DNA from: Nannocystis exedens
GTDB lineage: Bacteria > Myxococcota_A > Polyangia > Polyangiales > Polyangiaceae
Direction: 5' to 3'
Assembly (NCBI GenBank): GCA_945861885.1
Contig: CAMAVR010000008.1
Coordinates: forward strand, 22,994-86,993
Length of the DNA: 64,000 nucleotides
How positions within the stretch are numbered: the stretch's first letter is position 1; every line of letters begins with the position of its first letter. The position numbers and the translations under genes are program-made. Below are positions 1-64,000 of this stretch, piece after piece. Below the pieces are notes generated by a model. That model was given only the letters and a program-made list of their open reading frames with translations, had not been told where the DNA came from and made no database searches.

Positions 1-2
1 TT

Positions 3-434
3 CACAGCATGAAGTGCATCAAACAAGAAGTGGCGCCTGCACCCATCGTGCGACCGATTGTGCGACAGCGCCGCGCTCCGAAAGATTTGACTTTCGAGTT
101 GAACGCCAAGTGCCCCGCGGGTCAGCGCCCCGAGTGGCGCGCCCTTAAGTACGGAAGCGCTCAGATCCCCGACGGTTGCAGCATCGTTGTGGAGGCGCGT
201 GGAGCTTTGGCCAAAGAGGGGCTTGATGATCCCGATGCGGCCTCGACGTTCAGAGTTGCAACGTTGCAAAGCGGAGACGGTTCGATCGATTTGTTCGAGA
301 TTCTTCAGCGGCACAATCTCGGTCACGCGCCGCACTTGCGGCTCATGATTCGAGCCGAAGCGAGCCCTGACGCGCTCGATGTCCCCACTCTGCCGACGAT
401 TAATCAGGCCTACAGCTGCGTTGATGCCGAATAG
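3..434 (+). CDS. C-terminal end of a secreted protein, paralogue of the next gene (5' truncated by window edge)
   Basis: The reading frame is open to the left edge of the window, so this is the tail of a longer gene; the ATG at 9 is probably internal. The remaining ~142 residues align with the last ~140 residues of the neighbouring 932-aa protein. Both have a Cys followed by a Pro-rich linker, then a domain with the motif CPAGQRPEWR (CPPGKRPEWR in the neighbour), an IVVEARG/IVIEVRA strand, a LGHAPHLRL/LEHAPWLRI segment and a closing Cys-Val-Asp. I infer that this C-terminal domain is a disulfide-tied beta domain repeated in a small paralogous family. Only 6 bases separate its stop from the next start, so the two are probably cotranscribed. 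Function is unknown. Confidence 0.75.
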   Translation, partial: HSMKCIKQEVAPAPIVRPIVRQRRAPKDLTFELNAKCPAGQRPEWRALKYGSAQIPDGCSIVVEARGALAKEGLDDPDAASTFRVATLQSGDGSIDLFEILQRHNLGHAPHLRLMIRAEASPDALDVPTLPTINQAYSCVDAE

Positions 435-440
435 AAAAAA

Positions 441-3239
441 ATGAAAACCGCTGACCTGCACAACAAGCGATTCACACGATGGATGGCGCAGTTGAGCAGG
501 TGGGGCGGGATGACACTGCTCGTCATCAGCGTGCGCGATTGTTCCGACGATGCGCACCCCGACGTGTCCGATGACTGGGCGTTTCGGGCTTTTTCGGGAG
601 GCGACTGCCAAGAGGCACAAGAAAACTGCCCTTGTCCGATCAACAACAAAAAAACCGCTTGTAAAACCGTGCCGGTCGCTTCCGGAACCGGTCAGAGCTG
701 CCAAGCGGGGACGCGCACGTGCGCCGACGGATATTGGGGAGAGTGCGACACCGATGAAACGTTTGTTGGAAGCGGTCCGTTGAGCAACGGCTTGGCGACC
801 GCCACCGGTTGCAAGGACCCGTGCGACCCCGGATGCGAGCGACTGACCGGGACGATCGAAAATGCCGACGACGAACGTTTCCTCCCGAGAGACGAGAGCT
901 ACGACGATCCGTCCGACGGCGACAGAGTCGACAGCGACGATGATCTTGACGACGACGAGCCCGGCGCCGACAGCGGTGTCACGCTTCTAAGACCAGCCGA
1001 ACCGATCATAAAATCGATTGCGCCTGCATCCGCGCCGCCAAGCAAGCGGCGCGTCGTCTGCCCCGACAACAAGACGACCAGTCTGAGCGGCATCGTCAAA
1101 GACCCTGCCGGCAACAATCCGATTTATCACGTCCTCGTCTACATCCCCGAAGAGAAGCCGGTCACCTGGACCGAAGCGGCTCGCGCAATTCGCGTTGCGA
1201 AACCGGATCACTGTGACCAGTGCGACGACCCGGACTTAATTTCGGGCAAGCCGATCACGCAGACGTACACAAATTACAAAGGGCAATTCAAACTCACTGA
1301 CGTTCCGGCGACGGGCGATTTCACACTTGTGATTCAAATCGGTCGGTGGCGCAGGCAGTTTACAATCGCCAATCCGCCCCCCTCACTGAAACCGAAAACG
1401 CCAGCGCCCGGCAAAGCGCTGGGACCTGTGACTCCGAAACCGCCGGCCCCGGGCAAAGCGCAGCTGCGACCTGTGACTCCGAAACCGCCGTTGAAAAAAG
1501 AGGATGTCCCGCTCAATACAATTAAACTTAAAGTTGCCGAGTGCGCGAACACGCCGATACCGAAAGACGCGCTAACTCTTCCAAAAAATCGACGCGAAGG
1601 AGACATCCCTCGAATCGGTCTTGTCGGTGGCAGCGCCGATCAGATGGAGTGCTTGCTGGAAAAAATTGGCGTTAGCACGGACGAGTACGCCAACCCCGCA
1701 GCGAAACGGTTCATGGGCGAAGCGACGTCGACCAACGAGTTTTATCCCGCCGCCGACGCACCATTTCATGTTGTCGGCGGTGGGCTCGAGCCGCGAATTC
1801 AGTATTTCGTCGCCACGGGGCAGCGGCTCATTTACCCCATAAAAACCGTGATTCTTACCGGTCCGGGTGGACGACGAATTGAGACGACTGAAACAAAAGA
1901 GACGCTTAACAATCCTCGACTGTCGCTGTGGAACTCGACCGCCAATTTGCGCCGATACGATGCGATTCTCAATGCGTGTCCCGGGCAGGTGCTCGATGAG
2001 ACTACGGCCGGACCGCTTTCGCGCATCAACGTGGAAGATTATTTGAATCACGGCGGTCGCGTATTTACGTCGCACTACGGCCGATACTTTGCCGACGACA
2101 AGCCGACGAAGCCCAACGATCTTGGCAATCTCGCAACATGGAACGATTCGAAAGATCTCAAAGATGCGCCTGACAGCACGATGTACTTGCGAATTATTCG
2201 TGGCGCCAACATCCGGACAAAAGAGATAAGAGAGCTCTCCAAGCCAGAGAATTTTTATCTATGGCTCAAGGCGACCAAAGCGCTCAAAACGCCGGAAGTG
2301 TACATCCCAAGAAAAGGGTGGGAGAAGCAACCGGACCTTCTCGCCGCGAATCAAATGCGCAGCAATATCGCTACACTAGGGCCCCTTGCGACGCCTTGGG
2401 CCAGGGTGTTTTCTGGCAATTTTCTGGCCGGCGACGTCTGCCCTGAAGCTTTGAAGCGCGAAGAGGCGAAGCGGCTCGCTGAAAAAATTAGAAAGACCAA
2501 AACTTCGAGGGCTCAGTTGACGGACGCTGAAAGAGTCTGTCCAAAAAAGGGTGAGTACTACCAAATCAACCCGCAGCCGCCGGCGATCTTCACCGCCAAC
2601 ACTCCGATCAACGCGCCGCCAGACAAAGTGTGCGGCCGGTTGACGTATGCCGATTTTCATGTCGCGACACGAGCGGAACACGCAAGTCTGAACAACGTCT
2701 TTCCAAAGGCGTGCAAAGGGGCTGAGCTGACGCCGCAAGAAAAAGCCCTTGAATTTCTGCTGTTTGATAATTGGGATTGCGTTGCGCCGGAGCGAGAGGT
2801 TCTTCCTCCGCCCGCGGAGCCGGCGCCGCCAGCGCCTCGGCCACCACGCCCACCGAAGCCGCCGCGTGAAACCAAAATATTTGCACCGAAGGCCAAGGCC
2901 GACGACTTCGCTGCAAATTGCCCGCCCGGCAAGAGGCCCGAGTGGCGACGTTTCAGCTGGAACACGCTTACACCGGTGGGGACTAAAATCGTAATCGAAG
3001 TGCGGGCGAGCACAACCGAGGCCGGCCTCGCGACAGCGACAGCAATTCCGCTGCTAACGATCCCCGACCCGGACCAACAAAATGGGGAGCTCGACATGTA
3101 CATGGCGCTCCAACCGTATGCGCTCGAGCACGCGCCGTGGCTCCGAATTCTCTACCAACCAACAACCGATAACCCGAGCCTAACGCCAATCATACGCTCG
3201 CCATTCGTACTAGACCGAACCTGCGTCGACGGGCAGTAG
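441..3239 (+). CDS. Large secreted Cys-rich protein with carboxypeptidase-regulatory-like domain
   Basis: The 932-aa protein begins with a hydrophobic segment (about residues 22-32) followed by Cys34, which suggests export, perhaps as a lipoprotein, although the lipobox is poor. A Cys-rich region follows (about 55-135: CPCP, SCQAGTRTCADGYWGEC, CDPGC). Next come an Asp-rich acidic stretch, then a beta-sandwich like the carboxypeptidase regulatory domain (about 210-310, GxVxDPxGNxP ... TNYKGQFKLTDVP). A Pro/Lys linker with a duplicated VTPKPP unit leads into a long middle region, and a Pro ladder precedes the C-terminal domain shared with the upstream paralogue. The middle region contains a segment on setting a boundary by vote of nothing recognisable, so I do not assign an enzyme. 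Such multi-domain surface proteins are common in myxobacteria. It converges on the LysR gene 3 bases away. Confidence 0.75.
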   Translation: MKTADLHNKRFTRWMAQLSRWGGMTLLVISVRDCSDDAHPDVSDDWAFRAFSGGDCQEAQENCPCPINNKKTACKTVPVASGTGQSCQAGTRTCADGYWGECDTDETFVGSGPLSNGLATATGCKDPCDPGCERLTGTIENADDERFLPRDESYDDPSDGDRVDSDDDLDDDEPGADSGVTLLRPAEPIIKSIAPASAPPSKRRVVCPDNKTTSLSGIVKDPAGNNPIYHVLVYIPEEKPVTWTEAARAIRVAKPDHCDQCDDPDLISGKPITQTYTNYKGQFKLTDVPATGDFTLVIQIGRWRRQFTIANPPPSLKPKTPAPGKALGPVTPKPPAPGKAQLRPVTPKPPLKKEDVPLNTIKLKVAECANTPIPKDALTLPKNRREGDIPRIGLVGGSADQMECLLEKIGVSTDEYANPAAKRFMGEATSTNEFYPAADAPFHVVGGGLEPRIQYFVATGQRLIYPIKTVILTGPGGRRIETTETKETLNNPRLSLWNSTANLRRYDAILNACPGQVLDETTAGPLSRINVEDYLNHGGRVFTSHYGRYFADDKPTKPNDLGNLATWNDSKDLKDAPDSTMYLRIIRGANIRTKEIRELSKPENFYLWLKATKALKTPEVYIPRKGWEKQPDLLAANQMRSNIATLGPLATPWARVFSGNFLAGDVCPEALKREEAKRLAEKIRKTKTSRAQLTDAERVCPKKGEYYQINPQPPAIFTANTPINAPPDKVCGRLTYADFHVATRAEHASLNNVFPKACKGAELTPQEKALEFLLFDNWDCVAPEREVLPPPAEPAPPAPRPPRPPKPPRETKIFAPKAKADDFAANCPPGKRPEWRRFSWNTLTPVGTKIVIEVRASTTEAGLATATAIPLLTIPDPDQQNGELDMYMALQPYALEHAPWLRILYQPTTDNPSLTPIIRSPFVLDRTCVDGQ

Positions 3240-3242
3240 CTC

Positions 3243-4148
3243 CTACCGTCTGAGCGGCACTTTTAACATCGTGCTTGCGATCGCTTCGAACGTGCTTCGC
3301 CTCGGGTCGTCTGCTCGAAAAAAAAGGCGAAAATAGTCGTGCAGTGGCGGCCATTTTGGAACGAGTACGACCAACTTTTTGGTCGCGATGTCTTCTTCTA
3401 CGAGATAGCGCGGGAGCACGGCGACCCCCGCACCTGCTAGCGCGCGCTGTCGAATCGCTTCGATCGTCCCCAATCGAACCACCGACCGAAACTGCGCTTG
3501 TTGTGTGCGATCGCGCTGCGTTGGAGAATCGCTCCAGTAGCGAAAAAGCGGCAGCTCCCCATCGATGTCGAGCAGCGTGTGGCGCGATGCATGCTCGACT
3601 TGTGTTAGCGGCTCACGACAACTGAGCGCTTCTTGCGCGACGAAAACATACTCTTCGCGATGAAGACGAATCGAATCGATTTTTGAATCGGTGACGCGAA
3701 ACGATCCGATCGCGCAATCGACGCTCATCGTTCGAATTGCGCGCAGGAGGTCAATTCCGGAGCCGAAATAGAGATGAAATTGAAGCGATGGGTGCTCAGC
3801 GATGAGCGTATCCAGTTGAGGAAGGACCCAACTGATTCCAAGCTCGTGCCGCGTGCCGATCGTGAACTCGATCGCCCCCCGCGTGCCGCTCCGTGCGACA
3901 GATCGCACGCATTCGTCGGCGGCGAGAAGGCACCGCTCGGCGTGAGGCAGCAGCGAACGCCCCCCATCGGAAAGCTGCATACTACGCGTACTTCGAACAA
4001 AGAGCTCGAGGCCGAGCTGCTCTTCAAGAAGCTTAATTCGTTGACCGAATGCCGCCGGCGTAAGTGCGACGCTGCTCGCCGCCGCCCGAAAATTCAGAAG
4101 CTTCGCCGCCGCAACAAAGCAGCGAAGCGATTCGGTCGACGGGAGCAC
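3243..4148 (-). CDS. LysR-family transcriptional regulator
   Basis: The 301-aa length and layout are those of a LysR-type regulator. Residues ~1-60 form the winged helix-turn-helix (LRCFVAAAKLLNFRAAASS, then ALTPAAFGQRIKLLEEQLG), and the rest is the two-lobed periplasmic-binding-protein-like effector domain. The gene lies 32 bases downstream of the PEP carboxykinase gene on the same strand and could be cotranscribed with it. LysR regulators usually act on a divergent neighbour, but the divergent position here is occupied by pckG in the same orientation, so the target is not evident. The effector is unknown. Confidence 0.88.
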   Translation of the reverse strand: MLPSTESLRCFVAAAKLLNFRAAASSVALTPAAFGQRIKLLEEQLGLELFVRSTRSMQLSDGGRSLLPHAERCLLAADECVRSVARSGTRGAIEFTIGTRHELGISWVLPQLDTLIAEHPSLQFHLYFGSGIDLLRAIRTMSVDCAIGSFRVTDSKIDSIRLHREEYVFVAQEALSCREPLTQVEHASRHTLLDIDGELPLFRYWSDSPTQRDRTQQAQFRSVVRLGTIEAIRQRALAGAGVAVLPRYLVEEDIATKKLVVLVPKWPPLHDYFRLFFRADDPRRSTFEAIASTMLKVPLRR

Positions 4149-4180
4149 TTGACGCTTTCAGCTTGGCCGCCTGTCGGCCG

Positions 4181-6010
4181 CTAAGCGACAGACGCGCCAC
4201 CGTCGCGTAGCCTCGCGATCTTTGACAACAAGAGCTTGCGCGTCAGCGTGAGCGGCTCCGGCATTGAGTCGCCTACTTTGTCGAAAAACTCACTCTGCGA
4301 CTCGAGCTCTGCCCGCCACTCGTCGAGCTCGACATGCGTTGCCTCATTGACTTGCTCTTCGGTCACGCCGTCAATCCCCGACAAATCCAAATCGCCGGCT
4401 TTTGGCACCCAGCCGAGCACTGTTTCCTGCCCGCCGACACGCCCGCGCGCGCGATCGACGATCCACTTCAAAACGCGCATATTTTCGCCGAAACCTGGCC
4501 ACAAAAATTTGCCGTCTTTATCTTTTCGGAACCAGTTGACCATGAAAATCTTCGGCGGATTGACGATATACTTTTGCATATCGAGCCAGTGCGCGAAGTA
4601 ATCGCCGATGTTGTATCCGCAGAACGGGAGCATCGCCATCGGGTCGCGCCGCACAACGCCGACCTGCCCGGCCGCCGCCGCCGTTGTTTCTGAGCCCATC
4701 GTCGCCCCGAAAAAGACGCCGTGCGCCCAGTTGAACGACTGCATCACAAGCGGGATCGTTGTCGCCCGACGTCCACCGAAAATGATCGCCGATATCGGCA
4801 CCCCTTGCGGTTCGTCCGCGTACTTTGACAGCGCCGGATTGTTTTGCATTGGCGCCGTGAATCGCGAATTTGGATGCGCCGCTTTTTCGGTCGACCCCTT
4901 CTTCCAGGGGCGCCCTTGCCAATCGGTTAGCTCGTCGGGGACTTCGCCGTCCATCCCCTCCCACCAGACGCAGCCATCTTTTGTGAGCGCGACGTTGGTG
5001 AAAATTGTGTCGTGATTGATTGTCACCATCGCGTTGGCGTTTGACTTTGAGCTTGTGCCTGGCGCGACTCCGAAATAGCCGTGCTCGGGGTTGATCGCCC
5101 AGAGCCTCCCGTCTTTTCCGACACGCATCCATGCGATGTCGTCGCCCACTGTCCAAATTTTCCAGCCGCGAAAACGCTTCGGCGGAATCATCATGGCGAA
5201 GTTTGTTTTACCGCATGCGCTTGGGAACGCGGCGGCGACGTATGTCATCTCTCCTTCGGGGCTCTCGAGGCCGAGAATAAGCATGTGCTCGGCGAGCCAC
5301 TTTTCGCGCTGACCGAGATACGACCCGATGCGTAGCGCGAGGCATTTTTTGCCCAAAAGAACGTTACCGCCGTAGCCGCTCCCCACAGACCAAATGGTGT
5401 TGTCTTGCGGAAAATGGCAGATAAAACGCCGCTCAGGATTGCAATCGAGCACAGCGTGAAGGCCGCGATTGAAGTCGTTTGACTGACCGAGCATTTTGAG
5501 CGCAATTCGCCCCATGCGCGTCATGATGCGCATGTTGAGAACGACGTAGACGCTGTCGGTGACTTCAACGCCGATTTTCGCCATCGGTGAACCGGCTGGC
5601 CCCATGATGTACGGTACGACGTACATTGTTTTGCCGGCCATCGACCCGTCGAACAGCTTGCCGAGCTTCGTGTAGGCGTCTTTCGGCTCCATCCAATTGT
5701 TGGTTGGGCCGGCTTCGCGCTTTGTCGGCGTGCAGATGAATGTGAGATTCTCCATCCGCGCGACGTCGTTTGGATTGGAGCGATGAAGATAACAGCCCGG
5801 GAGCTTCTCTTCGTTGAGCTTGATGAGCGAGCCGTCAGCTACGGCCAGTTCGGTCAGCCGTTTTCGCTCGTCTTCCGAGCCGTCGCACCAGACGACCTCT
5901 TTCGGCTTCACGAGCGCGGCCATTTCGGCGACCCAGGCTAGAAGCGCGGCGTTGTCAGTGAGCGGTTTGCCCTGGGAGTCGACGGGAATCTGTTTTGATT
6001 TTTCGATCAT
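4181..6010 (-). CDS. pckG: Phosphoenolpyruvate carboxykinase (GTP)
   Basis: This cytosolic enzyme converts oxaloacetate and GTP to phosphoenolpyruvate, the entry step of gluconeogenesis. The 609-aa product has the GTP-type family length. The PEPCK P-loop is seen as [13 protein letters not shown] near residue 265, followed by the metal/nucleotide segment VGDDIAWM and the start region [11 protein letters not shown] chose the ATG at 6010, which gives the usual N-terminus; an upstream in-frame ATG at 6121 would add 37 atypical residues and run into the RND gene. The gene sits downstream of the RND pump genes and upstream of the LysR gene on the same strand. A small CCCCG/CGGGG hairpin lies in the 94-base gap before it. 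Confidence 0.96.
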
Positions 6011-6104
6011 GAGAGACTCGTTATCTTGGGGGCCCCCCTCCCCGAAACGGGGATGTGGGTATAGGCCCCTTTTCGGTCTAGCAAATTGCTCTCCAGGTAG
6101 CGCG

Positions 6105-9100
6105 CTAAACCGTGATGGCATCCTCAGTAACGTGCTTTTTTGCGAAGAGTATGTAGACGGCCGGTACGACGAACAGCGTAAACAGCGTGCCGATCGTCAT
6201 GCCGCCGACGAGCACAATGCCGATCGAGTTTCGTGCCGCCGCGCCTGCCCCGCTGACGAGCGTGAGCGGAAAATGACCCACCACCGTCGCCACCGTCGTC
6301 ATAAGAATCGGGCGAAGGCGAGTCGTCGCCGCTGCGCGCACAGCATCGAGCTTGCTAAGCCCAAGCTTCTGCTGCTGATTGGCGAACTCGACGATCAAAA
6401 TGCCGTTTTTTGACACAAGACCGGTAAGCGTCACGAGGCCAACTTGCGAGTAGATATTCAGCGTCGTCGTCCACCCTTCGGTCAGTTTGTAGTGCAGGCC
6501 TGGCGGCCCCCCAAACTTCAAAAAAGTGAAAATCATTGCGCCGAACATCGCGAGCGGGACCGACCCGGCGAGAATGACGAACGGATCTCGGAACGAATCG
6601 AACTGAACCGCGAGCACCAAGAAAATAAGGACGATTGCGAGCCCCATGGCCGGCAAAAATCGATTCGCTTCAGCGCGCACTTGGCGCGATTCGCCGGTGT
6701 AGTCGACGCGGTAGCCGGCAGGAAGAATCTTTGTCGCGGCATCCTCCAGCACTTTTAGACCGTCGGTCAGAGAGCGCGGCGCTACGCCCGAAATTTTGAT
6801 CGAATTGAGCTGCTGAAAACGATTGAGCGTGCGTGGCTCGACCCCACTTCGCATCGTTGCAATGCTGCTCAGCGGGATCAACTTCCCCTCCGGGCCGGTG
6901 ACGTAAATCTCGTTCAACTGCTCGACTGTTAGCCGCCCTGCCCGCTCAATCTGCGCGATAACTTTGTACGCGCGCCCATCGAGGTTAAAACGGTTAACGA
7001 AGTTGCCGCCAAGCATCGACGCCAAGTCGGCGCCGACCTGCTGCGCACTTAGCCCCATCGATGCAATTTTGTCGCGATCGATAACAATCTCGCTCGCCGC
7101 TTGATCGAACTTCACGTCAACGATCGGCGGAAATGCGAACATCCCGCTCTTCGTCGCTTCCGCCACAATCTCATGAGCAAATCGCAGCATTTCTTCGTGC
7201 GACGCCGTCGACGCCATCACGAACTCAACCGGGAAGACGCCGGCGCTTGGGAGCGCACCCGGTAAAAATGCCGGCGCGAGAAGCCCGGAGATGTTCGACA
7301 GCTTTTGCGCAGCCTCTTCTTGAATCGGAAAAATCGACCGCTTCCGCTGATCCCACGGTTTCACGAGCATCCCCCCGAAACCGCCTCCTGGGAATGTGAT
7401 CTGAAACGTGTGGTCGTATTCCGGAATCGTCTGCAAAATCCGATTCACTTCGGCCGTAAACGGCGTCAGCTGCTCGATCGTAGCGTTGGCTGGCACGTCG
7501 ATCGCTCCGAAAATAATCCCCTGATCTTCGTTCGGCGCGAGCTCTTTTGGCGAGAACATGTACATCGGGATCAGCGCCAATGTGAGCGTGATCCAGATGG
7601 CGTAGACCGCCGGGCGCATGCCGAGAGTGATGTCGAGCATGCGGCTGTAGGTCCGCTTGATAAATTCGAAAGCGCGTTCAATTCCGCGCGCCAACATCCC
7701 TTCCTGCGCGTGGTCTTTGAGCAGTCGCGACGACATCATCGGCGAGAGCGTGAGCGCGACGATACCGGAGATAAACACAGCGCCGGCGAGCGTGAATGCA
7801 AACTCACGAAAGAGCGCGCCGGTCAGGCCGCCCTGAAAACCGATCGGCGCGTAGACCGCGGCGAGCGTGATCGTCATCGCGACAACCGGACCGACCAACT
7901 CGCGCGCGCCGATGATGGCGGCTTCGAACGGCTTCTTGCCGGCGCGAATGTGACGCTCTACGTTTTCGACGACAACAATCGCGTCGTCGACCACGAGCCC
8001 GACCGCGAGCACAATGGCGAGAAGCGTCAGCAGATTGACCGTAAAGCCGAAAATCTGCATTAAGAAAAAGGCGCCGATGAGCGAAACCGGAATCGCCACA
8101 ATCGGCACGAGCACGGTGCGCAGCGAACCCATAAACAAGAAAATGACGATCATAACGATCGCAATTGTCTCGAGCAGCGTCTCGATAACTTCGTGCACGG
8201 CGCTGTTGATGTACTTTGTCGCGTCGAACGCGACGACCGCTTCCATACCGCTCGGAAGCTCCTGCTGAATCACCGCAATTTCTTTGCGAACGCGCTCGAT
8301 CACATCAAGCGAGTTGGCATTCGGGAGGACCCAGAGGCCCATAAAAACGGCTTTTTTACCCGACAGACGAACATCTTGCTCGTACGTGTCGGCGCCGAGC
8401 ACAACATCGGCGATGTCTTCGAGGCGCACAAACGCATCGCCTTCTTGGAGCACGACAAGCTTGCGAAACTCTTCAACCGAACGGATGTCGGTCGCTGCGG
8501 TCAGATTGAGCTGAACGAGCGCCCCCTTCGTCTGCCCTACGGCCGAGAGATAATTATTCGCCGCAAGCGCCTTGCGCACTTGTGCGGGGCTTACGTTGAG
8601 CGACGCCATCTTGTCAGGCTTGAGCCACGCGCGAAGCGCAAACGTGCGCCCGCCGAGAATGTCGGCGCGCTGCACGCCTTCAATCGCGGAGAGACGCGGC
8701 TGCACGACTCGAATCAAATAGTCGGTAACCTGATTCGGTTCGAGAATCGTCGACGAGAAGCTCAGGTACATCGACGCGAATTGCGCATCAGACGGCTCGA
8801 TGTTGATCGCCGGAACCTCGGCTTCTGGCGGAAGCTCTTGGCGAACCTGATTGACACGCGCGCTAACGTCAGCGAGCGCATTTGCGGCGTTGAAATTGAG
8901 CTTCAGGCGCGCGTTGATAGTCGACAGGCCTTGGACGCTTTGCGATTCAATGTAGTCGATGCCGTCGGCCGCCGCGATCGAGCGCTCGAGCGGCGTCGTG
9001 ATAAAGCCGCGCACCAGGTCGGCGCTCGCACCGACGTACGGCGTGCGCACTGAGATTGTCGCGCTTTCGAGCTTCGGGTATTGGCGCACGTTGAGCGTGC

Positions 9101-9188
9101 GCACGGCCTGAAGCCCGGCGATAATAATCAGCAAATTGACGACAATGGCGAGAACCGGTCGTCGAATAAACGTGTCGGTAAATTTCAT
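6105..9188 (-). CDS. RND-family multidrug efflux transporter, inner-membrane subunit (HAE1 type)
   Basis: The 1027-aa length, the N-terminus [19 protein letters not shown] and the duplicated 6+6 transmembrane layout are those of AcrB/MexB/MexF-type proton-driven pumps. The paired Asp residues of TM4 that relay protons are present ([17 protein letters not shown], near residue 400). Two large periplasmic loops lie between TM1/TM2 and TM7/TM8. It would export hydrophobic compounds from the inner membrane and periplasm through a TolC-like channel. The adaptor gene ends 8 bases upstream, so the two are one operon. No outer-membrane factor gene is present in the window. The substrate cannot be read from sequence. 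Confidence 0.95.
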
Positions 9189-9196
9189 CTAAAAAC

Positions 9197-10372
9197 TCAG
9201 TGATTTTCCGGGCGCGGATTGAGGCCCGGCACGGCACCGACGTTGTTGTTAACAATGACATGCGCGCCGTTGCGCAGTTTGAATGCGCCCGCGCTCACCA
9301 CCGTTTGGCCGACAGTGATTCCGTCGACAATCGCCACGAAATCGCCGCGAGCGGCCCCTTCGCGAATAAACTGTTGGCGCGCGACAAGGACGGGCTTCCC
9401 CGCGGAGCCGTCAAGTTCTGGAGCGCCCGGCTGCTCTTCGACGACAAACACCGAATCGCCATACGGCGCGTGAACGACCGACGTTACCGGAATAGCGACG
9501 ACACGCCCGTTGTCGGGAAGAACGACCGACGCGCGCACAAACATTCCCGGCCTGAACTTTTCTTCTTTGTTGAGCACCGTTGCCCGAAGCTTCACGGCGC
9601 GCGTTGCGGTGTCGACTGCCGGCTCGATGACCATCAGTACGCCGGTTGCGTCGGTGGTGTCGCTGTGGTCATGCGACGTGTCGAGAGTCACGCGCACCGG
9701 CATCCCGACTTTCAAATTCGGGAGCGCCTGCTGCGGGAGCGAGAAGTCAACGAAGACGGAATCGATCGCCTGAAGCGTCGTGATCGTCGTGCCAGGGTTC
9801 AAGTACTGACCGAGATTCACCGCGCGAATTCCAAGGCGCCCGGCAAACGGAGCGCGCGCCGTTTTACGCGCAATCTGCGCGCGAATGGCGTCGCACGTCG
9901 TCGTCGCCTCTTTGAGCTGCGCTTCGTCGGCATCGAACTGCGCCTGCGCGATCGAATGCCCTGCGAGGAGATCGCGCGACCTTTTGAGCGTCAGTGTGGC
10001 GAGTTCGAGACGCGCTTTCGCTTGCGCGAGCTGCGCCTGTTCGACACTCGTGTCGAGCTCGATAAGCGGTTCGCCTTCGCGCACGGTCGCTCCCGACTCG
10101 AACAGAATCTTCGAGACAACGCCCGGCGCGTCGTTGCTGACAGCAACGCCTTTCGCGGCGGCGATGCTACCGATCGCTTCAAGCGCACCGTTCCATACCT
10201 GGCTGTCGGCGACCGATGTCGACACAACAACCGGCGGCGGACCAGCGGCCGTCATCGCCTTGCCCATACCGATAAGCATCGATATTTGGCTTACTTTAAT
10301 GCCGGCGAGCGCGGCAATTAGAGCAACGAGTGCCCCGATAGCAACAATGTAGCGGACGACACTTCGGCGCAT
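9197..10372 (-). CDS. RND efflux pump periplasmic adaptor (membrane fusion protein)
   Basis: The 391-aa protein has an N-terminal membrane anchor (about residues 8-28) followed by the membrane fusion protein layout. This is a lipoyl-like half-motif (GVVSKILFESGATVREGEPLIELD), an alpha-helical hairpin rich in Ala and Gln (VEQAQLAQAKARLELATLTL), the second lipoyl half (ARAPFAGRLGIRAVNLGQYL), then beta-barrel and membrane-proximal domains (GMPVRVTLD, FRPGMFVRASVVLPD). It bridges the RND transporter encoded 8 bases downstream to an outer-membrane channel encoded elsewhere. The isocitrate dehydrogenase gene lies upstream on the same strand with 85 bases between. No TetR or MarR repressor gene is adjacent. 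Confidence 0.93.
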   Translation of the reverse strand: MRRSVVRYIVAIGALVALIAALAGIKVSQISMLIGMGKAMTAAGPPPVVVSTSVADSQVWNGALEAIGSIAAAKGVAVSNDAPGVVSKILFESGATVREGEPLIELDTSVEQAQLAQAKARLELATLTLKRSRDLLAGHSIAQAQFDADEAQLKEATTTCDAIRAQIARKTARAPFAGRLGIRAVNLGQYLNPGTTITTLQAIDSVFVDFSLPQQALPNLKVGMPVRVTLDTSHDHSDTTDATGVLMVIEPAVDTATRAVKLRATVLNKEEKFRPGMFVRASVVLPDNGRVVAIPVTSVVHAPYGDSVFVVEEQPGAPELDGSAGKPVLVARQQFIREGAARGDFVAIVDGITVGQTVVSAGAFKLRNGAHVIVNNNVGAVPGLNPRPENH

Positions 10373-10457
10373 AGTAAACGAGTCCTGGATTTTGCCTGGT
10401 GGTGTAAAACAAACAGGTGAAGGGGGAGCACTGTGTATCGTCTTCCGCCTTAGTCAA

Positions 10458-11486
10458 TTATTTGGCAAGCGGAGCTATCTTGGTCGCTTCGAGCGCTTTG
10501 CAAACGGCATCGGTGAACTGCGTGGTTGTCGCGGTGCCGCCAAGGTCGGCGGTGCGGACAGACCCCTGCTGGTAAACGTGGGTGACGGCGCGAGTGATCG
10601 CGTCGGCTGCATCAGTTTCGCCGAGGTGGTGAAGCATCATCACGCCGCTCTGAATGAGCGCGGTCGGGTTGGCGATTCCGCGGCCGGCGATGTCTGGCGC
10701 GCTCCCATGAACCGCCTCAAAAACAGCCTCCTTTTTGCCGATATTTGCCCCGGGAACGATGCCGAGGCCGCCGACGAGACCCGCGCCAAGATCGCTCAAA
10801 ATATCGCCGTACAAGTTCTGCGTGACGATGACGTCGAGCTTGTTCGCGTTCTTCACCATTTGCATGGCGCAGGCATCGACGATGATTTCAGCCGCTTCGA
10901 TGGCCGGATATTTCGCCGAAACGCGCCGAAAGCACTCAAGAAAAAGCCCGTCGGTGAGCTTCATGATATTCGCTTTGTGCACGACGGTAACGCGCTTGCG
11001 GTTTTGCTGCTGGGCGTACTCAAACGCATATTCACAGACGCGCGTGCTGCAGCGATCGGTGATGAGCTTGACCCCCTGGGCGACGCCCGGCATCATCATC
11101 AGCTCGAGGCCCGCATACAAGTCCTCAGTGTTTTCACGGACAATATGAAAGTCCGTCCCCTCGAAGCGCGGCTCGACGCCCGGCAAGCTCCGAACTGGGC
11201 GCACGTTGGCGTAGAGGTCGAGCTCTTGCCGCAATGTCACATTGACCGACTTAAAGCCTTTGCCGATCGGCGTGCCGATTGGGCCTTTGAGCGCGACTTT
11301 GTTTCGTCGTATCGATTCGAGAACTTCGGGCGGAAGCGTCATTCCGCGCTTTTCGGCTACCGCAGCGCCGGCTTCGTGAACTTCCCACTTAACGGGGACG
11401 TCGGCGGCTTCGATGACACGCTTTGTCGCTTCGCAAACTTCGGGGCCGATCCCATCGCCGGGAATGAGCGTGATTGTGTACGTCAT
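10458..11486 (-). CDS. NAD-type isocitrate dehydrogenase (isocitrate/isopropylmalate dehydrogenase family)
   Basis: The 342-aa protein belongs to the beta-decarboxylating dehydrogenases: IPGDGIGPEV at the N-terminus, GKGFKSVNVTLRQELDLYAN around the substrate-binding Ser, and the NAD-site region GSAPDIAGRGIANPTA. The Ser-x-Asn and RENTEDLYAG pattern fits isocitrate dehydrogenase of the short NAD-linked (IDH3-like) class better than isopropylmalate dehydrogenase (no leuB-type substrate segment and no leu genes nearby). It would convert isocitrate to 2-oxoglutarate in the TCA cycle. I chose the ATG at 11486; an in-frame extension to 11522 adds 12 unconserved residues. It is divergent from the hydrolase gene at 11538, with only 51 bases between. 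Homoisocitrate dehydrogenase is the main alternative. Confidence 0.85.
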   Translation of the reverse strand: MTYTITLIPGDGIGPEVCEATKRVIEAADVPVKWEVHEAGAAVAEKRGMTLPPEVLESIRRNKVALKGPIGTPIGKGFKSVNVTLRQELDLYANVRPVRSLPGVEPRFEGTDFHIVRENTEDLYAGLELMMMPGVAQGVKLITDRCSTRVCEYAFEYAQQQNRKRVTVVHKANIMKLTDGLFLECFRRVSAKYPAIEAAEIIVDACAMQMVKNANKLDVIVTQNLYGDILSDLGAGLVGGLGIVPGANIGKKEAVFEAVHGSAPDIAGRGIANPTALIQSGVMMLHHLGETDAADAITRAVTHVYQQGSVRTADLGGTATTTQFTDAVCKALEATKIAPLAK

Positions 11487-11537
11487 TGCGCATAAAGATA
11501 CGGCACACTGGCCGCCGCGCACGTACCCATATTCAAC

Positions 11538-12437
11538 ATGTCGATGATTCTAACTTCCAAACAGATGCGCGAGCATCGCATTCGAGCGAACGGGCTCAAT
11601 CATAACGTGCTCGAATGGCCCGCCGAAGGGGGGGGCGACCCGGTCGGCACGGTGCTTCTGCTGCATGGCTACATGGACGCGGGGGCGACATGGGACTTCG
11701 TCACACCGCACCTGACAGCGGCGAATTTTCGCGTATTTGCGCCCGATTTGCGCGGTTTTGGCGATACCGATCGCATCCCGGCGGGCGGCTACTATCACTT
11801 CCCCGACTACATCGCCGACGTGGCTGAGCTTATCGATGCGCTCTCGCTGCCGACACCGCTCTACCTGGTCGGACACTCGATGGGAGGGGTGATCGCCACG
11901 ATGTTCACCGGAGCGTTTCCCGCTGCTGTCGCGAAACTGGCTCTGCTCGAGGGGTCAGGGCCGCCGGGGAGCACGTTCGATACCGTCCCCGACCGGATGC
12001 GAACGTGGATCGACAACCTGCGCGCCACACGCCAGCGAAACGAAGCGCCGCGAAACACGAACAGCGAAAGCCACGCGCTTAGGCGGCTCTACATGAACCA
12101 CCCCCTGATATCACACCAAGTACTGAAAACGCGCCTACCGCACCTGGTAAAGCATTTGAGCGACGGGACGGTCGAGTGGAAGTTCGATCCGCTCCACAAG
12201 ACCACGGCGCCGATACCGTTTTATTCGGCGAGCTACGTTGCATTCGCAGAACGAGTCGCCTGCCCGGTGTTGGCCATCGGAGGCGGTCCCACCGGGTGGC
12301 GCGCCGAGGATGAAGCAGCACGACTGGCAGCGTTTAAGCATCTCACCGAGGCGAGCATCGAAAGCGCAGGGCACATGATGCACTGGACCGAACCAGCCGA
12401 AGTAGGGCGACTGATCGTCAATTTTTTCCGGCGATAA
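11538..12437 (+). CDS. Alpha/beta-hydrolase-fold protein
   Basis: The 299-aa single-domain protein has the oxyanion-hole motif LLHGYMD, the DLRGFGDTD turn and the nucleophile elbow GHSMGG near residue 112. A late Asp/Glu and the His in AGHMMHW near the C-terminus can complete the triad. The overall pattern is like serine-hydrolase-like (SERHL) and epoxide-hydrolase relatives, so it probably hydrolyses an ester or epoxide in the cytosol; no signal peptide is visible. The ATG at 11538 is followed closely by other in-frame ATGs, so the exact start is uncertain. Its 3' end overlaps the end of the convergent flippase gene by 20 bases. Confidence 0.85.
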   Translation: MSMILTSKQMREHRIRANGLNHNVLEWPAEGGGDPVGTVLLLHGYMDAGATWDFVTPHLTAANFRVFAPDLRGFGDTDRIPAGGYYHFPDYIADVAELIDALSLPTPLYLVGHSMGGVIATMFTGAFPAAVAKLALLEGSGPPGSTFDTVPDRMRTWIDNLRATRQRNEAPRNTNSESHALRRLYMNHPLISHQVLKTRLPHLVKHLSDGTVEWKFDPLHKTTAPIPFYSASYVAFAERVACPVLAIGGGPTGWRAEDEAARLAAFKHLTEASIESAGHMMHWTEPAEVGRLIVNFFRR

Positions 12438-14034
12438 AGTCGCTCTTCAATTCGCCTAATATAGCCAATATCGCCGCGTAGAGGAGCGCTAGGCCAAGCG
12501 CTACGAATGGCGTTGCTAGGCGCCCCCATTCGGGAACCTTTGAGCCAACGAACGCTACGATGATGGCGGCTACCAATACGCGAAGAACGGTTCGCCATGC
12601 GATGAAGCCGCCTGCCACTTTGTTTACCGTTGCCGCAGCCATGATTACACCCGCCGTCATCGCCACAACGACGACCACCGCGGTTGCCATCAGCTGCTTT
12701 TGACCGAACGCTTCGCCTGGAACTACCCAGCCGCAGCCGATCACCGTCGCGACAAGGACGATCGCGCTTAGCGCCGCGGACAGTCGCGCGCGCCCGAGGC
12801 CGGTGAGCACTACCGCTGCAAGGCTGAAAAGCGCGAATGCGCCTTGGCCGACGCACAGAACGCGCAATATCGATGCTCCGCGATCGGCGATGGGCGAGCC
12901 GTACGCAAACGTAATGAGCGGATGGGGCATCGCGACCATCACCGCTACAAAGAGCCCGCACGCGACTGCAGCAATCCTCGCGCCTCGCGTCACAACCGCG
13001 GTGACATCGGGCAGATTTCCGGTCGTCTGAGCCCGCGCGACGACGGGGAAGAGCACTTGGTTGATGCTCATCAGAATTTGATACGGGAGAAAGGCGAAGA
13101 GTTGGGACGCTTTGTAAACGCCGACCCATTCGTCGGCTGAGGCGATCGTTAGCGATTCGGGAACCGCTTCCGATAGAAAGCGACCGAGTAGCCACGCGTC
13201 GACTTGCATGAGGAGGGCGGCAAACAGCTGCGTTGCGGCCATTGGGGCAATTGCGAGGAGGTAGGCGCGAGTCCAGCCTGTTGGGGTGACCTGCCGCGCA
13301 CGCGCACGCGCACGATCACGTGAACGATCACGTGATCGTGAACGATCGTGATCGTGAGACGTGATCGTGATCGTGCGCGTGCGCGTGCGCGTGCGCGAAC
13401 CCAAGAACGCCCTAAAAACCCAATAAACAGCCACCGGCAACACACAAACCGCCGCCACCACCGCCCCAACAGAAGCCCCCAGCACCCCGCGATCCCAGGC
13501 ATGCATGGCAAGAGCGCCAATCCCAACGATCGTAAAAACCCGAAGCGCCGCCGTCAGAGCATCGAGCCCCGCTTGCTTCGAAAAAAGCCCCTTGCCGTTG
13601 AGTGCGCCGACCAGAGGAGCATAGATCCCGTAGATGAGAGTCACCCCCGCCATGACGACAAGCGGGGTCTTGATGTGCGGCGCAAACTCGAAGGCAGCAA
13701 GCGCCGGAGCCGCCGCTGCAAAGCACCCCGCGAGCAACACCGCGATCACGATGTGCACCCGCATCGCCGCGCGAATGGTTGCCGTTTCATCCGCGCTCGT
13801 CGCTACGGCGCGACTCATCGACTGAATCGACGTCCCCACAACGACGTTGTTGATGATCGCCGCTTTCCCCATCACGCGAGAAAATGCGCCAAATCCTGCG
13901 AGCCCGATGGCGTGTGGCAGGAGCACTTGCTGCGCAAGCCCCGCGAAGATGAAAAATATTTTCGCTCCGAGGATCGCAAGGCCGCCGCGACGTAACGTTG
14001 CGACCGGCCCACCTTTGGACTCGGGCGCCCCCAT
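12418..14034 (-). CDS. Polysaccharide/lipid flippase of the MVF/Wzx type with an in-frame palindromic insertion
   Basis: The 538-aa integral membrane protein has about 14 hydrophobic segments in two lobes and the N-terminal pattern of polysaccharide-biosynthesis exporters (GGLAILGAKIFFIFAGLAQQ, LPHAIGLAGFGAFSRV). It probably flips a lipid-linked sugar or lipid across the inner membrane. The start at 14034 overlaps the stop of the upstream MATE gene as ATGA, which indicates translational coupling; an upstream in-frame ATG at 14112 lies inside that gene. Residues ~211-247 are an Arg/Asp/Thr low-complexity stretch (SRTRTRTRTITITS, then a long RARARARQ end) encoded by an inverted-repeat DNA element. 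This lies in the linker between the two lobes, after TM6. Confidence 0.82.
   Translation of the reverse strand: MGAPESKGGPVATLRRGGLAILGAKIFFIFAGLAQQVLLPHAIGLAGFGAFSRVMGKAAIINNVVVGTSIQSMSRAVATSADETATIRAAMRVHIVIAVLLAGCFAAAAPALAAFEFAPHIKTPLVVMAGVTLIYGIYAPLVGALNGKGLFSKQAGLDALTAALRVFTIVGIGALAMHAWDRGVLGASVGAVVAAVCVLPVAVYWVFRAFLGSRTRTRTRTITITSHDHDRSRSRDRSRDRARARARQVTPTGWTRAYLLAIAPMAATQLFAALLMQVDAWLLGRFLSEAVPESLTIASADEWVGVYKASQLFAFLPYQILMSINQVLFPVVARAQTTGNLPDVTAVVTRGARIAAVACGLFVAVMVAMPHPLITFAYGSPIADRGASILRVLCVGQGAFALFSLAAVVLTGLGRARLSAALSAIVLVATVIGCGWVVPGEAFGQKQLMATAVVVVVAMTAGVIMAAATVNKVAGGFIAWRTVLRVLVAAIIVAFVGSKVPEWGRLATPFVALGLALLYAAILAILGELKSDFIAGKN
13295..13402. repeat. In-frame GC-rich inverted repeat inside the flippase gene
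   Basis: About 108 bases made of alternating CGCGCACG units at one end and GTGCGCGTGCGC units at the other, with GATCRTG-type units between. The outer ~26 bases on the left are nearly the reverse complement of the right end. The centre holds a perfect 16-base palindrome (ACGATCACGTGATCGT, 13324-13339). The length is a multiple of three and leaves the flippase reading frame open. Confidence 0.85.
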
Positions 14035-15473
14035 CACAGCACGATGTGCTTCCACGCCCCTTGCCGAAACTTTGCCGTCATTGTCACTGCGGCCAGAACA
14101 AAGTAGACGCACGCAGCCGCGAAAACGCCGACAAGACCGAACTCCATCACCACGCCAAACAGATAGGCGAGGGGGAGTAGAACGCCGAAAATTAGAACGA
14201 GCTGCGCGAGCGCGACAAACTTGGTGTTGCCCGCGCCAAAGAGCGCTTCACTCAAAATCATCGCGACGGCGATGATCGGCGTTGCCGCCGCGATCATTCG
14301 TAGCGGGACAAGCACCGCCGCCTGAACCGGCTCCGACTGCGAGAAAAAGTCGATGATCGGCTTCGTGAAGAGCACCCCTTCGCAGAGCGCTACGACGCCA
14401 AAAATCATCACGCCGAGGCGCACGCTTGCCCAGCCAAACTTCTCGGCGCGATCGAACGCTTTTGCTCCGAGTGATTGGGCTACCAGAGTCGCCGTCGCCG
14501 TCCCGAATGCGATGCACGCCGTGAACGTCAACTTCAACACCGCGACGATGTTTGTTGTTGCCGCGCCGTTGACCGCTTCGAGATGACCGCAGACGCTCTC
14601 GACCATCGACGAGACGGCGCTCTTGGCGCTTAGCGCATCGAGCTCGCCTACAATGGCTGAAAACAGCCCAAATCCGAGCATCATCGTCGTCGTTGCAATC
14701 GCCGCCGGCACCGACAACTTCAAAAGGTTAAGCATCAGCGATGCCGATACGCTCTTGACCTGCATCGGCCTAAACTCGCGTTGCGCGCCGGCGGTGAAAA
14801 GAAGCATGATCGCGAGGCCGATCCAGGTCGAAAGAAAGGCGCTGAGACCCGCCCCTTCTGCCCCCATTCGCGGCGCGCCCCAATTGCCGTAGATAAACAT
14901 CCAGCAAAAAAGGACGTTGAACGCGTTCATGACCAACGCCGACCACAAGTGAACGTGCGTCCGACCGATCCCGTCGAAAAACGCTTTGATCCCCATTGTC
15001 ATCGCCATCGAAATGACGCCGAGCAGCCGCCATTGAGAATACGTCAGGGCAATCTCGCGCACTTCAGGGATGCGGATCATCACCGACAACAGTGGTCTCA
15101 ACGCGAGAAGGCCGATTACGGTTAATAGCGCGCCCGCGATGAGCGAAAAGGCGATCGAATTCGCGAGAACGGCTCCCGCTGCCTTCCGCTCACCTTCCGC
15201 GTAACGACGCGCTGTGAGCGCCTGTGTCCCCACGCTGATAGCGCTTAGAGACCCGCCAAAAAGCCATACGATGATGAGCGATGGGAGGAGCGCGGCCTGC
15301 GCATTTGAAGCCTCAGGGCACGGAAGGCGCCCGAAAAAAATGACATCGATCTCGTTAACGGCGCTTTGCGAAAGCATCGCGATAACCGTTGGGAGAGCGA
15401 GACGAAAGATCGTCGAATAGTTTACCGGCCTATTTCCCGGCGTTGAGTGAGGTGACTGGGCAATCGCTCCCAT
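14034..15473 (-). CDS. MATE-family efflux transporter
   Basis: The 479-aa, 12-helix protein has the MATE layout: an N-terminal LALPTVIAMLSQSAVNEIDVIFFG and the conserved region around GGSLSAISVGTQALTARRYAEG, with the same pattern recurring in the second half (GTATATLVAQSLGA). MATE proteins export drugs or metabolites using Na+ or H+ gradients. Its stop overlaps the start of the flippase gene (ATGA at 14031-14034 on the minus strand), so the two transporters are made together. The start at 15473 faces the Pal-like gene, with a shared intergenic region of about 95 bases. The substrate is unknown. Confidence 0.9.
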   Translation of the reverse strand: MGAIAQSPHSTPGNRPVNYSTIFRLALPTVIAMLSQSAVNEIDVIFFGRLPCPEASNAQAALLPSLIIVWLFGGSLSAISVGTQALTARRYAEGERKAAGAVLANSIAFSLIAGALLTVIGLLALRPLLSVMIRIPEVREIALTYSQWRLLGVISMAMTMGIKAFFDGIGRTHVHLWSALVMNAFNVLFCWMFIYGNWGAPRMGAEGAGLSAFLSTWIGLAIMLLFTAGAQREFRPMQVKSVSASLMLNLLKLSVPAAIATTTMMLGFGLFSAIVGELDALSAKSAVSSMVESVCGHLEAVNGAATTNIVAVLKLTFTACIAFGTATATLVAQSLGAKAFDRAEKFGWASVRLGVMIFGVVALCEGVLFTKPIIDFFSQSEPVQAAVLVPLRMIAAATPIIAVAMILSEALFGAGNTKFVALAQLVLIFGVLLPLAYLFGVVMEFGLVGVFAAACVYFVLAAVTMTAKFRQGAWKHIVL

Positions 15474-15532
15474 GTGTTCTGTCGCTTATGTCATGCCGCA
15501 GGCAGGTTCGCCCACCGTTTTTGATTAACCTT

Positions 15533-15562
15533 TTTACAAGCGGGACCGGTTTCTCCTAATCT
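15533..15562 (+). promoter_or_regulatory. Possible sigma-70 promoter for the Pal-like lipoprotein gene
   Basis: TTTACA at 15533-15538 and TAATCT at 15557-15562 are spaced by 18 bases, just before the ATG codons at 15569 and 15581. The match is partial, and the leader would be very short for the first ATG. Confidence 0.25.
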
Positions 15563-15568
15563 GCGCCT

Positions 15569-16306
15569 ATGATGCTACACATGAAAAACGGTATTATCTA
15601 TGGGGCGTTGGTAGTTGGCATTGCGGCTGTACTCGGGTTTGGCTGCAATAAAGCAAAATATCCGAGCTGCGATCACGACGATCAGTGCAACGCCGATGGC
15701 CATAAAGGCGTCTGCGTAAACCACAATTGCGTTCAATGCCGTGATGATGCCGCATGCGCTCCCGGCCAGCTTTGCCAAGCCGGCGCGTGCGAAGCGATCC
15801 CAGGCTACTGCGATAGTTCGCAGCCCTGCCCCGAAGGCTCAGAATGCGACGCCTCAAATCGCTGCCACGTAAAAGCAGCACCGGCGCCGGCGACAGAATG
15901 CGACGATTCGCGCCCATGTGGGACGGGGCAACAGTGCCAAAACGGCCACTGCGCATCAAACGAGGTGGGCGAATGCGCGCAATTCGCGGCGCCGCACTTC
16001 GATTTCGACTCGACGACGATTCGAAGCGACGGGCGCACTGTCCTCGAAACGGTGGCAAAGTGTATCGCTTCGGGCCAAATTCAGACGCCCAACATCCTGT
16101 TGACAGGCCACTGCGACCCACGCGGCGAAGCCGAATACAACATGACGCTTGGGGCGCTGCGCGCGCAGTCGGTAAAGGCTTTCCTGGTCGGGCTCGGCGT
16201 AACTGCTAACGTTTTGCACACCTCGTCGCGCGGCAAGCTCGACGCCACGGGGACGACCGAAGAGTCGTGGGCCCAAGACCGCCGCGTCGACATTGAAGTG
16301 AGATGA
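15569..16306 (+). CDS. Pal-like peptidoglycan-associated lipoprotein with Cys-rich N-terminal region
   Basis: The N-terminus is a lipoprotein signal ending in VLGFGC. It is followed by ~110 residues with regularly spaced Cys pairs (CDHDDQCNADG, CVQCRDDAACAPGQLC, CDSSQPCPEGSEC, CDDSRPCGTGQQC) that look like small disulfide knots. Residues ~140-245 are an OmpA/Pal peptidoglycan-binding domain (FDFDSTTI, LLTGHCDPRGEAEYN, RRVDIEV). It would tether the outer membrane to peptidoglycan. The CpoB/YbgF-like gene follows after 27 bases, matching the pal-cpoB end of tol-pal operons, but tolQRAB are absent. The Cys-rich insert is not part of standard Pal. An ATG at 15581 is an equally good start. Confidence 0.85.
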   Translation: MMLHMKNGIIYGALVVGIAAVLGFGCNKAKYPSCDHDDQCNADGHKGVCVNHNCVQCRDDAACAPGQLCQAGACEAIPGYCDSSQPCPEGSECDASNRCHVKAAPAPATECDDSRPCGTGQQCQNGHCASNEVGECAQFAAPHFDFDSTTIRSDGRTVLETVAKCIASGQIQTPNILLTGHCDPRGEAEYNMTLGALRAQSVKAFLVGLGVTANVLHTSSRGKLDATGTTEESWAQDRRVDIEVR

Positions 16307-16333
16307 AGTGAGCACTGAGGCGCGAGAGCTATA

Positions 16334-17296
16334 ATGCGTATATTTTCAATCGTTGGAGCTGTCGCGCTCGCGCCTCTGCTGTGTCAGTGCGGCGTGCTCG
16401 TGATGCAAAAAGATTTTGATGCGCTAGCGCAAGAGCAAGAAGCGCTTCAAAAATCGGTAACCGATCGCGACGCTGAAATAAAAGCGATTCGTGCCGAGCT
16501 GAACACGACGCGAGAGCGGCTCGAAAATGCGCTCAGAGCGAATGCCGACGCAAGCTCCGACTTTTTGTCGGAAAAAGCGCGTATTCAAGAGATCAACGGC
16601 CGTCTCGACGAGACGACCCAACAGCTCGATGACATTCGCAAAGAAATCGCTTCGTCGCGAGCCGCTGCTGTCGAAGCGCCTGCAGAAACGGCACCCGCCG
16701 ATCCACAAGTTGCGGCGGCGCCAAAAGTCGAGGCGGCCCCCGCAGTTGAAGCCGCACCAAAACGAGCGACGGTCGATTTGCGAGCGGCCGAAGCACCCCA
16801 AACGCAACCCGCTCAACCGGCACGCACCGCGACGCTCGAAGCGGCACCTCAAACGCAGCCGGCCCCAAAACCGGCCGCAGCCCCGGCTTTTCCGGCCGAT
16901 CGCAACGGGCATTTTTTAGCGCTGCGAAGCGCATTCGAAAAGCACGACGTCGCGGCTGTTCGCACTCTCGGTCACAAATTTCTTGAGCGATTTGCGAGCG
17001 ACGATCGCGGCGACGAAGTGCTCTACATGCTTGGCGATACCGAGTTAAAGGAGCAGCAGCCAGCCGTCGCGCTCGGGTCGTTTAATCGCCTTTTGAAGCA
17101 GTATCCGAGCTCCAAATTTCTCGATAGAGCGCTTTACGACATGGGCGAGGCGTATTTAGCGCTTCACGACTGCGCCAATGCGAAGACGGCTTTTTCAGCC
17201 TCAGCGCAACGAAGCGCGAAAAAATCAGGTTCGCCCGCCCACGAAAAGCTGACGCTTATTCAAAAAAACGCGCCAGGCTTTTGTTCAAAAAAGTAG
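16334..17296 (+). CDS. CpoB/YbgF-like Tol-Pal-associated lipoprotein
   Basis: The 320-aa protein starts with a signal ending in PLLCQC, a lipobox-like motif. Residues ~25-115 form a coiled coil (heptads rich in E, Q and L), ~115-190 are an Ala/Pro/Glu linker with repeats of EAAP and QTQPA, and ~195-320 carry TPR-like helices (YMLGDTELKEQQPAVALGSFNRLLKQYP, then FLDRALYDMGEAYLAL split over two repeats). This is the layout of CpoB, which coordinates peptidoglycan synthesis with outer-membrane constriction. Lipidation would be unusual, as E. coli CpoB is soluble. It is cotranscribed with the Pal-like gene and overlaps the end of the convergent kinase gene by 41 bases. Confidence 0.82.
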   Translation: MRIFSIVGAVALAPLLCQCGVLVMQKDFDALAQEQEALQKSVTDRDAEIKAIRAELNTTRERLENALRANADASSDFLSEKARIQEINGRLDETTQQLDDIRKEIASSRAAAVEAPAETAPADPQVAAAPKVEAAPAVEAAPKRATVDLRAAEAPQTQPAQPARTATLEAAPQTQPAPKPAAAPAFPADRNGHFLALRSAFEKHDVAAVRTLGHKFLERFASDDRGDEVLYMLGDTELKEQQPAVALGSFNRLLKQYPSSKFLDRALYDMGEAYLALHDCANAKTAFSASAQRSAKKSGSPAHEKLTLIQKNAPGFCSKK

Positions 17297-19265
17297 CGCC
17301 GATGCGCCCCGTTCGCGGGGCGCCAGACGCCGCCAAAATGCGGCGAAGTGCACTGCTGACTTCGCGCCCCGATTGGACTCGCTGTTCTGGCGCTTTGTCG
17401 ATCAATTGGGTAACCAGCGCCTCAAACTCCACCGGCACTTCACGCGCCCTGCGAAATGCGCGCATGCGCGGCGGCGCTTCGTTGCGCTGACGATTGAGAA
17501 GTTCGACACTCGAACGCCCTGCAAATGCTCGCGAACCGGTGACCATTTCGAAGAGGACGCATCCGAGCGCGTAGAGATCGCAGCGATGGTCGACCGCGCC
17601 GCCGGTTGCCTGTTCTGGCGCCATGTAGCCCGGCGTCCCGAAGACGACGAAGCCGGCGTCACTCGCCCGGTCATCAGCGCTATCCCGCTCTGCGGTAGCG
17701 CCAAAGTCGACAACTTTCAGCGAGCCGTCGGCAAGAATCACGATGTTTGCTGGCTTAATGTCGCCATGCAAGACGCCCGCTGCGTGCGCTGCATCGAGCG
17801 CGTCAGCAAGCTCGATGCCGAAACGCATTGCAACGTGCCACTCGAGCGAGCCGACCCGCTGAAGTCGCGCTTCAAGCGTTTCGCCTCGCAAAAGCTCCAT
17901 GGCGACAAAAAGGCGGCCGTCACGCAGCCTGCCAAAATCGCAAATCTCGACGATGTGCGGATGCGACAGCTCCGCGAGTGCACGAACGTCGCGCCGAAGA
18001 TGCTCGGTCACCCTCGGCGATTCAGAGAGGGGGAGAGTGAGCACTTTGAGCGCAAAACGTCGCCCGAGCTCCGTATGCTCCACTTCAAAAACACGGCTTG
18101 TTCCCCCTTCTGCGAGCGTGCGAACAAGAATGTATGGCGTGCGCTCGAACGCATTCGCTTCGCCCGCTTGGCGGGGCACGCCGCGATGCGATGTGGATGG
18201 CGTGGGCGCTCTCTCGCGCGCTGCGTTTGCGAGACGAAAAAATTCGGCGCGCGATTGATCAGGTTCGCCTGGCCACAACGAGTGCATCGCTGCGGCGAGA
18301 CGGGCGCGTGCATTGCGCTGCCCCCCGCGCCCAAGCGGCGCCATAGCGAGAAGGTCGGCGAGATCGGCTGCCGCGAGCAGACCGGTTTCGTAGCGCGCGT
18401 CGAGGTCGGGGTGCGCGAGTTTACCGAGAACGGCGTCGAGGAGCGGGGGAGCTCCGATTTCGCGCGCGATCGCCGGCAAAACAAGATCGCCCGCGGCGAC
18501 TTTTGCCAGATGTTCTTGCGGGTCGCCTACGACCATTCTCCTGCCGGCGCAGAGCTCCCACAAAATGACGCCGAGCGCGTACAGATCGACCCGGCCGTCC
18601 CCCTGCTGCTGCCTTGCCACTTCAGGGGCGACGTAGCCCGGTTTTGCGAACACAACGCCGGCCACGGTGTGACAGCGGCGATTTTCTGCCTGCGCGGTGC
18701 CGAAGTCGATCAGCTTGACCGCCCCCGAATGGCTGACCATCACGTTTTGCGGACTTAGATCGCGATGCACGATCCCAAGCGGGGCGCCGTCGCAGCTCGT
18801 CCGCGCATGCACATGCCCAAGCGCCTGTGCGACTTCGAGGCCGATAGCGACCCCTTCGGGCCAACCGACGCGCGCGCCCACTTGATGCGACCGTCGCCGC
18901 ACGTCGGTTAGCGAGCCACCGGCGATGTACTCGAAGACGGTGTACGGAGCGGCGCCGCCGCTATCACCCTGCTCAAACGCCGCTTCAAAAAGTTGGACGA
19001 CGCCTGGGTGGTCGAGCTGCGCGTGAACGCGCGCTTCATCGAGAAAACGCGCCAAAAAGGAGGCATCATCGGCGTGATCGCCGCGCACCGTTTTGACGAC
19101 ACATGGGCGCTCGGCACCCTCAATCCCGGTGGTCGATGCGAGGTACACGTCTCCCATTCCACCGCGGGCGATCCGCTTTAAAAGCATGTAGCGCGCGAAC
19201 TGCCGCGGAAGTTGCGGCTCGCTCGAGCTGATTTTTATCGCGCTACTACTCACCCCTTCAACCAT
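17256..19265 (-). CDS. Ser/Thr protein kinase with two tandem kinase domains
   Basis: The 669-aa protein contains two complete Hanks-type kinase domains. Domain 1 (about residues 24-300) has the Gly-loop RIARGGMGDVY, the Lys in CVVKTVRG, the catalytic loop HRDLSPQN near 168 and IDFGTAQ. Domain 2 (about 378-650) has LAEGGTSRVFEVEH, FALKVLT, the catalytic loop HGDIKPAN near 503 and VDFGATA. Domain 2 has HGD in place of HRD, so it is a non-RD kinase, but both domains keep the catalytic Asp, the Asn and the DFG. No transmembrane segment or sensor domain is evident, so it is probably cytosolic. Such kinases are numerous in myxobacteria and control development and stress. Two domains in one chain are unusual. 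Confidence 0.93.
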   Translation of the reverse strand: MVEGVSSSAIKISSSEPQLPRQFARYMLLKRIARGGMGDVYLASTTGIEGAERPCVVKTVRGDHADDASFLARFLDEARVHAQLDHPGVVQLFEAAFEQGDSGGAAPYTVFEYIAGGSLTDVRRRSHQVGARVGWPEGVAIGLEVAQALGHVHARTSCDGAPLGIVHRDLSPQNVMVSHSGAVKLIDFGTAQAENRRCHTVAGVVFAKPGYVAPEVARQQQGDGRVDLYALGVILWELCAGRRMVVGDPQEHLAKVAAGDLVLPAIAREIGAPPLLDAVLGKLAHPDLDARYETGLLAAADLADLLAMAPLGRGGQRNARARLAAAMHSLWPGEPDQSRAEFFRLANAARERAPTPSTSHRGVPRQAGEANAFERTPYILVRTLAEGGTSRVFEVEHTELGRRFALKVLTLPLSESPRVTEHLRRDVRALAELSHPHIVEICDFGRLRDGRLFVAMELLRGETLEARLQRVGSLEWHVAMRFGIELADALDAAHAAGVLHGDIKPANIVILADGSLKVVDFGATAERDSADDRASDAGFVVFGTPGYMAPEQATGGAVDHRCDLYALGCVLFEMVTGSRAFAGRSSVELLNRQRNEAPPRMRAFRRAREVPVEFEALVTQLIDKAPEQRVQSGREVSSALRRILAASGAPRTGRIGATFLNKSLARFFE

Positions 19266-19303
19266 CGCCAGGGGCGGTAGTACAGAAATGGGCGCTGGGC
19301 CAA

Positions 19304-20224
19304 CTACTTGACTGGATTTTCAGCTTCGCGACGCTTGAGCGCCCGACGTGCAGACGCGATCGACACCAGGCCTACCCCGCACGCGCTGGCTACGCACAAC
19401 CAACGCAGGGCTCCTGGCGGCGACCCGTTCGGCGAGTGCCGCGCGGCCGCGAGGACGTCTTCGCCGTAGCGCCTTGCGAGCTGCTGATCGGTCGACACCG
19501 ACAGCTCCTGCATCGACAGATGGAACTCGGCATCGCTCGGCGGCTGTCGAAACGTAAAAACATAAAATGCCAAATCCCAACGTTCATCGTCGCTCAGTGC
19601 ATCATAAAAACTCGGCATTGCGGTCGAGAAAATCCCTGAGTTTATAAAGTTGAACGCGCGGTAGGGCGACAAGTGATTCATCAGGTCCGAATCGTGGAAA
19701 CTCGCGGGGCGAGGCTCTAGCGACTCTGCGAACGGCGTATCGCCCGTGCCATTTTCGCCATGGCACGATGCGCACCGCGATTGAAACAGTTGTGCAGCGC
19801 GCGCGAAATTGACCGGCGCGGCCGGCGCGGTTGGTAGAGACAAGAGCGCCGCGATTTCTCCCGCTAAACGCTTGCAGTCGGCGCTCACGCCATCCGGATC
19901 CGAGAGCGCCATGACACGCTCGCGTATCGATTCGATCGTCCGGATAAACGCCTCGCCTCGGCGCTCTGCGCGGACGAGACGCACCGCTTCTTGCGCAAGC
20001 CGCTTCTGCTCGACAATTTCGAAAGCAGCCCCCTCTTCAATCGCTTCGGGGTACTCTTCTTCGAGATAAAGAAGGATGCTCACGAGCTGCTGCAAAGGGC
20101 TGAGCGGCGATGCGTCGGCGCGAGTTGCAAAGAGAGCTGCGAAAATAAGGCAGACCGTCAGTCGAACAAATAGACGTGCGGCGCGGGCGTCTGCACACGC
20201 GAACCGACCCGAAGCGCGCTTCAT
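19304..20224 (-). CDS. Membrane-anchored cytochrome c with FTR1-type N-terminal domain
   Basis: The 306-aa protein begins with a signal peptide (about residues 12-35). It then has a helical region starting SPLQQLVSILLYLEEEYPEA, typical of the periplasmic domain that precedes FTR1 iron permeases. A class I cytochrome c domain follows, with heme site CASCHGENGTGD near residue 150 and a candidate Met ligand in TAMPSFYD. A single hydrophobic segment near the C-terminus (LRWLCVASACGVGLVSIA) is followed by basic residues. The FTR1 permease itself is missing. I chose the ATG at 20224, because the upstream extension to 20722 only reads through a DNA palindrome and the next gene. A role in electron transfer or iron uptake is inferred. 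Confidence 0.78.
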   Translation of the reverse strand: MKRASGRFACADARAARLFVRLTVCLIFAALFATRADASPLSPLQQLVSILLYLEEEYPEAIEEGAAFEIVEQKRLAQEAVRLVRAERRGEAFIRTIESIRERVMALSDPDGVSADCKRLAGEIAALLSLPTAPAAPVNFARAAQLFQSRCASCHGENGTGDTPFAESLEPRPASFHDSDLMNHLSPYRAFNFINSGIFSTAMPSFYDALSDDERWDLAFYVFTFRQPPSDAEFHLSMQELSVSTDQQLARRYGEDVLAAARHSPNGSPPGALRWLCVASACGVGLVSIASARRALKRREAENPVK

Positions 20225-20267
20225 CGGATCAAGTTGGCATGCCAGAGCCCGCGCCCGCAATGGCCGA

Positions 20268-20387
20268 TCTAAAATTCCGCCCCGTAAACGTGCCCGTGCC
20301 CGTAAACGTGCCCGGCATTTGAAATGGTTGAGCGCTCGGACGAGAAAAAGCCGGGCACGTTTACGGGCACGGGACAGAATTTTGAGA
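20268..20387. repeat. Long palindromic repeat, family A copy 1
   Basis: Left arm 20270-20315 contains two units of CCCGTAAACGTG ending CCCGG. A ~35-base loop ending GAGAAAAAG follows, then a right arm (20351-20386) with CCGGGCACGTTTACGGGCAC and GAATTTT. It lies between the stop of the repeat lipoprotein gene and the start of the cytochrome c gene. It can form a very stable hairpin in either strand. Confidence 0.9.
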
Positions 20388-20405
20388 GCACGTCCCAGTC
20401 GATGA

Positions 20406-21011
20406 CTATCTCGGCCGGCTAGGTCGACGCGAACCGCGCCCTGGAGCCCTGCCTGGTGCTCCGACGATTCCACCGCGAGATACATCGCAGCCGGCATCGA
20501 CATCTGCTGCTGGATCTCCAACCGGCGCTCCCTGCCCCGGATCGCCACTCGGCGCGCCTTGCGTTGGGTCGCCAGTCTGCGCCCCTTGCGTCGGATCGCC
20601 AACCGGCGCGCCTTGCGTCGGGTCGCCGCTCTGCGCGCCTTGCCATGGGTCGCCGACCGGCGCCACGATGCCGCCACCTCGCGTCGCCGATAGAATCGGG
20701 CCAAGCCCTGCCAAGAACGCACCGAGATCGAATGTCGGCGAATTAAGTATTGCTGGGTCGGACAGCCCTAGCGCGCCGAGAACTGATGGATCGCCGGTGA
20801 TTTCGATGTTCCCGACATCGACTCGGCGATTTGTGTCGACCGACCTTCTTGCACCGTTCGCTGCTGACACGGTGCGCAGATCGCTCTTTTCGAACGCGGT
20901 CTGCTCCGCTTCATCCTCGGCCACCCCTCCACAGGCGGCCAGGAAAACCGCCGCAGCTGTCGTGATGACGAATGCGGAACCAATTGCTCGTTCGCGGTGG
21001 GCCTGTTTCAT
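20406..21011 (-). CDS. Lipoprotein with tandem nonapeptide repeats
   Basis: The start at 21011 has a strong AGGAGG ribosome site, and the signal peptide ends in FLAACG, a clear lipobox. The mature ~180 residues are polar. The C-terminal third holds about five consecutive nine-residue repeats (GDPWQGAQS, GDPTQGAPV, GDPTQGAQT, GDPTQGAPS, GDPGQGAPV), then a single Cys and a basic, Gly/Pro-rich end. No enzyme fold is recognised. The repeats may form an extended stalk or bind cations, but this is speculation. It lies between two copies of palindromic repeat family A, so transcription is likely bounded on both sides. Confidence 0.7.
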   Translation of the reverse strand: MKQAHRERAIGSAFVITTAAAVFLAACGGVAEDEAEQTAFEKSDLRTVSAANGARRSVDTNRRVDVGNIEITGDPSVLGALGLSDPAILNSPTFDLGAFLAGLGPILSATRGGGIVAPVGDPWQGAQSGDPTQGAPVGDPTQGAQTGDPTQGAPSGDPGQGAPVGDPAADVDAGCDVSRGGIVGAPGRAPGRGSRRPSRPR

Positions 21012-21175
21012 GGGAGACCTCCTATGTGAAGATGCCGACCGCTCCCCAGCGTTGGGAGGAGTGCGGCCGACTTTTACTGTGGTCCCAAAATAAGAAAAAG
21101 ACACGTCGCCTAACTGGATGACGGTGCGGCGGCTCTTGTGGGTGCGAGTGGCTGCCCTGAAACGGGCTGTTAGCG

Positions 21176-21329
21176 CGTGATCTCATATTCAGTCCGTGCC
21201 CGTAAACGTGCCCGTAAACGTGCCCGTAAACGTGCCCGGCTTTTTCTGCTCTGCTCCCAGAAAAGAAGAAACCGGGCACGTTTACGGGCACGGGCACGTT
21301 TACGGACCGAATATGAGATCAGGCCCCTA
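21176..21329. repeat. Long palindromic repeat, family A copy 2
   Basis: Left arm starts GATCTCATATTC at 21179 and carries three units of GTGCCCGTAAAC ending CCCGG at 21239. The loop holds GCTCCCAGAAAAGAAGAAA. The right arm (21272-21320) mirrors it, ending GAATATGAGATC. It occupies about half of the 315-base gap between the repeat lipoprotein and the phosphoesterase and touches the phosphoesterase stop codon. Copy 3 at 32372 is nearly its exact reverse complement. Outside it, the gap (21012-21175) shows only the AGGAGG site of the downstream gene. Confidence 0.92.
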
Positions 21330-22397
21330 ATGACAATTCGTCGACCCTGAATCTCGGAACGCCCCTTCCGACGGAACGAACTCCCAATCATAACTCTCGG
21401 CGTGCAGCGTAAACTTGATGATCCCGTGTGTGTCGGCGTTGAGCGCTTCGCTGTTGGCGATCGGCTTATCGACCGCTCGAAAGTCCGCGCCGCCGGTCCC
21501 GACAACAAATTGGCGAACTCCGCGCTCGAGATCGAGCGTTCCATCGGCGCGGAGCGGCGCGAATCGTTCGTAGTCGTGATCGTGCCCCGTCACGACAACG
21601 TCGGCGCCTGCCTTGTAGAGCTCGTGAAAAATCGACTGCATCGCCCTATCGTTGCCGTGAGCGCCAGAGCTGAAACGCGGGTGGTGCCAATATGCCATCG
21701 TGCATTTCGTCGAATGCGCCGCGAGGTCGGCCGCGAGCCAAACCCCCTGCGGCGAAGTCGCACCGCAACCGCCGATGCTGCCGCAGTTGCTGTTAATCGC
21801 GACAATGTGCCACGCCCCAACTTCGTAGCTGTAGTACCCCTTCGTCGGATCGCCCGCGAGCTTACCAAAGTAGTCGAAATAGCCCTTCGCTCCGCGCGTG
21901 ATGTATTCGTGGTTGCCGGGGACCGGCTTCATTCGCGCTTTGTAGCGCCCCCACGTCGGCTCAAAACAGCTGCGATATTCGTCGCTCGACCCTACGTAGT
22001 ATGCGTTGTCACCGGCGAGAAAAATCGTCCCTTCAAATCGACCAAGAAGGTCGGCGGTTTTGGCTGTGCTCGGGCTATTGCACAGCGCAATGTCTCCCGC
22101 GCCGACGATGACCGGGTCGGTCTCGCTAACCGGGCGGACGGTCCCCGACCCGCCAGGCGGCTCGGCCGGCGGGTTGGCTGGAGGATTGCCAGGCAGGTTG
22201 ACAGGGGGGTTGACCGGAGGGTCGACCGGAGGATTGCCAGGCACGTTGCCAGGGGGATTGGCCGGCGGCTCATCGCCTGAGGCGAGCCCACGGCGCGGAG
22301 ATGCCGACTCGCCCCCAGAACAGCTGGCGACCGCAAGCACACACACACCCGCGAGCAAATGACCAACAACCGACGGAAGCGTTGAACTCTTCGCCAT
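21327..22397 (-). CDS. Metallophosphoesterase lipoprotein with Pro-rich stalk
   Basis: The start at 22397 is preceded by a G-rich ribosome site. The signal ends in LAVASC. Residues ~35-80 are a ladder of PPxNPP/PGNPP units, presumably a rigid spacer. The catalytic domain follows with dinuclear-metal motifs of the calcineurin/purple acid phosphatase type: GDIALC, GDNAYY near 129, GNHEY near 160, an HH in YWHHPRF, and GHDHDYERFAP near 270. It should hydrolyse phosphomonoesters or phosphodiesters on the cell surface or in the periplasm; the substrate is unknown. An in-frame ATG at 22430 lies upstream of the ribosome site and was not chosen. It is divergent from carB. Confidence 0.88.
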   Translation of the reverse strand: MAKSSTLPSVVGHLLAGVCVLAVASCSGGESASPRRGLASGDEPPANPPGNVPGNPPVDPPVNPPVNLPGNPPANPPAEPPGGSGTVRPVSETDPVIVGAGDIALCNSPSTAKTADLLGRFEGTIFLAGDNAYYVGSSDEYRSCFEPTWGRYKARMKPVPGNHEYITRGAKGYFDYFGKLAGDPTKGYYSYEVGAWHIVAINSNCGSIGGCGATSPQGVWLAADLAAHSTKCTMAYWHHPRFSSGAHGNDRAMQSIFHELYKAGADVVVTGHDHDYERFAPLRADGTLDLERGVRQFVVGTGGADFRAVDKPIANSEALNADTHGIIKFTLHAESYDWEFVPSEGAFRDSGSTNCH

Positions 22398-22625
22398 AGA
22401 CCCCCCCCTACTTTTTGGTGTTCGGAACAACGGGCGCGGACGTTAGGCGCAAGTCGGCACAGCGCAACTTCGCAATTTCCGACGTGCCGGCCGTGAGACT
22501 CAAAACAAAAAATTGCTTCACAATCCATACGCTCCTTACGTAATGAACCGCATAGAAGTGGCTTTTTTATGGCGAGAGGGTGGCTTTTTCGCGACTGTAA
22601 ATCTTCAATCTGCTGATCGGCTTTT

Positions 22626-22654
22626 TTCGACAGACTCCTGACAGCTGCTATGGC
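22626..22654 (+). promoter_or_regulatory. Possible promoter for carB
   Basis: TTCGAC (22626-22631) and TATGGC (22649-22654) are separated by 17 bases, ending 11 bases before the ATG of carB. The match to a sigma-70 promoter is weak. No PyrR-type or attenuator leader is visible in the 268-base region between the divergent genes. Confidence 0.22.
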
Positions 22655-22665
22655 ATGCGATTGAA

Positions 22666-25600
22666 ATGCCGAGACGAACCGACCTAAAACGCATTCTGCT
22701 TGTCGGAGCCGGTCCGATTGTGATCGGCCAGGGGTGTGAGTTCGACTATTCGGGGACTCAAGGAGCCAAAGCGCTCCGCGAAGAGGGGTACGAGGTCATC
22801 CTCGTCAACTCAAACCCGGCGACGATCATGACCGATCCCGAGCTCGCGATCCGGACGTACATCGAACCGCTCGAATGGCGCCACATTGCCGCGATCATCG
22901 AGCGCGAGCGCCCCGATGCGATTTTGCCGACACTCGGCGGACAGACAGCGCTGAATCTCGCGCTACGCCTCGGTGAAGAGGGGGTCCTCGAGCGATTCGG
23001 CGTCGAGATGCTCGGAGCCAAACCGGAGTCGATTCGGAAGGCGGAGGATCGCGCGCTCTTCAAAGAGGCGATGGAGCGCATCGGCCTCCAGTGCCCACGC
23101 GCGGCGGCGGTGCACTCAATCGAAGAGGCGTGGGTCGCCGTCAAATCGACCGGGTTCCCAGCTATTTTGCGCCCCTCTTTCACACTCGGCGGCACCGGCG
23201 GGGGGATTGCTTATGGCCCCGACGAGTTCGAAACCAAAGTCGCGTGGGCGCTTCTACAGTCGCCAACGCACGAAGTGTTGATCGAAGAGAGCGTGCTCGG
23301 ATGGAAAGAGTACGAGCTCGAAGTGATGCGCGATCGCGCCGACAATTTTATCGTCGTCTGCTCCATTGAGAACATCGACCCGATGGGGGTGCATACGGGC
23401 GACTCGGTCACCGTAGCCCCAGCAATGACGCTGACCGACCGCGAATATCAGCGCCTGCGCGACGCGGCTCGCGCCGTGATGAGCGAGATCGGTGTGGAGA
23501 CGGGCGGCGCCAATGTGCAGTTTGCTGTCTCGCCGACCGACGGCCGCGTTTATGTCATCGAGATGAACCCGCGCGTCTCGCGTTCAAGCGCGCTCGCGTC
23601 GAAAGCGACCGGCTATCCGATCGCAAAAATCGCGGCAAAACTGGCGATCGGCTACACGCTCGACGAACTGACAAACGACATCACGCGAACAAGTGCGGCG
23701 TTCGAGCCGGTCACCGACTACGTCGTGGTGAAGTGGCCGCGATTTGCGTTTGAAAAGTTTCCTGGGGCGGAGACCACCCTCGGGACGCAAATGAAGAGCG
23801 TCGGCGAGGCGATGAGCATCGGCCGCACGTTCGCCGATGCGCTCCAAAAGGCGGCGCGTTCGCTGGAGACGGGGCGCGATGGGCTCGTCTCACTGATCGG
23901 TCGTGTCGACTACCGCGAACTTGCGGCTCCGAAAAAAACGCGCGATCTCGCGATGGACGCTCCGGTGAGTCAACCGCCCAGTTCGCGGCCCCCCGCAAGC
24001 TCTGACGAGCTTCTCGAAGCGGTTTTGCGCGTCGTGGCGATGCCAACAGCCGACCGACTTTTTCACATCGCAGACGCGATGCGCCTCGGCGTGAGCGACA
24101 GCGAGCTCGCGGCGCTGACCGCGGTTGATCCGTGGTATCTGGCGCAATTTCGGCGGATTGTTGACGGAGAGTCGCTGATCGCGCGCGGCGATATCACAGC
24201 GCAAACGATGCGTCACTTGAAGCGTATCGGTTTTAGCGACTCGCAGATCGGCGCGCTCGGCGGCAGCTGCGGCGATGACGTGCGCGCTCTTCGCGAGAGC
24301 TTCGGTATCAAACCGGTGTTCGCTCGAGTCGATACGTGCGCTGCCGAATTTGTCGCGCATACGCCGTATCTCTACTCATGCTACGAGTCGGAAACCGAGT
24401 CGGATGTCTCGAGCGCCAAACCAAAAGTCGTGATTCTCGGCGGCGGCCCAAACCGCATTGGTCAGGGGATCGAGTTTGACTACTGCTGCGTGCACGCCGT
24501 ACAGGCGCTTCGCGAGCTCGGTTTCGAGACCGTGATGGTGAACTGCAATCCGGAGACAGTGTCGACCGACTACGACACCGCCGATCGCCTGTATTTCGAG
24601 CCGCTCTCGCTCGAAAACGTGATGGCGATTCTCGACGAAGAAAAGCCTATCGGTGTGATGGTGCAATTCGGCGGGCAGACGCCGCTCAAGCTGGCCGTGC
24701 CGCTCGAAAAGCGCGGGGTGAAGCTCCTTGGCACAAGCGCCGACGCGATCGATCGCGCGGAAGATCGCGGTCGCTTCGACGATCTGCTCTCGAAGCTCGC
24801 GCTCAAGAGGCCGCGAAGCGGCATCGCGCACACGATCGACGAGGCAAAAGAGATCGCGAAGAAAATAGGCTTTCCGGTGCTCGTGCGGCCAAGCTATGTG
24901 CTCGGCGGTCGGGCGATGATGATCGCCTACTCCGAGAGCGAGTTTGAGGCTTACGTGCACGAAGCGGTCGCCGTCGCGCGCGACGCGGGGACAACAGCCA
25001 TTCTCGTCGACGAATTTTTGAAAGACGCGATCGAAGTCGATGTCGATTGCGTATCGGACGGTCGCCGGTGCGTCATCGGCGGCGTGATGCAGCACATCGA
25101 AGAAGCGGGCGTTCATTCGGGCGATTCGTCGTGCGTATTGCCGCCGCATTCGCTTAGCCCCGAGATTGTTCTGTCGATCGAAGAGCAGTCGCGCATGCTC
25201 GCTCTGGAGCTCGGCGTTGTCGGACTGATGAACGTTCAGTTCGCCGTCAAAGGGGGCGAAGTGTACGTGCTCGAAGTGAACCCGCGCGCAAGTCGATCGG
25301 TGCCGTTCGTGTCAAAAGCGACGGCGAGGCCGATCGCGAAAATCGCGGCGCAGCTGATGATCGGCAAGACGCTCGATGAGCTCGGTATCGAAGATGTGCC
25401 GATGCCGGCGCACGTGGCTGTCAAAGAGAGCGTCTTTCCGTTTTCAAAGTTTCCTGGGGTCGATACGATTTTGGGGCCCGAAATGCGTTCAACCGGCGAA
25501 GTGATGGGGATCGCTGATACATTCGCGCGCGCATTTTCCAAAGCGCTCGCCGCCACTGGGATCGATCTGGTAAAAGGGGCCGCACCCGGCGGTCGAAAGC

Positions 25601-25995
25601 CGACCGCATTCGTCAGCGTGCGTGACGAAGACAAACCGGTCGCCTGCAATATCGCGCGGCGCCTACGGGCGCTCGGCTACGATATTTTGGCCACACGGGG
25701 GACGGCAGCGGCGCTCTCGCGCGCGCGAATTCCGAGCGAAGTGATTAACAAAGTGAACGAGGGTGGGCCGCACGTCGTCGATGCAATTCGATCGGGACGC
25801 GTTGCGCTTGTCGTGAACACGACCACCGGCGCGAGCGAAGTGCGAGACAGCTATTCGGTGCGGCGGCAAACGGTACTATCAAACGTGCCATATTTTACGA
25901 CAACCGCCGCGGCGCTAGCAGCCTGCGACGCCCTAGAAGTTTCGCGCAACGACACAACACCGCAAGTCCGCTCAATGCAAGAGTGGAATGCGTAA
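22666..25995 (+). CDS. carB: Carbamoyl-phosphate synthase large subunit
   Basis: This enzyme makes carbamoyl phosphate from bicarbonate, ammonia from CarA and two ATP, for pyrimidine and arginine synthesis. The 1109-aa protein shows the duplicated layout: N-terminal half with [19 protein letters not shown] and an ATP-grasp domain ([15 protein letters not shown]), a helical oligomerisation region around 440-570, then the second half with [20 protein letters not shown] and its ATP-grasp ([15 protein letters not shown]). The C-terminal allosteric MGS-like domain ends it ([18 protein letters not shown]). It is slightly longer than the E. coli protein. carA is not in the window. A hairpin and repeat region follow the stop. 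Confidence 0.98.
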
Positions 25996-25998
25996 GGA

Positions 25999-26187
25999 GT
26001 CCTTCTCCCGTGGGGAGAAGGAAAGCGCGACGCAGTCGCGCGAGGTTGAGGGCTCCGGCGATCAACCGAGAAGCGATCGTACGGAACCGCTCACCCCCCC
26101 TCACCCTCGCGTGACTTCGTCACACTTTCCCCTCACCCTCGCGTGACTTCGTCACGCTTTCCCTCTCCCGCTTCGCGGGAGAGGTGA
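25999..26187. repeat. Inverted pair of GC-rich repeats, family B copy 1
   Basis: The gap between carB and the FliJ-like gene (251 bases) is filled by this. A left unit (26000-26055: hairpin CCTTCTCCCGTGGGGAGAAGG, then AAAGCGCGACGCAGTCGCGCGAGG) is followed by ~44 bases of spacer. A right part holds two tandem copies of CCTCACCCTCGCGTGACTTC and closes with CTCTCCCGCTTCGCGGGAGAGG. The right part is the inverted form of the left. The first hairpin, 5 bases after the carB stop, may serve as its terminator. Confidence 0.85.
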
Positions 26188-26246
26188 GTCAAGTTCTTGG
26201 GTGGGGGGGCTTGATTTCTTGCGCCGGCGAATGGCATTCGTCGACG

Positions 26247-26780
26247 ATGCCTGCCGCCCCGACCCGGTACCCGCTTAGGTCACTGCTAACGCTTCGCGAA
26301 TGTGACTATCGGAGTAGCATCGTAGCGCTTCGCGAGGCGCTGGCGGCGCGTTCGTCGGCTGAAGCGTTGTGCGTGGAGGCAAGCGCGTTACGAGAAGCGT
26401 CGCTGCTCCGTGCCCAGAGGGCCCGAGAACACGAGGCGCTTCTTGCGCTTAGCGGTGGCCTCACGGCCCGGGACTTGCAGCAGGCCACTTATGGGGCGAT
26501 CGGCGAAACACTCGCGAACGAGAAGCATCTTGGCGTAGTGTCGGAGGCGCGTAAGATGCTCGAACTGCGTATCGCCGAGACGGACGAGGGGGCTGCGAAT
26601 ATTGCGTCAGCTCGCGCGCAGCTGCGTGCCGTCGAGAATCATCGCGCGGCATTTGCAGGGCGAGTTGAGAGCGCGCGAGAGAGGCGCGACGAAGACGAAG
26701 CGGGCGACAGATCCGCGTTTGGAACGCAAGTCGAGCGTATCGCCGCTAGGCGCGACCCAAATTACGCGAGGCGCGCATGA
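26247..26780 (+). CDS. FliJ/YscO-like coiled-coil protein (tentative)
   Basis: The 177-aa protein is almost wholly helical and coiled-coil, rich in Ala, Glu and Arg, without Pro or Cys-rich parts. It starts PAAPTRYPLRSLLTLRECDY, which resembles the opening of FliJ and YscO, the stalk proteins of flagellar and type III export ATPases. It ends with a charged RERRDEDEAGDRSAF segment, also typical of that group. Its stop overlaps the start of the lytic transglycosylase as ATGA, so the two are coupled. No other type III or flagellar genes are in the window, which weakens the assignment. The start at 26247 follows the repeat region; an extension to 26184 would be coded by the repeat. Confidence 0.55.
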   Translation: MPAAPTRYPLRSLLTLRECDYRSSIVALREALAARSSAEALCVEASALREASLLRAQRAREHEALLALSGGLTARDLQQATYGAIGETLANEKHLGVVSEARKMLELRIAETDEGAANIASARAQLRAVENHRAAFAGRVESARERRDEDEAGDRSAFGTQVERIAARRDPNYARRA

Positions 26781-28939
26781 AGAGGCGCCGGCGCGCTTCA
26801 AAAAAACCGATGACGTCCAAAAACATCGCTTCCTTTGCCGTAAAATCGCTTGTCATTTGCCTTGGCGCGCTCGCTTCCGATTGCTTTGTCGCGCGCGGAC
26901 CGCAAACGCCTGCGGTCGAGGCGGCCGATCGCTTTCGTCTCGACCCTGCCGATGTCGATGTCGGCTTTCGCTCGGCGATTGATGACGTTCAATTTGCCGT
27001 CGCGCGCGAAAAGCTCGCAAGCGGCGATTTCATCGGCGCCGCCACCGAGATCGCGAGCATCGAGCAATCGAACCCGCTCGCAGACCGCTGCGCGCTTGCG
27101 TACATCGAAGCGCGCCTCTATTCGCTTGGCAATTCGCCCGACGCGCCCGGCGCATGGGACCGCGCGGCATCATGGCCGCTCGGAAATCGAGTTTTGCCAC
27201 CGGTAGCGCTCGCGCGGTCGGTTGGCATCAAGCCATCGACGAACCAATCGCCGCCATCCGTGACGATCTGTCCGCTTGGCGATTTTGCCCTTCTTCGCTC
27301 CGCGCAGGCCTATCTTAAAGCCGATCAGCCGATGGAAGCGCTCGTTCGCCTTCGCTCGATTCCGGTGACGTTCGCGCTTTACGATGATGTTCGCGCCGCA
27401 ATCGCAGAAGTTCATTTGCACCCGACCGCGCCGCGCACAATCCATCCGGCGCCGCCACCATCGCACACGCATCGTACTCCGCGCCCAATCGATCACCATC
27501 CGCATTCATGCCGCGACGCGATTGTGCAAGCGCAGGCACATCCAAAGCCGCGCGCAGTCGCCGCCGACCTTTGGGAATTTGCGATTCTCCGCTGCACCGA
27601 ACCGGACGACTTGGCGATCGCGCTCTACAGCGGCGGCCGAGCGAGCTTTGGCGCGCACCGGCTCGACGAAGCCGAAGCGCGATTTTCGGCGCTCGAGCGG
27701 CGTTTCCCCCAGCACCGGCTCGCCGACGATTCGCGCATTTTTCGCTCCGAAATCGCGCTTGATCAAGGCGACTCGGAGCGGGCTACTACGCTCCTCCACG
27801 CGTCGCCCGACGATTATCCGCACGGTGACATGCGCATCGAAGCGTTCTTTCGCGTCGCCCTCATTCGGATGCGTTCAGACGACTGGGCCGCCGCAATCCC
27901 GCCGCTCAACCGGGCGGCGTCGCTTGAAGCGGCTGAACCACGATGGGCTTCGTTTGGGCGCATCGCCTACTTTCGCGCACGCGCCGAAGAGATGACGAAT
28001 GGCCCGCACGCCGCGGTCGAAATGTACCGCCAAGTGATCGCGAACTACCCGCTCACATTCGCGATGGTGCAGGCGTTTTCACGCCTCTCTGAGTACAGCG
28101 TAAGCGCCGCGCGGGCCGCCGTTGACGATGCCTCCGCGCGTGACGCGATCGAACTCGATATTGCCGCACCCGAAACCGCGTCGGCGCGAACTACCGCCCA
28201 TTTTGCGCTCGGCGCAAGCCTTCTGAGCGTCGGTGACATCGAAGCCGCGCGCAAAGAGTGGCTTCACGATCATATCATCGGCGAACACGCGCCACCGGAG
28301 CTTCAGTGGCGTGCGGCCCGTTTTTTAAGCGCTGCCGGCTCACCCGAACATGGACACGTATTTTCGCGTACCCGTTGGCTTCAGTTCGCTCAGCACTACC
28401 CTACCGGCAAGTGGCGCGAAGGGTGGCTCGCCGCATTTCCGCTCGCATTCCGTTCGAGCGTTGAGACAAGGGCAAGGGAGGCCGGCATTCCCAAATCGCT
28501 CGTATGGGCGATCATGCGCGAAGAGTCGGCGTACAACGCTGAGGCGCGCAGCGCGGCCGATGCGTTTGGGCTGATGCAGCTAATAGCAGCAGCGGCAAAA
28601 GATGCGGCTCGAGGCACGACGTTGAGCACCGACGCAGCGTCGCTCGTAACCGCCGACACCTCCATCGCGCTGGGCTCGCGGTTTTTGCGGTCCCTTCGAG
28701 ATCGCTTTCAGTCGAACCCTCAGCTTGCCGTGCCTGCTTATAACGCGGGGAGCGGGGCGGTCGACCGGTGGATCGCTGAGTTCGGCACCTCCCCCTTTGA
28801 CGTGTGGGTCGAGCTCATCCCATGGGAAGAGACGCGTCTGTACCTCAAGCGAGTACTCTCGAGCGAAGCGGCTTATTCGTTCTTGTATGCTCGTAACGAG
28901 ATGAATGATGTATTTCATGCGCCGCCCTTTGTCCGGTGA
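26777..28939 (+). CDS. Lytic murein transglycosylase (Slt70-like)
   Basis: The 720-aa exported protein has an N-terminal hydrophobic segment after a very basic start, then a long alpha-helical superhelix of tetratricopeptide-like pairs. The C-terminal goose-lysozyme-like SLT domain follows, with the catalytic Glu in MREESAYNAEA near residue 581, GLMQLI, and AYNAGSGAVDRWI. It cleaves glycan strands of peptidoglycan to 1,6-anhydromuropeptides. Residues ~214-248 are a His/Pro-rich insertion (PTAPRTIHPAPPPSHTH) that standard Slt lacks. The start overlaps the FliJ-like gene. Coupled transglycosylases often open the wall for secretion machines, which fits a FliJ/YscO partner. Its 3' end overlaps radC by 25 bases. 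Confidence 0.9.
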   Translation: MKRRRRASKKPMTSKNIASFAVKSLVICLGALASDCFVARGPQTPAVEAADRFRLDPADVDVGFRSAIDDVQFAVAREKLASGDFIGAATEIASIEQSNPLADRCALAYIEARLYSLGNSPDAPGAWDRAASWPLGNRVLPPVALARSVGIKPSTNQSPPSVTICPLGDFALLRSAQAYLKADQPMEALVRLRSIPVTFALYDDVRAAIAEVHLHPTAPRTIHPAPPPSHTHRTPRPIDHHPHSCRDAIVQAQAHPKPRAVAADLWEFAILRCTEPDDLAIALYSGGRASFGAHRLDEAEARFSALERRFPQHRLADDSRIFRSEIALDQGDSERATTLLHASPDDYPHGDMRIEAFFRVALIRMRSDDWAAAIPPLNRAASLEAAEPRWASFGRIAYFRARAEEMTNGPHAAVEMYRQVIANYPLTFAMVQAFSRLSEYSVSAARAAVDDASARDAIELDIAAPETASARTTAHFALGASLLSVGDIEAARKEWLHDHIIGEHAPPELQWRAARFLSAAGSPEHGHVFSRTRWLQFAQHYPTGKWREGWLAAFPLAFRSSVETRAREAGIPKSLVWAIMREESAYNAEARSAADAFGLMQLIAAAAKDAARGTTLSTDAASLVTADTSIALGSRFLRSLRDRFQSNPQLAVPAYNAGSGAVDRWIAEFGTSPFDVWVELIPWEETRLYLKRVLSSEAAYSFLYARNEMNDVFHAPPFVR

Positions 28940-29604
28940 AATAGCCCGCTCTCGAGCATCGACACGTAGCCATCACGCGCGACAACGATGTGGTCGAGAA
29001 GCGGCGCGCCGACAATCGACGCGGCGCGCGCGAGCTGATCGGTAAACTCGATGTCATCGGCGCTCGGTGTCGGGTCGCCGCTTGGATGATTGTGCGCGAG
29101 GATAAACGCGCTTGCCCCTTCGCGAAGCGCGATGCGCAGCGGGTCGCGCTTGGCGACGTGAAGACCGTGTAAACCGCCGCTTGCGACACGCCTTGCCGCT
29201 CGCAATTTATTTCGCCCATCGAGCGCGAGGAGCCACAACTCTTCGTGATCGAGCGACGCGATCCGCGGACGCGCCCACCCGTCGACGGCGCGGCTCCGCG
29301 GAAACTCGGCCGTCGCTCCGCGCATCTGCTCGATTGCGACGCGGCGACCGAGCTCCATCGCTGCGGCGAGACGCCCCCCTTTTGCGCAGCCGATCCCGCC
29401 GCGGGACGCGAGGCCGCCGATGCCGACCCGCGCGAGGCCGCCTAGGCCGCCGCACTCATCGAGCAGTGTCGACGCCATGACATGCACCGATTGGCGCGCG
29501 TCGCCGGTGCCGAGCACCAGCGCGATAAGCTCGGCATCACCGAGCGCCTCTATCCCCTGTTCAATCGCCCGCTCGCGCGGACCTGCTGTTATTGCAAAGG
29601 TCAT
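28915..29604 (-). CDS. radC: RadC family JAB-domain protein
   Basis: The 229-aa protein has an N-terminal helix-hairpin-helix-like region (GPRERAIEQGIEALGDAELIALVLGTG) and a C-terminal JAMM metallo-domain with HNHPSGDPTPSADD, the H-x-H-x7-S-x2-D metal motif. The family was once thought to act in DNA repair; its real role is unsettled. I chose the ATG at 29604, which gives the usual RadC length. A longer frame to 29970 would read through the palindrome cluster and the start of the next gene. It converges with and overlaps the transglycosylase gene, and diverges from the large lipoprotein gene. Confidence 0.93.
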   Translation of the reverse strand: MTFAITAGPRERAIEQGIEALGDAELIALVLGTGDARQSVHVMASTLLDECGGLGGLARVGIGGLASRGGIGCAKGGRLAAAMELGRRVAIEQMRGATAEFPRSRAVDGWARPRIASLDHEELWLLALDGRNKLRAARRVASGGLHGLHVAKRDPLRIALREGASAFILAHNHPSGDPTPSADDIEFTDQLARAASIVGAPLLDHIVVARDGYVSMLESGLFHRTKGGA

Positions 29605-29676
29605 AGTAGGCGTCACTAGAGCAACACGGATGCCAACGCGATTTCGCGATTTTACCGTGTTTTTTCGGCTCGCAAA

Positions 29677-29830
29677 CTGTCCTGGACGTCCAGGGGGGTG
29701 TCCCGGACAGGCGGCGACCTCGACCTCAACATCGATCCTCGCGATCGGAGATCGGAGGTCGCTATCGATCCTCGCCGTCGATCCTCCCGGGCAGTTGCAC
29801 TGCAACTTCACCGTGCTACCGATTTGGGCC
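29677..29830. promoter_or_regulatory. Palindrome cluster in the radC/lipoprotein divergent intergenic region
   Basis: In this 281-base divergent gap I see a perfect 14-base palindrome CCTGGACGTCCAGG (29681-29694) nested in a CTGTCC...GGACAG inverted repeat (29677-29710), then several CGATC and CCTCG units. A perfect AGTTGCA-C-TGCAACT dyad lies at 29793-29807, with another GTTGCG...CTGCAAC nearby. The dyads have the size of operator sites for a dimeric regulator. The CGAC repeats resemble those before the pilin operon. Confidence 0.45.
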
Positions 29831-29885
29831 GCCGTTGCGACACTGCAACGACGTCCGGTTTTGCAAAGCTCAGCATCTGCACTGG

Positions 29886-32372
29886 ATGGAAAAAATGAAT
29901 AGAGGCTTCTTGACTCCGCGTGCTGTCGGTCTTTTTCTGGCGTGCCAGTCGGTTCTCGCGTGCGGTCCACACAACTCGGCAGAGTTCGAGTCGACCGCCT
30001 CCGTCGCTTCCGAGGTGAAGGGCGATAGGCGAGGCAAACAAGCGGCCGCAGCAGCAGCCTCCCCTAGCCCCGCTCCCGAAATGGCGGCCGAAGACATCGC
30101 CGCGTTGTTGGTCGAAATCGCAACTCAGGCGCGCGCGGAAAAGTTGTTGATACAAGCGACCCCCGAGGTTCTGCGCACCAACGTCGCTGCGTCTAAAATC
30201 GATCGCGACAGATTGCGCCATGCCGCGCAGCACCTGCCGGAATTTTTCTATTCGCGTGCCGCGAAACGCTTCAAAGGCGACAAATGGGCAACACGCGAGC
30301 TGTTTCGGACTGACGCACAGGGCGATGAGCTGCGGCGCATGTTCATTGATCTCGCGTACGTAACGCCCGATCTTCTTCTGTCATTTGCAAACGCAGAAGT
30401 GTTGGAGCTCGCTGTCCTTTCGTCAACGGAAGCGTTTCGCGCCGCGAGCAAAGGAGAGCGCGACCGCCAACTCGCTGAGCAACTCACAAAGATCTTTTTG
30501 TTTGTCGACGAAGCGCTCACCTTCCGCACCGCAATGGTACCGAGCGATCGTTCACGCCTCGAAGAAGGCGCATGGGGCGTCATCGACGGCAGAATGTTCA
30601 CCCGACAGACGATCGACCGCGTCTATATCGCGGCGCTTGGTGCTTCGTTGCTCCCGCGCCTGCAGATCGCTCTTCCAGGCGGGGCGATCGAACAGCGGCG
30701 GCTTCTCACTCCCCACCGAAAAAGCATGGGGGACATCGTCGCTCTGCTAGCGCCAGCTGAGATTGAAGCGACGAAATTTAGAGAGTTTGGGGATGACGAA
30801 AAGCGCCTCTTCCGCGCGAGATGTCATGCGTCCACGCTTTATTGGGGCGCGGTCATTCACGATCCAAGCAAAACGGAAATGCTCGCCGACGTATCTGCGC
30901 GACTGGATAGCCACTTCGCAGTGACCCTTCAGGGCGGCAGCGCGCTAAAAGCGCCGCTCCGAGGGATCATGCTGGCGCAGATTGCCACGCTCTCTTGCGC
31001 CGAATCGGCAATCGCACAGACAGAAGGTCCGCTCCCGAGCATCGGCGTCTGCACGCGCCTCGTCGATCTTTTTGAGATCCTCGATGCAAAAGCGCGAGGT
31101 CTTTCCGCTCCCGCGGCAGACGTTCCAGACATGACGGCTGATAGCTTATGGGCAGCCGAAGCGATCTCGGATTTCGATAGGTCTGAAGGCGAGTGGCTGC
31201 TTACGCGCTACCGTGCGACGCCCGCGGCGACGCCTCGTTCGCTTCATGAGTTGAAGCGTCAGGTGGAGGCGTTGAGGGCTCGCAAGGCGCAGCTGGACGC
31301 CGCGGCGAAGGCGGCCGCGGATCAACAGGAGGCAACCAGAGCTGAAACTGAAAGAAGCCTGATCGCCGATGAAAGGCTGGAGCGCGCGGAGAGAGCTCGG
31401 ACTCGTGAGGACGCACGCGCAGCCGAACGTGCTGAAGAGGCCGCGCACAAGGCGCGCGATGACGCGCGTAAGGCGCGACGCGAGATGCACTTGCAGCAAG
31501 AGTCTACGCTGTTCCAGCGCACCGTCTTTAGCTCAACTGTGCCAGCTCAGCCGGACGCGCCTCCTCCAGCTTGGAAGTACTCGCAAGACCAAGCGATGTT
31601 GGCGATTGCACAAAACGACTTCGGTGCTGCTGTGTTCTTTTACGAGCAGAGCATTCTCGCACTTCAACAAGCCAGCCATGGTCTCGACCAGCTTCGCGTC
31701 TATCTTGGGGCGGCAGAATGCTACCTCATGCACTACAAATATCTCATGTCGGTGCAGAAAATGGCGCCGATCGTTGAGAGCATGAGGAGCGAAATCGAAA
31801 CGTGGGAGGCTTCGCAGAGGTGGACCGGGCCATTTGAAGAGCTCGACGACCGCTTGTGGGCGCTGGATACATTGGCGACCGACCTTGCGAACGTCTATCC
31901 GCTTCAGAGAGCGCTCGAGCTCTACCGCATCGCCGGCGGCTACCCGCAGACGCTTTGGACGCAGCTGCCAGGCTTGGACATGATCCTCGAAAGCCATGCG
32001 ATGCTACTCGACAGCCCCGCGCAGTTTGACGAGTGGAACCGAGTCGCAACGAAATGGTGGAGGTTCCGAGGCGAGTTCATTGGCTCGGCACGCAAAGCTC
32101 GCGAAGCCAAAGAAGGCAAGCGGCGCTATCAAGGGGAGCCACAGGAGAAGCGTGACCTGCCAGTTCTAGATTCGCTCTCGTACACCGCTCAGATTGCCGA
32201 AGAACTTGACGGCCTCCGCGCAACCAGAAGGAGCATGATGGAAGGCGTAGCGCACCCGCCGGCATCGACCCACGAGACAGCAGCGGCGGCGGCTGCAGAT
32301 CCGTCGACCCAAGAACAGTCGGCGGCACCCCGCGCGATCCAACCGATGCTGACGCCGGGGAACAAAGACTAG
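29886..32372 (+). CDS. Large lipoprotein of unknown function with central coiled coil
   Basis: The ~828-aa product has a lipoprotein signal ending in SVLACG within the first 30 residues; a second ATG at 29895 is equally possible. An Ala-rich linker follows, then a helical region to about residue 440, and a very charged coiled coil (about 450-540, with runs of Ala, Glu and Arg such as RERAERARTREDARAAERAE-like heptads). A C-terminal helical domain with a TPR-like look (QDQAMLAIAQNDFGAAVFFYEQ) comes last. I do not recognise a family. The protein resembles envelope scaffold proteins. It ends directly at palindromic repeat family A copy 3, which separates it from the convergent Cys-rich lipoprotein gene. 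Confidence 0.72.
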   Translation: MEKMNRGFLTPRAVGLFLACQSVLACGPHNSAEFESTASVASEVKGDRRGKQAAAAAASPSPAPEMAAEDIAALLVEIATQARAEKLLIQATPEVLRTNVAASKIDRDRLRHAAQHLPEFFYSRAAKRFKGDKWATRELFRTDAQGDELRRMFIDLAYVTPDLLLSFANAEVLELAVLSSTEAFRAASKGERDRQLAEQLTKIFLFVDEALTFRTAMVPSDRSRLEEGAWGVIDGRMFTRQTIDRVYIAALGASLLPRLQIALPGGAIEQRRLLTPHRKSMGDIVALLAPAEIEATKFREFGDDEKRLFRARCHASTLYWGAVIHDPSKTEMLADVSARLDSHFAVTLQGGSALKAPLRGIMLAQIATLSCAESAIAQTEGPLPSIGVCTRLVDLFEILDAKARGLSAPAADVPDMTADSLWAAEAISDFDRSEGEWLLTRYRATPAATPRSLHELKRQVEALRARKAQLDAAAKAAADQQEATRAETERSLIADERLERAERARTREDARAAERAEEAAHKARDDARKARREMHLQQESTLFQRTVFSSTVPAQPDAPPPAWKYSQDQAMLAIAQNDFGAAVFFYEQSILALQQASHGLDQLRVYLGAAECYLMHYKYLMSVQKMAPIVESMRSEIETWEASQRWTGPFEELDDRLWALDTLATDLANVYPLQRALELYRIAGGYPQTLWTQLPGLDMILESHAMLLDSPAQFDEWNRVATKWWRFRGEFIGSARKAREAKEGKRRYQGEPQEKRDLPVLDSLSYTAQIAEELDGLRATRRSMMEGVAHPPASTHETAAAAAADPSTQEQSAAPRAIQPMLTPGNKD

Positions 32373-32517
32373 GGCCTGATCTTATATTCGGTCCGTAAAC
32401 GTGCCCGTGCCCGTAAACGTGCCCGGTTTCTTCTTTTCTGGGAGCAGAGCAGAAAAAGCCGGGCACGTTTACGGGCACGTTTACGGGCACGGGCTGAATA
32501 TGAGATCACGCCCCTTG
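32372..32517. repeat. Long palindromic repeat, family A copy 3
   Basis: It begins at the last base of the lipoprotein stop codon with GGGCCTGATCTTATATTCGG and carries GTAAACGTGCCC units in the left arm. The loop holds TTCTTTTCTGGGAGCAGAGCAG, and it closes GAATATGAGATC before the stop of the convergent gene. The sequence is almost the reverse complement of copy 2 at 21176-21329, including the loop. It probably acts as a bidirectional terminator. Confidence 0.92.
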
Positions 32518-32523
32518 AGTTGA

Positions 32524-33441
32524 TCACTCAGCGCTGCCCCCGATGCATGTCCCCACGTTTGAACTCTTAAACAGCGCTGGATTCGGCTCGCACGTCTCCC
32601 CTTGGCCAGAGCATGGCGCGCTGCTGGGGATGCTCGCGTCGCACAGCGCGTAGCACTTTCGGTAGCCGGCGTGCCCCACGCACACGTGATTTGCGGCACA
32701 ATTTGACGCTTCGCAGCTCTGTCCCGCGCCTGCCAACCCCGTGAGAACGCAGCTTGTCTCGCCGCGTGAATCGACGACGGTGCACGTTTCGTTTGCGGCG
32801 CACGCGTTTGGGCCGAGATGCGACCCTAGCAGCCTGCAATCCCGAACCGGCGAGCAGACCGGAACGGTGAGCGAAAGCGATGCGAAGTCGGCCGCGGGCT
32901 GAACATCGCAAAAATACCCTTCACCGCACGGCGAGTTGTTGCGCTCGCAGCAGTAGTGCCGGCACACGCCTGGCGACCCGACGCAATCGTACCCCGGTGC
33001 GCACTGGGCGCTCGTTCTGCACGATCCGCCATCACCGCGACTCCCGGCAGGAACGCATGCGAGAACCGGCGCGCCTGAATGATCGCGCAGCGTCAACCGG
33101 ATGCGGCAAGCTTGTCGCGGCGCGACGACCCCTTCGGCGCCATCGGCTGCACAACGCCCGCCGGTCGCGTCGTCGGGATCGCACTCATGTGGCGCGATCG
33201 CGCAAAGCGGGCTTACCGATGTGTCGAACGGGATCGCCGGACGCGGTAGAGCAAACGCCGGCGATGCGCCCGCGGGCGGCGCCTCGGGCGCGGCCTGCCC
33301 TGCCCCGGCGCCTAGAGAAGGGCGACTCGGGCGCGCGCTTTCGCCATCAAACGCCAGCGGATCGGCACACGCCGAAACCGCGGCTGATGCGAGAAGCATC
33401 CCGAGTAGAAAAAACTGTCGCGCTTGAAGTTGAACTGTCAT
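32524..33441 (-). CDS. Cys-rich lipoprotein
   Basis: The 305-aa protein starts at 33441 with a signal ending in AVSACA, a good lipobox. The N-terminal ~90 residues are Ala/Pro-rich. The rest has more than twenty Cys residues in short knots (GSCRTSAQCAPGYDCVG, HYCCERNNSPCGEGYFC, NETCTVVDSRGETSC, SCEASNCAANHVC, CDASIPSSAPCSGQGETC). These resemble the small disulfide repeats in many myxobacterial surface lipoproteins, and those at the N-terminus of the Pal-like protein at 15569. It is probably a cell-surface protein; no enzymatic site is seen. It is divergent from the minor pilin operon, with 260 bases between. Confidence 0.75.
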   Translation of the reverse strand: MTVQLQARQFFLLGMLLASAAVSACADPLAFDGESARPSRPSLGAGAGQAAPEAPPAGASPAFALPRPAIPFDTSVSPLCAIAPHECDPDDATGGRCAADGAEGVVAPRQACRIRLTLRDHSGAPVLACVPAGSRGDGGSCRTSAQCAPGYDCVGSPGVCRHYCCERNNSPCGEGYFCDVQPAADFASLSLTVPVCSPVRDCRLLGSHLGPNACAANETCTVVDSRGETSCVLTGLAGAGQSCEASNCAANHVCVGHAGYRKCYALCDASIPSSAPCSGQGETCEPNPALFKSSNVGTCIGGSAE

Positions 33442-33624
33442 CCGCTCTATAACCACTCTCCGCGCCGCGAGGTCGGCAATTGGGCACATACACATCGCGT
33501 GCCGCGCGGAGTGGCCGCCGAATGAAGCCGAAAATCGCGTTCGAGTAAACACGGGCGTCACACCACCGTGACATTTGCGTCACATGGCGGACCGCGCGTG
33601 TCGCACCTTGTGCGAGGAGCCCGT

Positions 33625-33697
33625 TCGACCTCGACCTCGACCTCGACCCGCGGTAGTCTTTGCGGCGCAAAGGCGGCGCAAAGCCGCGGGGGGGGTG
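33625..33697 (+). promoter_or_regulatory. Leader hairpin and G-rich ribosome site of the minor pilin operon
   Basis: A tandem CGACCT run (33625-33646) leads into CCCGCGG (33647-33653), which pairs with CCGCGGG (33684-33690). Inside it, CTTTGCGGCGCAAAG forms a second stem. The outer 3' arm abuts the GGGGGGTGA ribosome site of the TTG-started first gene, so folding could hide or expose it. The remaining ~180 bases of this gap show no further clear structure. Confidence 0.45.
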
Positions 33698-33701
33698 ACC
33701 G

Positions 33702-34328
33702 TTGGGGCTGAAGCGCGGCTTCACGCTCGTGGAGCTTATGATCGCCGTCGCCGTCATTGGGATTTTGGCCATCATCGCCATCCCTTCGATGGGACGCGCG
33801 AACAGAGACGCTGCGACGTTCGCGAGCGCTGTTCAGCTCAGCGACCTTTTTCGCGAGGCGCGCGCTCGCGCCATTGGGCGCAATGCTGCGATGCTTGTAC
33901 GAATGCAAGCCGACGGTCGGTACGTCCTGCTCGAGCCGGCAGGCCTGGCGACCGATCCTCGCGGCCCCACTTCGTCTTGCGGAGCACCGACAAGCTGGGC
34001 CAATGCTCGCGCGATTCACGCGGTGCAGGTCGACGCCCAGTTCGCCGGCGGGGAACAGATCGTCTCGGTGATTCGTGACGTTAACCCACGTGTCCTTCGC
34101 GATATGGCGTGCGCTTGCTTCACGTCGCTCGGCCGCACCTACTTTGGCGACTGCCCCGCCGGCGACCAACAGTTCTTCAACGGACCTCCGCTCGCTGGAG
34201 CGTTTTCGATCGTTGTGAACCGCCAAGATGCGCACGACGCCCCAGTCGGTCTCTTTCGCATTGTTGCGGTCCCACCGTCAGGCGTCTCACGTGTTCGATC
34301 GTCCGCCACTATCGGTGAAGGGGCATGA
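33702..34328 (+). CDS. Type IV minor pilin, FimT/GspH-like
   Basis: The 208-aa protein has a type III signal sequence: a short basic leader (GLKRG) then FTLVELMIAVAVIGILAIIAIPSMGRA. Cleavage falls after Gly, with Phe at +1 and Glu at +5 as in pilins read by PilD-type peptidases. The rest is a soluble beta domain with a few Cys. The first codon is TTG, placed 5 bases after a strong GGGGGGTGA site; no ATG is available before the leader. It is the first of five overlapping genes (FimT, PilV, PilW, PilX, PilY1 type) that make the tip or priming complex of type IV pili. Confidence 0.88.
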   Translation: MGLKRGFTLVELMIAVAVIGILAIIAIPSMGRANRDAATFASAVQLSDLFREARARAIGRNAAMLVRMQADGRYVLLEPAGLATDPRGPTSSCGAPTSWANARAIHAVQVDAQFAGGEQIVSVIRDVNPRVLRDMACACFTSLGRTYFGDCPAGDQQFFNGPPLAGAFSIVVNRQDAHDAPVGLFRIVAVPPSGVSRVRSSATIGEGA

Positions 34329-34912
34329 TGCGTGCGGCTCGCCACACGCGGGGCTACTCGCTGGTCGAAGTGATGATGGCGCTGATCATGCTGACGATCG
34401 GCTGCGTCGGCGTCGCAGCACTTGCAACTACCGTTGTTCTCGCGAATCAAGATGTGCGCGACTTCGACATGGCGACAGGGTTCGCGCGGGCGTGGATGGA
34501 CCGCCTCCAGGCGTACAGCATGGTGTGGCCCCCATCGCTCCCGCCCCCTGCGGAACCGACGGCGTTCCCTACGATGGCACTTGGAGTGATGCCTGGGGCG
34601 GGATGGCAAGCGCCGACAACCGCCGGTTCGCTCACGCGCGGAATCGACCCCATTGGCACCCCCATTCAACCCGATGCGGCCGATCGAACACCCCACTATT
34701 GCGCGCAAATTTCGCTCCAAGCGGGCCCCAACGACCGCCTGCTTGTCGCTCGCGTTCGAGTCATCTGGCGACGTACAACACTTGCCGCTCCAAACCCAAT
34801 CGCAGCGGCACCCAACTGGTGTCAAACATCACTCAACGACGCGACAAACAATCCGCAAAGATACCGCGCCGTTTACTTGAGCAGTCTACTTCGTCAGAAC
34901 ACCGCGCCATGA
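34325..34912 (+). CDS. pilV: Type IV minor pilin, PilV-like
   Basis: The 195-aa protein has the class III leader MMRAARHTRG followed by YSLVEVMMALIMLTIGCVGV, with Glu at +5 after the cleavable Gly. The rest is typical of PilV: a helical stalk, then a beta-rich head with Cys pairs. The start overlaps the stop of the FimT-like gene (ATGA), and its own stop overlaps the next start the same way, so the operon is translationally coupled. It is inferred to prime pilus assembly and sit at the pilus tip with the PilW, PilX and PilY1 proteins. Confidence 0.87.
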   Translation: MMRAARHTRGYSLVEVMMALIMLTIGCVGVAALATTVVLANQDVRDFDMATGFARAWMDRLQAYSMVWPPSLPPPAEPTAFPTMALGVMPGAGWQAPTTAGSLTRGIDPIGTPIQPDAADRTPHYCAQISLQAGPNDRLLVARVRVIWRRTTLAAPNPIAAAPNWCQTSLNDATNNPQRYRAVYLSSLLRQNTAP

Positions 34913-36243
34913 GACATCGATACTTCGAAGAGCAGCGCGGCTTTACGTTGATCGAAATCACGGTCGCGCTTGTCGCCGGGCTTTTCGTGGCGATGGCATT
35001 GATGACGCTCGCAAAAGAGCTCGGAGCGTCATTTCAAGAAGAGACGCGCGTCGCATCGACTGAATCGGCGCTTCGCGCGGGGATTAATCGCCTTCGCTCG
35101 GACCTCCAGCGCACAAGCTTCATGAGCACCGGAAACATTCGCGACGACGTGGAGATCGCGAGAGACGCAACAAGCCGCATGCAGCTCGGCCCCCTGGCAG
35201 AGGAGTACCATGGGCTTCGAGCGCTCGCCGGACTTCATCTGATGCCTGGCGCTGAGCTGCCGCTATCGAACATCAACCGCATCGCTCCCGATTCGCTCGT
35301 CATCGGCGGCAACTTCACGACGACCGATGTTTTTCCGGTCGAAGATTTCACGCGGTCGGCCCGATGCGACGAATTCATCCTGTGGGGCAGTTCACCCGCG
35401 ATCGCACGCGCCACCGCTGGGCTCGCCACCGCCCCCGAACGAGTTCGCGCCCTGAATCAACTGTTTCAACCCGCAGGAGAAAACGCGCAGTTTCTCGTGC
35501 GATTCACCGATCGACACGGCCTCAGCGTCTACGTCCCGACCTGCCGAGAGATGCCGGCCATCGAATACAACGGCGCCCAACAATTCGTCTTGCGAGTCAC
35601 CGCCGGCATGATGCTCGACACGGTGCAGACCGACGGGCACGGCGGATGGAGCGGGCAGGAGATCCGCGAGGCGAGCGTCAATCCTGTGCAGATCGTTCAA
35701 TGGATCATTCAATCATGGGACCAGCTTTCGGGCAACGAACAGGCGGCATACGCGGTCCTCGGCGTCGCGGTTGAACGCCCTACAAAATACTATCTAATGA
35801 GGCGCTACTTGAACCTGCGCGACGGCCTAACCGGCGTCGGCATCGGCGAACTGATCTCCGAATTCGCAGTCGACCTACGCTTTTCGTTCACCGTCGATCG
35901 TTCAAACGGAGGCGGGCGGCCGATTCTTGACGTGTTTGATTTTGACGAGGTACGCGGCGATCAAAACAACGCGAACTGGGCTGGCAGAATTGACGGCCGC
36001 GCGGGCGTACCGAACATGCAGCCGCCTGGTCCTCAGCGCATTCGGTCGGTCAAAGTGCGACTGTCAGTTCGTGCGGCGCTCGCCGACAGATCCGCCGACC
36101 TCGGCGTTAACACCCCGCGCGACGGACACGTTCGCTACTGCCTCAACGTCGATGGTTGCCGACCGGGATGGCTAGAGTGGGCGCGCGTGCGAAACGTGAT
36201 GACCGAAGTCGCGCTACCGAACCAAGCGCATTTTTTTTACTAA
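34909..36243 (+). CDS. pilW: Type IV minor pilin, PilW-like
   Basis: The start at 34909 overlaps the PilV stop (ATGA) and gives MRHRYFEEQRG, then FTLIEITVALVAGLFVAMAL, a proper prepilin leader and N-terminal helix with Glu at +5. The protein is 444 aa, somewhat longer than common PilW. A long soluble region follows with few Cys and a C-terminal segment (SVKVRLSVRAALADRS) typical of PilW-type minor pilins. A longer frame upstream to 34228 only covers the previous genes. It works with its operon partners in pilus initiation and adhesion. Confidence 0.87.
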   Translation: MRHRYFEEQRGFTLIEITVALVAGLFVAMALMTLAKELGASFQEETRVASTESALRAGINRLRSDLQRTSFMSTGNIRDDVEIARDATSRMQLGPLAEEYHGLRALAGLHLMPGAELPLSNINRIAPDSLVIGGNFTTTDVFPVEDFTRSARCDEFILWGSSPAIARATAGLATAPERVRALNQLFQPAGENAQFLVRFTDRHGLSVYVPTCREMPAIEYNGAQQFVLRVTAGMMLDTVQTDGHGGWSGQEIREASVNPVQIVQWIIQSWDQLSGNEQAAYAVLGVAVERPTKYYLMRRYLNLRDGLTGVGIGELISEFAVDLRFSFTVDRSNGGGRPILDVFDFDEVRGDQNNANWAGRIDGRAGVPNMQPPGPQRIRSVKVRLSVRAALADRSADLGVNTPRDGHVRYCLNVDGCRPGWLEWARVRNVMTEVALPNQAHFFY

Positions 36244-36254
36244 GTGGCAATTCA

Positions 36255-36953
36255 ATGACAAAAATGCCTCGATTTACCCCGAATTTAGCGACGTTACCGG
36301 CACATCGAGGCGATCGCGCCGTGCGCAAAAATCAGCGAGGCGCCGTCGCCTTTATCGTCGCGATGACACTCGCGATGCTGGCGACAATCGGCATCTACGC
36401 GCTCAACGCCGCATCGAATGAAGTTGCGGCGGTCGGCGACGAACGGCAAGCGGCGCAGACCGAATATGTCGCGGAGCAAGGGGTGCTCGCGGGGATCGAA
36501 TCGCTAAACGTCCAGACGCTGCGCGCGCAAAAAGCGAAGCTTCGCGACCCGGCTCAATCGGACCATCAAGACGGCCATCTATGCGTGACGCTCGAGGGGG
36601 TTCCGGTAGGCTCGCCCCAAAGCGGATGCGCCCGGATCCTTGAAGCGGATCTCCAGGTGCTCGATCGCAACAATGTGCCGGGGCCGCCCGAAAATGCGCC
36701 GGTCGCGCGCCTCGGCTCGGAAGCTTCGCCAACTGTCCCCGAGGGTCGGTACATCGTGGAATTAACCGAACCGTCAACGTCGCGCTTGAGCATCGGCAAC
36801 AGCGACCCGAACATTTGCTCGCTGCGCTTGACCGTCGCCGCGATTGGGCAAGTCGCAAAATCTGGAGTTGGCGACGCCGACCGACGCGCGAGTCTTTCCG
36901 AAACGGTGTCGCGAAGCCGCGTCACGTTCGACTCCGTCCCGTGTGAATTGTGA
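36255..36953 (+). CDS. pilX: Type IV pilus assembly protein, PilX-like
   Basis: The 232-aa protein has a basic leader of ~29 residues with NQRGAV, then a hydrophobic stalk (AFIVAMTLAMLATIGIYALN), and a small soluble domain with one Cys pair. As in other PilX proteins the +5 Glu of true pilins is lacking, and the leader is longer than usual. Its position between PilW-like and PilY1 genes is the canonical one for PilX. The 3' end overlaps the PilY1 start (GTGATG). The ATG at 36255, 11 bases after the PilW stop, is preferred over the frame's upstream extension. Confidence 0.8.
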   Translation: MTKMPRFTPNLATLPAHRGDRAVRKNQRGAVAFIVAMTLAMLATIGIYALNAASNEVAAVGDERQAAQTEYVAEQGVLAGIESLNVQTLRAQKAKLRDPAQSDHQDGHLCVTLEGVPVGSPQSGCARILEADLQVLDRNNVPGPPENAPVARLGSEASPTVPEGRYIVELTEPSTSRLSIGNSDPNICSLRLTVAAIGQVAKSGVGDADRRASLSETVSRSRVTFDSVPCEL

Positions 36954-39900
36954 TGCACGACCGCTCTCGACATCAAACAAGGAGTGCGTTGGTGACCCGC
37001 CTATCCTTCCGCACCCCGGTAATTGGCGCTATTTTGGGCGCTCTTTTAACCCCAAATCACGCGCTCGCGCAGGTCGACGTGAACCCACAGCTGCCCAACG
37101 TTCTCGTGTTGGTCGACAGCTCCGGATCGATGGAGTTGATGATCGACGGGAGGCCTCCGGAGAGAAGCGAACAAGCGTGCAGGCCCGGCACAGAAACTTT
37201 ACCCAACCGTTGGGGCATCGCGATTCAGGCGCTTGCCGGTCGGGTACAGCCGTTTTACAGCTGCGAGCCGATCAGTCGCCACGTAAACCCGGGCGCCGGG
37301 ACTCCGTTTACGCAGGAATTCAACATCGGCGGCATGCTGCCGCCCGATGCAAATTACCGGGGGAAACTCCCTTCAACTGACGACTACGACTTTCCGTACC
37401 ATCGCCCTGTTTCGGGCGGCATGTGCGTTTACGGGCCCGGGAGAATCGACGGGCCAATTGGACTCGGCGCCGATTTCCCTGACGCGGCCGCGCCGCATCC
37501 GCATGTCGTCGACCACCTTGGAACAGCTTGCAATTTCACGCAAGCGCCCGACGGCATTCTCGATTCCGCGAGCTCGTTTGTCCGCTTTGGATTTATGACG
37601 TTCGATCAGGAACCCTCCCCTCGAATCGGCGTGACGATGCCAGACGCCAACGGGCCAGCAACGCTGCTCGACGCGAGAGTGTTCGAAGGGACGTTTAGCT
37701 ATTTTGAAGACTGGTGGGTGCCGCCAAGAGTGCCGCCAAGAGTGCCGGTGCCGTATGCGGAGGGGGGGCCTAAAGGGTGTGCGACCCCGTCACCCTATGA
37801 AGTCGGTGCACGCAATCCGGCCGCTCCGCCGTGGGAAGGGCGAATGGTTCCATTCCCAGCCCCCAACGTCGATCAGAGCGCAACGAACGCCAAAATTAGG
37901 CAGATTTTGAACTCCGTGCGGCCTTACGGAGCGACTCCAACCGCCGGGTTGCTGACCGACGCCGAATACTATCTACGCCGCGACCCGACCGGCCCGAGCG
38001 GACGGAATGTCGACCCGACAATTTCCGGTCCTCGTCCCGCGCCGTGCCGCAAACAGTTCATCATTCTTCTGACCGACGGCATGCCAAATCAGGACTTGCG
38101 ACCGGAGTGCGAAGGGAGCACGCCCGACACCTGCCCGTACCGCCGCCCCGAAGAGATCGCGCGCAGCTTGGCGCTGGCCGACATCGAAACGTTTGTCATC
38201 GGCTTTGCCATCTCGAGCGAGCGAAACGCTCGCGTCAGCTGCACCGAGCTCGACGAACGTTTTTCCGAGTCGGGTTGGCCCGCCTGCTCAACATTCCTGC
38301 CAACGGCGCCCGAACTCCCGTGCTGCAAGCTCGCCGAAATCGCGCGAGAAGGCTCTATCGATCGACGCGGCAAAGCCTATTTTGCCGACGACGAACGCGC
38401 TCTTCGTCTCGCCCTCGAGGCGATCATCGCGAAACTTCCTCGGCTCAGCACGACGCGCACGTTTCCGGTCTATTCAAGTGTGTCGTCCAGTTCGGCGACG
38501 GTACCTGCCGGCGGCGGTGGCCCGCCCGTCGTCGCCAATGCGGCGCTCCTTGGCGTTGGTGCGCGCTTTAGCGCATCGCTCGTCCCGCGGCGCGACCGAC
38601 CGTGGTCGGGGAACATCATTCGCGAGCGCTACACATGCCCGGCGCCAACAGATGGATCTGCTTATCCGATTCCGGCGTCGAACGGCTCGGGGGACAACTT
38701 CCAGGAGAACATTCGCACCGGAATGCCACCGCGGCAGTTTTATGCGTATCGCCCGAACAAAGATTGCTGGCAGAGGCGTGCCCACGAAGCACCGGCGCGC
38801 GGCGATACATCGATTCGGCCGTGGATCAGAGCGAGGAGCTCGGCGGATGGCTGCGATTCCACTGGACCAGACCACCTCCCCCTCGCCGATGCCGATGCGA
38901 TCTTTGGCGCCGCCGATGCGATCGTCAACAACGTACCGCCCGAGGCGCTGGGGATCACAGCGCGAACACCTGGCAATTGCCCACCGAAAGCAAACGGCGA
39001 CCGGCTAACTGACGCCGAATGCGCAAAGCTCGCGCTGAGTTTCTTACTTGCCCAAGAGGCGGCGCCGATTCCCGCAACGTCCCCCCCGTTTGCGAGCAGG
39101 AAGAGGCATGAGCTCGGCGGCATTTACCATTCGACACCTGCGATCATCGGACCGCCATCGTCGTTCTCGCAAGATCCGTCGTATCTAGGATTCGCCCACT
39201 TGAATCGCCGGCGCGAAACGATGCTGTACGTCGCGACGATCGACGGCCTCCTTCACGCTTTCGACGCGAACGTGACCGGCAACGTGAACAACGAACGATG
39301 GGCGCTGATCCCCCCAGCGGTGATGCCGAAAATTCTAAGCGGCTATCCTAGCGGCTTCGCGAACCTCCTTGACGGTTCTCCGGTTGTCCGCGATGTCGTT
39401 TGGCAGCGAGGCATCGGCGACACGACCAATCGTTGCGCAGAGCCGGCGACCTGCCCCTGGCACACGTCGCTCGTCGCTGGCTTCGGGCCGGCCGGCCCAG
39501 GCTACTATTCGGTCGACGTCACCGATCCTAGACCGCTTCCCGCGTCGCGAGCCACGCGCCTTCGTTGGCAGATTACAGGCCTGTCGCCCGAAGCGCTGGT
39601 CGGGATGCCGCAACAGACCGACCAGGTCATCGCTGCAAAACGGACAACGCTGTTCGATTCGCCGTCACCAACGCCCGCCATCGGCTCGGTTGTTCTCACG
39701 GGGCCGCACTGCCTTGGTGGGCCGAGCCCGTGCGAAGTCGGCGTCGCGATACTCCCCGGCGGCGGCGGCGACAACCCTCCCGACGGTCCGCCGATCGCGC
39801 GACCGACGACGAGCGTGAGGAGCGCCGACCGAAGCCCCGCCAATTATAAGCCAAGGCTTTGCGTACGAAATTGGAGCAGACGCGCGGGCGCTTCGCTCTC

Positions 39901-40942
39901 GGTGGTTCGCCTCGACACCGGCGAAGTCATCCGCTCGTTCTGGAGCGGCGGGACCGACCTGCATCGAACGTTCGTCGACAATCGTGTCACCGCCGCACCG
40001 CTCAGCGCGCCGATGACCGGAATTCCCGCACTTTTCCCCCCTGACATCGGAACACCGATTCAAAAAGTGTTCGTTGGCGACGCCAACGGCGTTCTTTGGC
40101 GCTTTAACCTCACAAACCCAAATCCAGCGCTCTGGCAAGCCGACCTCTTTTTCGACGGGTATTCCCCCGCGGTGACACAACGCGCGGCGTGCACCGCTTG
40201 CAACGACGCGTGTTTGGAGGGGGCCATCGCGCAGCCAATTCAGCTGGCGCCTGTGATTTCTCTCGATGCAAATCGCAACCTGGCGATTCAATTCGCAACC
40301 GGCGATCAGAACAATCTTACGACGCCAGGGATGAATTTTGTCTATTCACTGAGCGAAGTGCGCGAAACGCGCGACCCCGATGCTCCAACGTTGCGCGCAA
40401 AACTGAATTGGTACGTCCGGCTCTCAACGTTCGTCCCGATAGGCTCCGACGGCCACCGCGTTGTCGGCCCGATGAGCGTGTTCAACAACAATCTCTATTT
40501 CGCAACGTACGCGCCGGCGCCACAAACCGCAGCGTGCCAAGCCGGAAAAGCATACGTCTGGGGGATGAACTTTGTAACGCCGCGTTCCGCCGATCTTGCG
40601 TTGGGTGGGAGGCCGGCGTTTGTCGACGCGTGCGAAGGCGATACTCCGTGCCAGTACACCGACGCAACGCGGCTCGGAACTGCGCACGGCGGCGTGATCC
40701 CCGGCGTCGCCGTTCATATCACCCCTGCGTGCGGCGGAGCCGGAAGGCCGGGCGCGGGAGTCTTTGGGGTGCCGGCGGCGGCCGGAGAGTCGGTCGCTTC
40801 ACTCGCGATCGCCTCGGGCTCTGGCGGCCGCACCGCGAATTCCCCGGCAGATCTGAACGCAACGACGCGCGAAATCCCCCTCCCAACGCCACGCACCGGG
40901 CCCACAATTAACTCGTGGGCCACGGTCGTGGAGGGGCAATAA
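36953..40942 (+). CDS. pilY1: Type IV pilus tip adhesin PilY1 with von Willebrand A domain
   Basis: The ~1329-aa exported protein begins with a signal peptide (about residues 20-40, ending in NHALAQ). A von Willebrand factor A domain follows, with the MIDAS start VLVDSSGSM and a later Asp in LTDGMPNQD. The C-terminal half is a PilY1 beta-propeller (MLYVATIDGLLHAFDA, VFVGDANGVLWRFN, the latter a Ca-binding-like loop). Many Cys are spread over the head. It is the last gene of the minor-pilin operon and is coupled to PilX by a TGATG overlap; a GTG at 36950 is the alternative start. PilY1 proteins act as adhesins, mechanosensors and Ca-dependent regulators of pilus retraction. Confidence 0.93.
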   Translation: MHDRSRHQTRSALVTRLSFRTPVIGAILGALLTPNHALAQVDVNPQLPNVLVLVDSSGSMELMIDGRPPERSEQACRPGTETLPNRWGIAIQALAGRVQPFYSCEPISRHVNPGAGTPFTQEFNIGGMLPPDANYRGKLPSTDDYDFPYHRPVSGGMCVYGPGRIDGPIGLGADFPDAAAPHPHVVDHLGTACNFTQAPDGILDSASSFVRFGFMTFDQEPSPRIGVTMPDANGPATLLDARVFEGTFSYFEDWWVPPRVPPRVPVPYAEGGPKGCATPSPYEVGARNPAAPPWEGRMVPFPAPNVDQSATNAKIRQILNSVRPYGATPTAGLLTDAEYYLRRDPTGPSGRNVDPTISGPRPAPCRKQFIILLTDGMPNQDLRPECEGSTPDTCPYRRPEEIARSLALADIETFVIGFAISSERNARVSCTELDERFSESGWPACSTFLPTAPELPCCKLAEIAREGSIDRRGKAYFADDERALRLALEAIIAKLPRLSTTRTFPVYSSVSSSSATVPAGGGGPPVVANAALLGVGARFSASLVPRRDRPWSGNIIRERYTCPAPTDGSAYPIPASNGSGDNFQENIRTGMPPRQFYAYRPNKDCWQRRAHEAPARGDTSIRPWIRARSSADGCDSTGPDHLPLADADAIFGAADAIVNNVPPEALGITARTPGNCPPKANGDRLTDAECAKLALSFLLAQEAAPIPATSPPFASRKRHELGGIYHSTPAIIGPPSSFSQDPSYLGFAHLNRRRETMLYVATIDGLLHAFDANVTGNVNNERWALIPPAVMPKILSGYPSGFANLLDGSPVVRDVVWQRGIGDTTNRCAEPATCPWHTSLVAGFGPAGPGYYSVDVTDPRPLPASRATRLRWQITGLSPEALVGMPQQTDQVIAAKRTTLFDSPSPTPAIGSVVLTGPHCLGGPSPCEVGVAILPGGGGDNPPDGPPIARPTTSVRSADRSPANYKPRLCVRNWSRRAGASLSVVRLDTGEVIRSFWSGGTDLHRTFVDNRVTAAPLSAPMTGIPALFPPDIGTPIQKVFVGDANGVLWRFNLTNPNPALWQADLFFDGYSPAVTQRAACTACNDACLEGAIAQPIQLAPVISLDANRNLAIQFATGDQNNLTTPGMNFVYSLSEVRETRDPDAPTLRAKLNWYVRLSTFVPIGSDGHRVVGPMSVFNNNLYFATYAPAPQTAACQAGKAYVWGMNFVTPRSADLALGGRPAFVDACEGDTPCQYTDATRLGTAHGGVIPGVAVHITPACGGAGRPGAGVFGVPAAAGESVASLAIASGSGGRTANSPADLNATTREIPLPTPRTGPTINSWATVVEGQ

Positions 40943-40952
40943 AACCTGCAAT

Positions 40953-42572
40953 TTAGGGCTTTTCTGTGTTTTCGGACGGGTCGCCCATCAATTCTTTCAT
41001 GAGATCATCTTCGTCGGATGCGGCTGCCGGCTTGTCGCCGCTTGGTTCGATCGCTCGCCCGTTTGGCCACTTGGCTCTATCCGCGGCCGAACACGGCTGC
41101 GGATTTGAGCGGTCTTCTTGCACGCACTCCATGAGCCACGCTTCGCGCGGAGGCGAATCGCCCGCCGCTGCACGCGCTGCCGCGATATCGCCGCGCACTG
41201 TCACGTTGCTAAGCCACGGCACGTAGGTCACGAGCACTAGCGCCGCCGCCAAAATCGCGACGAACGGCACCACAACGCGGTACAAACTCACGACCGAGCG
41301 GTTGAATCGGAAGCTTGAAATAAAGAGATTGAGCCCGAGCGGAGGGCAGCAGTACGCAATCTCGAGATTGAGAAGAAAAATCATCGCGAGATGAAACGGC
41401 GCGAGCGAAAAGCGCGCCGCAAACGGGATGATCAGCGGCACGGCGACAAGAATCGCGCTGAAGCCGTCCATCAGCATGCCGAGAACGAGCAAAAACACGT
41501 TCATGACAATCAAAAATTGCCATGTTTCGGTGAGCCCGAGCGACAGCATGTATTCGAGCACGTGTTTCGGAATTTCTTCCTGAATCACGTAGTTGATCAC
41601 AGCGTTTGCCATCGCCAAAATCAGAATCACCGCGCCCGCGAGCGCCATCGACGCCTTTGCGATGCGCGCGAGATCTTTTTTGAGCGACAAATCTTTGTAA
41701 ATCCACACTTCGATCGCGAGCGTGTAGAGCGCGGCGAGCCCGGCGCTCTCGTCGAGCGATGTGAGGCCGCTGCCGAGCCCACCGAGAATGATCACCGGCG
41801 TGAGCAGCTCCCACTTGAGGAGCCAAAATGCCCCCGCCATCTCGTGCAGACGCGGCTTCGGACGCTGAACTTTTTCGCGAACGCCGACGTACGCCGAATA
41901 AACGGCAAGCAGCACCATCACGAGCAGGCCCGGGATAAGCCCCGCTTTGAACGTCTTGTTAAAATCGATCCCCGCGACGAGCGAATAGACCAAAATTGGA
42001 AGCGACGGGGGGAGCAAGAGACCGAGCGAACCGCCAGTTGTCACGAGACCGAGCGCGAACGCATCGGAATAGCCCTGCTTGCGAAGGGCCGGATACAAGA
42101 GGCCGCCGATAGCGACGATCGTCACGCCGCTGCCGCCGGTGAGCGTCGTAAAAAACGCGCTCGCGACGATGCAAACGATCGCCAAGCCGCCAGGCATCCA
42201 GCCGAAAAATGCGCTCGATGCGCGCACAATGCGATCGGGCGTCTTCGACTCGGCCATCAAATAACCGACAAACGTGAAAAGCGGAATCGTCACCAAAATC
42301 GGCGAATCGGCAAAGCGTTCGTCGAGCACCGTCGGCGCGATAAAGCGGAGATGGTGATACGCTGGGTCTTTGTTAAAGAGCCACGCGAGCTCACTCGCTC
42401 CGCCCATGATCGCGAACAGCGGCGTGCCGAGAAGCGCGAGAATTGCAATGACCGCGGCAATCGGGCCGGCAGTCGCCGCAATCGCTGCTCCGACCGCGCC
42501 CGCAATCGCCAACGGTACGGCGCCGGTGCGCGACGAGGAGCTTCGCGGCGAAGATGACGGTGCGCCGCTCAT
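40953..42572 (-). CDS. TRAP transporter large permease (DctM-like)
   Basis: The 539-aa integral membrane protein has the ~12 helices of DctM and conserved segments such as LTGGSGVTIVAIGGLLYPAL, GVTIVAIGG and NLEIAYCCPPLGLNLF. It uses the Na+ gradient to move a solute delivered by a periplasmic binding protein. The last ~90 residues after the final helix are a hydrophilic tail with two Cys and an acidic end, absent from typical DctM. It overlaps the DctQ gene by 4 bases (ATGA) and is the last gene of a TatT-DctP-DctQ-DctM operon on the minus strand. Confidence 0.93.
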   Translation of the reverse strand: MSGAPSSSPRSSSSRTGAVPLAIAGAVGAAIAATAGPIAAVIAILALLGTPLFAIMGGASELAWLFNKDPAYHHLRFIAPTVLDERFADSPILVTIPLFTFVGYLMAESKTPDRIVRASSAFFGWMPGGLAIVCIVASAFFTTLTGGSGVTIVAIGGLLYPALRKQGYSDAFALGLVTTGGSLGLLLPPSLPILVYSLVAGIDFNKTFKAGLIPGLLVMVLLAVYSAYVGVREKVQRPKPRLHEMAGAFWLLKWELLTPVIILGGLGSGLTSLDESAGLAALYTLAIEVWIYKDLSLKKDLARIAKASMALAGAVILILAMANAVINYVIQEEIPKHVLEYMLSLGLTETWQFLIVMNVFLLVLGMLMDGFSAILVAVPLIIPFAARFSLAPFHLAMIFLLNLEIAYCCPPLGLNLFISSFRFNRSVVSLYRVVVPFVAILAAALVLVTYVPWLSNVTVRGDIAAARAAAGDSPPREAWLMECVQEDRSNPQPCSAADRAKWPNGRAIEPSGDKPAAASDEDDLMKELMGDPSENTEKP

Positions 42573-43708
42573 GACATCACCCCGCTTACCGGAATATCGT
42601 CATCGCCATGCACCGCATCGGGGTCGACCGAAACCTGACCGCCGAGCGCCAAAAGCGACCGCAATAAAAAGCGAACCGCGATGATCAAAAGGCCAACGGG
42701 AAAAACGAAATTGAGATCGCGCACGAGAAGCCCACGTGCCGACTCGCCCCCGCCAGGGACAATCACCGCGGGCGAGTGCATCTGCGAAAGATCGTCGCTC
42801 GCGACAAGGAGCGACGCCACTTCGTCTTGACCAAATTGGCTTGACCAATCGGCCGACGCTAGCCACTCATTCCACTCGCCCCCGGTCATGTACTGATCGT
42901 AGCGGTCGCCTCGAATAACATGCGGAATCGTCCGCAAATCGAGCGACACTTGGCGGCCAAGTAGAAAGAGATCGTGACCGACACCGCGCCCCACGATCGA
43001 AAACTTTTCGCGCGGAGGCGTATCGCACATCGCCGACTCGTCGCCGGCGCACGGCTGGCTCGCCGGCGCTTTGAAACTCTCAATCGCGATGTAGTCGAAA
43101 AAACCCCACACCGCCGCGACGCAGACGACAGCTGCTGCGAGCCACCCCGCGACTGCGACCGGAACGCGCAAATTCGGCGATAAAAATCGCATCATCACGT
43201 CGATGTTGATGTGCTTCCCCTTCGCCGTAGCGAGCGAGGCGCCGATGAGCGCCAAGCAGAGTGTTAGCCGCGTGGCGACGCCGCGAAGGCCGCCAACGAG
43301 CATCAGCGTCGATGCGTTTTGAAGCCAGTTCAGAAGATTTGAAAAGTAGCCGACGCCAACATTGGCCCACAACGGGCCGGCGGCAACTCCGAGCATGACG
43401 GCGATCGTCACGAACCAGGTGGCGCCGGATTTTGAGCGCGGAGCGATAAAACGGCGCGCGCACACGTTTGCGAGCGACCCAATAATAACGGCACCGACAA
43501 GCGATCGAAGCACAACACCCGACACGTCACCGCCGGAATGCTCGGTAGAAAATCCGCGAAAGAGCACCCATGCGCACAGCGCAGCGATCTCCGCCATGAG
43601 CAGCGCGCCGCAGAGCCACGACTCAATAGCCGTCCACCCCGCGTCGACACGCGCGAGAGGTGCGCTCCATGAACGCACTTTCCAAATCGATCCGCTCGCG
43701 CCACTCAT
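42569..43708 (-). CDS. TRAP transporter small permease (DctQ-like) with a large insertion
   Basis: The DctQ signature is clear: ATAKGKHINIDVMMRFL and the following helix. At 379 aa it is about twice the usual DctQ length (160-220 aa). The extra sequence lies at the N-terminus (two added helices) and as a ~100-residue polar region before the last helix (about 230-330), with a Cys pair in QPCAGDESAMCD. I infer a periplasmic domain that could contact the binding protein or the TatT lipoprotein. It is followed by DctM with an ATGA overlap and preceded by DctP with 6 bases between. Confidence 0.88.
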   Translation of the reverse strand: MSGASGSIWKVRSWSAPLARVDAGWTAIESWLCGALLMAEIAALCAWVLFRGFSTEHSGGDVSGVVLRSLVGAVIIGSLANVCARRFIAPRSKSGATWFVTIAVMLGVAAGPLWANVGVGYFSNLLNWLQNASTLMLVGGLRGVATRLTLCLALIGASLATAKGKHINIDVMMRFLSPNLRVPVAVAGWLAAAVVCVAAVWGFFDYIAIESFKAPASQPCAGDESAMCDTPPREKFSIVGRGVGHDLFLLGRQVSLDLRTIPHVIRGDRYDQYMTGGEWNEWLASADWSSQFGQDEVASLLVASDDLSQMHSPAVIVPGGGESARGLLVRDLNFVFPVGLLIIAVRFLLRSLLALGGQVSVDPDAVHGDDDIPVSGVMS

Positions 43709-43714
43709 TTTGCC

Positions 43715-44737
43715 CTACTTCGCCATCATTGCGTTGTACAGGTCGGCGTTAAACGTCGACCCAACAAGGCTCTTTCGTGTTTTTTCAAAAATCGCGGTCC
43801 ACAACGCTTTGTCGGCGTCGGTTGGCGAGTAGACCGTCATTCTTTTGCTGAGGCGACTAAATGCAGCCGCATCTTCTTCACGAATGCGCTTCGTCAGCGC
43901 GACGCCGCTTGCGGCTCCGGTCTCTTCGAGAATTTTCTGAATGTTCGCCGGCAGCTGCTTAAACTTCGTCGCCGAGAACACAAGCGCGCCGATCGCAAAA
44001 CCGCTCGTGTCGGTGTTGATCATATCGAGCTTTGGCGCCCACTGAAGCTGCTCGGCTACGAGAGCCGGCACGTTGATCACGTTGATCGAGTTGCTCTGCA
44101 GCGCAGGCAAAACTTCGAACACAGTGAGCGGCTTTGGCGTTGTGTCGCCAATGAGCTGGAACAGCATCGGAGCGACGGCATCGCCCTGGAGAACGAACGT
44201 TTTTTTGTGCTGCAAATCTGCCGGCTTCATCACTTTGAAGCCTTTGGTCATCAGCTTTGCTTCGCCGATATCGCCCCAGCCGAGCACTTTAAATCCCGCT
44301 TTGTCGAACTCTTGATCAAGCCGCGGACGAATCCTCTCGCGCGCGACATCGAGCGCCGCCCAGCTTGGGAAAAGGCCCGGCAGCTGCAGCATGAGAACTT
44401 GCTTGCTGATTGTGCTTAGACCGTTGCCGGTGATCGCCGCGCCTTGAAGCTGGCCGGAGCGAATCTTCCCGACCATCGCGACTTCATCGCCCTGCTTGCT
44501 GTCGTAGTCGATCTTCAAATCGACCATGCCGTTCGTCTTTGCGGCGACCGCCTTCTTCCAGGCGTTAAATACTTTCCCCCACGACGAACTTTCAGGCGCG
44601 ACCGTGCCGATTCGGAGCACGATCACCTTACTATCGTCGGTTGGTGCCGGCGCGTCGGCCGCTTGAGCGACCGATGTTGTCGCCATCGACACGAGAAGCG
44701 CTGCCACAAAGCCATATCGTATTGAATTCAGACGCAT
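43715..44737 (-). CDS. TRAP transporter solute-binding protein (DctP family)
   Basis: The 340-aa periplasmic protein has a signal peptide (about residues 5-28, VSMATTSVAQAAD) and the DctP fold: IVLRIGTVAPESSSWGKVFN at the N-terminus, then the hallmark region around LPGLFPSWAALD and AQLQWAPKLDMIN. It binds an organic acid or related solute for the permeases. I chose the ATG at 44737, which has GGAG 9 bases upstream; the longer frame to 44878 runs into the TatT gene. The Arg normally used to bind carboxylates is not certain here. It is the second gene of the operon. Confidence 0.92.
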   Translation of the reverse strand: MRLNSIRYGFVAALLVSMATTSVAQAADAPAPTDDSKVIVLRIGTVAPESSSWGKVFNAWKKAVAAKTNGMVDLKIDYDSKQGDEVAMVGKIRSGQLQGAAITGNGLSTISKQVLMLQLPGLFPSWAALDVARERIRPRLDQEFDKAGFKVLGWGDIGEAKLMTKGFKVMKPADLQHKKTFVLQGDAVAPMLFQLIGDTTPKPLTVFEVLPALQSNSINVINVPALVAEQLQWAPKLDMINTDTSGFAIGALVFSATKFKQLPANIQKILEETGAASGVALTKRIREEDAAAFSRLSKRMTVYSPTDADKALWTAIFEKTRKSLVGSTFNADLYNAMMAK

Positions 44738-44771
44738 CTGTTTGCGCTCCATAAGTTGCCCGACTCTTTGT

Positions 44772-45704
44772 TCAATCAAACGAGCAAGCCGCAACGCGCG
44801 TCTTGCTGAGGTACCGGTGTGCACGCCGCTTTGCGACGGCGTTCGGCAGACGTAGCTCGGGATCTTTTGATGTGCCATTCATCACTTGCGTCAAAAGATT
44901 CTCGTAGAGCGCGCGGTCGCCTTTTTTGCAGGCATACTTTACGGCGTACTGCAGCTGCACGAGGAGTGCCTCGCCGCCCGTTTTGTTGAGCGCCATCTCG
45001 AACATGCGCTGCGACTCGGCCATCTCTTCGACGGCCGATGGCATACGCGCGTGGTAGGACGCCAGCGCGACCGTCGGCGTATAGTGATCGAACGACGGAT
45101 CGATGTCGTAGACCCGCTGAATCATCGCGACCGGAATAAACAGGTCGGCGACCATCGCCGGGTCGTCCTTCTGCAGATCAATTTGCGCGAGCTGCGCGTA
45201 GCCGGCCCAAAAAAGCTCGGCGATGTTCTTCCCGTCGGTGAAGTTCGCCGTGAGCCATTCGCTAACGGTATCGTCGTTTCGCAAAGAGGCCTCGAACGTG
45301 CCGCCGCGCTTGTAGCGGGACATCAAGTCGCGACCGTAGCCGATCGCACGCTCGTAGGCGGCTATCGTACGTTCGAGGTGGTGCTGCGCGAGATATTCGT
45401 TGTCGGCATCGACCGCCGCCTCCCAATCGTCCTGTGGGAACGCGTACGCGTAGCCGGCCCACGACTTGGTGAGCAGAAACAGGGCGTTGCGGTTGTCGGG
45501 CGCGAGCTTGTGAAAGCCTTCAAATTGCACGATCCCGGAGGCCGATGCCGAACGGGCGAGCTCGTAGTCGCCAATCGTCTGGAAAACGCTTGAGGCGCGA
45601 CGTGTCGCGTCAATCTGACCATCGAGCAGAGTGCGTTGAATGCTGCAGCCGGAACCGCATGTGAGGACTGCCGCTACCGCGGCATAGGTGAACGTGAATC
45701 GCAT
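44772..45704 (-). CDS. TRAP transporter TatT-type lipoprotein (TPR)
   Basis: The 310-aa protein has a lipobox ending TCGSGC and a helical, TPR-like body (LFLLTKSWAGYAYAFPQDD, AIAYERAIGYGR, PTVALASYHARMP). This is the TatT component family, first described with the TatP and TatQ-M proteins of Treponema pallidum, where TatT binds hydrophobic ligands with its partner binding protein. The order TatT-TatP(DctP)-DctQ-DctM on one strand matches that system. It is inferred that the substrate may be a hydrophobic carboxylate. It is divergent from the lipoprotein gene at 45875. Confidence 0.85.
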   Translation of the reverse strand: MRFTFTYAAVAAVLTCGSGCSIQRTLLDGQIDATRRASSVFQTIGDYELARSASASGIVQFEGFHKLAPDNRNALFLLTKSWAGYAYAFPQDDWEAAVDADNEYLAQHHLERTIAAYERAIGYGRDLMSRYKRGGTFEASLRNDDTVSEWLTANFTDGKNIAELFWAGYAQLAQIDLQKDDPAMVADLFIPVAMIQRVYDIDPSFDHYTPTVALASYHARMPSAVEEMAESQRMFEMALNKTGGEALLVQLQYAVKYACKKGDRALYENLLTQVMNGTSKDPELRLPNAVAKRRAHRYLSKTRVAACSFD

Positions 45705-45874
45705 GATGGGCTCGGTTGTACGGCAAGTCGCCTTTGTGTCAACGCGAGACGATCAATCAAGCATCACCCCATTCATCTTCGGCCACACCGTGCCGTCCAT
45801 AACTACGGAAGGTGAACGGCGCCGCCAAATCGCTCACAGCGACCCAGCGGCGCGTTGACACGAAGGGGGTAGCG

Positions 45875-46375
45875 ATGGTGTGGCCACGTTTTTTTGGCTT
45901 TGCAACCGCGGCTTTAGCCTTATCGGGATGCGCCACCGGCAGCCACCAGCTCCCCTTTCAGCACGCCCCGAGCACAACCGTTGTAGCCCGACCCGCCGAA
46001 CCGGTGACGGTCGCGCCGACGCTCAGTCTCTCTTTGAGCACACCCCCTTCAACCGTCGGCGCGAAGTCAGAAGCGCCACGAAATGCAGAATCTCACGCCG
46101 CAGACCTTGCGCCGCCGAAAAAATTCGTCACACCACGCGCTACCGTCATCATGCTGTCGCCTCTATTTCACGCGGTACCATCGAGCGCGCCCCAGGCGGC
46201 AACTCGGGCACACGCGCTTTCGCCAGCAGGTACAGAGGCGCTCGCGCGTGAAACTCCGCCGTGGGTCGTCATCTCGACGGCGGTCACCAAGCACGACGCG
46301 TGCGCAAGCATCGCCGATCGACGTCACATTCAGATGCGGGTGCGTGTGTGCCCCGAGAGTAAACCTCTTGAGTAG
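45875..46375 (+). CDS. Small lipoprotein of unknown function
   Basis: The 166-aa protein starts at 45875 after a strong GGGGG ribosome site and has a signal ending in LALSGCAT, a clear lipobox. The mature part is Ala, Pro, Thr and Ser-rich with low complexity. It ends with a short region with two Cys (KHDACASIADRR and VRVCPESK) that could form one disulfide. No domain is recognised. It lies between the divergent TRAP operon and the sigma factor gene. The Pro/Ala region suggests a spacer reaching away from the membrane. Confidence 0.6.
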   Translation: MVWPRFFGFATAALALSGCATGSHQLPFQHAPSTTVVARPAEPVTVAPTLSLSLSTPPSTVGAKSEAPRNAESHAADLAPPKKFVTPRATVIMLSPLFHAVPSSAPQAATRAHALSPAGTEALARETPPWVVISTAVTKHDACASIADRRHIQMRVRVCPESKPLE

Positions 46376-46480
46376 AACAACGATTCTCAGACTCGGAAAA
46401 ACTCAGATGAATAGCAACTGGGGACGCAAGACAACCGAGCGACAGACCGTACTGATGACTGTGGAAGTGAGCAAATTGCA

Positions 46481-48082
46481 ATGGCAAAAGTAGCGCCGAC
46501 AAAAAGCGGAACGCAGCGAACGGCACGCGAAGCGGCGCCGGCCACCCGGGTGCGATCGCGCGAGACGGTGAGCGACAGCAAGAAAAAGTCGAAGTCGAAT
46601 ATTGTCGCGGCGGAGCCAGTTGCACCCGAAGAAGAAGCAAGTGCCGCTGCAGCCGAAGATGAGTTTGAAAACGATACCGGCCCCGTCGGAGGCGACGAAC
46701 CGGCTTCACCGGTCGATCTGATCGACGACGAGCTCGAACTCGACGGCGCAATCGACGCAGTGCGCGTGCAAGCGGTCGATGGCCCGGCCCCACCAGTGCG
46801 CGCCCCTTCAAAAGTTGACGATGGCGGCGCCGACTCGATGCTGGCGTTCTATTTTCGCGAGATGGCGACCCATTCAGTCATGGGTCAGGAAGAAGAGCTC
46901 GCGACGGCAATCGACGTCGAACGCGGCGAGATGGATCATTGGATTGCGATTTTTTCGTATCCACCATCGGCCGGCTACGCGCTCACGTCGCTGAAAAAAG
47001 ATCTTCCGACGGGCGACGAAGAGCTAACGCTTCCGCAGGTTCCGGAGATGGAGCGACTTCTGCGCGCGTATGCGAAACAGCAGGGGAAGTTCACGCGAGA
47101 CCAGGAAAAGCAGTGGAAGACAACGTGCACATCGCTCGCACGCGCGATTCGGCTCGCTGACAGCGACCGATTGTGGATCGCGCACGCGGAAGAAGCGGCG
47201 CGCTCGATGGGCGACGAATCAAACCCCGATGCGGCTGACGATGCGGCGATTGAACGCGCCGCAGCGGTAGCAGCCGAGGGCGACGGTGAGAAATCGCCGA
47301 CTTCGGTGCGCTCGCACATCGAAAATGCGCGCGAACATTCGCGGCAGATGAAGCGGATCGAAGAAGCCTCGGTTCATTCGAAACGAGTAAAAAACAAATT
47401 CGTGAAAGCGAATTTGCGCCTCGTCGTGTCGATTGCGCGAAGGTACAACCGAGGGCGTTTGCCGCTGATCGACCTGATTCAAGAGGGGAATATCGGGCTC
47501 ATGAAGGCGGTCGAGCGCTTCGACCACACGCGCGGCTATCGATTTTCGACCTACGCGTCGTGGTGGATTCGTCACGCGATCAGCCGCGCTCTCGCCGACA
47601 AGGGGCGCGCGGTTCGCATCCCGGTGCACATGCTCGACACGCACAACCGGATTGCCCGCGCGACACAAGCGGTGATCGCTCGCACAGGGCGCGACCCAAC
47701 GCTGGTCGAACTCGAGCGCGAGACGGGGATTCCGCAAGAAAAGCTCGATAAAGTGCAAGGTTCATGGGCCGAAACGCCATTCTCGCTCGACCGACCTGTC
47801 GGTGACGAAGATGGGCGAAAGTTCATCGACTTTTTGCAAGACGAAAACGGCCTCTCGCCGTACGAATCGCTCGCGAACCAGAGCTGGGGCTCCGAAGTGC
47901 GCCGTCTTTTGACGACGCTCACCCCAATCGAGTCGCGAATCATCCGGTGGCGCTTCGGCCTCGACGACGAAGACGAGCTGACGCTGAAAGAAATCGGCGA
48001 CAAGTACAATCTGTCGCGCGAGCGCATTAGGCAGCTGCAAGAGCAGGCGCTAGGTAAAATTCGCAAGCAGATGCGCGACTAG
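46481..48082 (+). CDS. RNA polymerase sigma-70 family factor
   Basis: The 533-aa protein has region 1.2 near residue 118 ([17 protein letters not shown]), region 2 at ~307-375 ([40 protein letters not shown]), region 3, and region 4 at the C-terminus ([40 protein letters not shown]). The first ~110 residues are acidic and disordered, and a long non-conserved region lies between 1.2 and 2. This is a group 1/2 factor able to read -35/-10 promoters. Region 1.1 of a housekeeping RpoD is not recognisable, so I favour an RpoS/RpoD-like alternative factor. A solute-binding gene follows 34 bases downstream. Confidence 0.93.
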
Positions 48083-48116
48083 AGCCCGCCGGGAGAGGGG
48101 CTCGCTCGCCGAATCC

Positions 48117-49604
48117 ATGATATGGAGGTTGGTCGTGCGAGGACCCCTCTATCTCCTTCTGTCTCTCCTCTGCATCGCGTGCACCTCCTCAAGATCGCAG
48201 GGGCCGCGCCCGATCGAATTTGTCGTTAACAGCACCGTAGAAACGCTCGATCCGAGGCACCTCATCGACGCTACATCGCTTCGAGCGACGCGTTTGATCC
48301 ATGCGGGGCTCGCGCGCCTTGATCCGGTCACGATGCGTCCGATACCGTGCCTTGCCGAGTCGTGGGATTGGCGAACGAACACCGAACTTCACGTCGTGCT
48401 CCGAAGCGGTGTGCGATTTCATTCGGGCAAAGTTGCCACTGCCGATGACGTTGCGGCAACGCTGCGCGCATTCGCGTCGTCGGCCGTCAGCCCACGACTG
48501 TCACGCGTCTACAAACACATTGACCGCATCGATGTTGAATCGCCCACCGACCTGACGATTCATCTTTCGCACCCTCACGCAACACTTCTCACCGACCTTG
48601 AAGTCCCCATTCTACGAGCCGATGAAGCAGCTTCGCCCCCTCGCCCGGATGGGACGCTCGATGGTTTGGGCCCCTTTGTTGTTGAGTCGTTTGCCGCGTC
48701 GGAAGTCCGCCTCCGCCCCGCATCGTTTGGCGTCGATAGGCCGCCTCTTCACGCCGTGACGATTCGGACAATTCGTGACGAAACGGCGCGCGCGCTCCGT
48801 CTGCAATCGGGTCGTACCGACATCGCAGTAAACGCCGTTTCGCCGACGCTTCTTCCCGCGATTAAGGCGCCGCTCGATGTCGCATCACGAGGCGCCGTCA
48901 ATTTGACTTACATCGCTCTTCGCGTCGACAGCGGAGTATTCGCCAATGCCGAGGCTCGGCGCGCCCTCTCGCTCGCGATCAATCGCCAACTTCTCGCCGA
49001 CACTCTGTTCGCTCACTTTGCGCAACCGGCCGACACACTTCTCTCACCTCTTCATTGGGCGCATCGAACGAATGCGCGCCAAGTCTATTCGCCCGAAGAA
49101 GCCAAGCGACTCTTCGCGACGCTCCCGGTTCGCCACGCTGAACTCCTCGTCTCGCCGGATCGTTTTCGCTCAACGCTCGCGCGCGTCATGTCACAAGAGG
49201 TTGCCGATTGCGGCTTCGACCTGCAAATCGTTCCGCTCGAATTCGGCGCGATGATGGCGCGCATGCAGCGCGGCGATTTTGACGCAGTAATGCTTCAAAT
49301 ACCTGAAATTGCCGAGCCAAATGTGCTGCGCGTCTTTTTGCACTCGCAATCGATCCCGCCACACGGCGCCAACCGAGGGCGCATCAACAATCGCCGCATC
49401 GACGAGCTGCTCGAACAGGGCGAACAGACAATCGGCGAAGAAGAGCGAGCGGCGATCTACACCCAGCTCGAGCAAATTGTTCGCGACGAAATGGTCTGGG
49501 TGCCGCTATGGCACGAGAATCACGTCGTCGTAAGAAGCGAGCGAGCGAGATGGTTCTTACCAAGCGCCGACGGTCGCTGGCAGGGGCTTGCTAAGGCCGA
49601 TTAG
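48117..49604 (+). CDS. Peptide-type ABC transporter solute-binding lipoprotein (SBP family 5)
   Basis: The 495-aa protein has a lipobox ending LLCIAC and the family 5 fold. It begins FVVNSTVETLDPRHLIDATS, then has LAESWDWRTNTELHVVLRSG and HSGKVATADDVAATLRAF, typical of DppA/OppA-like proteins, and ends with DEMVWVPLWHENHVVV. It would bind a peptide, nickel or other solute in the periplasm. No permease or ATPase genes lie beside it, so it either serves a transporter encoded elsewhere or acts as an orphan receptor. It follows the sigma factor gene closely but has its own weak ribosome site. Confidence 0.9.
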   Translation: MIWRLVVRGPLYLLLSLLCIACTSSRSQGPRPIEFVVNSTVETLDPRHLIDATSLRATRLIHAGLARLDPVTMRPIPCLAESWDWRTNTELHVVLRSGVRFHSGKVATADDVAATLRAFASSAVSPRLSRVYKHIDRIDVESPTDLTIHLSHPHATLLTDLEVPILRADEAASPPRPDGTLDGLGPFVVESFAASEVRLRPASFGVDRPPLHAVTIRTIRDETARALRLQSGRTDIAVNAVSPTLLPAIKAPLDVASRGAVNLTYIALRVDSGVFANAEARRALSLAINRQLLADTLFAHFAQPADTLLSPLHWAHRTNARQVYSPEEAKRLFATLPVRHAELLVSPDRFRSTLARVMSQEVADCGFDLQIVPLEFGAMMARMQRGDFDAVMLQIPEIAEPNVLRVFLHSQSIPPHGANRGRINNRRIDELLEQGEQTIGEEERAAIYTQLEQIVRDEMVWVPLWHENHVVVRSERARWFLPSADGRWQGLAKAD

Positions 49605-49692
49605 CGAGTGGGCCCATAGTCTGAGCTGTCCCATACACGTGCCGGGTAGGCGACTCGCGCAGAAAAAAAAAGCCGGGTACGGGCTCCCGTTT
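49605..49692. repeat. Degenerate family A palindrome after the solute-binding gene
   Basis: Directly after the stop comes GGGCCCATAGTCTGAG, then CACGTGCCGGG, a loop ending CGCAGAAAAAAAAAG, and CCGGGTACGGG. The order of parts matches family A repeats, but the GTAAACGTG arms are decayed. It likely terminates transcription of the upstream gene. Confidence 0.5.
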
Positions 49693-49848
49693 CGCAGGAG
49701 AGCGACGGAGCTTCCTCTCCCGCTTCGCGGGAGAGGGAAAGCGTGACGCAGTCACGCGAGGGTGAGGGCTCAGGGTTCTTAAATTCACATACAAAGATCA
49801 AAATCGAAGCAACCCAATGGGTTCGCGTCCGATGAAGTGTCATGGACG

Positions 49849-50022
49849 TCATTCAACAGGCAAGGCCGCTTCGTCAGGCAAGGCCGCTTCGTCAGGCAAG
49901 GCCGCTTCGTCGCGAAACAAGGACTTGCCATCCAGCGTATCGCGCAAACGCCAACGTGATTGCCGATGGAGACGATGTCGTTCTTGCCACTCGTTGAAGC
50001 TTGCATCGCTGCGGCGCTTCAT
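49849..50022 (-). CDS. Possible small protein with three DEAALP repeats
   Basis: The 57-codon frame begins with an ATG at 50022 and has a basic, Trp-containing start (KRRSDASFNEWQERHRLHRQ). It ends in three tandem hexapeptides DEAALP, coded by the 18-base DNA repeats at 49858-49911. There is no clear ribosome site and I know no relative. It lies inside the inverted pair of family B repeats, so it might be cargo of that element or chance. Confidence 0.25.
   Translation of the reverse strand: MKRRSDASFNEWQERHRLHRQSRWRLRDTLDGKSLFRDEAALPDEAALPDEAALPVE
49858..49911. repeat. Three tandem 18-base repeats
   Basis: AGGCAAGGCCGCTTCGTC occurs three times without spacer or mismatch. It is too short and too few to be a CRISPR array. 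In the minus strand frame at 49849 it codes DEAALP three times. Confidence 0.9.
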
Positions 50023-50135
50023 TGGGCTAGAGCTTGGTCGATAGGTGTTCTTACGCGATGGGGGCGAGCCCTCACCCTCGCGTGACTTCGTCACGCTTTC
50101 CCTCTCCCGCTTCGCGGGAGAGGAGGCAGTGACAT

Positions 50136-50654
50136 CTATGGTGACTGCTTGCCTGCATCCGCGGCCGTATTGATAACGAGCGTAGTGACGAACTGCTGCG
50201 TACCGGAACCACCACCGCCCAGCGGGTATGTGCGCGTTAATGTGATTAACGTGGAACCTGCATCCAAGGCTCTGAAAGCCCACCAGGCGGAACTTACGTT
50301 TTGGCTTGGGCCGGCAATGACATAGGTGTATGGACCGTCAATCCCGGCGTCGTTGTCGCAACGTCCTGCATCGACGTATCGACACGGTGAAGCGGCGACT
50401 ATATCCGGATTATCAACAGCAAAATTAAACGCTATTTGCTCGTCTCGAACAACCAAGGCCGTTTCGTTGACGTGCCTGAGCTGGTTTGCCAGTAAAACCA
50501 GATGACCGTTTACAGAGGATGCATCCATTGATGCATCCTCCCGGTCTGCCGACAGCATCTCGCCGCCACTTGCGGCGCCGCCTGTCGCGTTGCACCCGAT
50601 CGCTAGCATTCCGACTGCCAACCCACGCCCTAGACAATAAAAACCCTGCTTCAT
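50136..50654 (-). CDS. Small lipoprotein of unknown function
   Basis: The 172-aa protein has a signal ending in MLAIGC, a clear lipobox. The mature part is polar and probably beta-rich (HLVLLANQLRHVNETALVV, TYVIAGPSQNVSSAWWAFRA, TQQFVTTLVIN), with one pair of Cys (PCRYVDAGRC) and several Asp/Ala turns. No family is recognised. It lies just downstream of hmgA (81 bases) on the same strand but has unrelated content, so it may have its own promoter. The family B repeat lies directly after its stop. Confidence 0.6.
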   Translation of the reverse strand: MKQGFYCLGRGLAVGMLAIGCNATGGAASGGEMLSADREDASMDASSVNGHLVLLANQLRHVNETALVVRDEQIAFNFAVDNPDIVAASPCRYVDAGRCDNDAGIDGPYTYVIAGPSQNVSSAWWAFRALDAGSTLITLTRTYPLGGGGSGTQQFVTTLVINTAADAGKQSP

Positions 50655-50735
50655 TCAGCCCCCCTGAAACCACTGTTCGCCACTGCACCGCAATCGCACA
50701 AATAGCGCGCGATTGCGATTTGTTTCCAAAATCCC

Positions 50736-51914
50736 TTACTGGGCCTTTCTCCACGATTTCTGATAGCCGGCCGACTCGATTTCCACCGCTTGGCGTGTCG
50801 GCAGTAGCGGCTTGTATGTATCGAGCATCACGGCCAATTCGTCGGTTCGCTTTGAGCCGATGCTCCCTTCGTAGGCGCCTGGATGCGGGCCGTGAACGAT
50901 GCCGGCTGGATGGAGCGAAATCGCCCCTGGGCCAACGCCGCGGCGGCTCGTAAAGTTGCCTCGCAGGTACAAAATCAGCTCATCGCAATCGACACTCGAG
51001 TGCGGATAGGGGCACGGAATCGCGTTTGGGTGCGTGTCGGTCACACGCGGGACAAACGAGCAGACCAAAAAACCGGGCGATTCAAACGTCGCGTGGATCG
51101 TCGGCGGAAGGTGCACCGACCCTGTTTTTGGCTGATATTTTTCGATTGGAAACGCGAACGGATAGACAAACCCATCCCACCCGACGACGTCCATCGGCGA
51201 AGCGTCACTGGCAACACGCGAAAAGCGCCCACGCTTTTTTACGAGCAGGTCGTGCGGCCCTTTTGGCTCGTCTCCGAGCTTCAAAATAGGCCCTTTTGGC
51301 CGAACAAAATCGCGATGCGTGTACGGCGCGTCCATCCGCAGCTGCCCGACCGGATTTCGAAATTGGGGCGGCACGACGATCGCCGACGACGCCTCCATCA
51401 CCATCGCCCGGAGCGCACCATTCAAATGCCACCTGTGCGCCATCCCGTGCGGAACCCACACGTAATCGCCTTCGTTCACATCGAGCCAGCCGCACACCGA
51501 TTCAAGTTTCGCGTTTCCGCTCTGCACGAACCAGAGCTCGTCGCCGTCACCGTTCGAAAAATAGGCGTCGTCGCTTTCAGTCGCGTGCACGAGGTAGACC
51601 GTGACGTCGGCATTCGTCAGAATCGGGATGCGTCGATCGATCGGCTGCCCAACCGCCGCAATCTGCATGCTGTCGAAGAGGCGCCGCGTCAGCGGATAGA
51701 GGCCATCGTCGACGGCAATCGGCGGCGAAAAACCGCGGTCGGTCGCCGTCACATCGCTCTGCTCCAAAATAGGATAGCGATGGTACAAATACGTGAACGG
51801 CCCGCTAAATCCGCCGCGCGTAAGCATCTCTTCGTAGAGTAGAGCCCCGGTGGGGTCGCGAAACACTGTGTGCGGTTTCTCGGGGATCGCCCCTGCAGAT
51901 TGCCGATCGATCAT
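50736..51914 (-). CDS. hmgA: Homogentisate 1,2-dioxygenase
   Basis: The enzyme opens the ring of homogentisate to maleylacetoacetate in tyrosine and phenylalanine breakdown. The 392-aa cupin protein has the family pattern DELWFVQSGNAKLES, YVWVPHGMAHRW, and the iron-ligand region HPAGIVHGPHPGAYE near residue 340. It is shorter than the ~440-aa human type, as in a number of bacterial forms. The start overlaps the hppD stop by 4 bases (ATGA), so it is coupled to the enzyme that makes its substrate. Maleylacetoacetate isomerase and fumarylacetoacetase genes are not in the window. Confidence 0.92.
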   Translation of the reverse strand: MIDRQSAGAIPEKPHTVFRDPTGALLYEEMLTRGGFSGPFTYLYHRYPILEQSDVTATDRGFSPPIAVDDGLYPLTRRLFDSMQIAAVGQPIDRRIPILTNADVTVYLVHATESDDAYFSNGDGDELWFVQSGNAKLESVCGWLDVNEGDYVWVPHGMAHRWHLNGALRAMVMEASSAIVVPPQFRNPVGQLRMDAPYTHRDFVRPKGPILKLGDEPKGPHDLLVKKRGRFSRVASDASPMDVVGWDGFVYPFAFPIEKYQPKTGSVHLPPTIHATFESPGFLVCSFVPRVTDTHPNAIPCPYPHSSVDCDELILYLRGNFTSRRGVGPGAISLHPAGIVHGPHPGAYEGSIGSKRTDELAVMLDTYKPLLPTRQAVEIESAGYQKSWRKAQ

Positions 51915-53059
51915 CCCGCCTTCGCCCCCCGCTGCACTCGCTCGATACTCTCGAAAAGCGCGCGAAAATTTCCGTAGCCGAAACCTGGGTCGCCAGCTCG
52001 CTGAATAATTTCGTAGAAAAACGGCCCTGCGCGCATGTCGCCGTAGAGCGCCGCCGCCTCGCGCATAAAGATCTGCAGCATGTAGCGGTCGTCGGCGCCG
52101 TCGACGAGAATTTGGAGGCGCTCAAGTTCGGCGAGCTCTTCGCGAACATTGTTCACGCCGAGCGCCTCGAGTCGTTTCGGAAGGTCTTCGTAATAGGCCT
52201 TCGGCGTACCGAGAAACTCGACGCCGCGACGACGCATCTCTTCGACGGTGGTGATGATGTTTGGGACCGCAAACGCGATATGCTGCGCCCCAGCGCCGCC
52301 GTTGCTCTCAATAAATTTCGAGATCTGGCTCTCGCGAAAAAACGGGCGAAGCGGCTCATTCGTTGCGAATTTTACGCCACTCTTCGGATCCCACATCACG
52401 ATTGAGCGAAGGCCCGAGCCCGACGCGCGCTGCTGCGCCACATCTTTCGTGTGAAAACTAATCTCCCAAAACGGCTCAAAACCTAGGACATCGCGATACC
52501 ATGCGACGATCGGCTGCATTGTCAGACCGTTCGACGTGACGTGATCGACATCGGTGATGCCGAAACAGTTTTCTGGCCACCCCGCGTGCCCGACGCCCAG
52601 ATCGACAAAATCTGGAGCGAACTTGTCGTAGCCGCTGCGCTCGACAAAACGAAACGCAAGGTCACCAAGCGGCGTCGCGATCTCAATCGAACGGTAGCCG
52701 CCATGGGCGTCAGAAACTTCGAGTGGGTCACTTAAAAACGTGCCGCCGCGCGCGTCGAGAAACGCGATCGTCTTATCGAGATCGCTCACACGAAACGAGA
52801 GGCTCATGACGCCAGCGGGATGATGCCGGAGGTACCGAGCCGCCTTCGATCGCTCGTCAGCTGGCTGCGACACGCAAACGCGCACCCGACCGGCCCCAAA
52901 AACAACCGACCGTTGACCACTCCGTTCGACAAGTTCGGGCGATGCTTCGGCGACCGGCTGAAAACCGAGCACTTCAGTATAAAACTTCCGCGATCGGTCG
53001 AGATTTTCCACCACAAAGTGGAACGAATCGTACCCAATAATTTCGCTATGTTCCGCCAT
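51911..53059 (-). CDS. hppD: 4-Hydroxyphenylpyruvate dioxygenase
   Basis: The enzyme converts 4-hydroxyphenylpyruvate to homogentisate with Fe(II) and O2. The 382-aa protein has two VOC domains: the N-terminal one starts GYDSFHFVVENLDRSRKFY. The catalytic C-terminal one has the three iron ligands in DVDHVTSNG, GAQHIAFAV and FFYEIIQR, followed by the closing helix GFGYGNFRALFESIER. I chose the ATG at 53059; a GTG at 53077 would add six residues, and neither has a good ribosome site. It is first in a two-gene operon with hmgA. It is divergent from pyrG with 236 bases between, in which I see no clear promoter. Confidence 0.95.
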   Translation of the reverse strand: MAEHSEIIGYDSFHFVVENLDRSRKFYTEVLGFQPVAEASPELVERSGQRSVVFGAGRVRVCVSQPADERSKAARYLRHHPAGVMSLSFRVSDLDKTIAFLDARGGTFLSDPLEVSDAHGGYRSIEIATPLGDLAFRFVERSGYDKFAPDFVDLGVGHAGWPENCFGITDVDHVTSNGLTMQPIVAWYRDVLGFEPFWEISFHTKDVAQQRASGSGLRSIVMWDPKSGVKFATNEPLRPFFRESQISKFIESNGGAGAQHIAFAVPNIITTVEEMRRRGVEFLGTPKAYYEDLPKRLEALGVNNVREELAELERLQILVDGADDRYMLQIFMREAAALYGDMRAGPFFYEIIQRAGDPGFGYGNFRALFESIERVQRGAKAG

Positions 53060-53283
53060 GGGGCGCGAGTGTTGCACATCGTTACAATCGGGAGCACGAA
53101 ATCCGCCCTGGCAGCGATTTGATGGCGAAAACAGGTTATAAGGCGTGCCGTTCGTGGCAATTCGGCTATGTTCTGCCTTTCTCTGAACAGCTAAGGATAT
53201 ACTTCGAATGGGTAGGTCTTGATGGTTTCGTCAGACGAGTGGCGAGCTGGCTGTGGGGTTCCCCGGAGGCGCGAATATGCTAA

Positions 53284-54954
<1,671 letters not shown>

Positions 54955-54958
54955 CGCT

Positions 54959-55981
54959 TTACGCCGCTTTTGCGCAGAGACGAATTAGCATCTCTTCCAA
55001 AATTGCGTCGGGCGGCTTGCGCGAACTTTTGAGCGCTAGGTCGGTCTCTGCGAGCGTGATGAGCCAGCGCTCGACATCTCTTGTTTGCACCGACTTTGCG
55101 CGCATCACGAGCTCTCGCGCTCGAAACGGCGGAACTCCCGCTTTTTGAGCCGCTTCTTCGCTCGACGCGCCGACCGACACCGCAGCGTGATATTTTGCTA
55201 GCTGCCGCATCGACCAGGCGATCGCCCCCAAAAGCAAAAGCCCTCGATCGCGCGGGTCGTACACATCGACCAGTAGGCGAAGCGCCGCTTTTAGATCGCG
55301 CGCACCGACCGCGGCAACAAGCGCCCATGTATCGGCGCGGCGCACGCGCACAACGCACTCGCTCACGGCTTGCTCTGTGATTGGCGCCTTTTCGCCGACG
55401 TAAAGCGAGAGTCGCTCGACGGCGTCGCTCACGTATGCGAGCTCAGGACCTGCAATTTCCGCGATAAAATCGGCCACGTCCGCCTCGACCGTGTGCCCGA
55501 GCGCCGCGCATCGATCGACCACCCACTTTGGAAGCGCGTTTCGCGCAATCGGATCGCATGTGACGACAAAATCGCCTTTTTTGGCCAGCGCCGACAACTT
55601 GCGGCGACCATCGAGCTTGCTCGCGCAGAGCACCACGCATGTCGATGCGATCGGCGATGCGGCGTACGCAGCGAGCGCATCGAGCGGCCCCACGCTCTTC
55701 TTTTCGCTGTCGCCCACGTCCCACCGCTCGACGCCGCGCACCAGCACAAACCGGCGCGACGACATCATCGGCACCGTGCGCGCCGCCGACACAACGCGCT
55801 CTACATCGACTTCGCCGGCCGTAAACTTATCTTCGTTGAAATCGGCAACCGCATCGCCAAGCGACGCCGCCCGAATCGCCGCGACAACTTGGTCGCGCAA
55901 AAACGAATCGTCGCCGGTCACAACATAGAGAGGCAGTGGCCCTTTCGAGCGCAGCTGCTTCATCGCGCTATCAGGCGTCAC
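54959..55981 (-). CDS. holA: DNA polymerase III delta subunit
   Basis: The 340-aa protein has the HolA layout: an N-terminal LPLYVVTGDDSFLRDQVV segment, a mid-region with SRRFVLVRGVE and CSKLDGRRK, and a helical C-terminal domain (AIAWSMRQLAKYHAA, PPFRARELVMRAKS). Delta opens the beta sliding clamp in the clamp loader. A GTG at 55981, preceded by GAGG, overlaps the upstream gene's stop by 11 bases; the ATG at 55963 is an alternative. It is the second gene after the MYXO-CTERM protein on the same strand and converges with pyrG. Confidence 0.92.
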   Translation of the reverse strand: MTPDSAMKQLRSKGPLPLYVVTGDDSFLRDQVVAAIRAASLGDAVADFNEDKFTAGEVDVERVVSAARTVPMMSSRRFVLVRGVERWDVGDSEKKSVGPLDALAAYAASPIASTCVVLCASKLDGRRKLSALAKKGDFVVTCDPIARNALPKWVVDRCAALGHTVEADVADFIAEIAGPELAYVSDAVERLSLYVGEKAPITEQAVSECVVRVRRADTWALVAAVGARDLKAALRLLVDVYDPRDRGLLLLGAIAWSMRQLAKYHAAVSVGASSEEAAQKAGVPPFRARELVMRAKSVQTRDVERWLITLAETDLALKSSRKPPDAILEEMLIRLCAKAA

Positions 55982-56795
55982 GACGCCTCAACCGCCTGAT
56001 CGCTGCCGACAGCGCCATCAACATCCCCGCAGTGCCGAGCGCGGCGCCGCTGCTATCGACCGCGGCGACCGACGTGAGCCCCGCGGCGCGGCAGCCGCAC
56101 CCTCTTGGACGCGTTTTCACCCGCTCTTCGTCGATCGGATCGAACGCTTCGCGGGGCACATAGGACGGCGCCGCACCGACTGGCGCCACATCGCGCGACG
56201 GTGGCTCGTAATTCGCGAAGTCGGACTTCGCCCCTTTTGCCGGATCGTGATTTTTTGCCGCCACGGTGTCGTTGAATGTCACGGAGCGACGGTCAACGAT
56301 GGCATTATTGCCTCTTAAAACGACGCGAACACCGCTGCCGACCTCTTGCCCGTCAGGTGCGCGAAGATGAAGCTGATACTCCCCCGCTTCGTACCCGCGC
56401 GCACGCGTCAGCGCAAAGTCGAACCGTGTCCCTTTAAAAATTTTGCCGGTTGCATTTGAAAAATCGACGTCGAGGCTCTCGAATGTCGGCGTGGCTCGCA
56501 CCACGGGCACCAACGTTACGACCGGGTCGGCGCTCTTATCGACGAGCGCACGCTCGAAAACCGCCGTTTTCGTGAAGACAAATCGCATCGGTACGTGAGC
56601 GGTGGCCGGCGCGCGCGACAGCTCGATCGTTGTAAAAAGACGCCATGACCCGGCGACCTCTTGCGCTTCGGCGTTACGCACCTTCAACGACCCGCCGGCA
56701 GCTGCCCTTGGCGCCACAGTAAACAGGGCAAAAGCGAGCGAAAAACCCGCGAATGTGACAAAAAGCAGATGCGGGCGACGCCTCACACCACTCAT
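55971..56795 (-). CDS. Exported protein with MYXO-CTERM sorting tail
   Basis: The 274-aa protein has an N-terminal signal (about residues 10-32) and a soluble beta-rich body with repeated strand patterns (LFTTIELSRAPATAHVPMRF, FDFALTRARGYEAGEYQLHL). The C-terminus has the MYXO-CTERM plan: RGCGCRAAG, a ~20-residue hydrophobic segment, then RRLRRRDA. Proteins with that tail are processed by a sortase-like membrane protease (myxosortase) in myxobacteria and placed on the surface. No function is known for the body. It overlaps the start of holA. The start at 56795 gives the signal peptide; earlier in-frame ATGs at 56819 and 56861 have no better ribosome site. Confidence 0.8.
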   Translation of the reverse strand: MSGVRRRPHLLFVTFAGFSLAFALFTVAPRAAAGGSLKVRNAEAQEVAGSWRLFTTIELSRAPATAHVPMRFVFTKTAVFERALVDKSADPVVTLVPVVRATPTFESLDVDFSNATGKIFKGTRFDFALTRARGYEAGEYQLHLRAPDGQEVGSGVRVVLRGNNAIVDRRSVTFNDTVAAKNHDPAKGAKSDFANYEPPSRDVAPVGAAPSYVPREAFDPIDEERVKTRPRGCGCRAAGLTSVAAVDSSGAALGTAGMLMALSAAIRRLRRRDA

Positions 56796-56894
56796 CACTT
56801 GAACATCTGATGCCTGCATAGCCGCACAAGGTACATGATTTTTGGCAGTTTCGAAGCGCAAATATCACCTAAATTCCTGCTACATAGGCGCGAC

Positions 56895-57911
56895 ATGGCG
56901 AGTTTGCATGCCCCGATCACGGTCGTCAACAACGCGTTCATCCGCGGCGGCGAAGGTCCGCCAACAGCTCTCGTCATCGGTAATTTCGACGGAGTACATC
57001 GGGGACATCAAGCGGTGCTCCGTGCAGCGTCGCGCCGAGCTGCCGAGATGCAGCTTGAGCCGGCGCTACTGACATTCTCACCTCACCCGAGCGAAGTGCT
57101 CGGCCGCGGTGCGCCCCCGCTCTTGACCACCGTCACGCGCAGAAGCGAGCTCGTAGTTCCACTCGGCATTCGGCAGGTTTTTGTGCGCGATTTTGATATG
57201 GAATTCGCAGCGTGGTCGCCGGACCGTTTTGCACACGACTTGCTAGCCCAAGCGCTCCGCGCCGAGCTCGTCGTGGTGGGGACAAACTTCCGCTTTGCCG
57301 TCAACCGGTCGGGCGATTTCGCCGCGCTCAAACGCTTAGGCGACGCGCACGGCTTCGAAGTGCTCGAAGCGCCGCTTACCGGCGACAATGAAGGCCCGTT
57401 TTCAAGCACCAGAGTCCGCTCCGCGCTGTTCGGTGGCGATATCAACGAAGCGAACAGCGTGCTCGGCCATCGCCACTCAATCGACGGAGTCGTCGCGCAC
57501 GGCGCCAAACGCGGCCGACTCATCGGCTTCCCCACCGCCAATCTTGAGCAGATTGACGAACTGCTCCCCAGTGACGGCGTCTATGCCGTTCTCGTCGACG
57601 AGATTACCGATCGCGGCCCCGTCGCCATTGCACCGGGCGTCATGAACATCGGCGTTCGCCCCACAGTACCCACGCCGACCGGCGCGTCGTCAAAGGGCAC
57701 CGTTGAAGTGCACCTCCTCAATACCGATCGCGATTTGTACGGCGCGCGCTTGAGAGCTTATTTCGTCGCCCGCCTGCGCAATGAGCAGAAATTTCCGTCA
57801 CTCGATGCTCTGAAACAGGCAATCGCGCAAGATGCAGTGGCGGCGGCGCGGGCCACATCAAGCATCAATCCGATCGCCGGCGCTTTTGACGATCGATCGA
57901 CGCTAAAATAG
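56895..57911 (+). CDS. ribF: Bifunctional riboflavin kinase/FMN adenylyltransferase
   Basis: The enzyme makes FMN from riboflavin and then FAD. The 338-aa protein has the N-terminal nucleotidyltransferase domain (VIGNFDGVHRGHQAVL, LTFSPHPSEVLG, FVRDFD) and the C-terminal flavokinase domain (HGAKRGRLIGFPTANLE, VHLLNTDRDLYG). The start at 56895 removes a 20-residue extension to 56835 that lacks conservation and overlaps the upstream divergent gene. The TPR protein gene follows 11 bases later and may be cotranscribed. In many proteobacteria ribF is next to ileS and lspA, but not here. Confidence 0.95.
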   Translation: MASLHAPITVVNNAFIRGGEGPPTALVIGNFDGVHRGHQAVLRAASRRAAEMQLEPALLTFSPHPSEVLGRGAPPLLTTVTRRSELVVPLGIRQVFVRDFDMEFAAWSPDRFAHDLLAQALRAELVVVGTNFRFAVNRSGDFAALKRLGDAHGFEVLEAPLTGDNEGPFSSTRVRSALFGGDINEANSVLGHRHSIDGVVAHGAKRGRLIGFPTANLEQIDELLPSDGVYAVLVDEITDRGPVAIAPGVMNIGVRPTVPTPTGASSKGTVEVHLLNTDRDLYGARLRAYFVARLRNEQKFPSLDALKQAIAQDAVAAARATSSINPIAGAFDDRSTLK

Positions 57912-57922
57912 AGGGGGACGCG

Positions 57923-58456
57923 ATGGAGAACGAGGAGCGCGAACTGCAGCGAACCGGTGCACACGATGCAAGCGAGCCACCGGCGATCCCCCTTGTGTCG
58001 ATGACAATCGCAAAACTCTATGCAGCGCAAGGGCACGCAAAGCGAGCGATCGAAGTGCTACAGCAGGTCATCGCCAGCGACGCCGAGAACGCTCCGGCCC
58101 GCACGATGCTGATCGACTTACGCGCGCAAGAGATGAACGGCGAGGGGGCCGTCGCGATCGCGGGCAACGTTTGCGAAACAGTGATGAACGGCGACGGCTC
58201 GCTGCTCGTGCGCTGGGGCTGCACCGAAGAAGCGGTGAGGCGCATCGCGACCTACGGCGCCGAACTCGTGATTCGCGCCGTCGTCATATTGCCAACGTGG
58301 GACGGCCCGAAAGTCGACGTGCACGACACCCAAGTTAGCGCTGCGGCAGGCGAGATTACGCTCTCGCTTGCGCGATTCGGCGATCGCGCGATCGTGCGGG
58401 TCGCCGTCGGCATTCGCTATCTTGGCGAGTTTGCGGCGTTGGCTCACGCTGCGTAG
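57923..58456 (+). CDS. TPR and DUF4912-like domain protein
   Basis: The 177-aa protein has a TPR-like helix pair at residues ~25-70 (VSMTIAKLYAAQGHAKRAIE, then VLQQVIASDAENAPARTML). A small beta-rich C-terminal domain (LLVRWGCTEEAVRRI, AAGEITLSLARFGDRAIVRV, GIRYLGEFAALAHA) resembles DUF4912, a domain found beside or in RHO- or TPR-type proteins in Myxococcota and related phyla. I place the similarity by pattern only. The gene is 11 bases downstream of ribF on the same strand. The function is unknown; a protein-protein scaffold is a guess. Confidence 0.6.
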   Translation: MENEERELQRTGAHDASEPPAIPLVSMTIAKLYAAQGHAKRAIEVLQQVIASDAENAPARTMLIDLRAQEMNGEGAVAIAGNVCETVMNGDGSLLVRWGCTEEAVRRIATYGAELVIRAVVILPTWDGPKVDVHDTQVSAAAGEITLSLARFGDRAIVRVAVGIRYLGEFAALAHAA

Positions 58457-58523
58457 GGCGGGAGCTTGTCTCCCGCCGTAAAATGACGCGCTGGCGTGCG
58501 GCGGGGGACGAGCCCCCGCCCTA
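58454..58523. terminator. Bidirectional terminator-like inverted repeat
   Basis: Starting at the stop codon of the TPR protein, TAGGGCGGGAGCTTGTC and a first GGCGGGAG...CTCCCGCC stem are followed by GGCGGGGGACGAGCCCCCGCC. The two halves also pair with each other across 58478-58499. It lies between two convergent genes. No run of T follows. Confidence 0.6.
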
Positions 58524-58540
58524 CACATCGGTGTTTCCGC

Positions 58541-59344
58541 CTATTTTACGTTTAGTCCTAGTGAGATTTGGTCTTGCGACACGCCCTCTCGCGCTCGGCA
58601 GCGTAGCGTTGCGGTGTACATACCGGCTTCCGTTAGCGCGAAGGTGTTCTCGGCTACATCAAACGTAATCGGCGCAGCATCTTCGAAACCGTCTTTCAAT
58701 ATCGTCCATCGCGCACTCGCGCCCCCCTCGCCGGTGCAGCGACCTATCCACTTGATCGGTTGGCCGACGCGGTACATCTCTTTCGCGGTCGGCGATTCAA
58801 TCTGCGCTGAAAGAAGGCCTATTGAGGCTGCGAGAGTCGTCCAGTCCGGGTCGCTCAGAGGGCGCGTTCGAACGCTGAACGACATCGGCCTCGACACGTC
58901 GTCACCTTCGGCGCTGATGCAGTGCACTTCCGCTTCGTATGACCCTGCATCAACCGTCGACCAGGTTTGGACCCAGCGCTTCTGGGTGGTCGCTCGAGCC
59001 GGCATCGGTGACGGCCTTAGCGCCGCCAAAATCGTACTGTCGCTCTCGAGAACACTCTCGCGCGCCGCCGTTCCGTTCTTCTGCCGAGTCGTCCTAAAAA
59101 TCTCGAACTTCGGCGCCGCGGCCGCGGGACATGCCATACCAAAGCTGGCCGACTCGCCCGTCCACAGAACCCCTTGCGCGAGCGTAATGTGAGCGCTCCC
59201 CATTTCTTCCTGATTCAACTCGCCATCGACGGTCGACGCTACGTTTTGGAAGTCATCACGGGGGGCGCTAGAACAGCCTGCACCGTTCAAAAGAGCGACA
59301 GACACGACAGCAGCCAAAAGTGCACGAAATTTTATAGGACGCAT
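58541..59344 (-). CDS. Lipoprotein of unknown function
   Basis: The 267-aa protein has a lipobox ending LNGAGC. The mature part seems to be built of two or three immunoglobulin-like beta domains, each with a pair of Cys (FGMACPAAAAPKFE, YEAEVHCISAEGDD, WIGRCTGEGGASARWTI, ATLRCRAREG), and strand-turn-strand patterns such as AGMYTATLRC. The wording resembles Ig-fold surface proteins. No active site is seen. It is between the convergent TPR gene and the acyl-CoA dehydrogenase gene on the same strand. Confidence 0.65.
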   Translation of the reverse strand: MRPIKFRALLAAVVSVALLNGAGCSSAPRDDFQNVASTVDGELNQEEMGSAHITLAQGVLWTGESASFGMACPAAAAPKFEIFRTTRQKNGTAARESVLESDSTILAALRPSPMPARATTQKRWVQTWSTVDAGSYEAEVHCISAEGDDVSRPMSFSVRTRPLSDPDWTTLAASIGLLSAQIESPTAKEMYRVGQPIKWIGRCTGEGGASARWTILKDGFEDAAPITFDVAENTFALTEAGMYTATLRCRAREGVSQDQISLGLNVK

Positions 59345-59434
59345 AGCAAGCTCGGCTCCGATTCAGCGCAAAATTGCGCTATTGACGGCCCAGCGGTGTG
59401 ACACGGCCCCTCTCTTTGTCAACCGACCCTATCG

Positions 59435-61129
59435 CTAGAAAAAGAGATCGAGCGGGTAGCCGCCATCGGTATACGCTTTTGACGCAATCGCCTTGCGCAG
59501 CTCGTCATCGTTTTTGTCAAAAGCCTCGAGATTTGCCCGAATTCGGCGCTCGGCGGCCAACACCGCCGCGCGAGTCAAATCGAGCTCGCGCCTGACCCCT
59601 TCGGCCCCTCGCCGCTCGATCGCCGCATTGGTTCGTGAAATCATGCTCAGTATCGCGAGCAAATCGATGGCGATATCGGCAACGCGGCGCTGCGTGTACT
59701 GCATCTCCCCCATGGCGCGCCCGTGGCGACTGCGCACTTTTTCGACGCCGTGGCCAAACTCTTTCGTCAGCCCAGTCAGAGACGCCATCGCCGACTCGAG
59801 GCGACCATCGACGTGCGCCGACCCCTGCCCAAGCGCGCTCTTGGCACGTCGAACCGCACGCTCGCCGATCGCCTCAATCTCCTTTATCGGGTCGCGTAGG
59901 GCGTCGGCCAAGGATCGATGGGGGGCTGGCTCAGCGCTTCGCATACCGTTCATCGCGATAAACGCCCGGGTGAGCTCGTTTGTCCCATCAAGGACCATCA
60001 GCGCTCTGCTGTCGCGCAGATGGCGCTCGTAGCTGTACCCTCGCATGTAGCCGCTCCCACCGGCAATTTGAGCCAATTCAGCGGCGACGCGCAGCACCGT
60101 TTCCGACCCGACGACTTTGCAAATCGCGCTCTCGATTGCGCAGTCTCCGCCGGCGTCGACCCGCGCGATTGTCAGCATCAGCATGCTTTCAAAAGCGAAC
60201 GTGTCGGCCATCATCTGCGCGATTTTGTCTTTAATCATGCCGAATTCGCCGATGGCGCGCCCTTGCGCCGTCCGCGCCCCTGCGCGCTCAACCGCCAGTG
60301 CGATAAACGCTTTGCACATGCCGAGCGCGACACTCGAATTGACGAGCCGCCCGCGATGCGTGAGCTCCGTCGCCAACTTAAAGCCGCCGCCAATCGCACC
60401 GATGACGTTTGCCACCGGCACGCGCACGCGATCAAAATCGACGCGCGTCGTCGATGTGCCGCGGAGCCCCAACTTTCCGAGTTCGGGACCTTGGGTGATC
60501 CCCTCCCCTTTTTCGACGATGAACGCGGTGATTTTCGGTTTTACCCCCTCTATATCGACCGACGTGCGCGCGAAGACGATAAACAGGTCGGCGATGCCGC
60601 CGTTGGTGATCCACACCTTTGACCCTGAAATGACGTAGTCGCCGGTCGATGTCAGCTGCGCATGCGACCTGATCGCCGCCGGGTCGGCTCCGCCCCCCTC
60701 TTCGTTTAGAGCGAACGCCGCGATCGCCTCACCGGACGCCAACCGGGGTAAAAATAGGCTTTTTTGCTCGTCGGTCCCGTGCGCCACAATCGCGTCCATC
60801 GCCAGCGCGTGCGCCGAAATCGTAAATGCGACCGATGGGTCGAGCCTGCCGAGCTCCTGCATCACGCGCGCAAACGCCATCAGCGACATGTCGCCACCGC
60901 CGTAGAGGGAGGGGGCGACCAGCCCAAAAAGCCGCTCCTCCCGCATAAGCGCGAATACCGCGTCCGAAATTGCTTCGTCTCCGTCGATCTTCGCGGCGTC
61001 AACCCTTGTTGCGCAATTGCGGCGCAGCTGCTCGAGCTGCATTAGCAGAGCATCAGCGTCGTCTGATGCGAGGACTGGATAGGCAAAACCGGCCTGTTCG
61101 TCGATCGTTCCGCGAAAGAGTGAGTTCAT
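59435..61129 (-). CDS. Acyl-CoA dehydrogenase
   Basis: The 564-aa flavoenzyme has the family layout: helical N-terminal domain (LREERLFGLVAPSLYGGG-like), a beta domain with the signature FALNEEGGGADPAAIRS and KVWITNGGIADLFIVFA, and a helical C-terminal core with IAQIAGGSGYMRGYSYERHL. It oxidises an acyl-CoA at C2-C3 and passes electrons to ETF. The extra ~150-residue C-terminal part makes it like VLCAD/ACAD9. The catalytic base position reads VLDGTNELTRAF, Asp where most members have Glu, and the alternative base site reads Gly. This leaves activity uncertain. A GTG at 61147 is another start. It is divergent from folP. Confidence 0.9.
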   Translation of the reverse strand: MNSLFRGTIDEQAGFAYPVLASDDADALLMQLEQLRRNCATRVDAAKIDGDEAISDAVFALMREERLFGLVAPSLYGGGDMSLMAFARVMQELGRLDPSVAFTISAHALAMDAIVAHGTDEQKSLFLPRLASGEAIAAFALNEEGGGADPAAIRSHAQLTSTGDYVISGSKVWITNGGIADLFIVFARTSVDIEGVKPKITAFIVEKGEGITQGPELGKLGLRGTSTTRVDFDRVRVPVANVIGAIGGGFKLATELTHRGRLVNSSVALGMCKAFIALAVERAGARTAQGRAIGEFGMIKDKIAQMMADTFAFESMLMLTIARVDAGGDCAIESAICKVVGSETVLRVAAELAQIAGGSGYMRGYSYERHLRDSRALMVLDGTNELTRAFIAMNGMRSAEPAPHRSLADALRDPIKEIEAIGERAVRRAKSALGQGSAHVDGRLESAMASLTGLTKEFGHGVEKVRSRHGRAMGEMQYTQRRVADIAIDLLAILSMISRTNAAIERRGAEGVRRELDLTRAAVLAAERRIRANLEAFDKNDDELRKAIASKAYTDGGYPLDLFF

Positions 61130-61254
61130 GAGCGTCGATTCGTGCACATGAACGACTTTACATCAGTTGGCGAGTCATTCGAAAAAATGGCCGTGGCGAA
61201 CGCGCCATCGGGCGGCGCTTCGCGTCAGAATGATGATATGGTTGCCATCCCCCG

Positions 61255-62169
61255 ATGAGCGCGCACAACTCACTTTCTTGGCGGCGAGATACCTTCGGGC
61301 AAATGCTTGCCAAAGCGAAGGAAAAGCGCGGCGTTGCGCTAATGGGCGTGTGCAACGTAACGCCCGATTCATTCAGCGATGGTGGTCGCTACTTCGATTT
61401 CGGGGCGGCATGCGCCCACATCGATGAGATGATCGACGCCGGAGTCGATATTGTCGACATCGGCGGCGAGTCGACCCAACCGCGGTTGGCGCGCGTCGAA
61501 ACGCAAGAGCAGATCGCGCGCGTGCTCGATGTCGTGAGCTACGCCAGCGCAAAAATCGCCGTCAGCGTCGACTCGCACGATCCGCAAGTAGCAGCAGTCT
61601 GCCTCGATGCCGGCGCAATCGCGATCAACGACGTATCGTGCATGCGGAACGAAAAGCTCGCCGAATCGGTCGCCAGCAAAAGTGCCGCCATCATCATTTC
61701 GCACGCGCGCGAAAGCCAAGAAGTGATGCGGGGGTTTAGCGATTATCCTGCCGATGCATACACCGACATCGTCAGCGACGTCCTGGGCGACCTCCGCATT
61801 GCAGCCGAAAAAGCGGTGCAAGCGGGCGTTTCGCGCCAATCGATCGTGATCGACCCGGGGCTCGGCTTTTCAAAGAGCGCGAACCACAGTGGCGAGCTCG
61901 TGCGCCGCCTGTCACAATTGATAAAGGGCTTCGGGGGTGACGTAATGGTGGGCGCCAGCCGAAAATCATTTTTGCAGCTGATCGATCCAAAAGCGGCCCC
62001 GCGCGAGCGAGATGGCGCGTCGATAGCTGTCGCGATGATTGCGGCGCGCGCCGGCGTTTCAATGCTCCGAGTTCACGACGTGCGGGCGACGCGCCAAGCG
62101 ATCGACGCCGACCGTTTTTTTCAAGCGAACCCCGAGGCGTTTGAAGGCGAGAGGAGCTGTCATGCTTGA
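61255..62169 (+). CDS. folP: Dihydropteroate synthase
   Basis: The enzyme joins 6-hydroxymethyl-7,8-dihydropterin pyrophosphate with p-aminobenzoate in folate synthesis and is the sulfonamide target. The 304-aa TIM-barrel protein shows MGVCNVTPDSFSDGGRY, VDIGGESTQPR (R/Q variation in the usual STRP), a DPGLGFSKS loop and GASRKSFLQL. The ~30 N-terminal residues before the barrel are a little longer than usual. Its 3' end overlaps the cdaA start by 8 bases. The folP-cdaA-ybbR order is common in many bacteria, with glmM next; here glmM is not in view. Confidence 0.96.
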   Translation: MSAHNSLSWRRDTFGQMLAKAKEKRGVALMGVCNVTPDSFSDGGRYFDFGAACAHIDEMIDAGVDIVDIGGESTQPRLARVETQEQIARVLDVVSYASAKIAVSVDSHDPQVAAVCLDAGAIAINDVSCMRNEKLAESVASKSAAIIISHARESQEVMRGFSDYPADAYTDIVSDVLGDLRIAAEKAVQAGVSRQSIVIDPGLGFSKSANHSGELVRRLSQLIKGFGGDVMVGASRKSFLQLIDPKAAPRERDGASIAVAMIAARAGVSMLRVHDVRATRQAIDADRFFQANPEAFEGERSCHA

Positions 62170-63202
62170 CGGCTTTCTCCGCCTATTTTCGCCACGCCCG
62201 TGGTTCGAAGTCGCCATCGATACGTTCGATATTCTCGTTGTAACGTACATCGTCTACCGGGCGCTCCTCGCCATTCGGGGGACACGAGCCGTCCAAATGG
62301 CGGTGGGGCTCGCCGTGTTTTTCGTCATCTACGGGCTGTCAAAATACCTCGGGTTCGTCACGCTGTTTAATTTGCTGTCGGTCGCGCTGTCGTCGATCGT
62401 GCTCATCATTGTCGTCGTTTTTCAGAACGACATTCGGCGCGTTCTCACGCGTCTCGGCGCCGGAGCCGAGTTCGGGTCGGCGGGGCGCAAACAAGAGACA
62501 CGCGTCATCGACGAAGTGGTCGCCGCCGCAACCGAGCTTGCGCGGCACCGCATGGGCGCGCTCATCTGCTTCGAGCAAGAGGCGCAAATTGATGAGTTCG
62601 TCGCTTCGCCAGGGACGCAGATCGATTCAGAAGTTCGGCGCGAGCTGCTCGTCGGCATTTTTGTCCCCGAGAGCGTGAACCGATTGCACGATGGAGCGGT
62701 CGTCGTTCGCGATCTGCGCATCGCAAGCGCCGGCGTCTTTTTTCCGATGACCGACACAAAAGTTCTCGATAAATCGCTCGGTTCGCGCCACCGAGCCGCA
62801 ATCGGGATCACCGAAGAGACCGACGCGGTTGTCGTCATTGTGTCAGAAGAGCGCGGCGCGATCACTCTTTGTGTGAACGGCGAGCTGTCGCCAAATCTCG
62901 ACGGTGCGTCGCTGCGGTCGGCCCTGATCGAACTCGTCGGGCAGCGAACACGCGCAAAGCGAACATCATCGACGGTGCTTACATTCCCGCCCGCGTCGTT
63001 TCAAAGGTCGCCCCGCATTCCCGAAGATCGCCCTTCGTCCCCGCCAATGCCGCCAATGCCGGCCGCATCCGACCCATATCTCCGCATCGCTCCGGTAAAA
63101 CCTGCTCGCACGATGCCGCCTGCAAAGCCGATCGAAACGCCAATCGCAAGTTCGATCCCTCCTCCCACTGCCGGGAATCGCGACCCGGAGGACCGCTCAT
63201 GA
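62162..63202 (+). CDS. cdaA: Diadenylate cyclase CdaA with Pro-rich C-terminal tail
   Basis: The membrane enzyme makes cyclic di-AMP from two ATP. The 346-aa protein has three N-terminal transmembrane helices (FDILVVTYIVYRALLAI, MAVGLAVFFVIYGLS, LSSIVLIIVVVFQNDI) and a DAC domain with the DGA motif near residue 176 (RLHDGAVVV) and RHR near 209 (SRHRAAIG). The last ~70 residues are a Pro/Ser/Met-rich tail not present in typical CdaA. It overlaps folP by 8 bases and the next gene by 4 (ATGA), so the three are coupled. c-di-AMP controls K+ and osmolyte transport and cell-wall balance in other bacteria. Confidence 0.94.
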   Translation: MLDGFLRLFSPRPWFEVAIDTFDILVVTYIVYRALLAIRGTRAVQMAVGLAVFFVIYGLSKYLGFVTLFNLLSVALSSIVLIIVVVFQNDIRRVLTRLGAGAEFGSAGRKQETRVIDEVVAAATELARHRMGALICFEQEAQIDEFVASPGTQIDSEVRRELLVGIFVPESVNRLHDGAVVVRDLRIASAGVFFPMTDTKVLDKSLGSRHRAAIGITEETDAVVVIVSEERGAITLCVNGELSPNLDGASLRSALIELVGQRTRAKRTSSTVLTFPPASFQRSPRIPEDRPSSPPMPPMPAASDPYLRIAPVKPARTMPPAKPIETPIASSIPPPTAGNRDPEDRS

Positions 63203-63621
63203 CGCAAAGGCCGAGCTCGCGCTTTCGAAACGCCGCCGTTGAAAACTGGGGGCTCAAGCTCCTATCGTTTTGCATCGCGCTCGCGCTCTATTCGTTCGTG
63301 CACAGCGCGCCCGAGCTCCGCAAAACAATCACAACAGGCGCAGACATCAGGCGCAACGAAGTCGAGCGTCTCGTGCGCGATCGACCGGTGCTATTGACGG
63401 CGCCAAGCAAAGCGCGCGCCACGCCGCCAACAGTCGACGTGCGATTTATTTGCGATTCGGCTGTCGCGGGCGCTCTAAAATCGCTTCAAGACGAGCAAGT
63501 CGTCCCTCGAGCCGAAGTCCGATCGCCATCCCCCTCTGGCGCCGAACTGGTCACGGTTGATGTGTCGCTAAGCGGCTGCCGAGCGATGGTCAATCCGCCC
63601 GGCGTCGTCGTTCGCTGGTAA
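63199..63621 (+). CDS. YbbR-domain (CdaR-like) protein, single-domain form
   Basis: The 140-aa protein starts with a membrane anchor typical of the family (ENWGLKLLSFCIALALYSFV) and has one YbbR-like beta domain instead of the three or four of Gram-positive CdaR. Two Cys are present in the last 80 residues. CdaR-type proteins bind and regulate CdaA outside the membrane. The start overlaps the cdaA stop by 4 bases, so it is coupled. The order folP-cdaA-ybbR supports the call. It is not a full CdaR, so its regulatory role is inferred. Confidence 0.82.
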   Translation: MTQRPSSRFRNAAVENWGLKLLSFCIALALYSFVHSAPELRKTITTGADIRRNEVERLVRDRPVLLTAPSKARATPPTVDVRFICDSAVAGALKSLQDEQVVPRAEVRSPSPSGAELVTVDVSLSGCRAMVNPPGVVVRW

Positions 63622-63637
63622 ATTCGACCAGCAGCTA

Positions 63638-63670
63638 GTGCCCCATCAACCTGCGGTTGATGGGTAGCAC
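63638..63670 (+). terminator. Hairpin after the folP-cdaA-ybbR operon
   Basis: CCCATCAAC (63642-63650) pairs with GTTGATGGG (63656-63664) over a 5-base loop; the flanks GTGC and GCAC extend the pairing. No clear run of T follows. The rest of the gap to 63818 holds an alternating purine-pyrimidine tract and no gene. Confidence 0.5.
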
Positions 63671-63746
63671 AAAGTAAATTCAGGTGCTCGGCGCGCGAGG
63701 CCCGTAACCGTGCGACGTTATCGTTCACGTCTTCGTTCTCTCGTAG

Positions 63747-63773
63747 ACGTGCGCGTGCGCATGCGCATGCGCG
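63747..63773. repeat. Alternating purine-pyrimidine tract
   Basis: A 27-base run of strict purine-pyrimidine alternation, containing the perfect 16-base palindrome GCGCATGCGCATGCGC at 63757-63772. Such DNA can adopt the Z form or a cruciform. The units resemble those of the insertion in the flippase gene. Confidence 0.75.
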
Positions 63774-63818
63774 ATACGATTTGACGCAACATTTAGCTTC
63801 GACGGTCGATGTAATGGG

Positions 63819-64000
63819 ATGCAAACGGATCAACCGCATCTCGACCACGAAAATCTCGACGTCTACCGTTGTGCAATCGACTTTCTGCGAGTGGCCTTTG
63901 CGATCGTGGCTGCGCTGCCGCGCGGAGAAAGCGAATTGCGAAGCCAGCTGAAACGCGCGGCGATGTCGATGCCACTCAACATCGCGGAAGGGGCCGGTAA
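63819..64000 (+). CDS. Four-helix bundle protein (23S rRNA intervening-sequence family), start only
   Basis: The frame opens with the ATG at 63819 and runs off the window end after about 60 codons. It reads ENLDVYRCAIDFLRVAF, then SELRSQLKRAAMSMPLNIAE and GAG, the hallmark pattern of the ~120-aa four-helix-bundle family first found in intervening sequences of 23S rRNA genes and now seen in many bacteria without that context. Here it stands outside any rRNA gene. The function of the family is unknown, though it is suspected to bind nucleic acids. The preceding 200 bases hold a hairpin and an alternating tract. Confidence 0.85.
   Translation, partial: MQTDQPHLDHENLDVYRCAIDFLRVAFAIVAALPRGESELRSQLKRAAMSMPLNIAEGAG

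Follow-up and report, generated by a model that had tools for sequence, protein, structure and literature searches.

Palindromes and neighbouring features of the window

The window analysed here is a stretch of 64,000 nucleotides of Nannocystis exedens (contig CAMAVR010000008.1). Three related palindromes, one palindrome of a second family and hexamers upstream of an IVP gene were located in it, as follows.

13295..13397, no strand assigned: palindrome of a second family, with GTGCGC / GATCGT-type hexamers in inverted arrays (fold z -7.12)
20266..20393, no strand assigned: palindrome copy 1 (family-model match 92.6 bits); arm 20281-20315 = CCCGTAAACGTG CCCGTG CCCGTAAACGTG CCCGG, then the loop and a shorter arm 20351-20373; outer ends GATCTAAAATTC / GAATTTTGAGAGC, decayed
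21173..21327, no strand assigned: palindrome copy 2, young subfamily (family-model match 103.4 bits); outer repeat CGTGATCTCATATTC / GAATATGAGATCAGG; TA at 21171-21172 and 21328-21329
32372..32515, no strand assigned: palindrome copy 3, young subfamily, orientation reversed relative to copy 2 (107.1 bits); TA at 32370-32371, in the TAG stop of ORF 29835..32372, the other end being without TA
63742..63773, plus strand: GTGCGC / ATGCGC hexamers, upstream of an IVP gene
63819..63998, plus strand: listed feature, description not given

The arms of the three palindromes are tandem hexamers (CCCGTA-AACGTG / CCCGTG). The sequence CGTAAACGTGCCCG, with up to two mismatches, has 14 matches in the window, whereas 100 shuffles gave 0.78 on average and 4 at most. 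RNA folds of copies 1, 2 and 3 reach -61.4, -98.4 and -104.5 kcal/mol, with z values of -7.75, -14.58 and -15.94, respectively. Re-reading of the sequence bore out the presence of the copies that a first-pass annotation had placed at 20268-20387, 21176-21329 and 32372-32517, and comparison of copies 2 and 3 agreed with its description of them as near reverse complements, loop and ends included. A decayed fourth copy, reported at 49605-49692, is not supported as a member and cannot be told from chance: its fold z is -0.12, equally good folds occur in 82 of 200 shuffles and the family model gives it 11.3 bits (E 0.5). The palindrome of the second family (13295..13397) sits in frame inside ORF 12418..14112 (minus strand). 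Rickettsia palindromic elements are likewise inserted in frame in genes, although they differ in sequence and size, and we know of no link between them and IVP.

Concerning gene context, all copies had been said to start at or near stop codons. This holds for copies 2 and 3, in which the TAG of the neighbouring ORF consists of the edge TA and the first G of the element (21327-21329 on the minus strand for copy 2, 32370-32372 for copy 3); copy 1 is bounded by an ORF end at 20406 and the presumed start of the next minus-strand gene near 20225. A longer mechanical ORF, 19304..20722, runs across copy 1. The association with gene 3' ends stands for the window copies and becomes a mild trend beyond them: in a catalogue of 52 elements, which covers the stretches examined and not the whole genome and uses crude ORF calls, two 3' ends enclose 14, one end of each kind encloses 20 and two 5' ends enclose 6, while 8 are inside a mechanical ORF and 4 at an edge.

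A dispersed family and its larger copies

The possibility that the repeats are confined to this locus did not survive a search of the 3.42 Mb genome, where a 16-mer with up to one mismatch has 378 matches (reversed control 0) and at least 46 full palindromes are present. Comparison of 22 copies revealed variable loops and nearly invariant arms. Seven palindromes share an identical 27-base loop core in unrelated flanks, and we conclude from these same-loop copies at unrelated sites that the palindromes move. The arm was sparse or absent in 97 relatives, and its exact two-unit pattern was found in five stretches of a collection of named genomes that may omit the window's own genome, four of them in a single MAG of Polyangiaceae and the fifth in Anaeromyxobacter oryzae. 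No empty site was seen for the window copies, and the relatives listed include no genome of the same genus.

Larger copies have the ends and arms of the palindromes, and their centre holds an IVP (S23, four-helix-bundle) gene, identified by protein family search (PF05635, E 1.4e-20), together with pieces of an IS5-family transposase gene that face it. Separate pieces match PF13340 and PF01609 (E 1.2e-23 and 1.9e-12, respectively), and their best NCBIfam model is IS5_3, whose cut-off is passed by one piece of 115 aa. The pieces are thus those of an IS5-type DDE transposase, with the gene intact in none that we read. Terminal inverted repeats, C[GC]TGATCTCA..., are common to the palindromes and the copies with IS5 pieces. 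In palindromes without IVP and transposase a loop of roughly 20-70 bases remains, and the window palindromes, at ~130-155 bp, are too short for a transposase gene of their own. The larger copies with identical ends, like the same-loop copies, bear out the first-pass description of the family as mobile, non-coding and MITE-like. The 45-base right end of the larger element has 13 exact copies, at least 10 of which lie no more than 230 bases from a contig end; contigs break inside the element, its transposase copies, where seen, carry deletions or are cut, and no complete copy combining IVP and an intact transposase with both ends was read in the assembly.

At the ends of young palindromes, TA is at the expected place in 9 of the 12 matched by script and absent in 3 (12 of 14 ends were scored; L072 is without one end and the other end of L073 has a changed base), whereas all 10 ends of the larger element that were read have TA. 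Four copies that contain IVP or transposase pieces, namely L109, L113, L144 and L145, carry YTAR just outside CGTGA[T/A]CTCAAAATCTG, with the family arms inward, and five palindromes (L080, L081, L030, L024, L083) have ends like these; older ends of this type have YTAR in 11 of 12 read. The base after TA is nearly always a purine, namely G, or A in two young ends. A target duplication (CTAA/CTAA) in one young copy is only suggestive, being imperfect or absent in the others, with no empty site seen. The IVP gene of L109 lies between inverted repeats, as in a 23S rRNA intervening sequence, but a location in 23S rRNA is not indicated: neither L109 nor the window contains any Rfam family at curated thresholds.

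Repeat arrays around IVP genes of other genomes

Statistics show that IVP genes come with inverted arms of short tandem repeats well outside this genome too. With an inverted-repeat score of at least 20, inverted repeats, mostly hexamer arrays, flank 40 of 136 IVP loci of other, related genomes (22/78 discovery, 18/58 replication), versus 1/505 and 0/255 control positions, respectively, which are mostly genic, a point that a control of cold-shock genes (0/30) answers only in part. At least one positive locus was found in 24 of 31 discovery genomes (positives were transcribed by hand), and loci within one genome are not independent. Loci were taken in listed order with a small number from each genome, and partners of a pair were passed over, as were many places at contig edges; the resulting 80 of roughly 160 places for discovery and 60 of roughly 155 for replication are not a random sample. 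The replication genomes are outside the discovery set, two of them (G055, G093) sharing a genus with a discovery genome. Loci with fewer than 60 bases on one side (1/79, 2/60) carry no inverted-repeat value. Locus L198 has a run of N as its flank and was dropped for this reason; the counts are then 43/79 loci and 25/505 controls, compared with 44/80 and 27/510 when it is included; some lag-6 runs may be coding repeats (e.g., L194, L195), with the same risk in controls. A first scan, which looked for local palindromes whose arms are no more than 200 bases apart, had detected something in 11 of 29 IVP loci, and one limited to CGTR-type hexamers had shown arrays in 7 of the same 29 loci. Since the units vary and the gene lies within the arms, flank-to-flank and period tests took the place of both scans. 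A reversed-pattern control that lacks independence for GTGCCC-type repeats was left unused.

Of 13 genomes tested, 9 repeat a homology of ~0.44-1.5 kb around IVP at separate positions, with one further, partial case, while in G055, G132 and G016 no such segment is common to the fetched IVP loci. G133 has three near-identical units, placed at sites unrelated to each other, that consist only of IVP, arrays and short ends, and both arrays lie inside the common segment. Unit number differs between copies that are 96-97% identical, so slippage is real. In G064, the arrays of the three copies inspected are direct and not inverted. Across the 40 loci the arms enclose 376-1150 bases, which leaves little room for a transposase and makes IS5 an unlikely general motor of IVP units. 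On plasmids, mostly cyanobacterial, the units are mostly heptamers (9/18 loci vs 0/184); this set comprises 18 of 24 records, and the gene limits of L387 and L397, where IVP is unannotated, were set by hand. Three Nostoc plasmids offer reciprocal occupied and empty sites for IVP units, and neither of the two empty sites there has an array. Among the top matches listed in a search of open-licence PMC papers there was no earlier report linking IVP/S23 to tandem-repeat arrays.

Origin and spread of the palindromes

From their sequence, the window palindromes are probably non-autonomous (MITE-like) relatives of an IVP-carrying IS5-type mobile element. Such an element would consist of TA, a few bases, an outer inverted repeat (C[G/C]TGATCTCA...), a hexamer array (CCCGTA-AACGTG / CCCGTG) and a centre, followed by the inverted array, the inverted outer repeat and TA. 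The target of IS5 is YTAR, and an IS5-type transposase acting on the outer repeats would insert copies at YTA(R) sites whether they are complete or gene-less, while the arms may be recognised or needed by IVP itself rather than solely by the transposase. An element that enters a stop codon at its TA would recreate a stop because a purine nearly always comes after TA, and gene ends would therefore tolerate insertion; slippage would later alter the number of units in the arms. Single arms, which make up 14 of the 52 catalogued elements, are unexplained by this simple model. MITEs of the IS5 family are similar in having no transposase, terminal inverted repeats, a TA-containing target and larger relatives that share their ends and contain transposase pieces. 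They differ in that here sub-terminal tandem-hexamer arms have a variable unit number and the larger relatives carry an IVP gene.

It is possible that the driver is IVP and not the IS5 transposase. IVP would bind the hairpin of the repeat arrays, as DNA or RNA, and spread would be helped by a reverse transcriptase or transposase in trans, with IS5, ISL3 and others as occasional partners. The recurrent homology, the sparse content of the G133 units and the short span between arms all favour this, as do arrays that accompany IVP across hosts while the transposases differ (IS5 here, ISL3 at L390). Co-direction points the same way: among the 16 plasmid loci where IVP and its two neighbours are annotated, IVP runs in the direction of both neighbours in 12, which are not all independent, is opposite to both in 3 and mixed in 1. 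To our knowledge no catalytic activity of IVP has been described, which counts against it as a driver, as do the three genomes whose loci have no common segment and, in this genome, the outer repeat and TA, which fit a DDE transposase. In favour of IVP as the driver, it also resembles Avd, which is required for retrohoming by diversity-generating retroelements (PMC10053308), with a weak bAvd match below its cut-off.

Selection of the palindromes as host-beneficial bidirectional terminators or mRNA 3' stabilisers is improbable. The hairpins are very stable and mildly in excess near gene 3' ends, but 6 of 40 classified elements stand between two 5' ends, the family is absent or sparse in relatives, and the T-run lies inside the loop and not after the stem. 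The use as a bidirectional terminator put forward in the first-pass annotation is likewise unsupported by the sequence, as no terminator-like site was detected on any of the three palindromes by scans restricted to loops of 3-8. Very improbably, the hexamer or heptamer arrays are a pre-existing target beside which IVP units insert, or result from slippage around whatever gene was inserted; unit numbers that vary between nearly identical copies would suit this, but the Nostoc empty sites without array, the arrays shared by G133 units at unrelated sites and the negative cold-shock genes argue otherwise. REPINs, doublets of REPs with a RAYT acting in trans, have inverted doublets with a short loop and single-copy remnants (PMC3116915), a geometry seen here too (inverted arms of short units, short variable loop, single-arm remnants, mostly intergenic), but the arms are tandem hexamers, the outer repeats are TA-flanked and the tyrosine transposase proposed to move the family is missing (Y1_Tnp, 0 matches and 0 candidates in the assembly, the same procedure being positive in 5 of 14 control genomes), so that this hardly credible reading would need a RAYT in unassembled sequence to escape refutation.

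Beyond the window palindromes as probable relatives of an IS5-type element, it is quite possible, although we propose it tentatively, that IVP/S23 genes mark a class of selfish elements in several phyla, with one or two IVP genes between usually inverted short-tandem-repeat arrays, which would be hexamers in this phylum and mostly heptamers in cyanobacterial plasmids. IVP would recognise its arrays and promote spread, recruiting reverse transcriptases or transposases in trans. IVP-less palindromes, such as those of the window and perhaps the long-known heptamer repeats of cyanobacteria and Xanthomonas, would be non-autonomous forms, and 23S rRNA intervening sequences members that landed in rRNA. 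The Coxiella 23S rRNA intervening sequence is described as a selfish element of unclear origin that RNase III cuts from rRNA, and an IVP/S23 gene lies there between inverted repeats forming a long RNA stem (PMC4990558). The units here resemble it in this respect but occupy other, mostly intergenic sites in many copies and have tandem hexamer/heptamer arms, IVP-less forms and, as far as this genome is concerned, transposase pieces. G-rich heptamer repeats (GGGAATC in Xanthomonas, GGGGATT in Nostoc) are also tandem short units, mostly intergenic, with 70 and 75 inverted pairs in two Xanthomonas species, where they are nearer to the preceding than to the following gene; that survey gives few inverted pairs in Nostoc and no general mobile-element link, and the terms S23 and four helix are absent from it (PMC4692102).

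The function and origin of S23/IVP and of 23S rRNA intervening sequences have been described as unclear (PMC4990558), and for bacterial tandem heptamer repeats, which lack an agreed explanation, structural or regulatory roles have been discussed (PMC4692102, PMC4679880). Array-bracketed IVP genes, replicated in a second set of genomes and with units at occupied and empty sites, join these two problems, and the old question of IVP function becomes testable through binding of IVP to its own repeats and movement of units without IVP.

The window palindromes as a multicopy family

The first-pass annotation had described three strong palindromes in the window, and we were able to confirm all of them. 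Their arms are chained from CCCGTAAACGTG (U) and CCCGTG (u) units as follows:

near 20268-20387, copy 1: arms UuU against a shorter Uu
near 21176-21329, copy 2: arms UUU against about UuU
near 32372-32517, copy 3: unit chains of the copy 2 type, reversed

Arm-unit matches in the window amounted to 14 against 0.78 expected (maximum of 4 among 100 shuffles), and the fold z-scores of copies 1, 2 and 3 were -7.75, -14.58 and -15.94, respectively. The decayed fourth copy proposed at 49605-49692 was left out of the family, because its fold z was -0.12 and a family model built from 22 members gave it 11.3 bits (E = 0.5). In copies 2 and 3 the flanking TA and the first G of the element form the TAG stop of the adjoining ORF, which explains the earlier remark that the palindromes start at or near stop codons.

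The assembly of this genome is fragmented (3.42 Mb in 89 contigs). A 16-mer of the arm, with at most one mismatch, has 378 sites in it, and the reversed control has none. Covariance-model search of the same assembly led to at least 46 separate sites scoring over 80 bits and at least three further ones at about 46-64 bits. Among 97 other genomes, the 16-mer matched in 37, mostly one to five times each and largely with one mismatch, and the reversed control matched in 24; larger counts came from two genomes of a single genus (7 and 24 arm matches, part of them inverted pairs). Alignment of 22 family copies showed a variable loop middle and nearly invariant arms. Seven copies, including copies 2 and 3, constitute a young subfamily with a common 27-base loop core and common outer ends in unrelated flanks, and the element boundaries were set by comparing them with one another. 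Their outer inverted repeat reads C[G/C]TGATCTCATATTC, with TA located 3 or 4 bases beyond it at 9 of the 12 young-palindrome ends matched. The relatives listed include no genome of the same genus, so the window copies have no empty site for comparison.

Arm structure varies further. At C5:33215-33374 (contig C5; loci L042 and L098) about a dozen CCCGTAAACGTG-type units stand in one arm and two in its partner, pointing to slippage. Single arms make up 14 of the 52 catalogued elements (e.g., C1:42262, C1:46524, C7:24259 and C7:81386); they may be remnants or a mobile form, and in several the bases immediately inward of CCCGG are alike. In L088, at the end of C5, a group II intron (RF02005, 125.7 bits) lies at 91-336, upstream of a family arm near 1970; the sequence adjoining that arm recurs in L072 (end of C56), interrupting a young palindrome in its outer repeat, and we infer that it is the 3′ end of this intron. 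In Anaeromyxobacter oryzae (L153, ~6467-6680) a nested palindrome mixes GTAAACGTGCCC hexamers with CCCGTGG heptamers.

A larger element with an IVP gene and IS5-type pieces

The same family arm is found at the ends of many contigs of this genome, where it belongs to a larger element. The 45-base right end of that element has 13 copies without mismatch, 10 of them no more than 230 bases from a contig end, which is where a multicopy repeat that breaks the assembly should lie. All eight right ends read have TA outside, and the bases farther out differ. Inward of the arm begins the gene that encodes the 23S rRNA intervening-sequence protein (IVP; S23, PF05635). The order at locus L109 is:

arm
IVP gene (119 aa)
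remains of a transposase on the opposite strand
inverted arm
outer repeat

The IVP of L109 matches PF05635 (E = 1.4e-20) and TIGR02436; for the transposase pieces the matches are PF13340, PF01609 and, as the best model, NCBIfam IS5_3. As the pieces of L109 and L113 lack different parts and contigs C52 and C68 carry only cut ones, a complete, intact element could not be read. A gene for a REP-associated tyrosine transposase (RAYT) had been suggested as a check; no Y1 transposase was found in the assembly, which speaks against a RAYT-driven reading. Since, in addition, the larger copies pair the arms with IVP and IS5-type pieces, the window palindromes are best explained as MITE-like relatives of an IVP-carrying IS5-type element. 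The mechanism is one that we infer throughout; the simplest motor in this genome would be an IS5-type DDE transposase acting on the outer repeats, which leaves the IVP-only units of other genomes unexplained.

A second IVP type of this genome adjoins a second palindrome family, with GTGCGC and GATCGT-type hexamers. Two features represent them in the window:

13295-13397: second-family palindrome, in frame within ORF 12418..14112, minus strand
63819-63998: start of a second-type IVP gene, cut by the window end, which is the contig end

The palindrome adds an Arg/Thr/Ile/Asp-rich stretch to the ORF product, which looks like a membrane protein and has no Pfam match. Rickettsia palindromic elements, which add in-frame stretches to genes, resemble it in this respect. 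Within 63630-64000, the IVP gene at the window end lies about 150 bases past a short end, TAGTGCCCCATCAACC..., which we take to be IS630-like, and L110 has a similar arrangement. This second pairing of an IVP type with a hexamer palindrome family suggested a general IVP-array rule, which was then tested in other genomes.

IVP genes and hexamer arrays across the phylum

IVP was found in 33 of 59 relatives and, phylum-wide, in 45 of 141 genomes (this genome included). The discovery set comprised 80 IVP loci of relatives, reduced to 79 by removal of one with an N-run, and was compared with 505 control positions taken from the same stretches at a distance of 2.5 kb or more. The two 700-base flanks of IVP were joined by an inverted repeat (score ≥20) at 22/78 loci against 1/505 controls; period-6 arrays occurred on one side or both at 43/79 against 25/505, and on both sides at 16/79 against 0/505. 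With unchanged thresholds, 60 loci from other genomes of the phylum gave 18/58, 24/60 and 9/60, respectively, against 0/255, 4/255 and 0/255 controls. Cold-shock genes in the genomes of the discovery search scored 0/30 on all three measures and are the only gene-family control, the control positions being mostly genic. Significance was assessed by Fisher tests on counts that are not independent, as IVP loci of one genome are related to each other.

When lags 4 to 15 were compared, 6 and 12 dominated (44/80 and 45/80 loci, before removal of the N-run locus), with a weaker excess at 7 and 14 (9/80 and 10/80 against 7/510 and 6/510 controls). The hexamer sequence varies between elements, several replication inverted repeats are without period 6 (e.g., L327, L338, L342 and L370), and the span enclosed by the arms is 376-1150 bases (40 loci). 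Either signal was positive at 47/79 discovery (hand count) and 34/60 replication loci; those without either include some top-scoring IVP genes (L208, L213, L214 and L216).

IVP units also move, which was examined in 13 genomes with several loci by looking for a shared segment covering IVP at different places. Nine share one of 439-1531 bases (G062, G063, G064, G068, G072, G093, G133, G164 and G190), G173 shares a partial one, and G016, G055 and G132 have none over IVP among the loci compared. Three units of G133 are 96-97% identical across 441-519 bases with unrelated flanks beyond; each carries the ends GGGCGCGA and TCGCGCCC, and their hexamer numbers vary. The repeated unit of G064 (L230, L231, L232 and L261) consists of two convergent IVP genes with direct, not inverted, CAGTGN/CAGCGN-type arrays and a strong hairpin beside each gene.

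Plasmid comparisons and the possible role of IVP

Beyond the phylum, a tblastn search of plasmids with one IVP as query led to 24 records, mostly cyanobacterial. A flanking inverted repeat (≥18) was present at 9 of 18 loci fetched and at 0/184 controls, with mostly heptamer units and 8-mers in one case. On these stretches 18 of 23 period-6-to-8 arrays lie within 400 bases of IVP, a zone that covers 20.9 of the 134.9 kb; such arrays are missing at 8 of the 18 IVP loci. The sharpest comparison of occupied and empty sites is that of three related Nostoc plasmids (L392, L395 and L396). At the first junction the two genes are separated by no more than a few bases in L396, and by an IVP unit with inverted arrays of the GGAGTCA type in L392 and L395; at the next, L392 and L395 are empty, and L396 holds another, different IVP unit, which has arrays of the GGGAAAA type and the junction ATG at both sides. 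Each unit follows the stop codon of one gene and precedes the start codon of its neighbour. Within its IVP gene, L395 further bears an IVP-less palindrome of the same heptamer-arm kind, absent in L392; it corresponds to the window palindromes, here with an empty site. A second transposase type within an IVP-array unit occurs in L390, where inverted heptamer arrays enclose an ISL3-type transposase together with an IVP gene. On cyanobacterial plasmids L381, L383 and L389, IVP is found inside type I-D and III-B CRISPR operons, co-directional with the cas genes, and L381 has more heptamer arrays, inside cas6 as well as around the cas4 end.

The closest known architecture to the IVP-array units is the rRNA intervening sequence; PMC4990558 credits Ralph and McClelland (1993) with the idea of a possible mobility role for its gene. 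Heptamer arrays of Xanthomonas and Nostoc, partly in inverted pairs (PMC4692102), and TAACTGA arrays (PMC4679880) have been described, with no mention of S23 or four helix. Among the top matches in the open-licence PMC literature, no prior report linked IVP/S23 to tandem-repeat arrays. A solved relative of IVP, 2gsc, is a pentamer of four-helix bundles (PMC4990558), and the family is said to resemble Avd (PMC10053308). Because the arrays follow IVP across hosts and transposase types, IVP likely has a role tied to them; as a testable guess, it may be a nucleic-acid-binding partner that promotes the spread of the hairpins.
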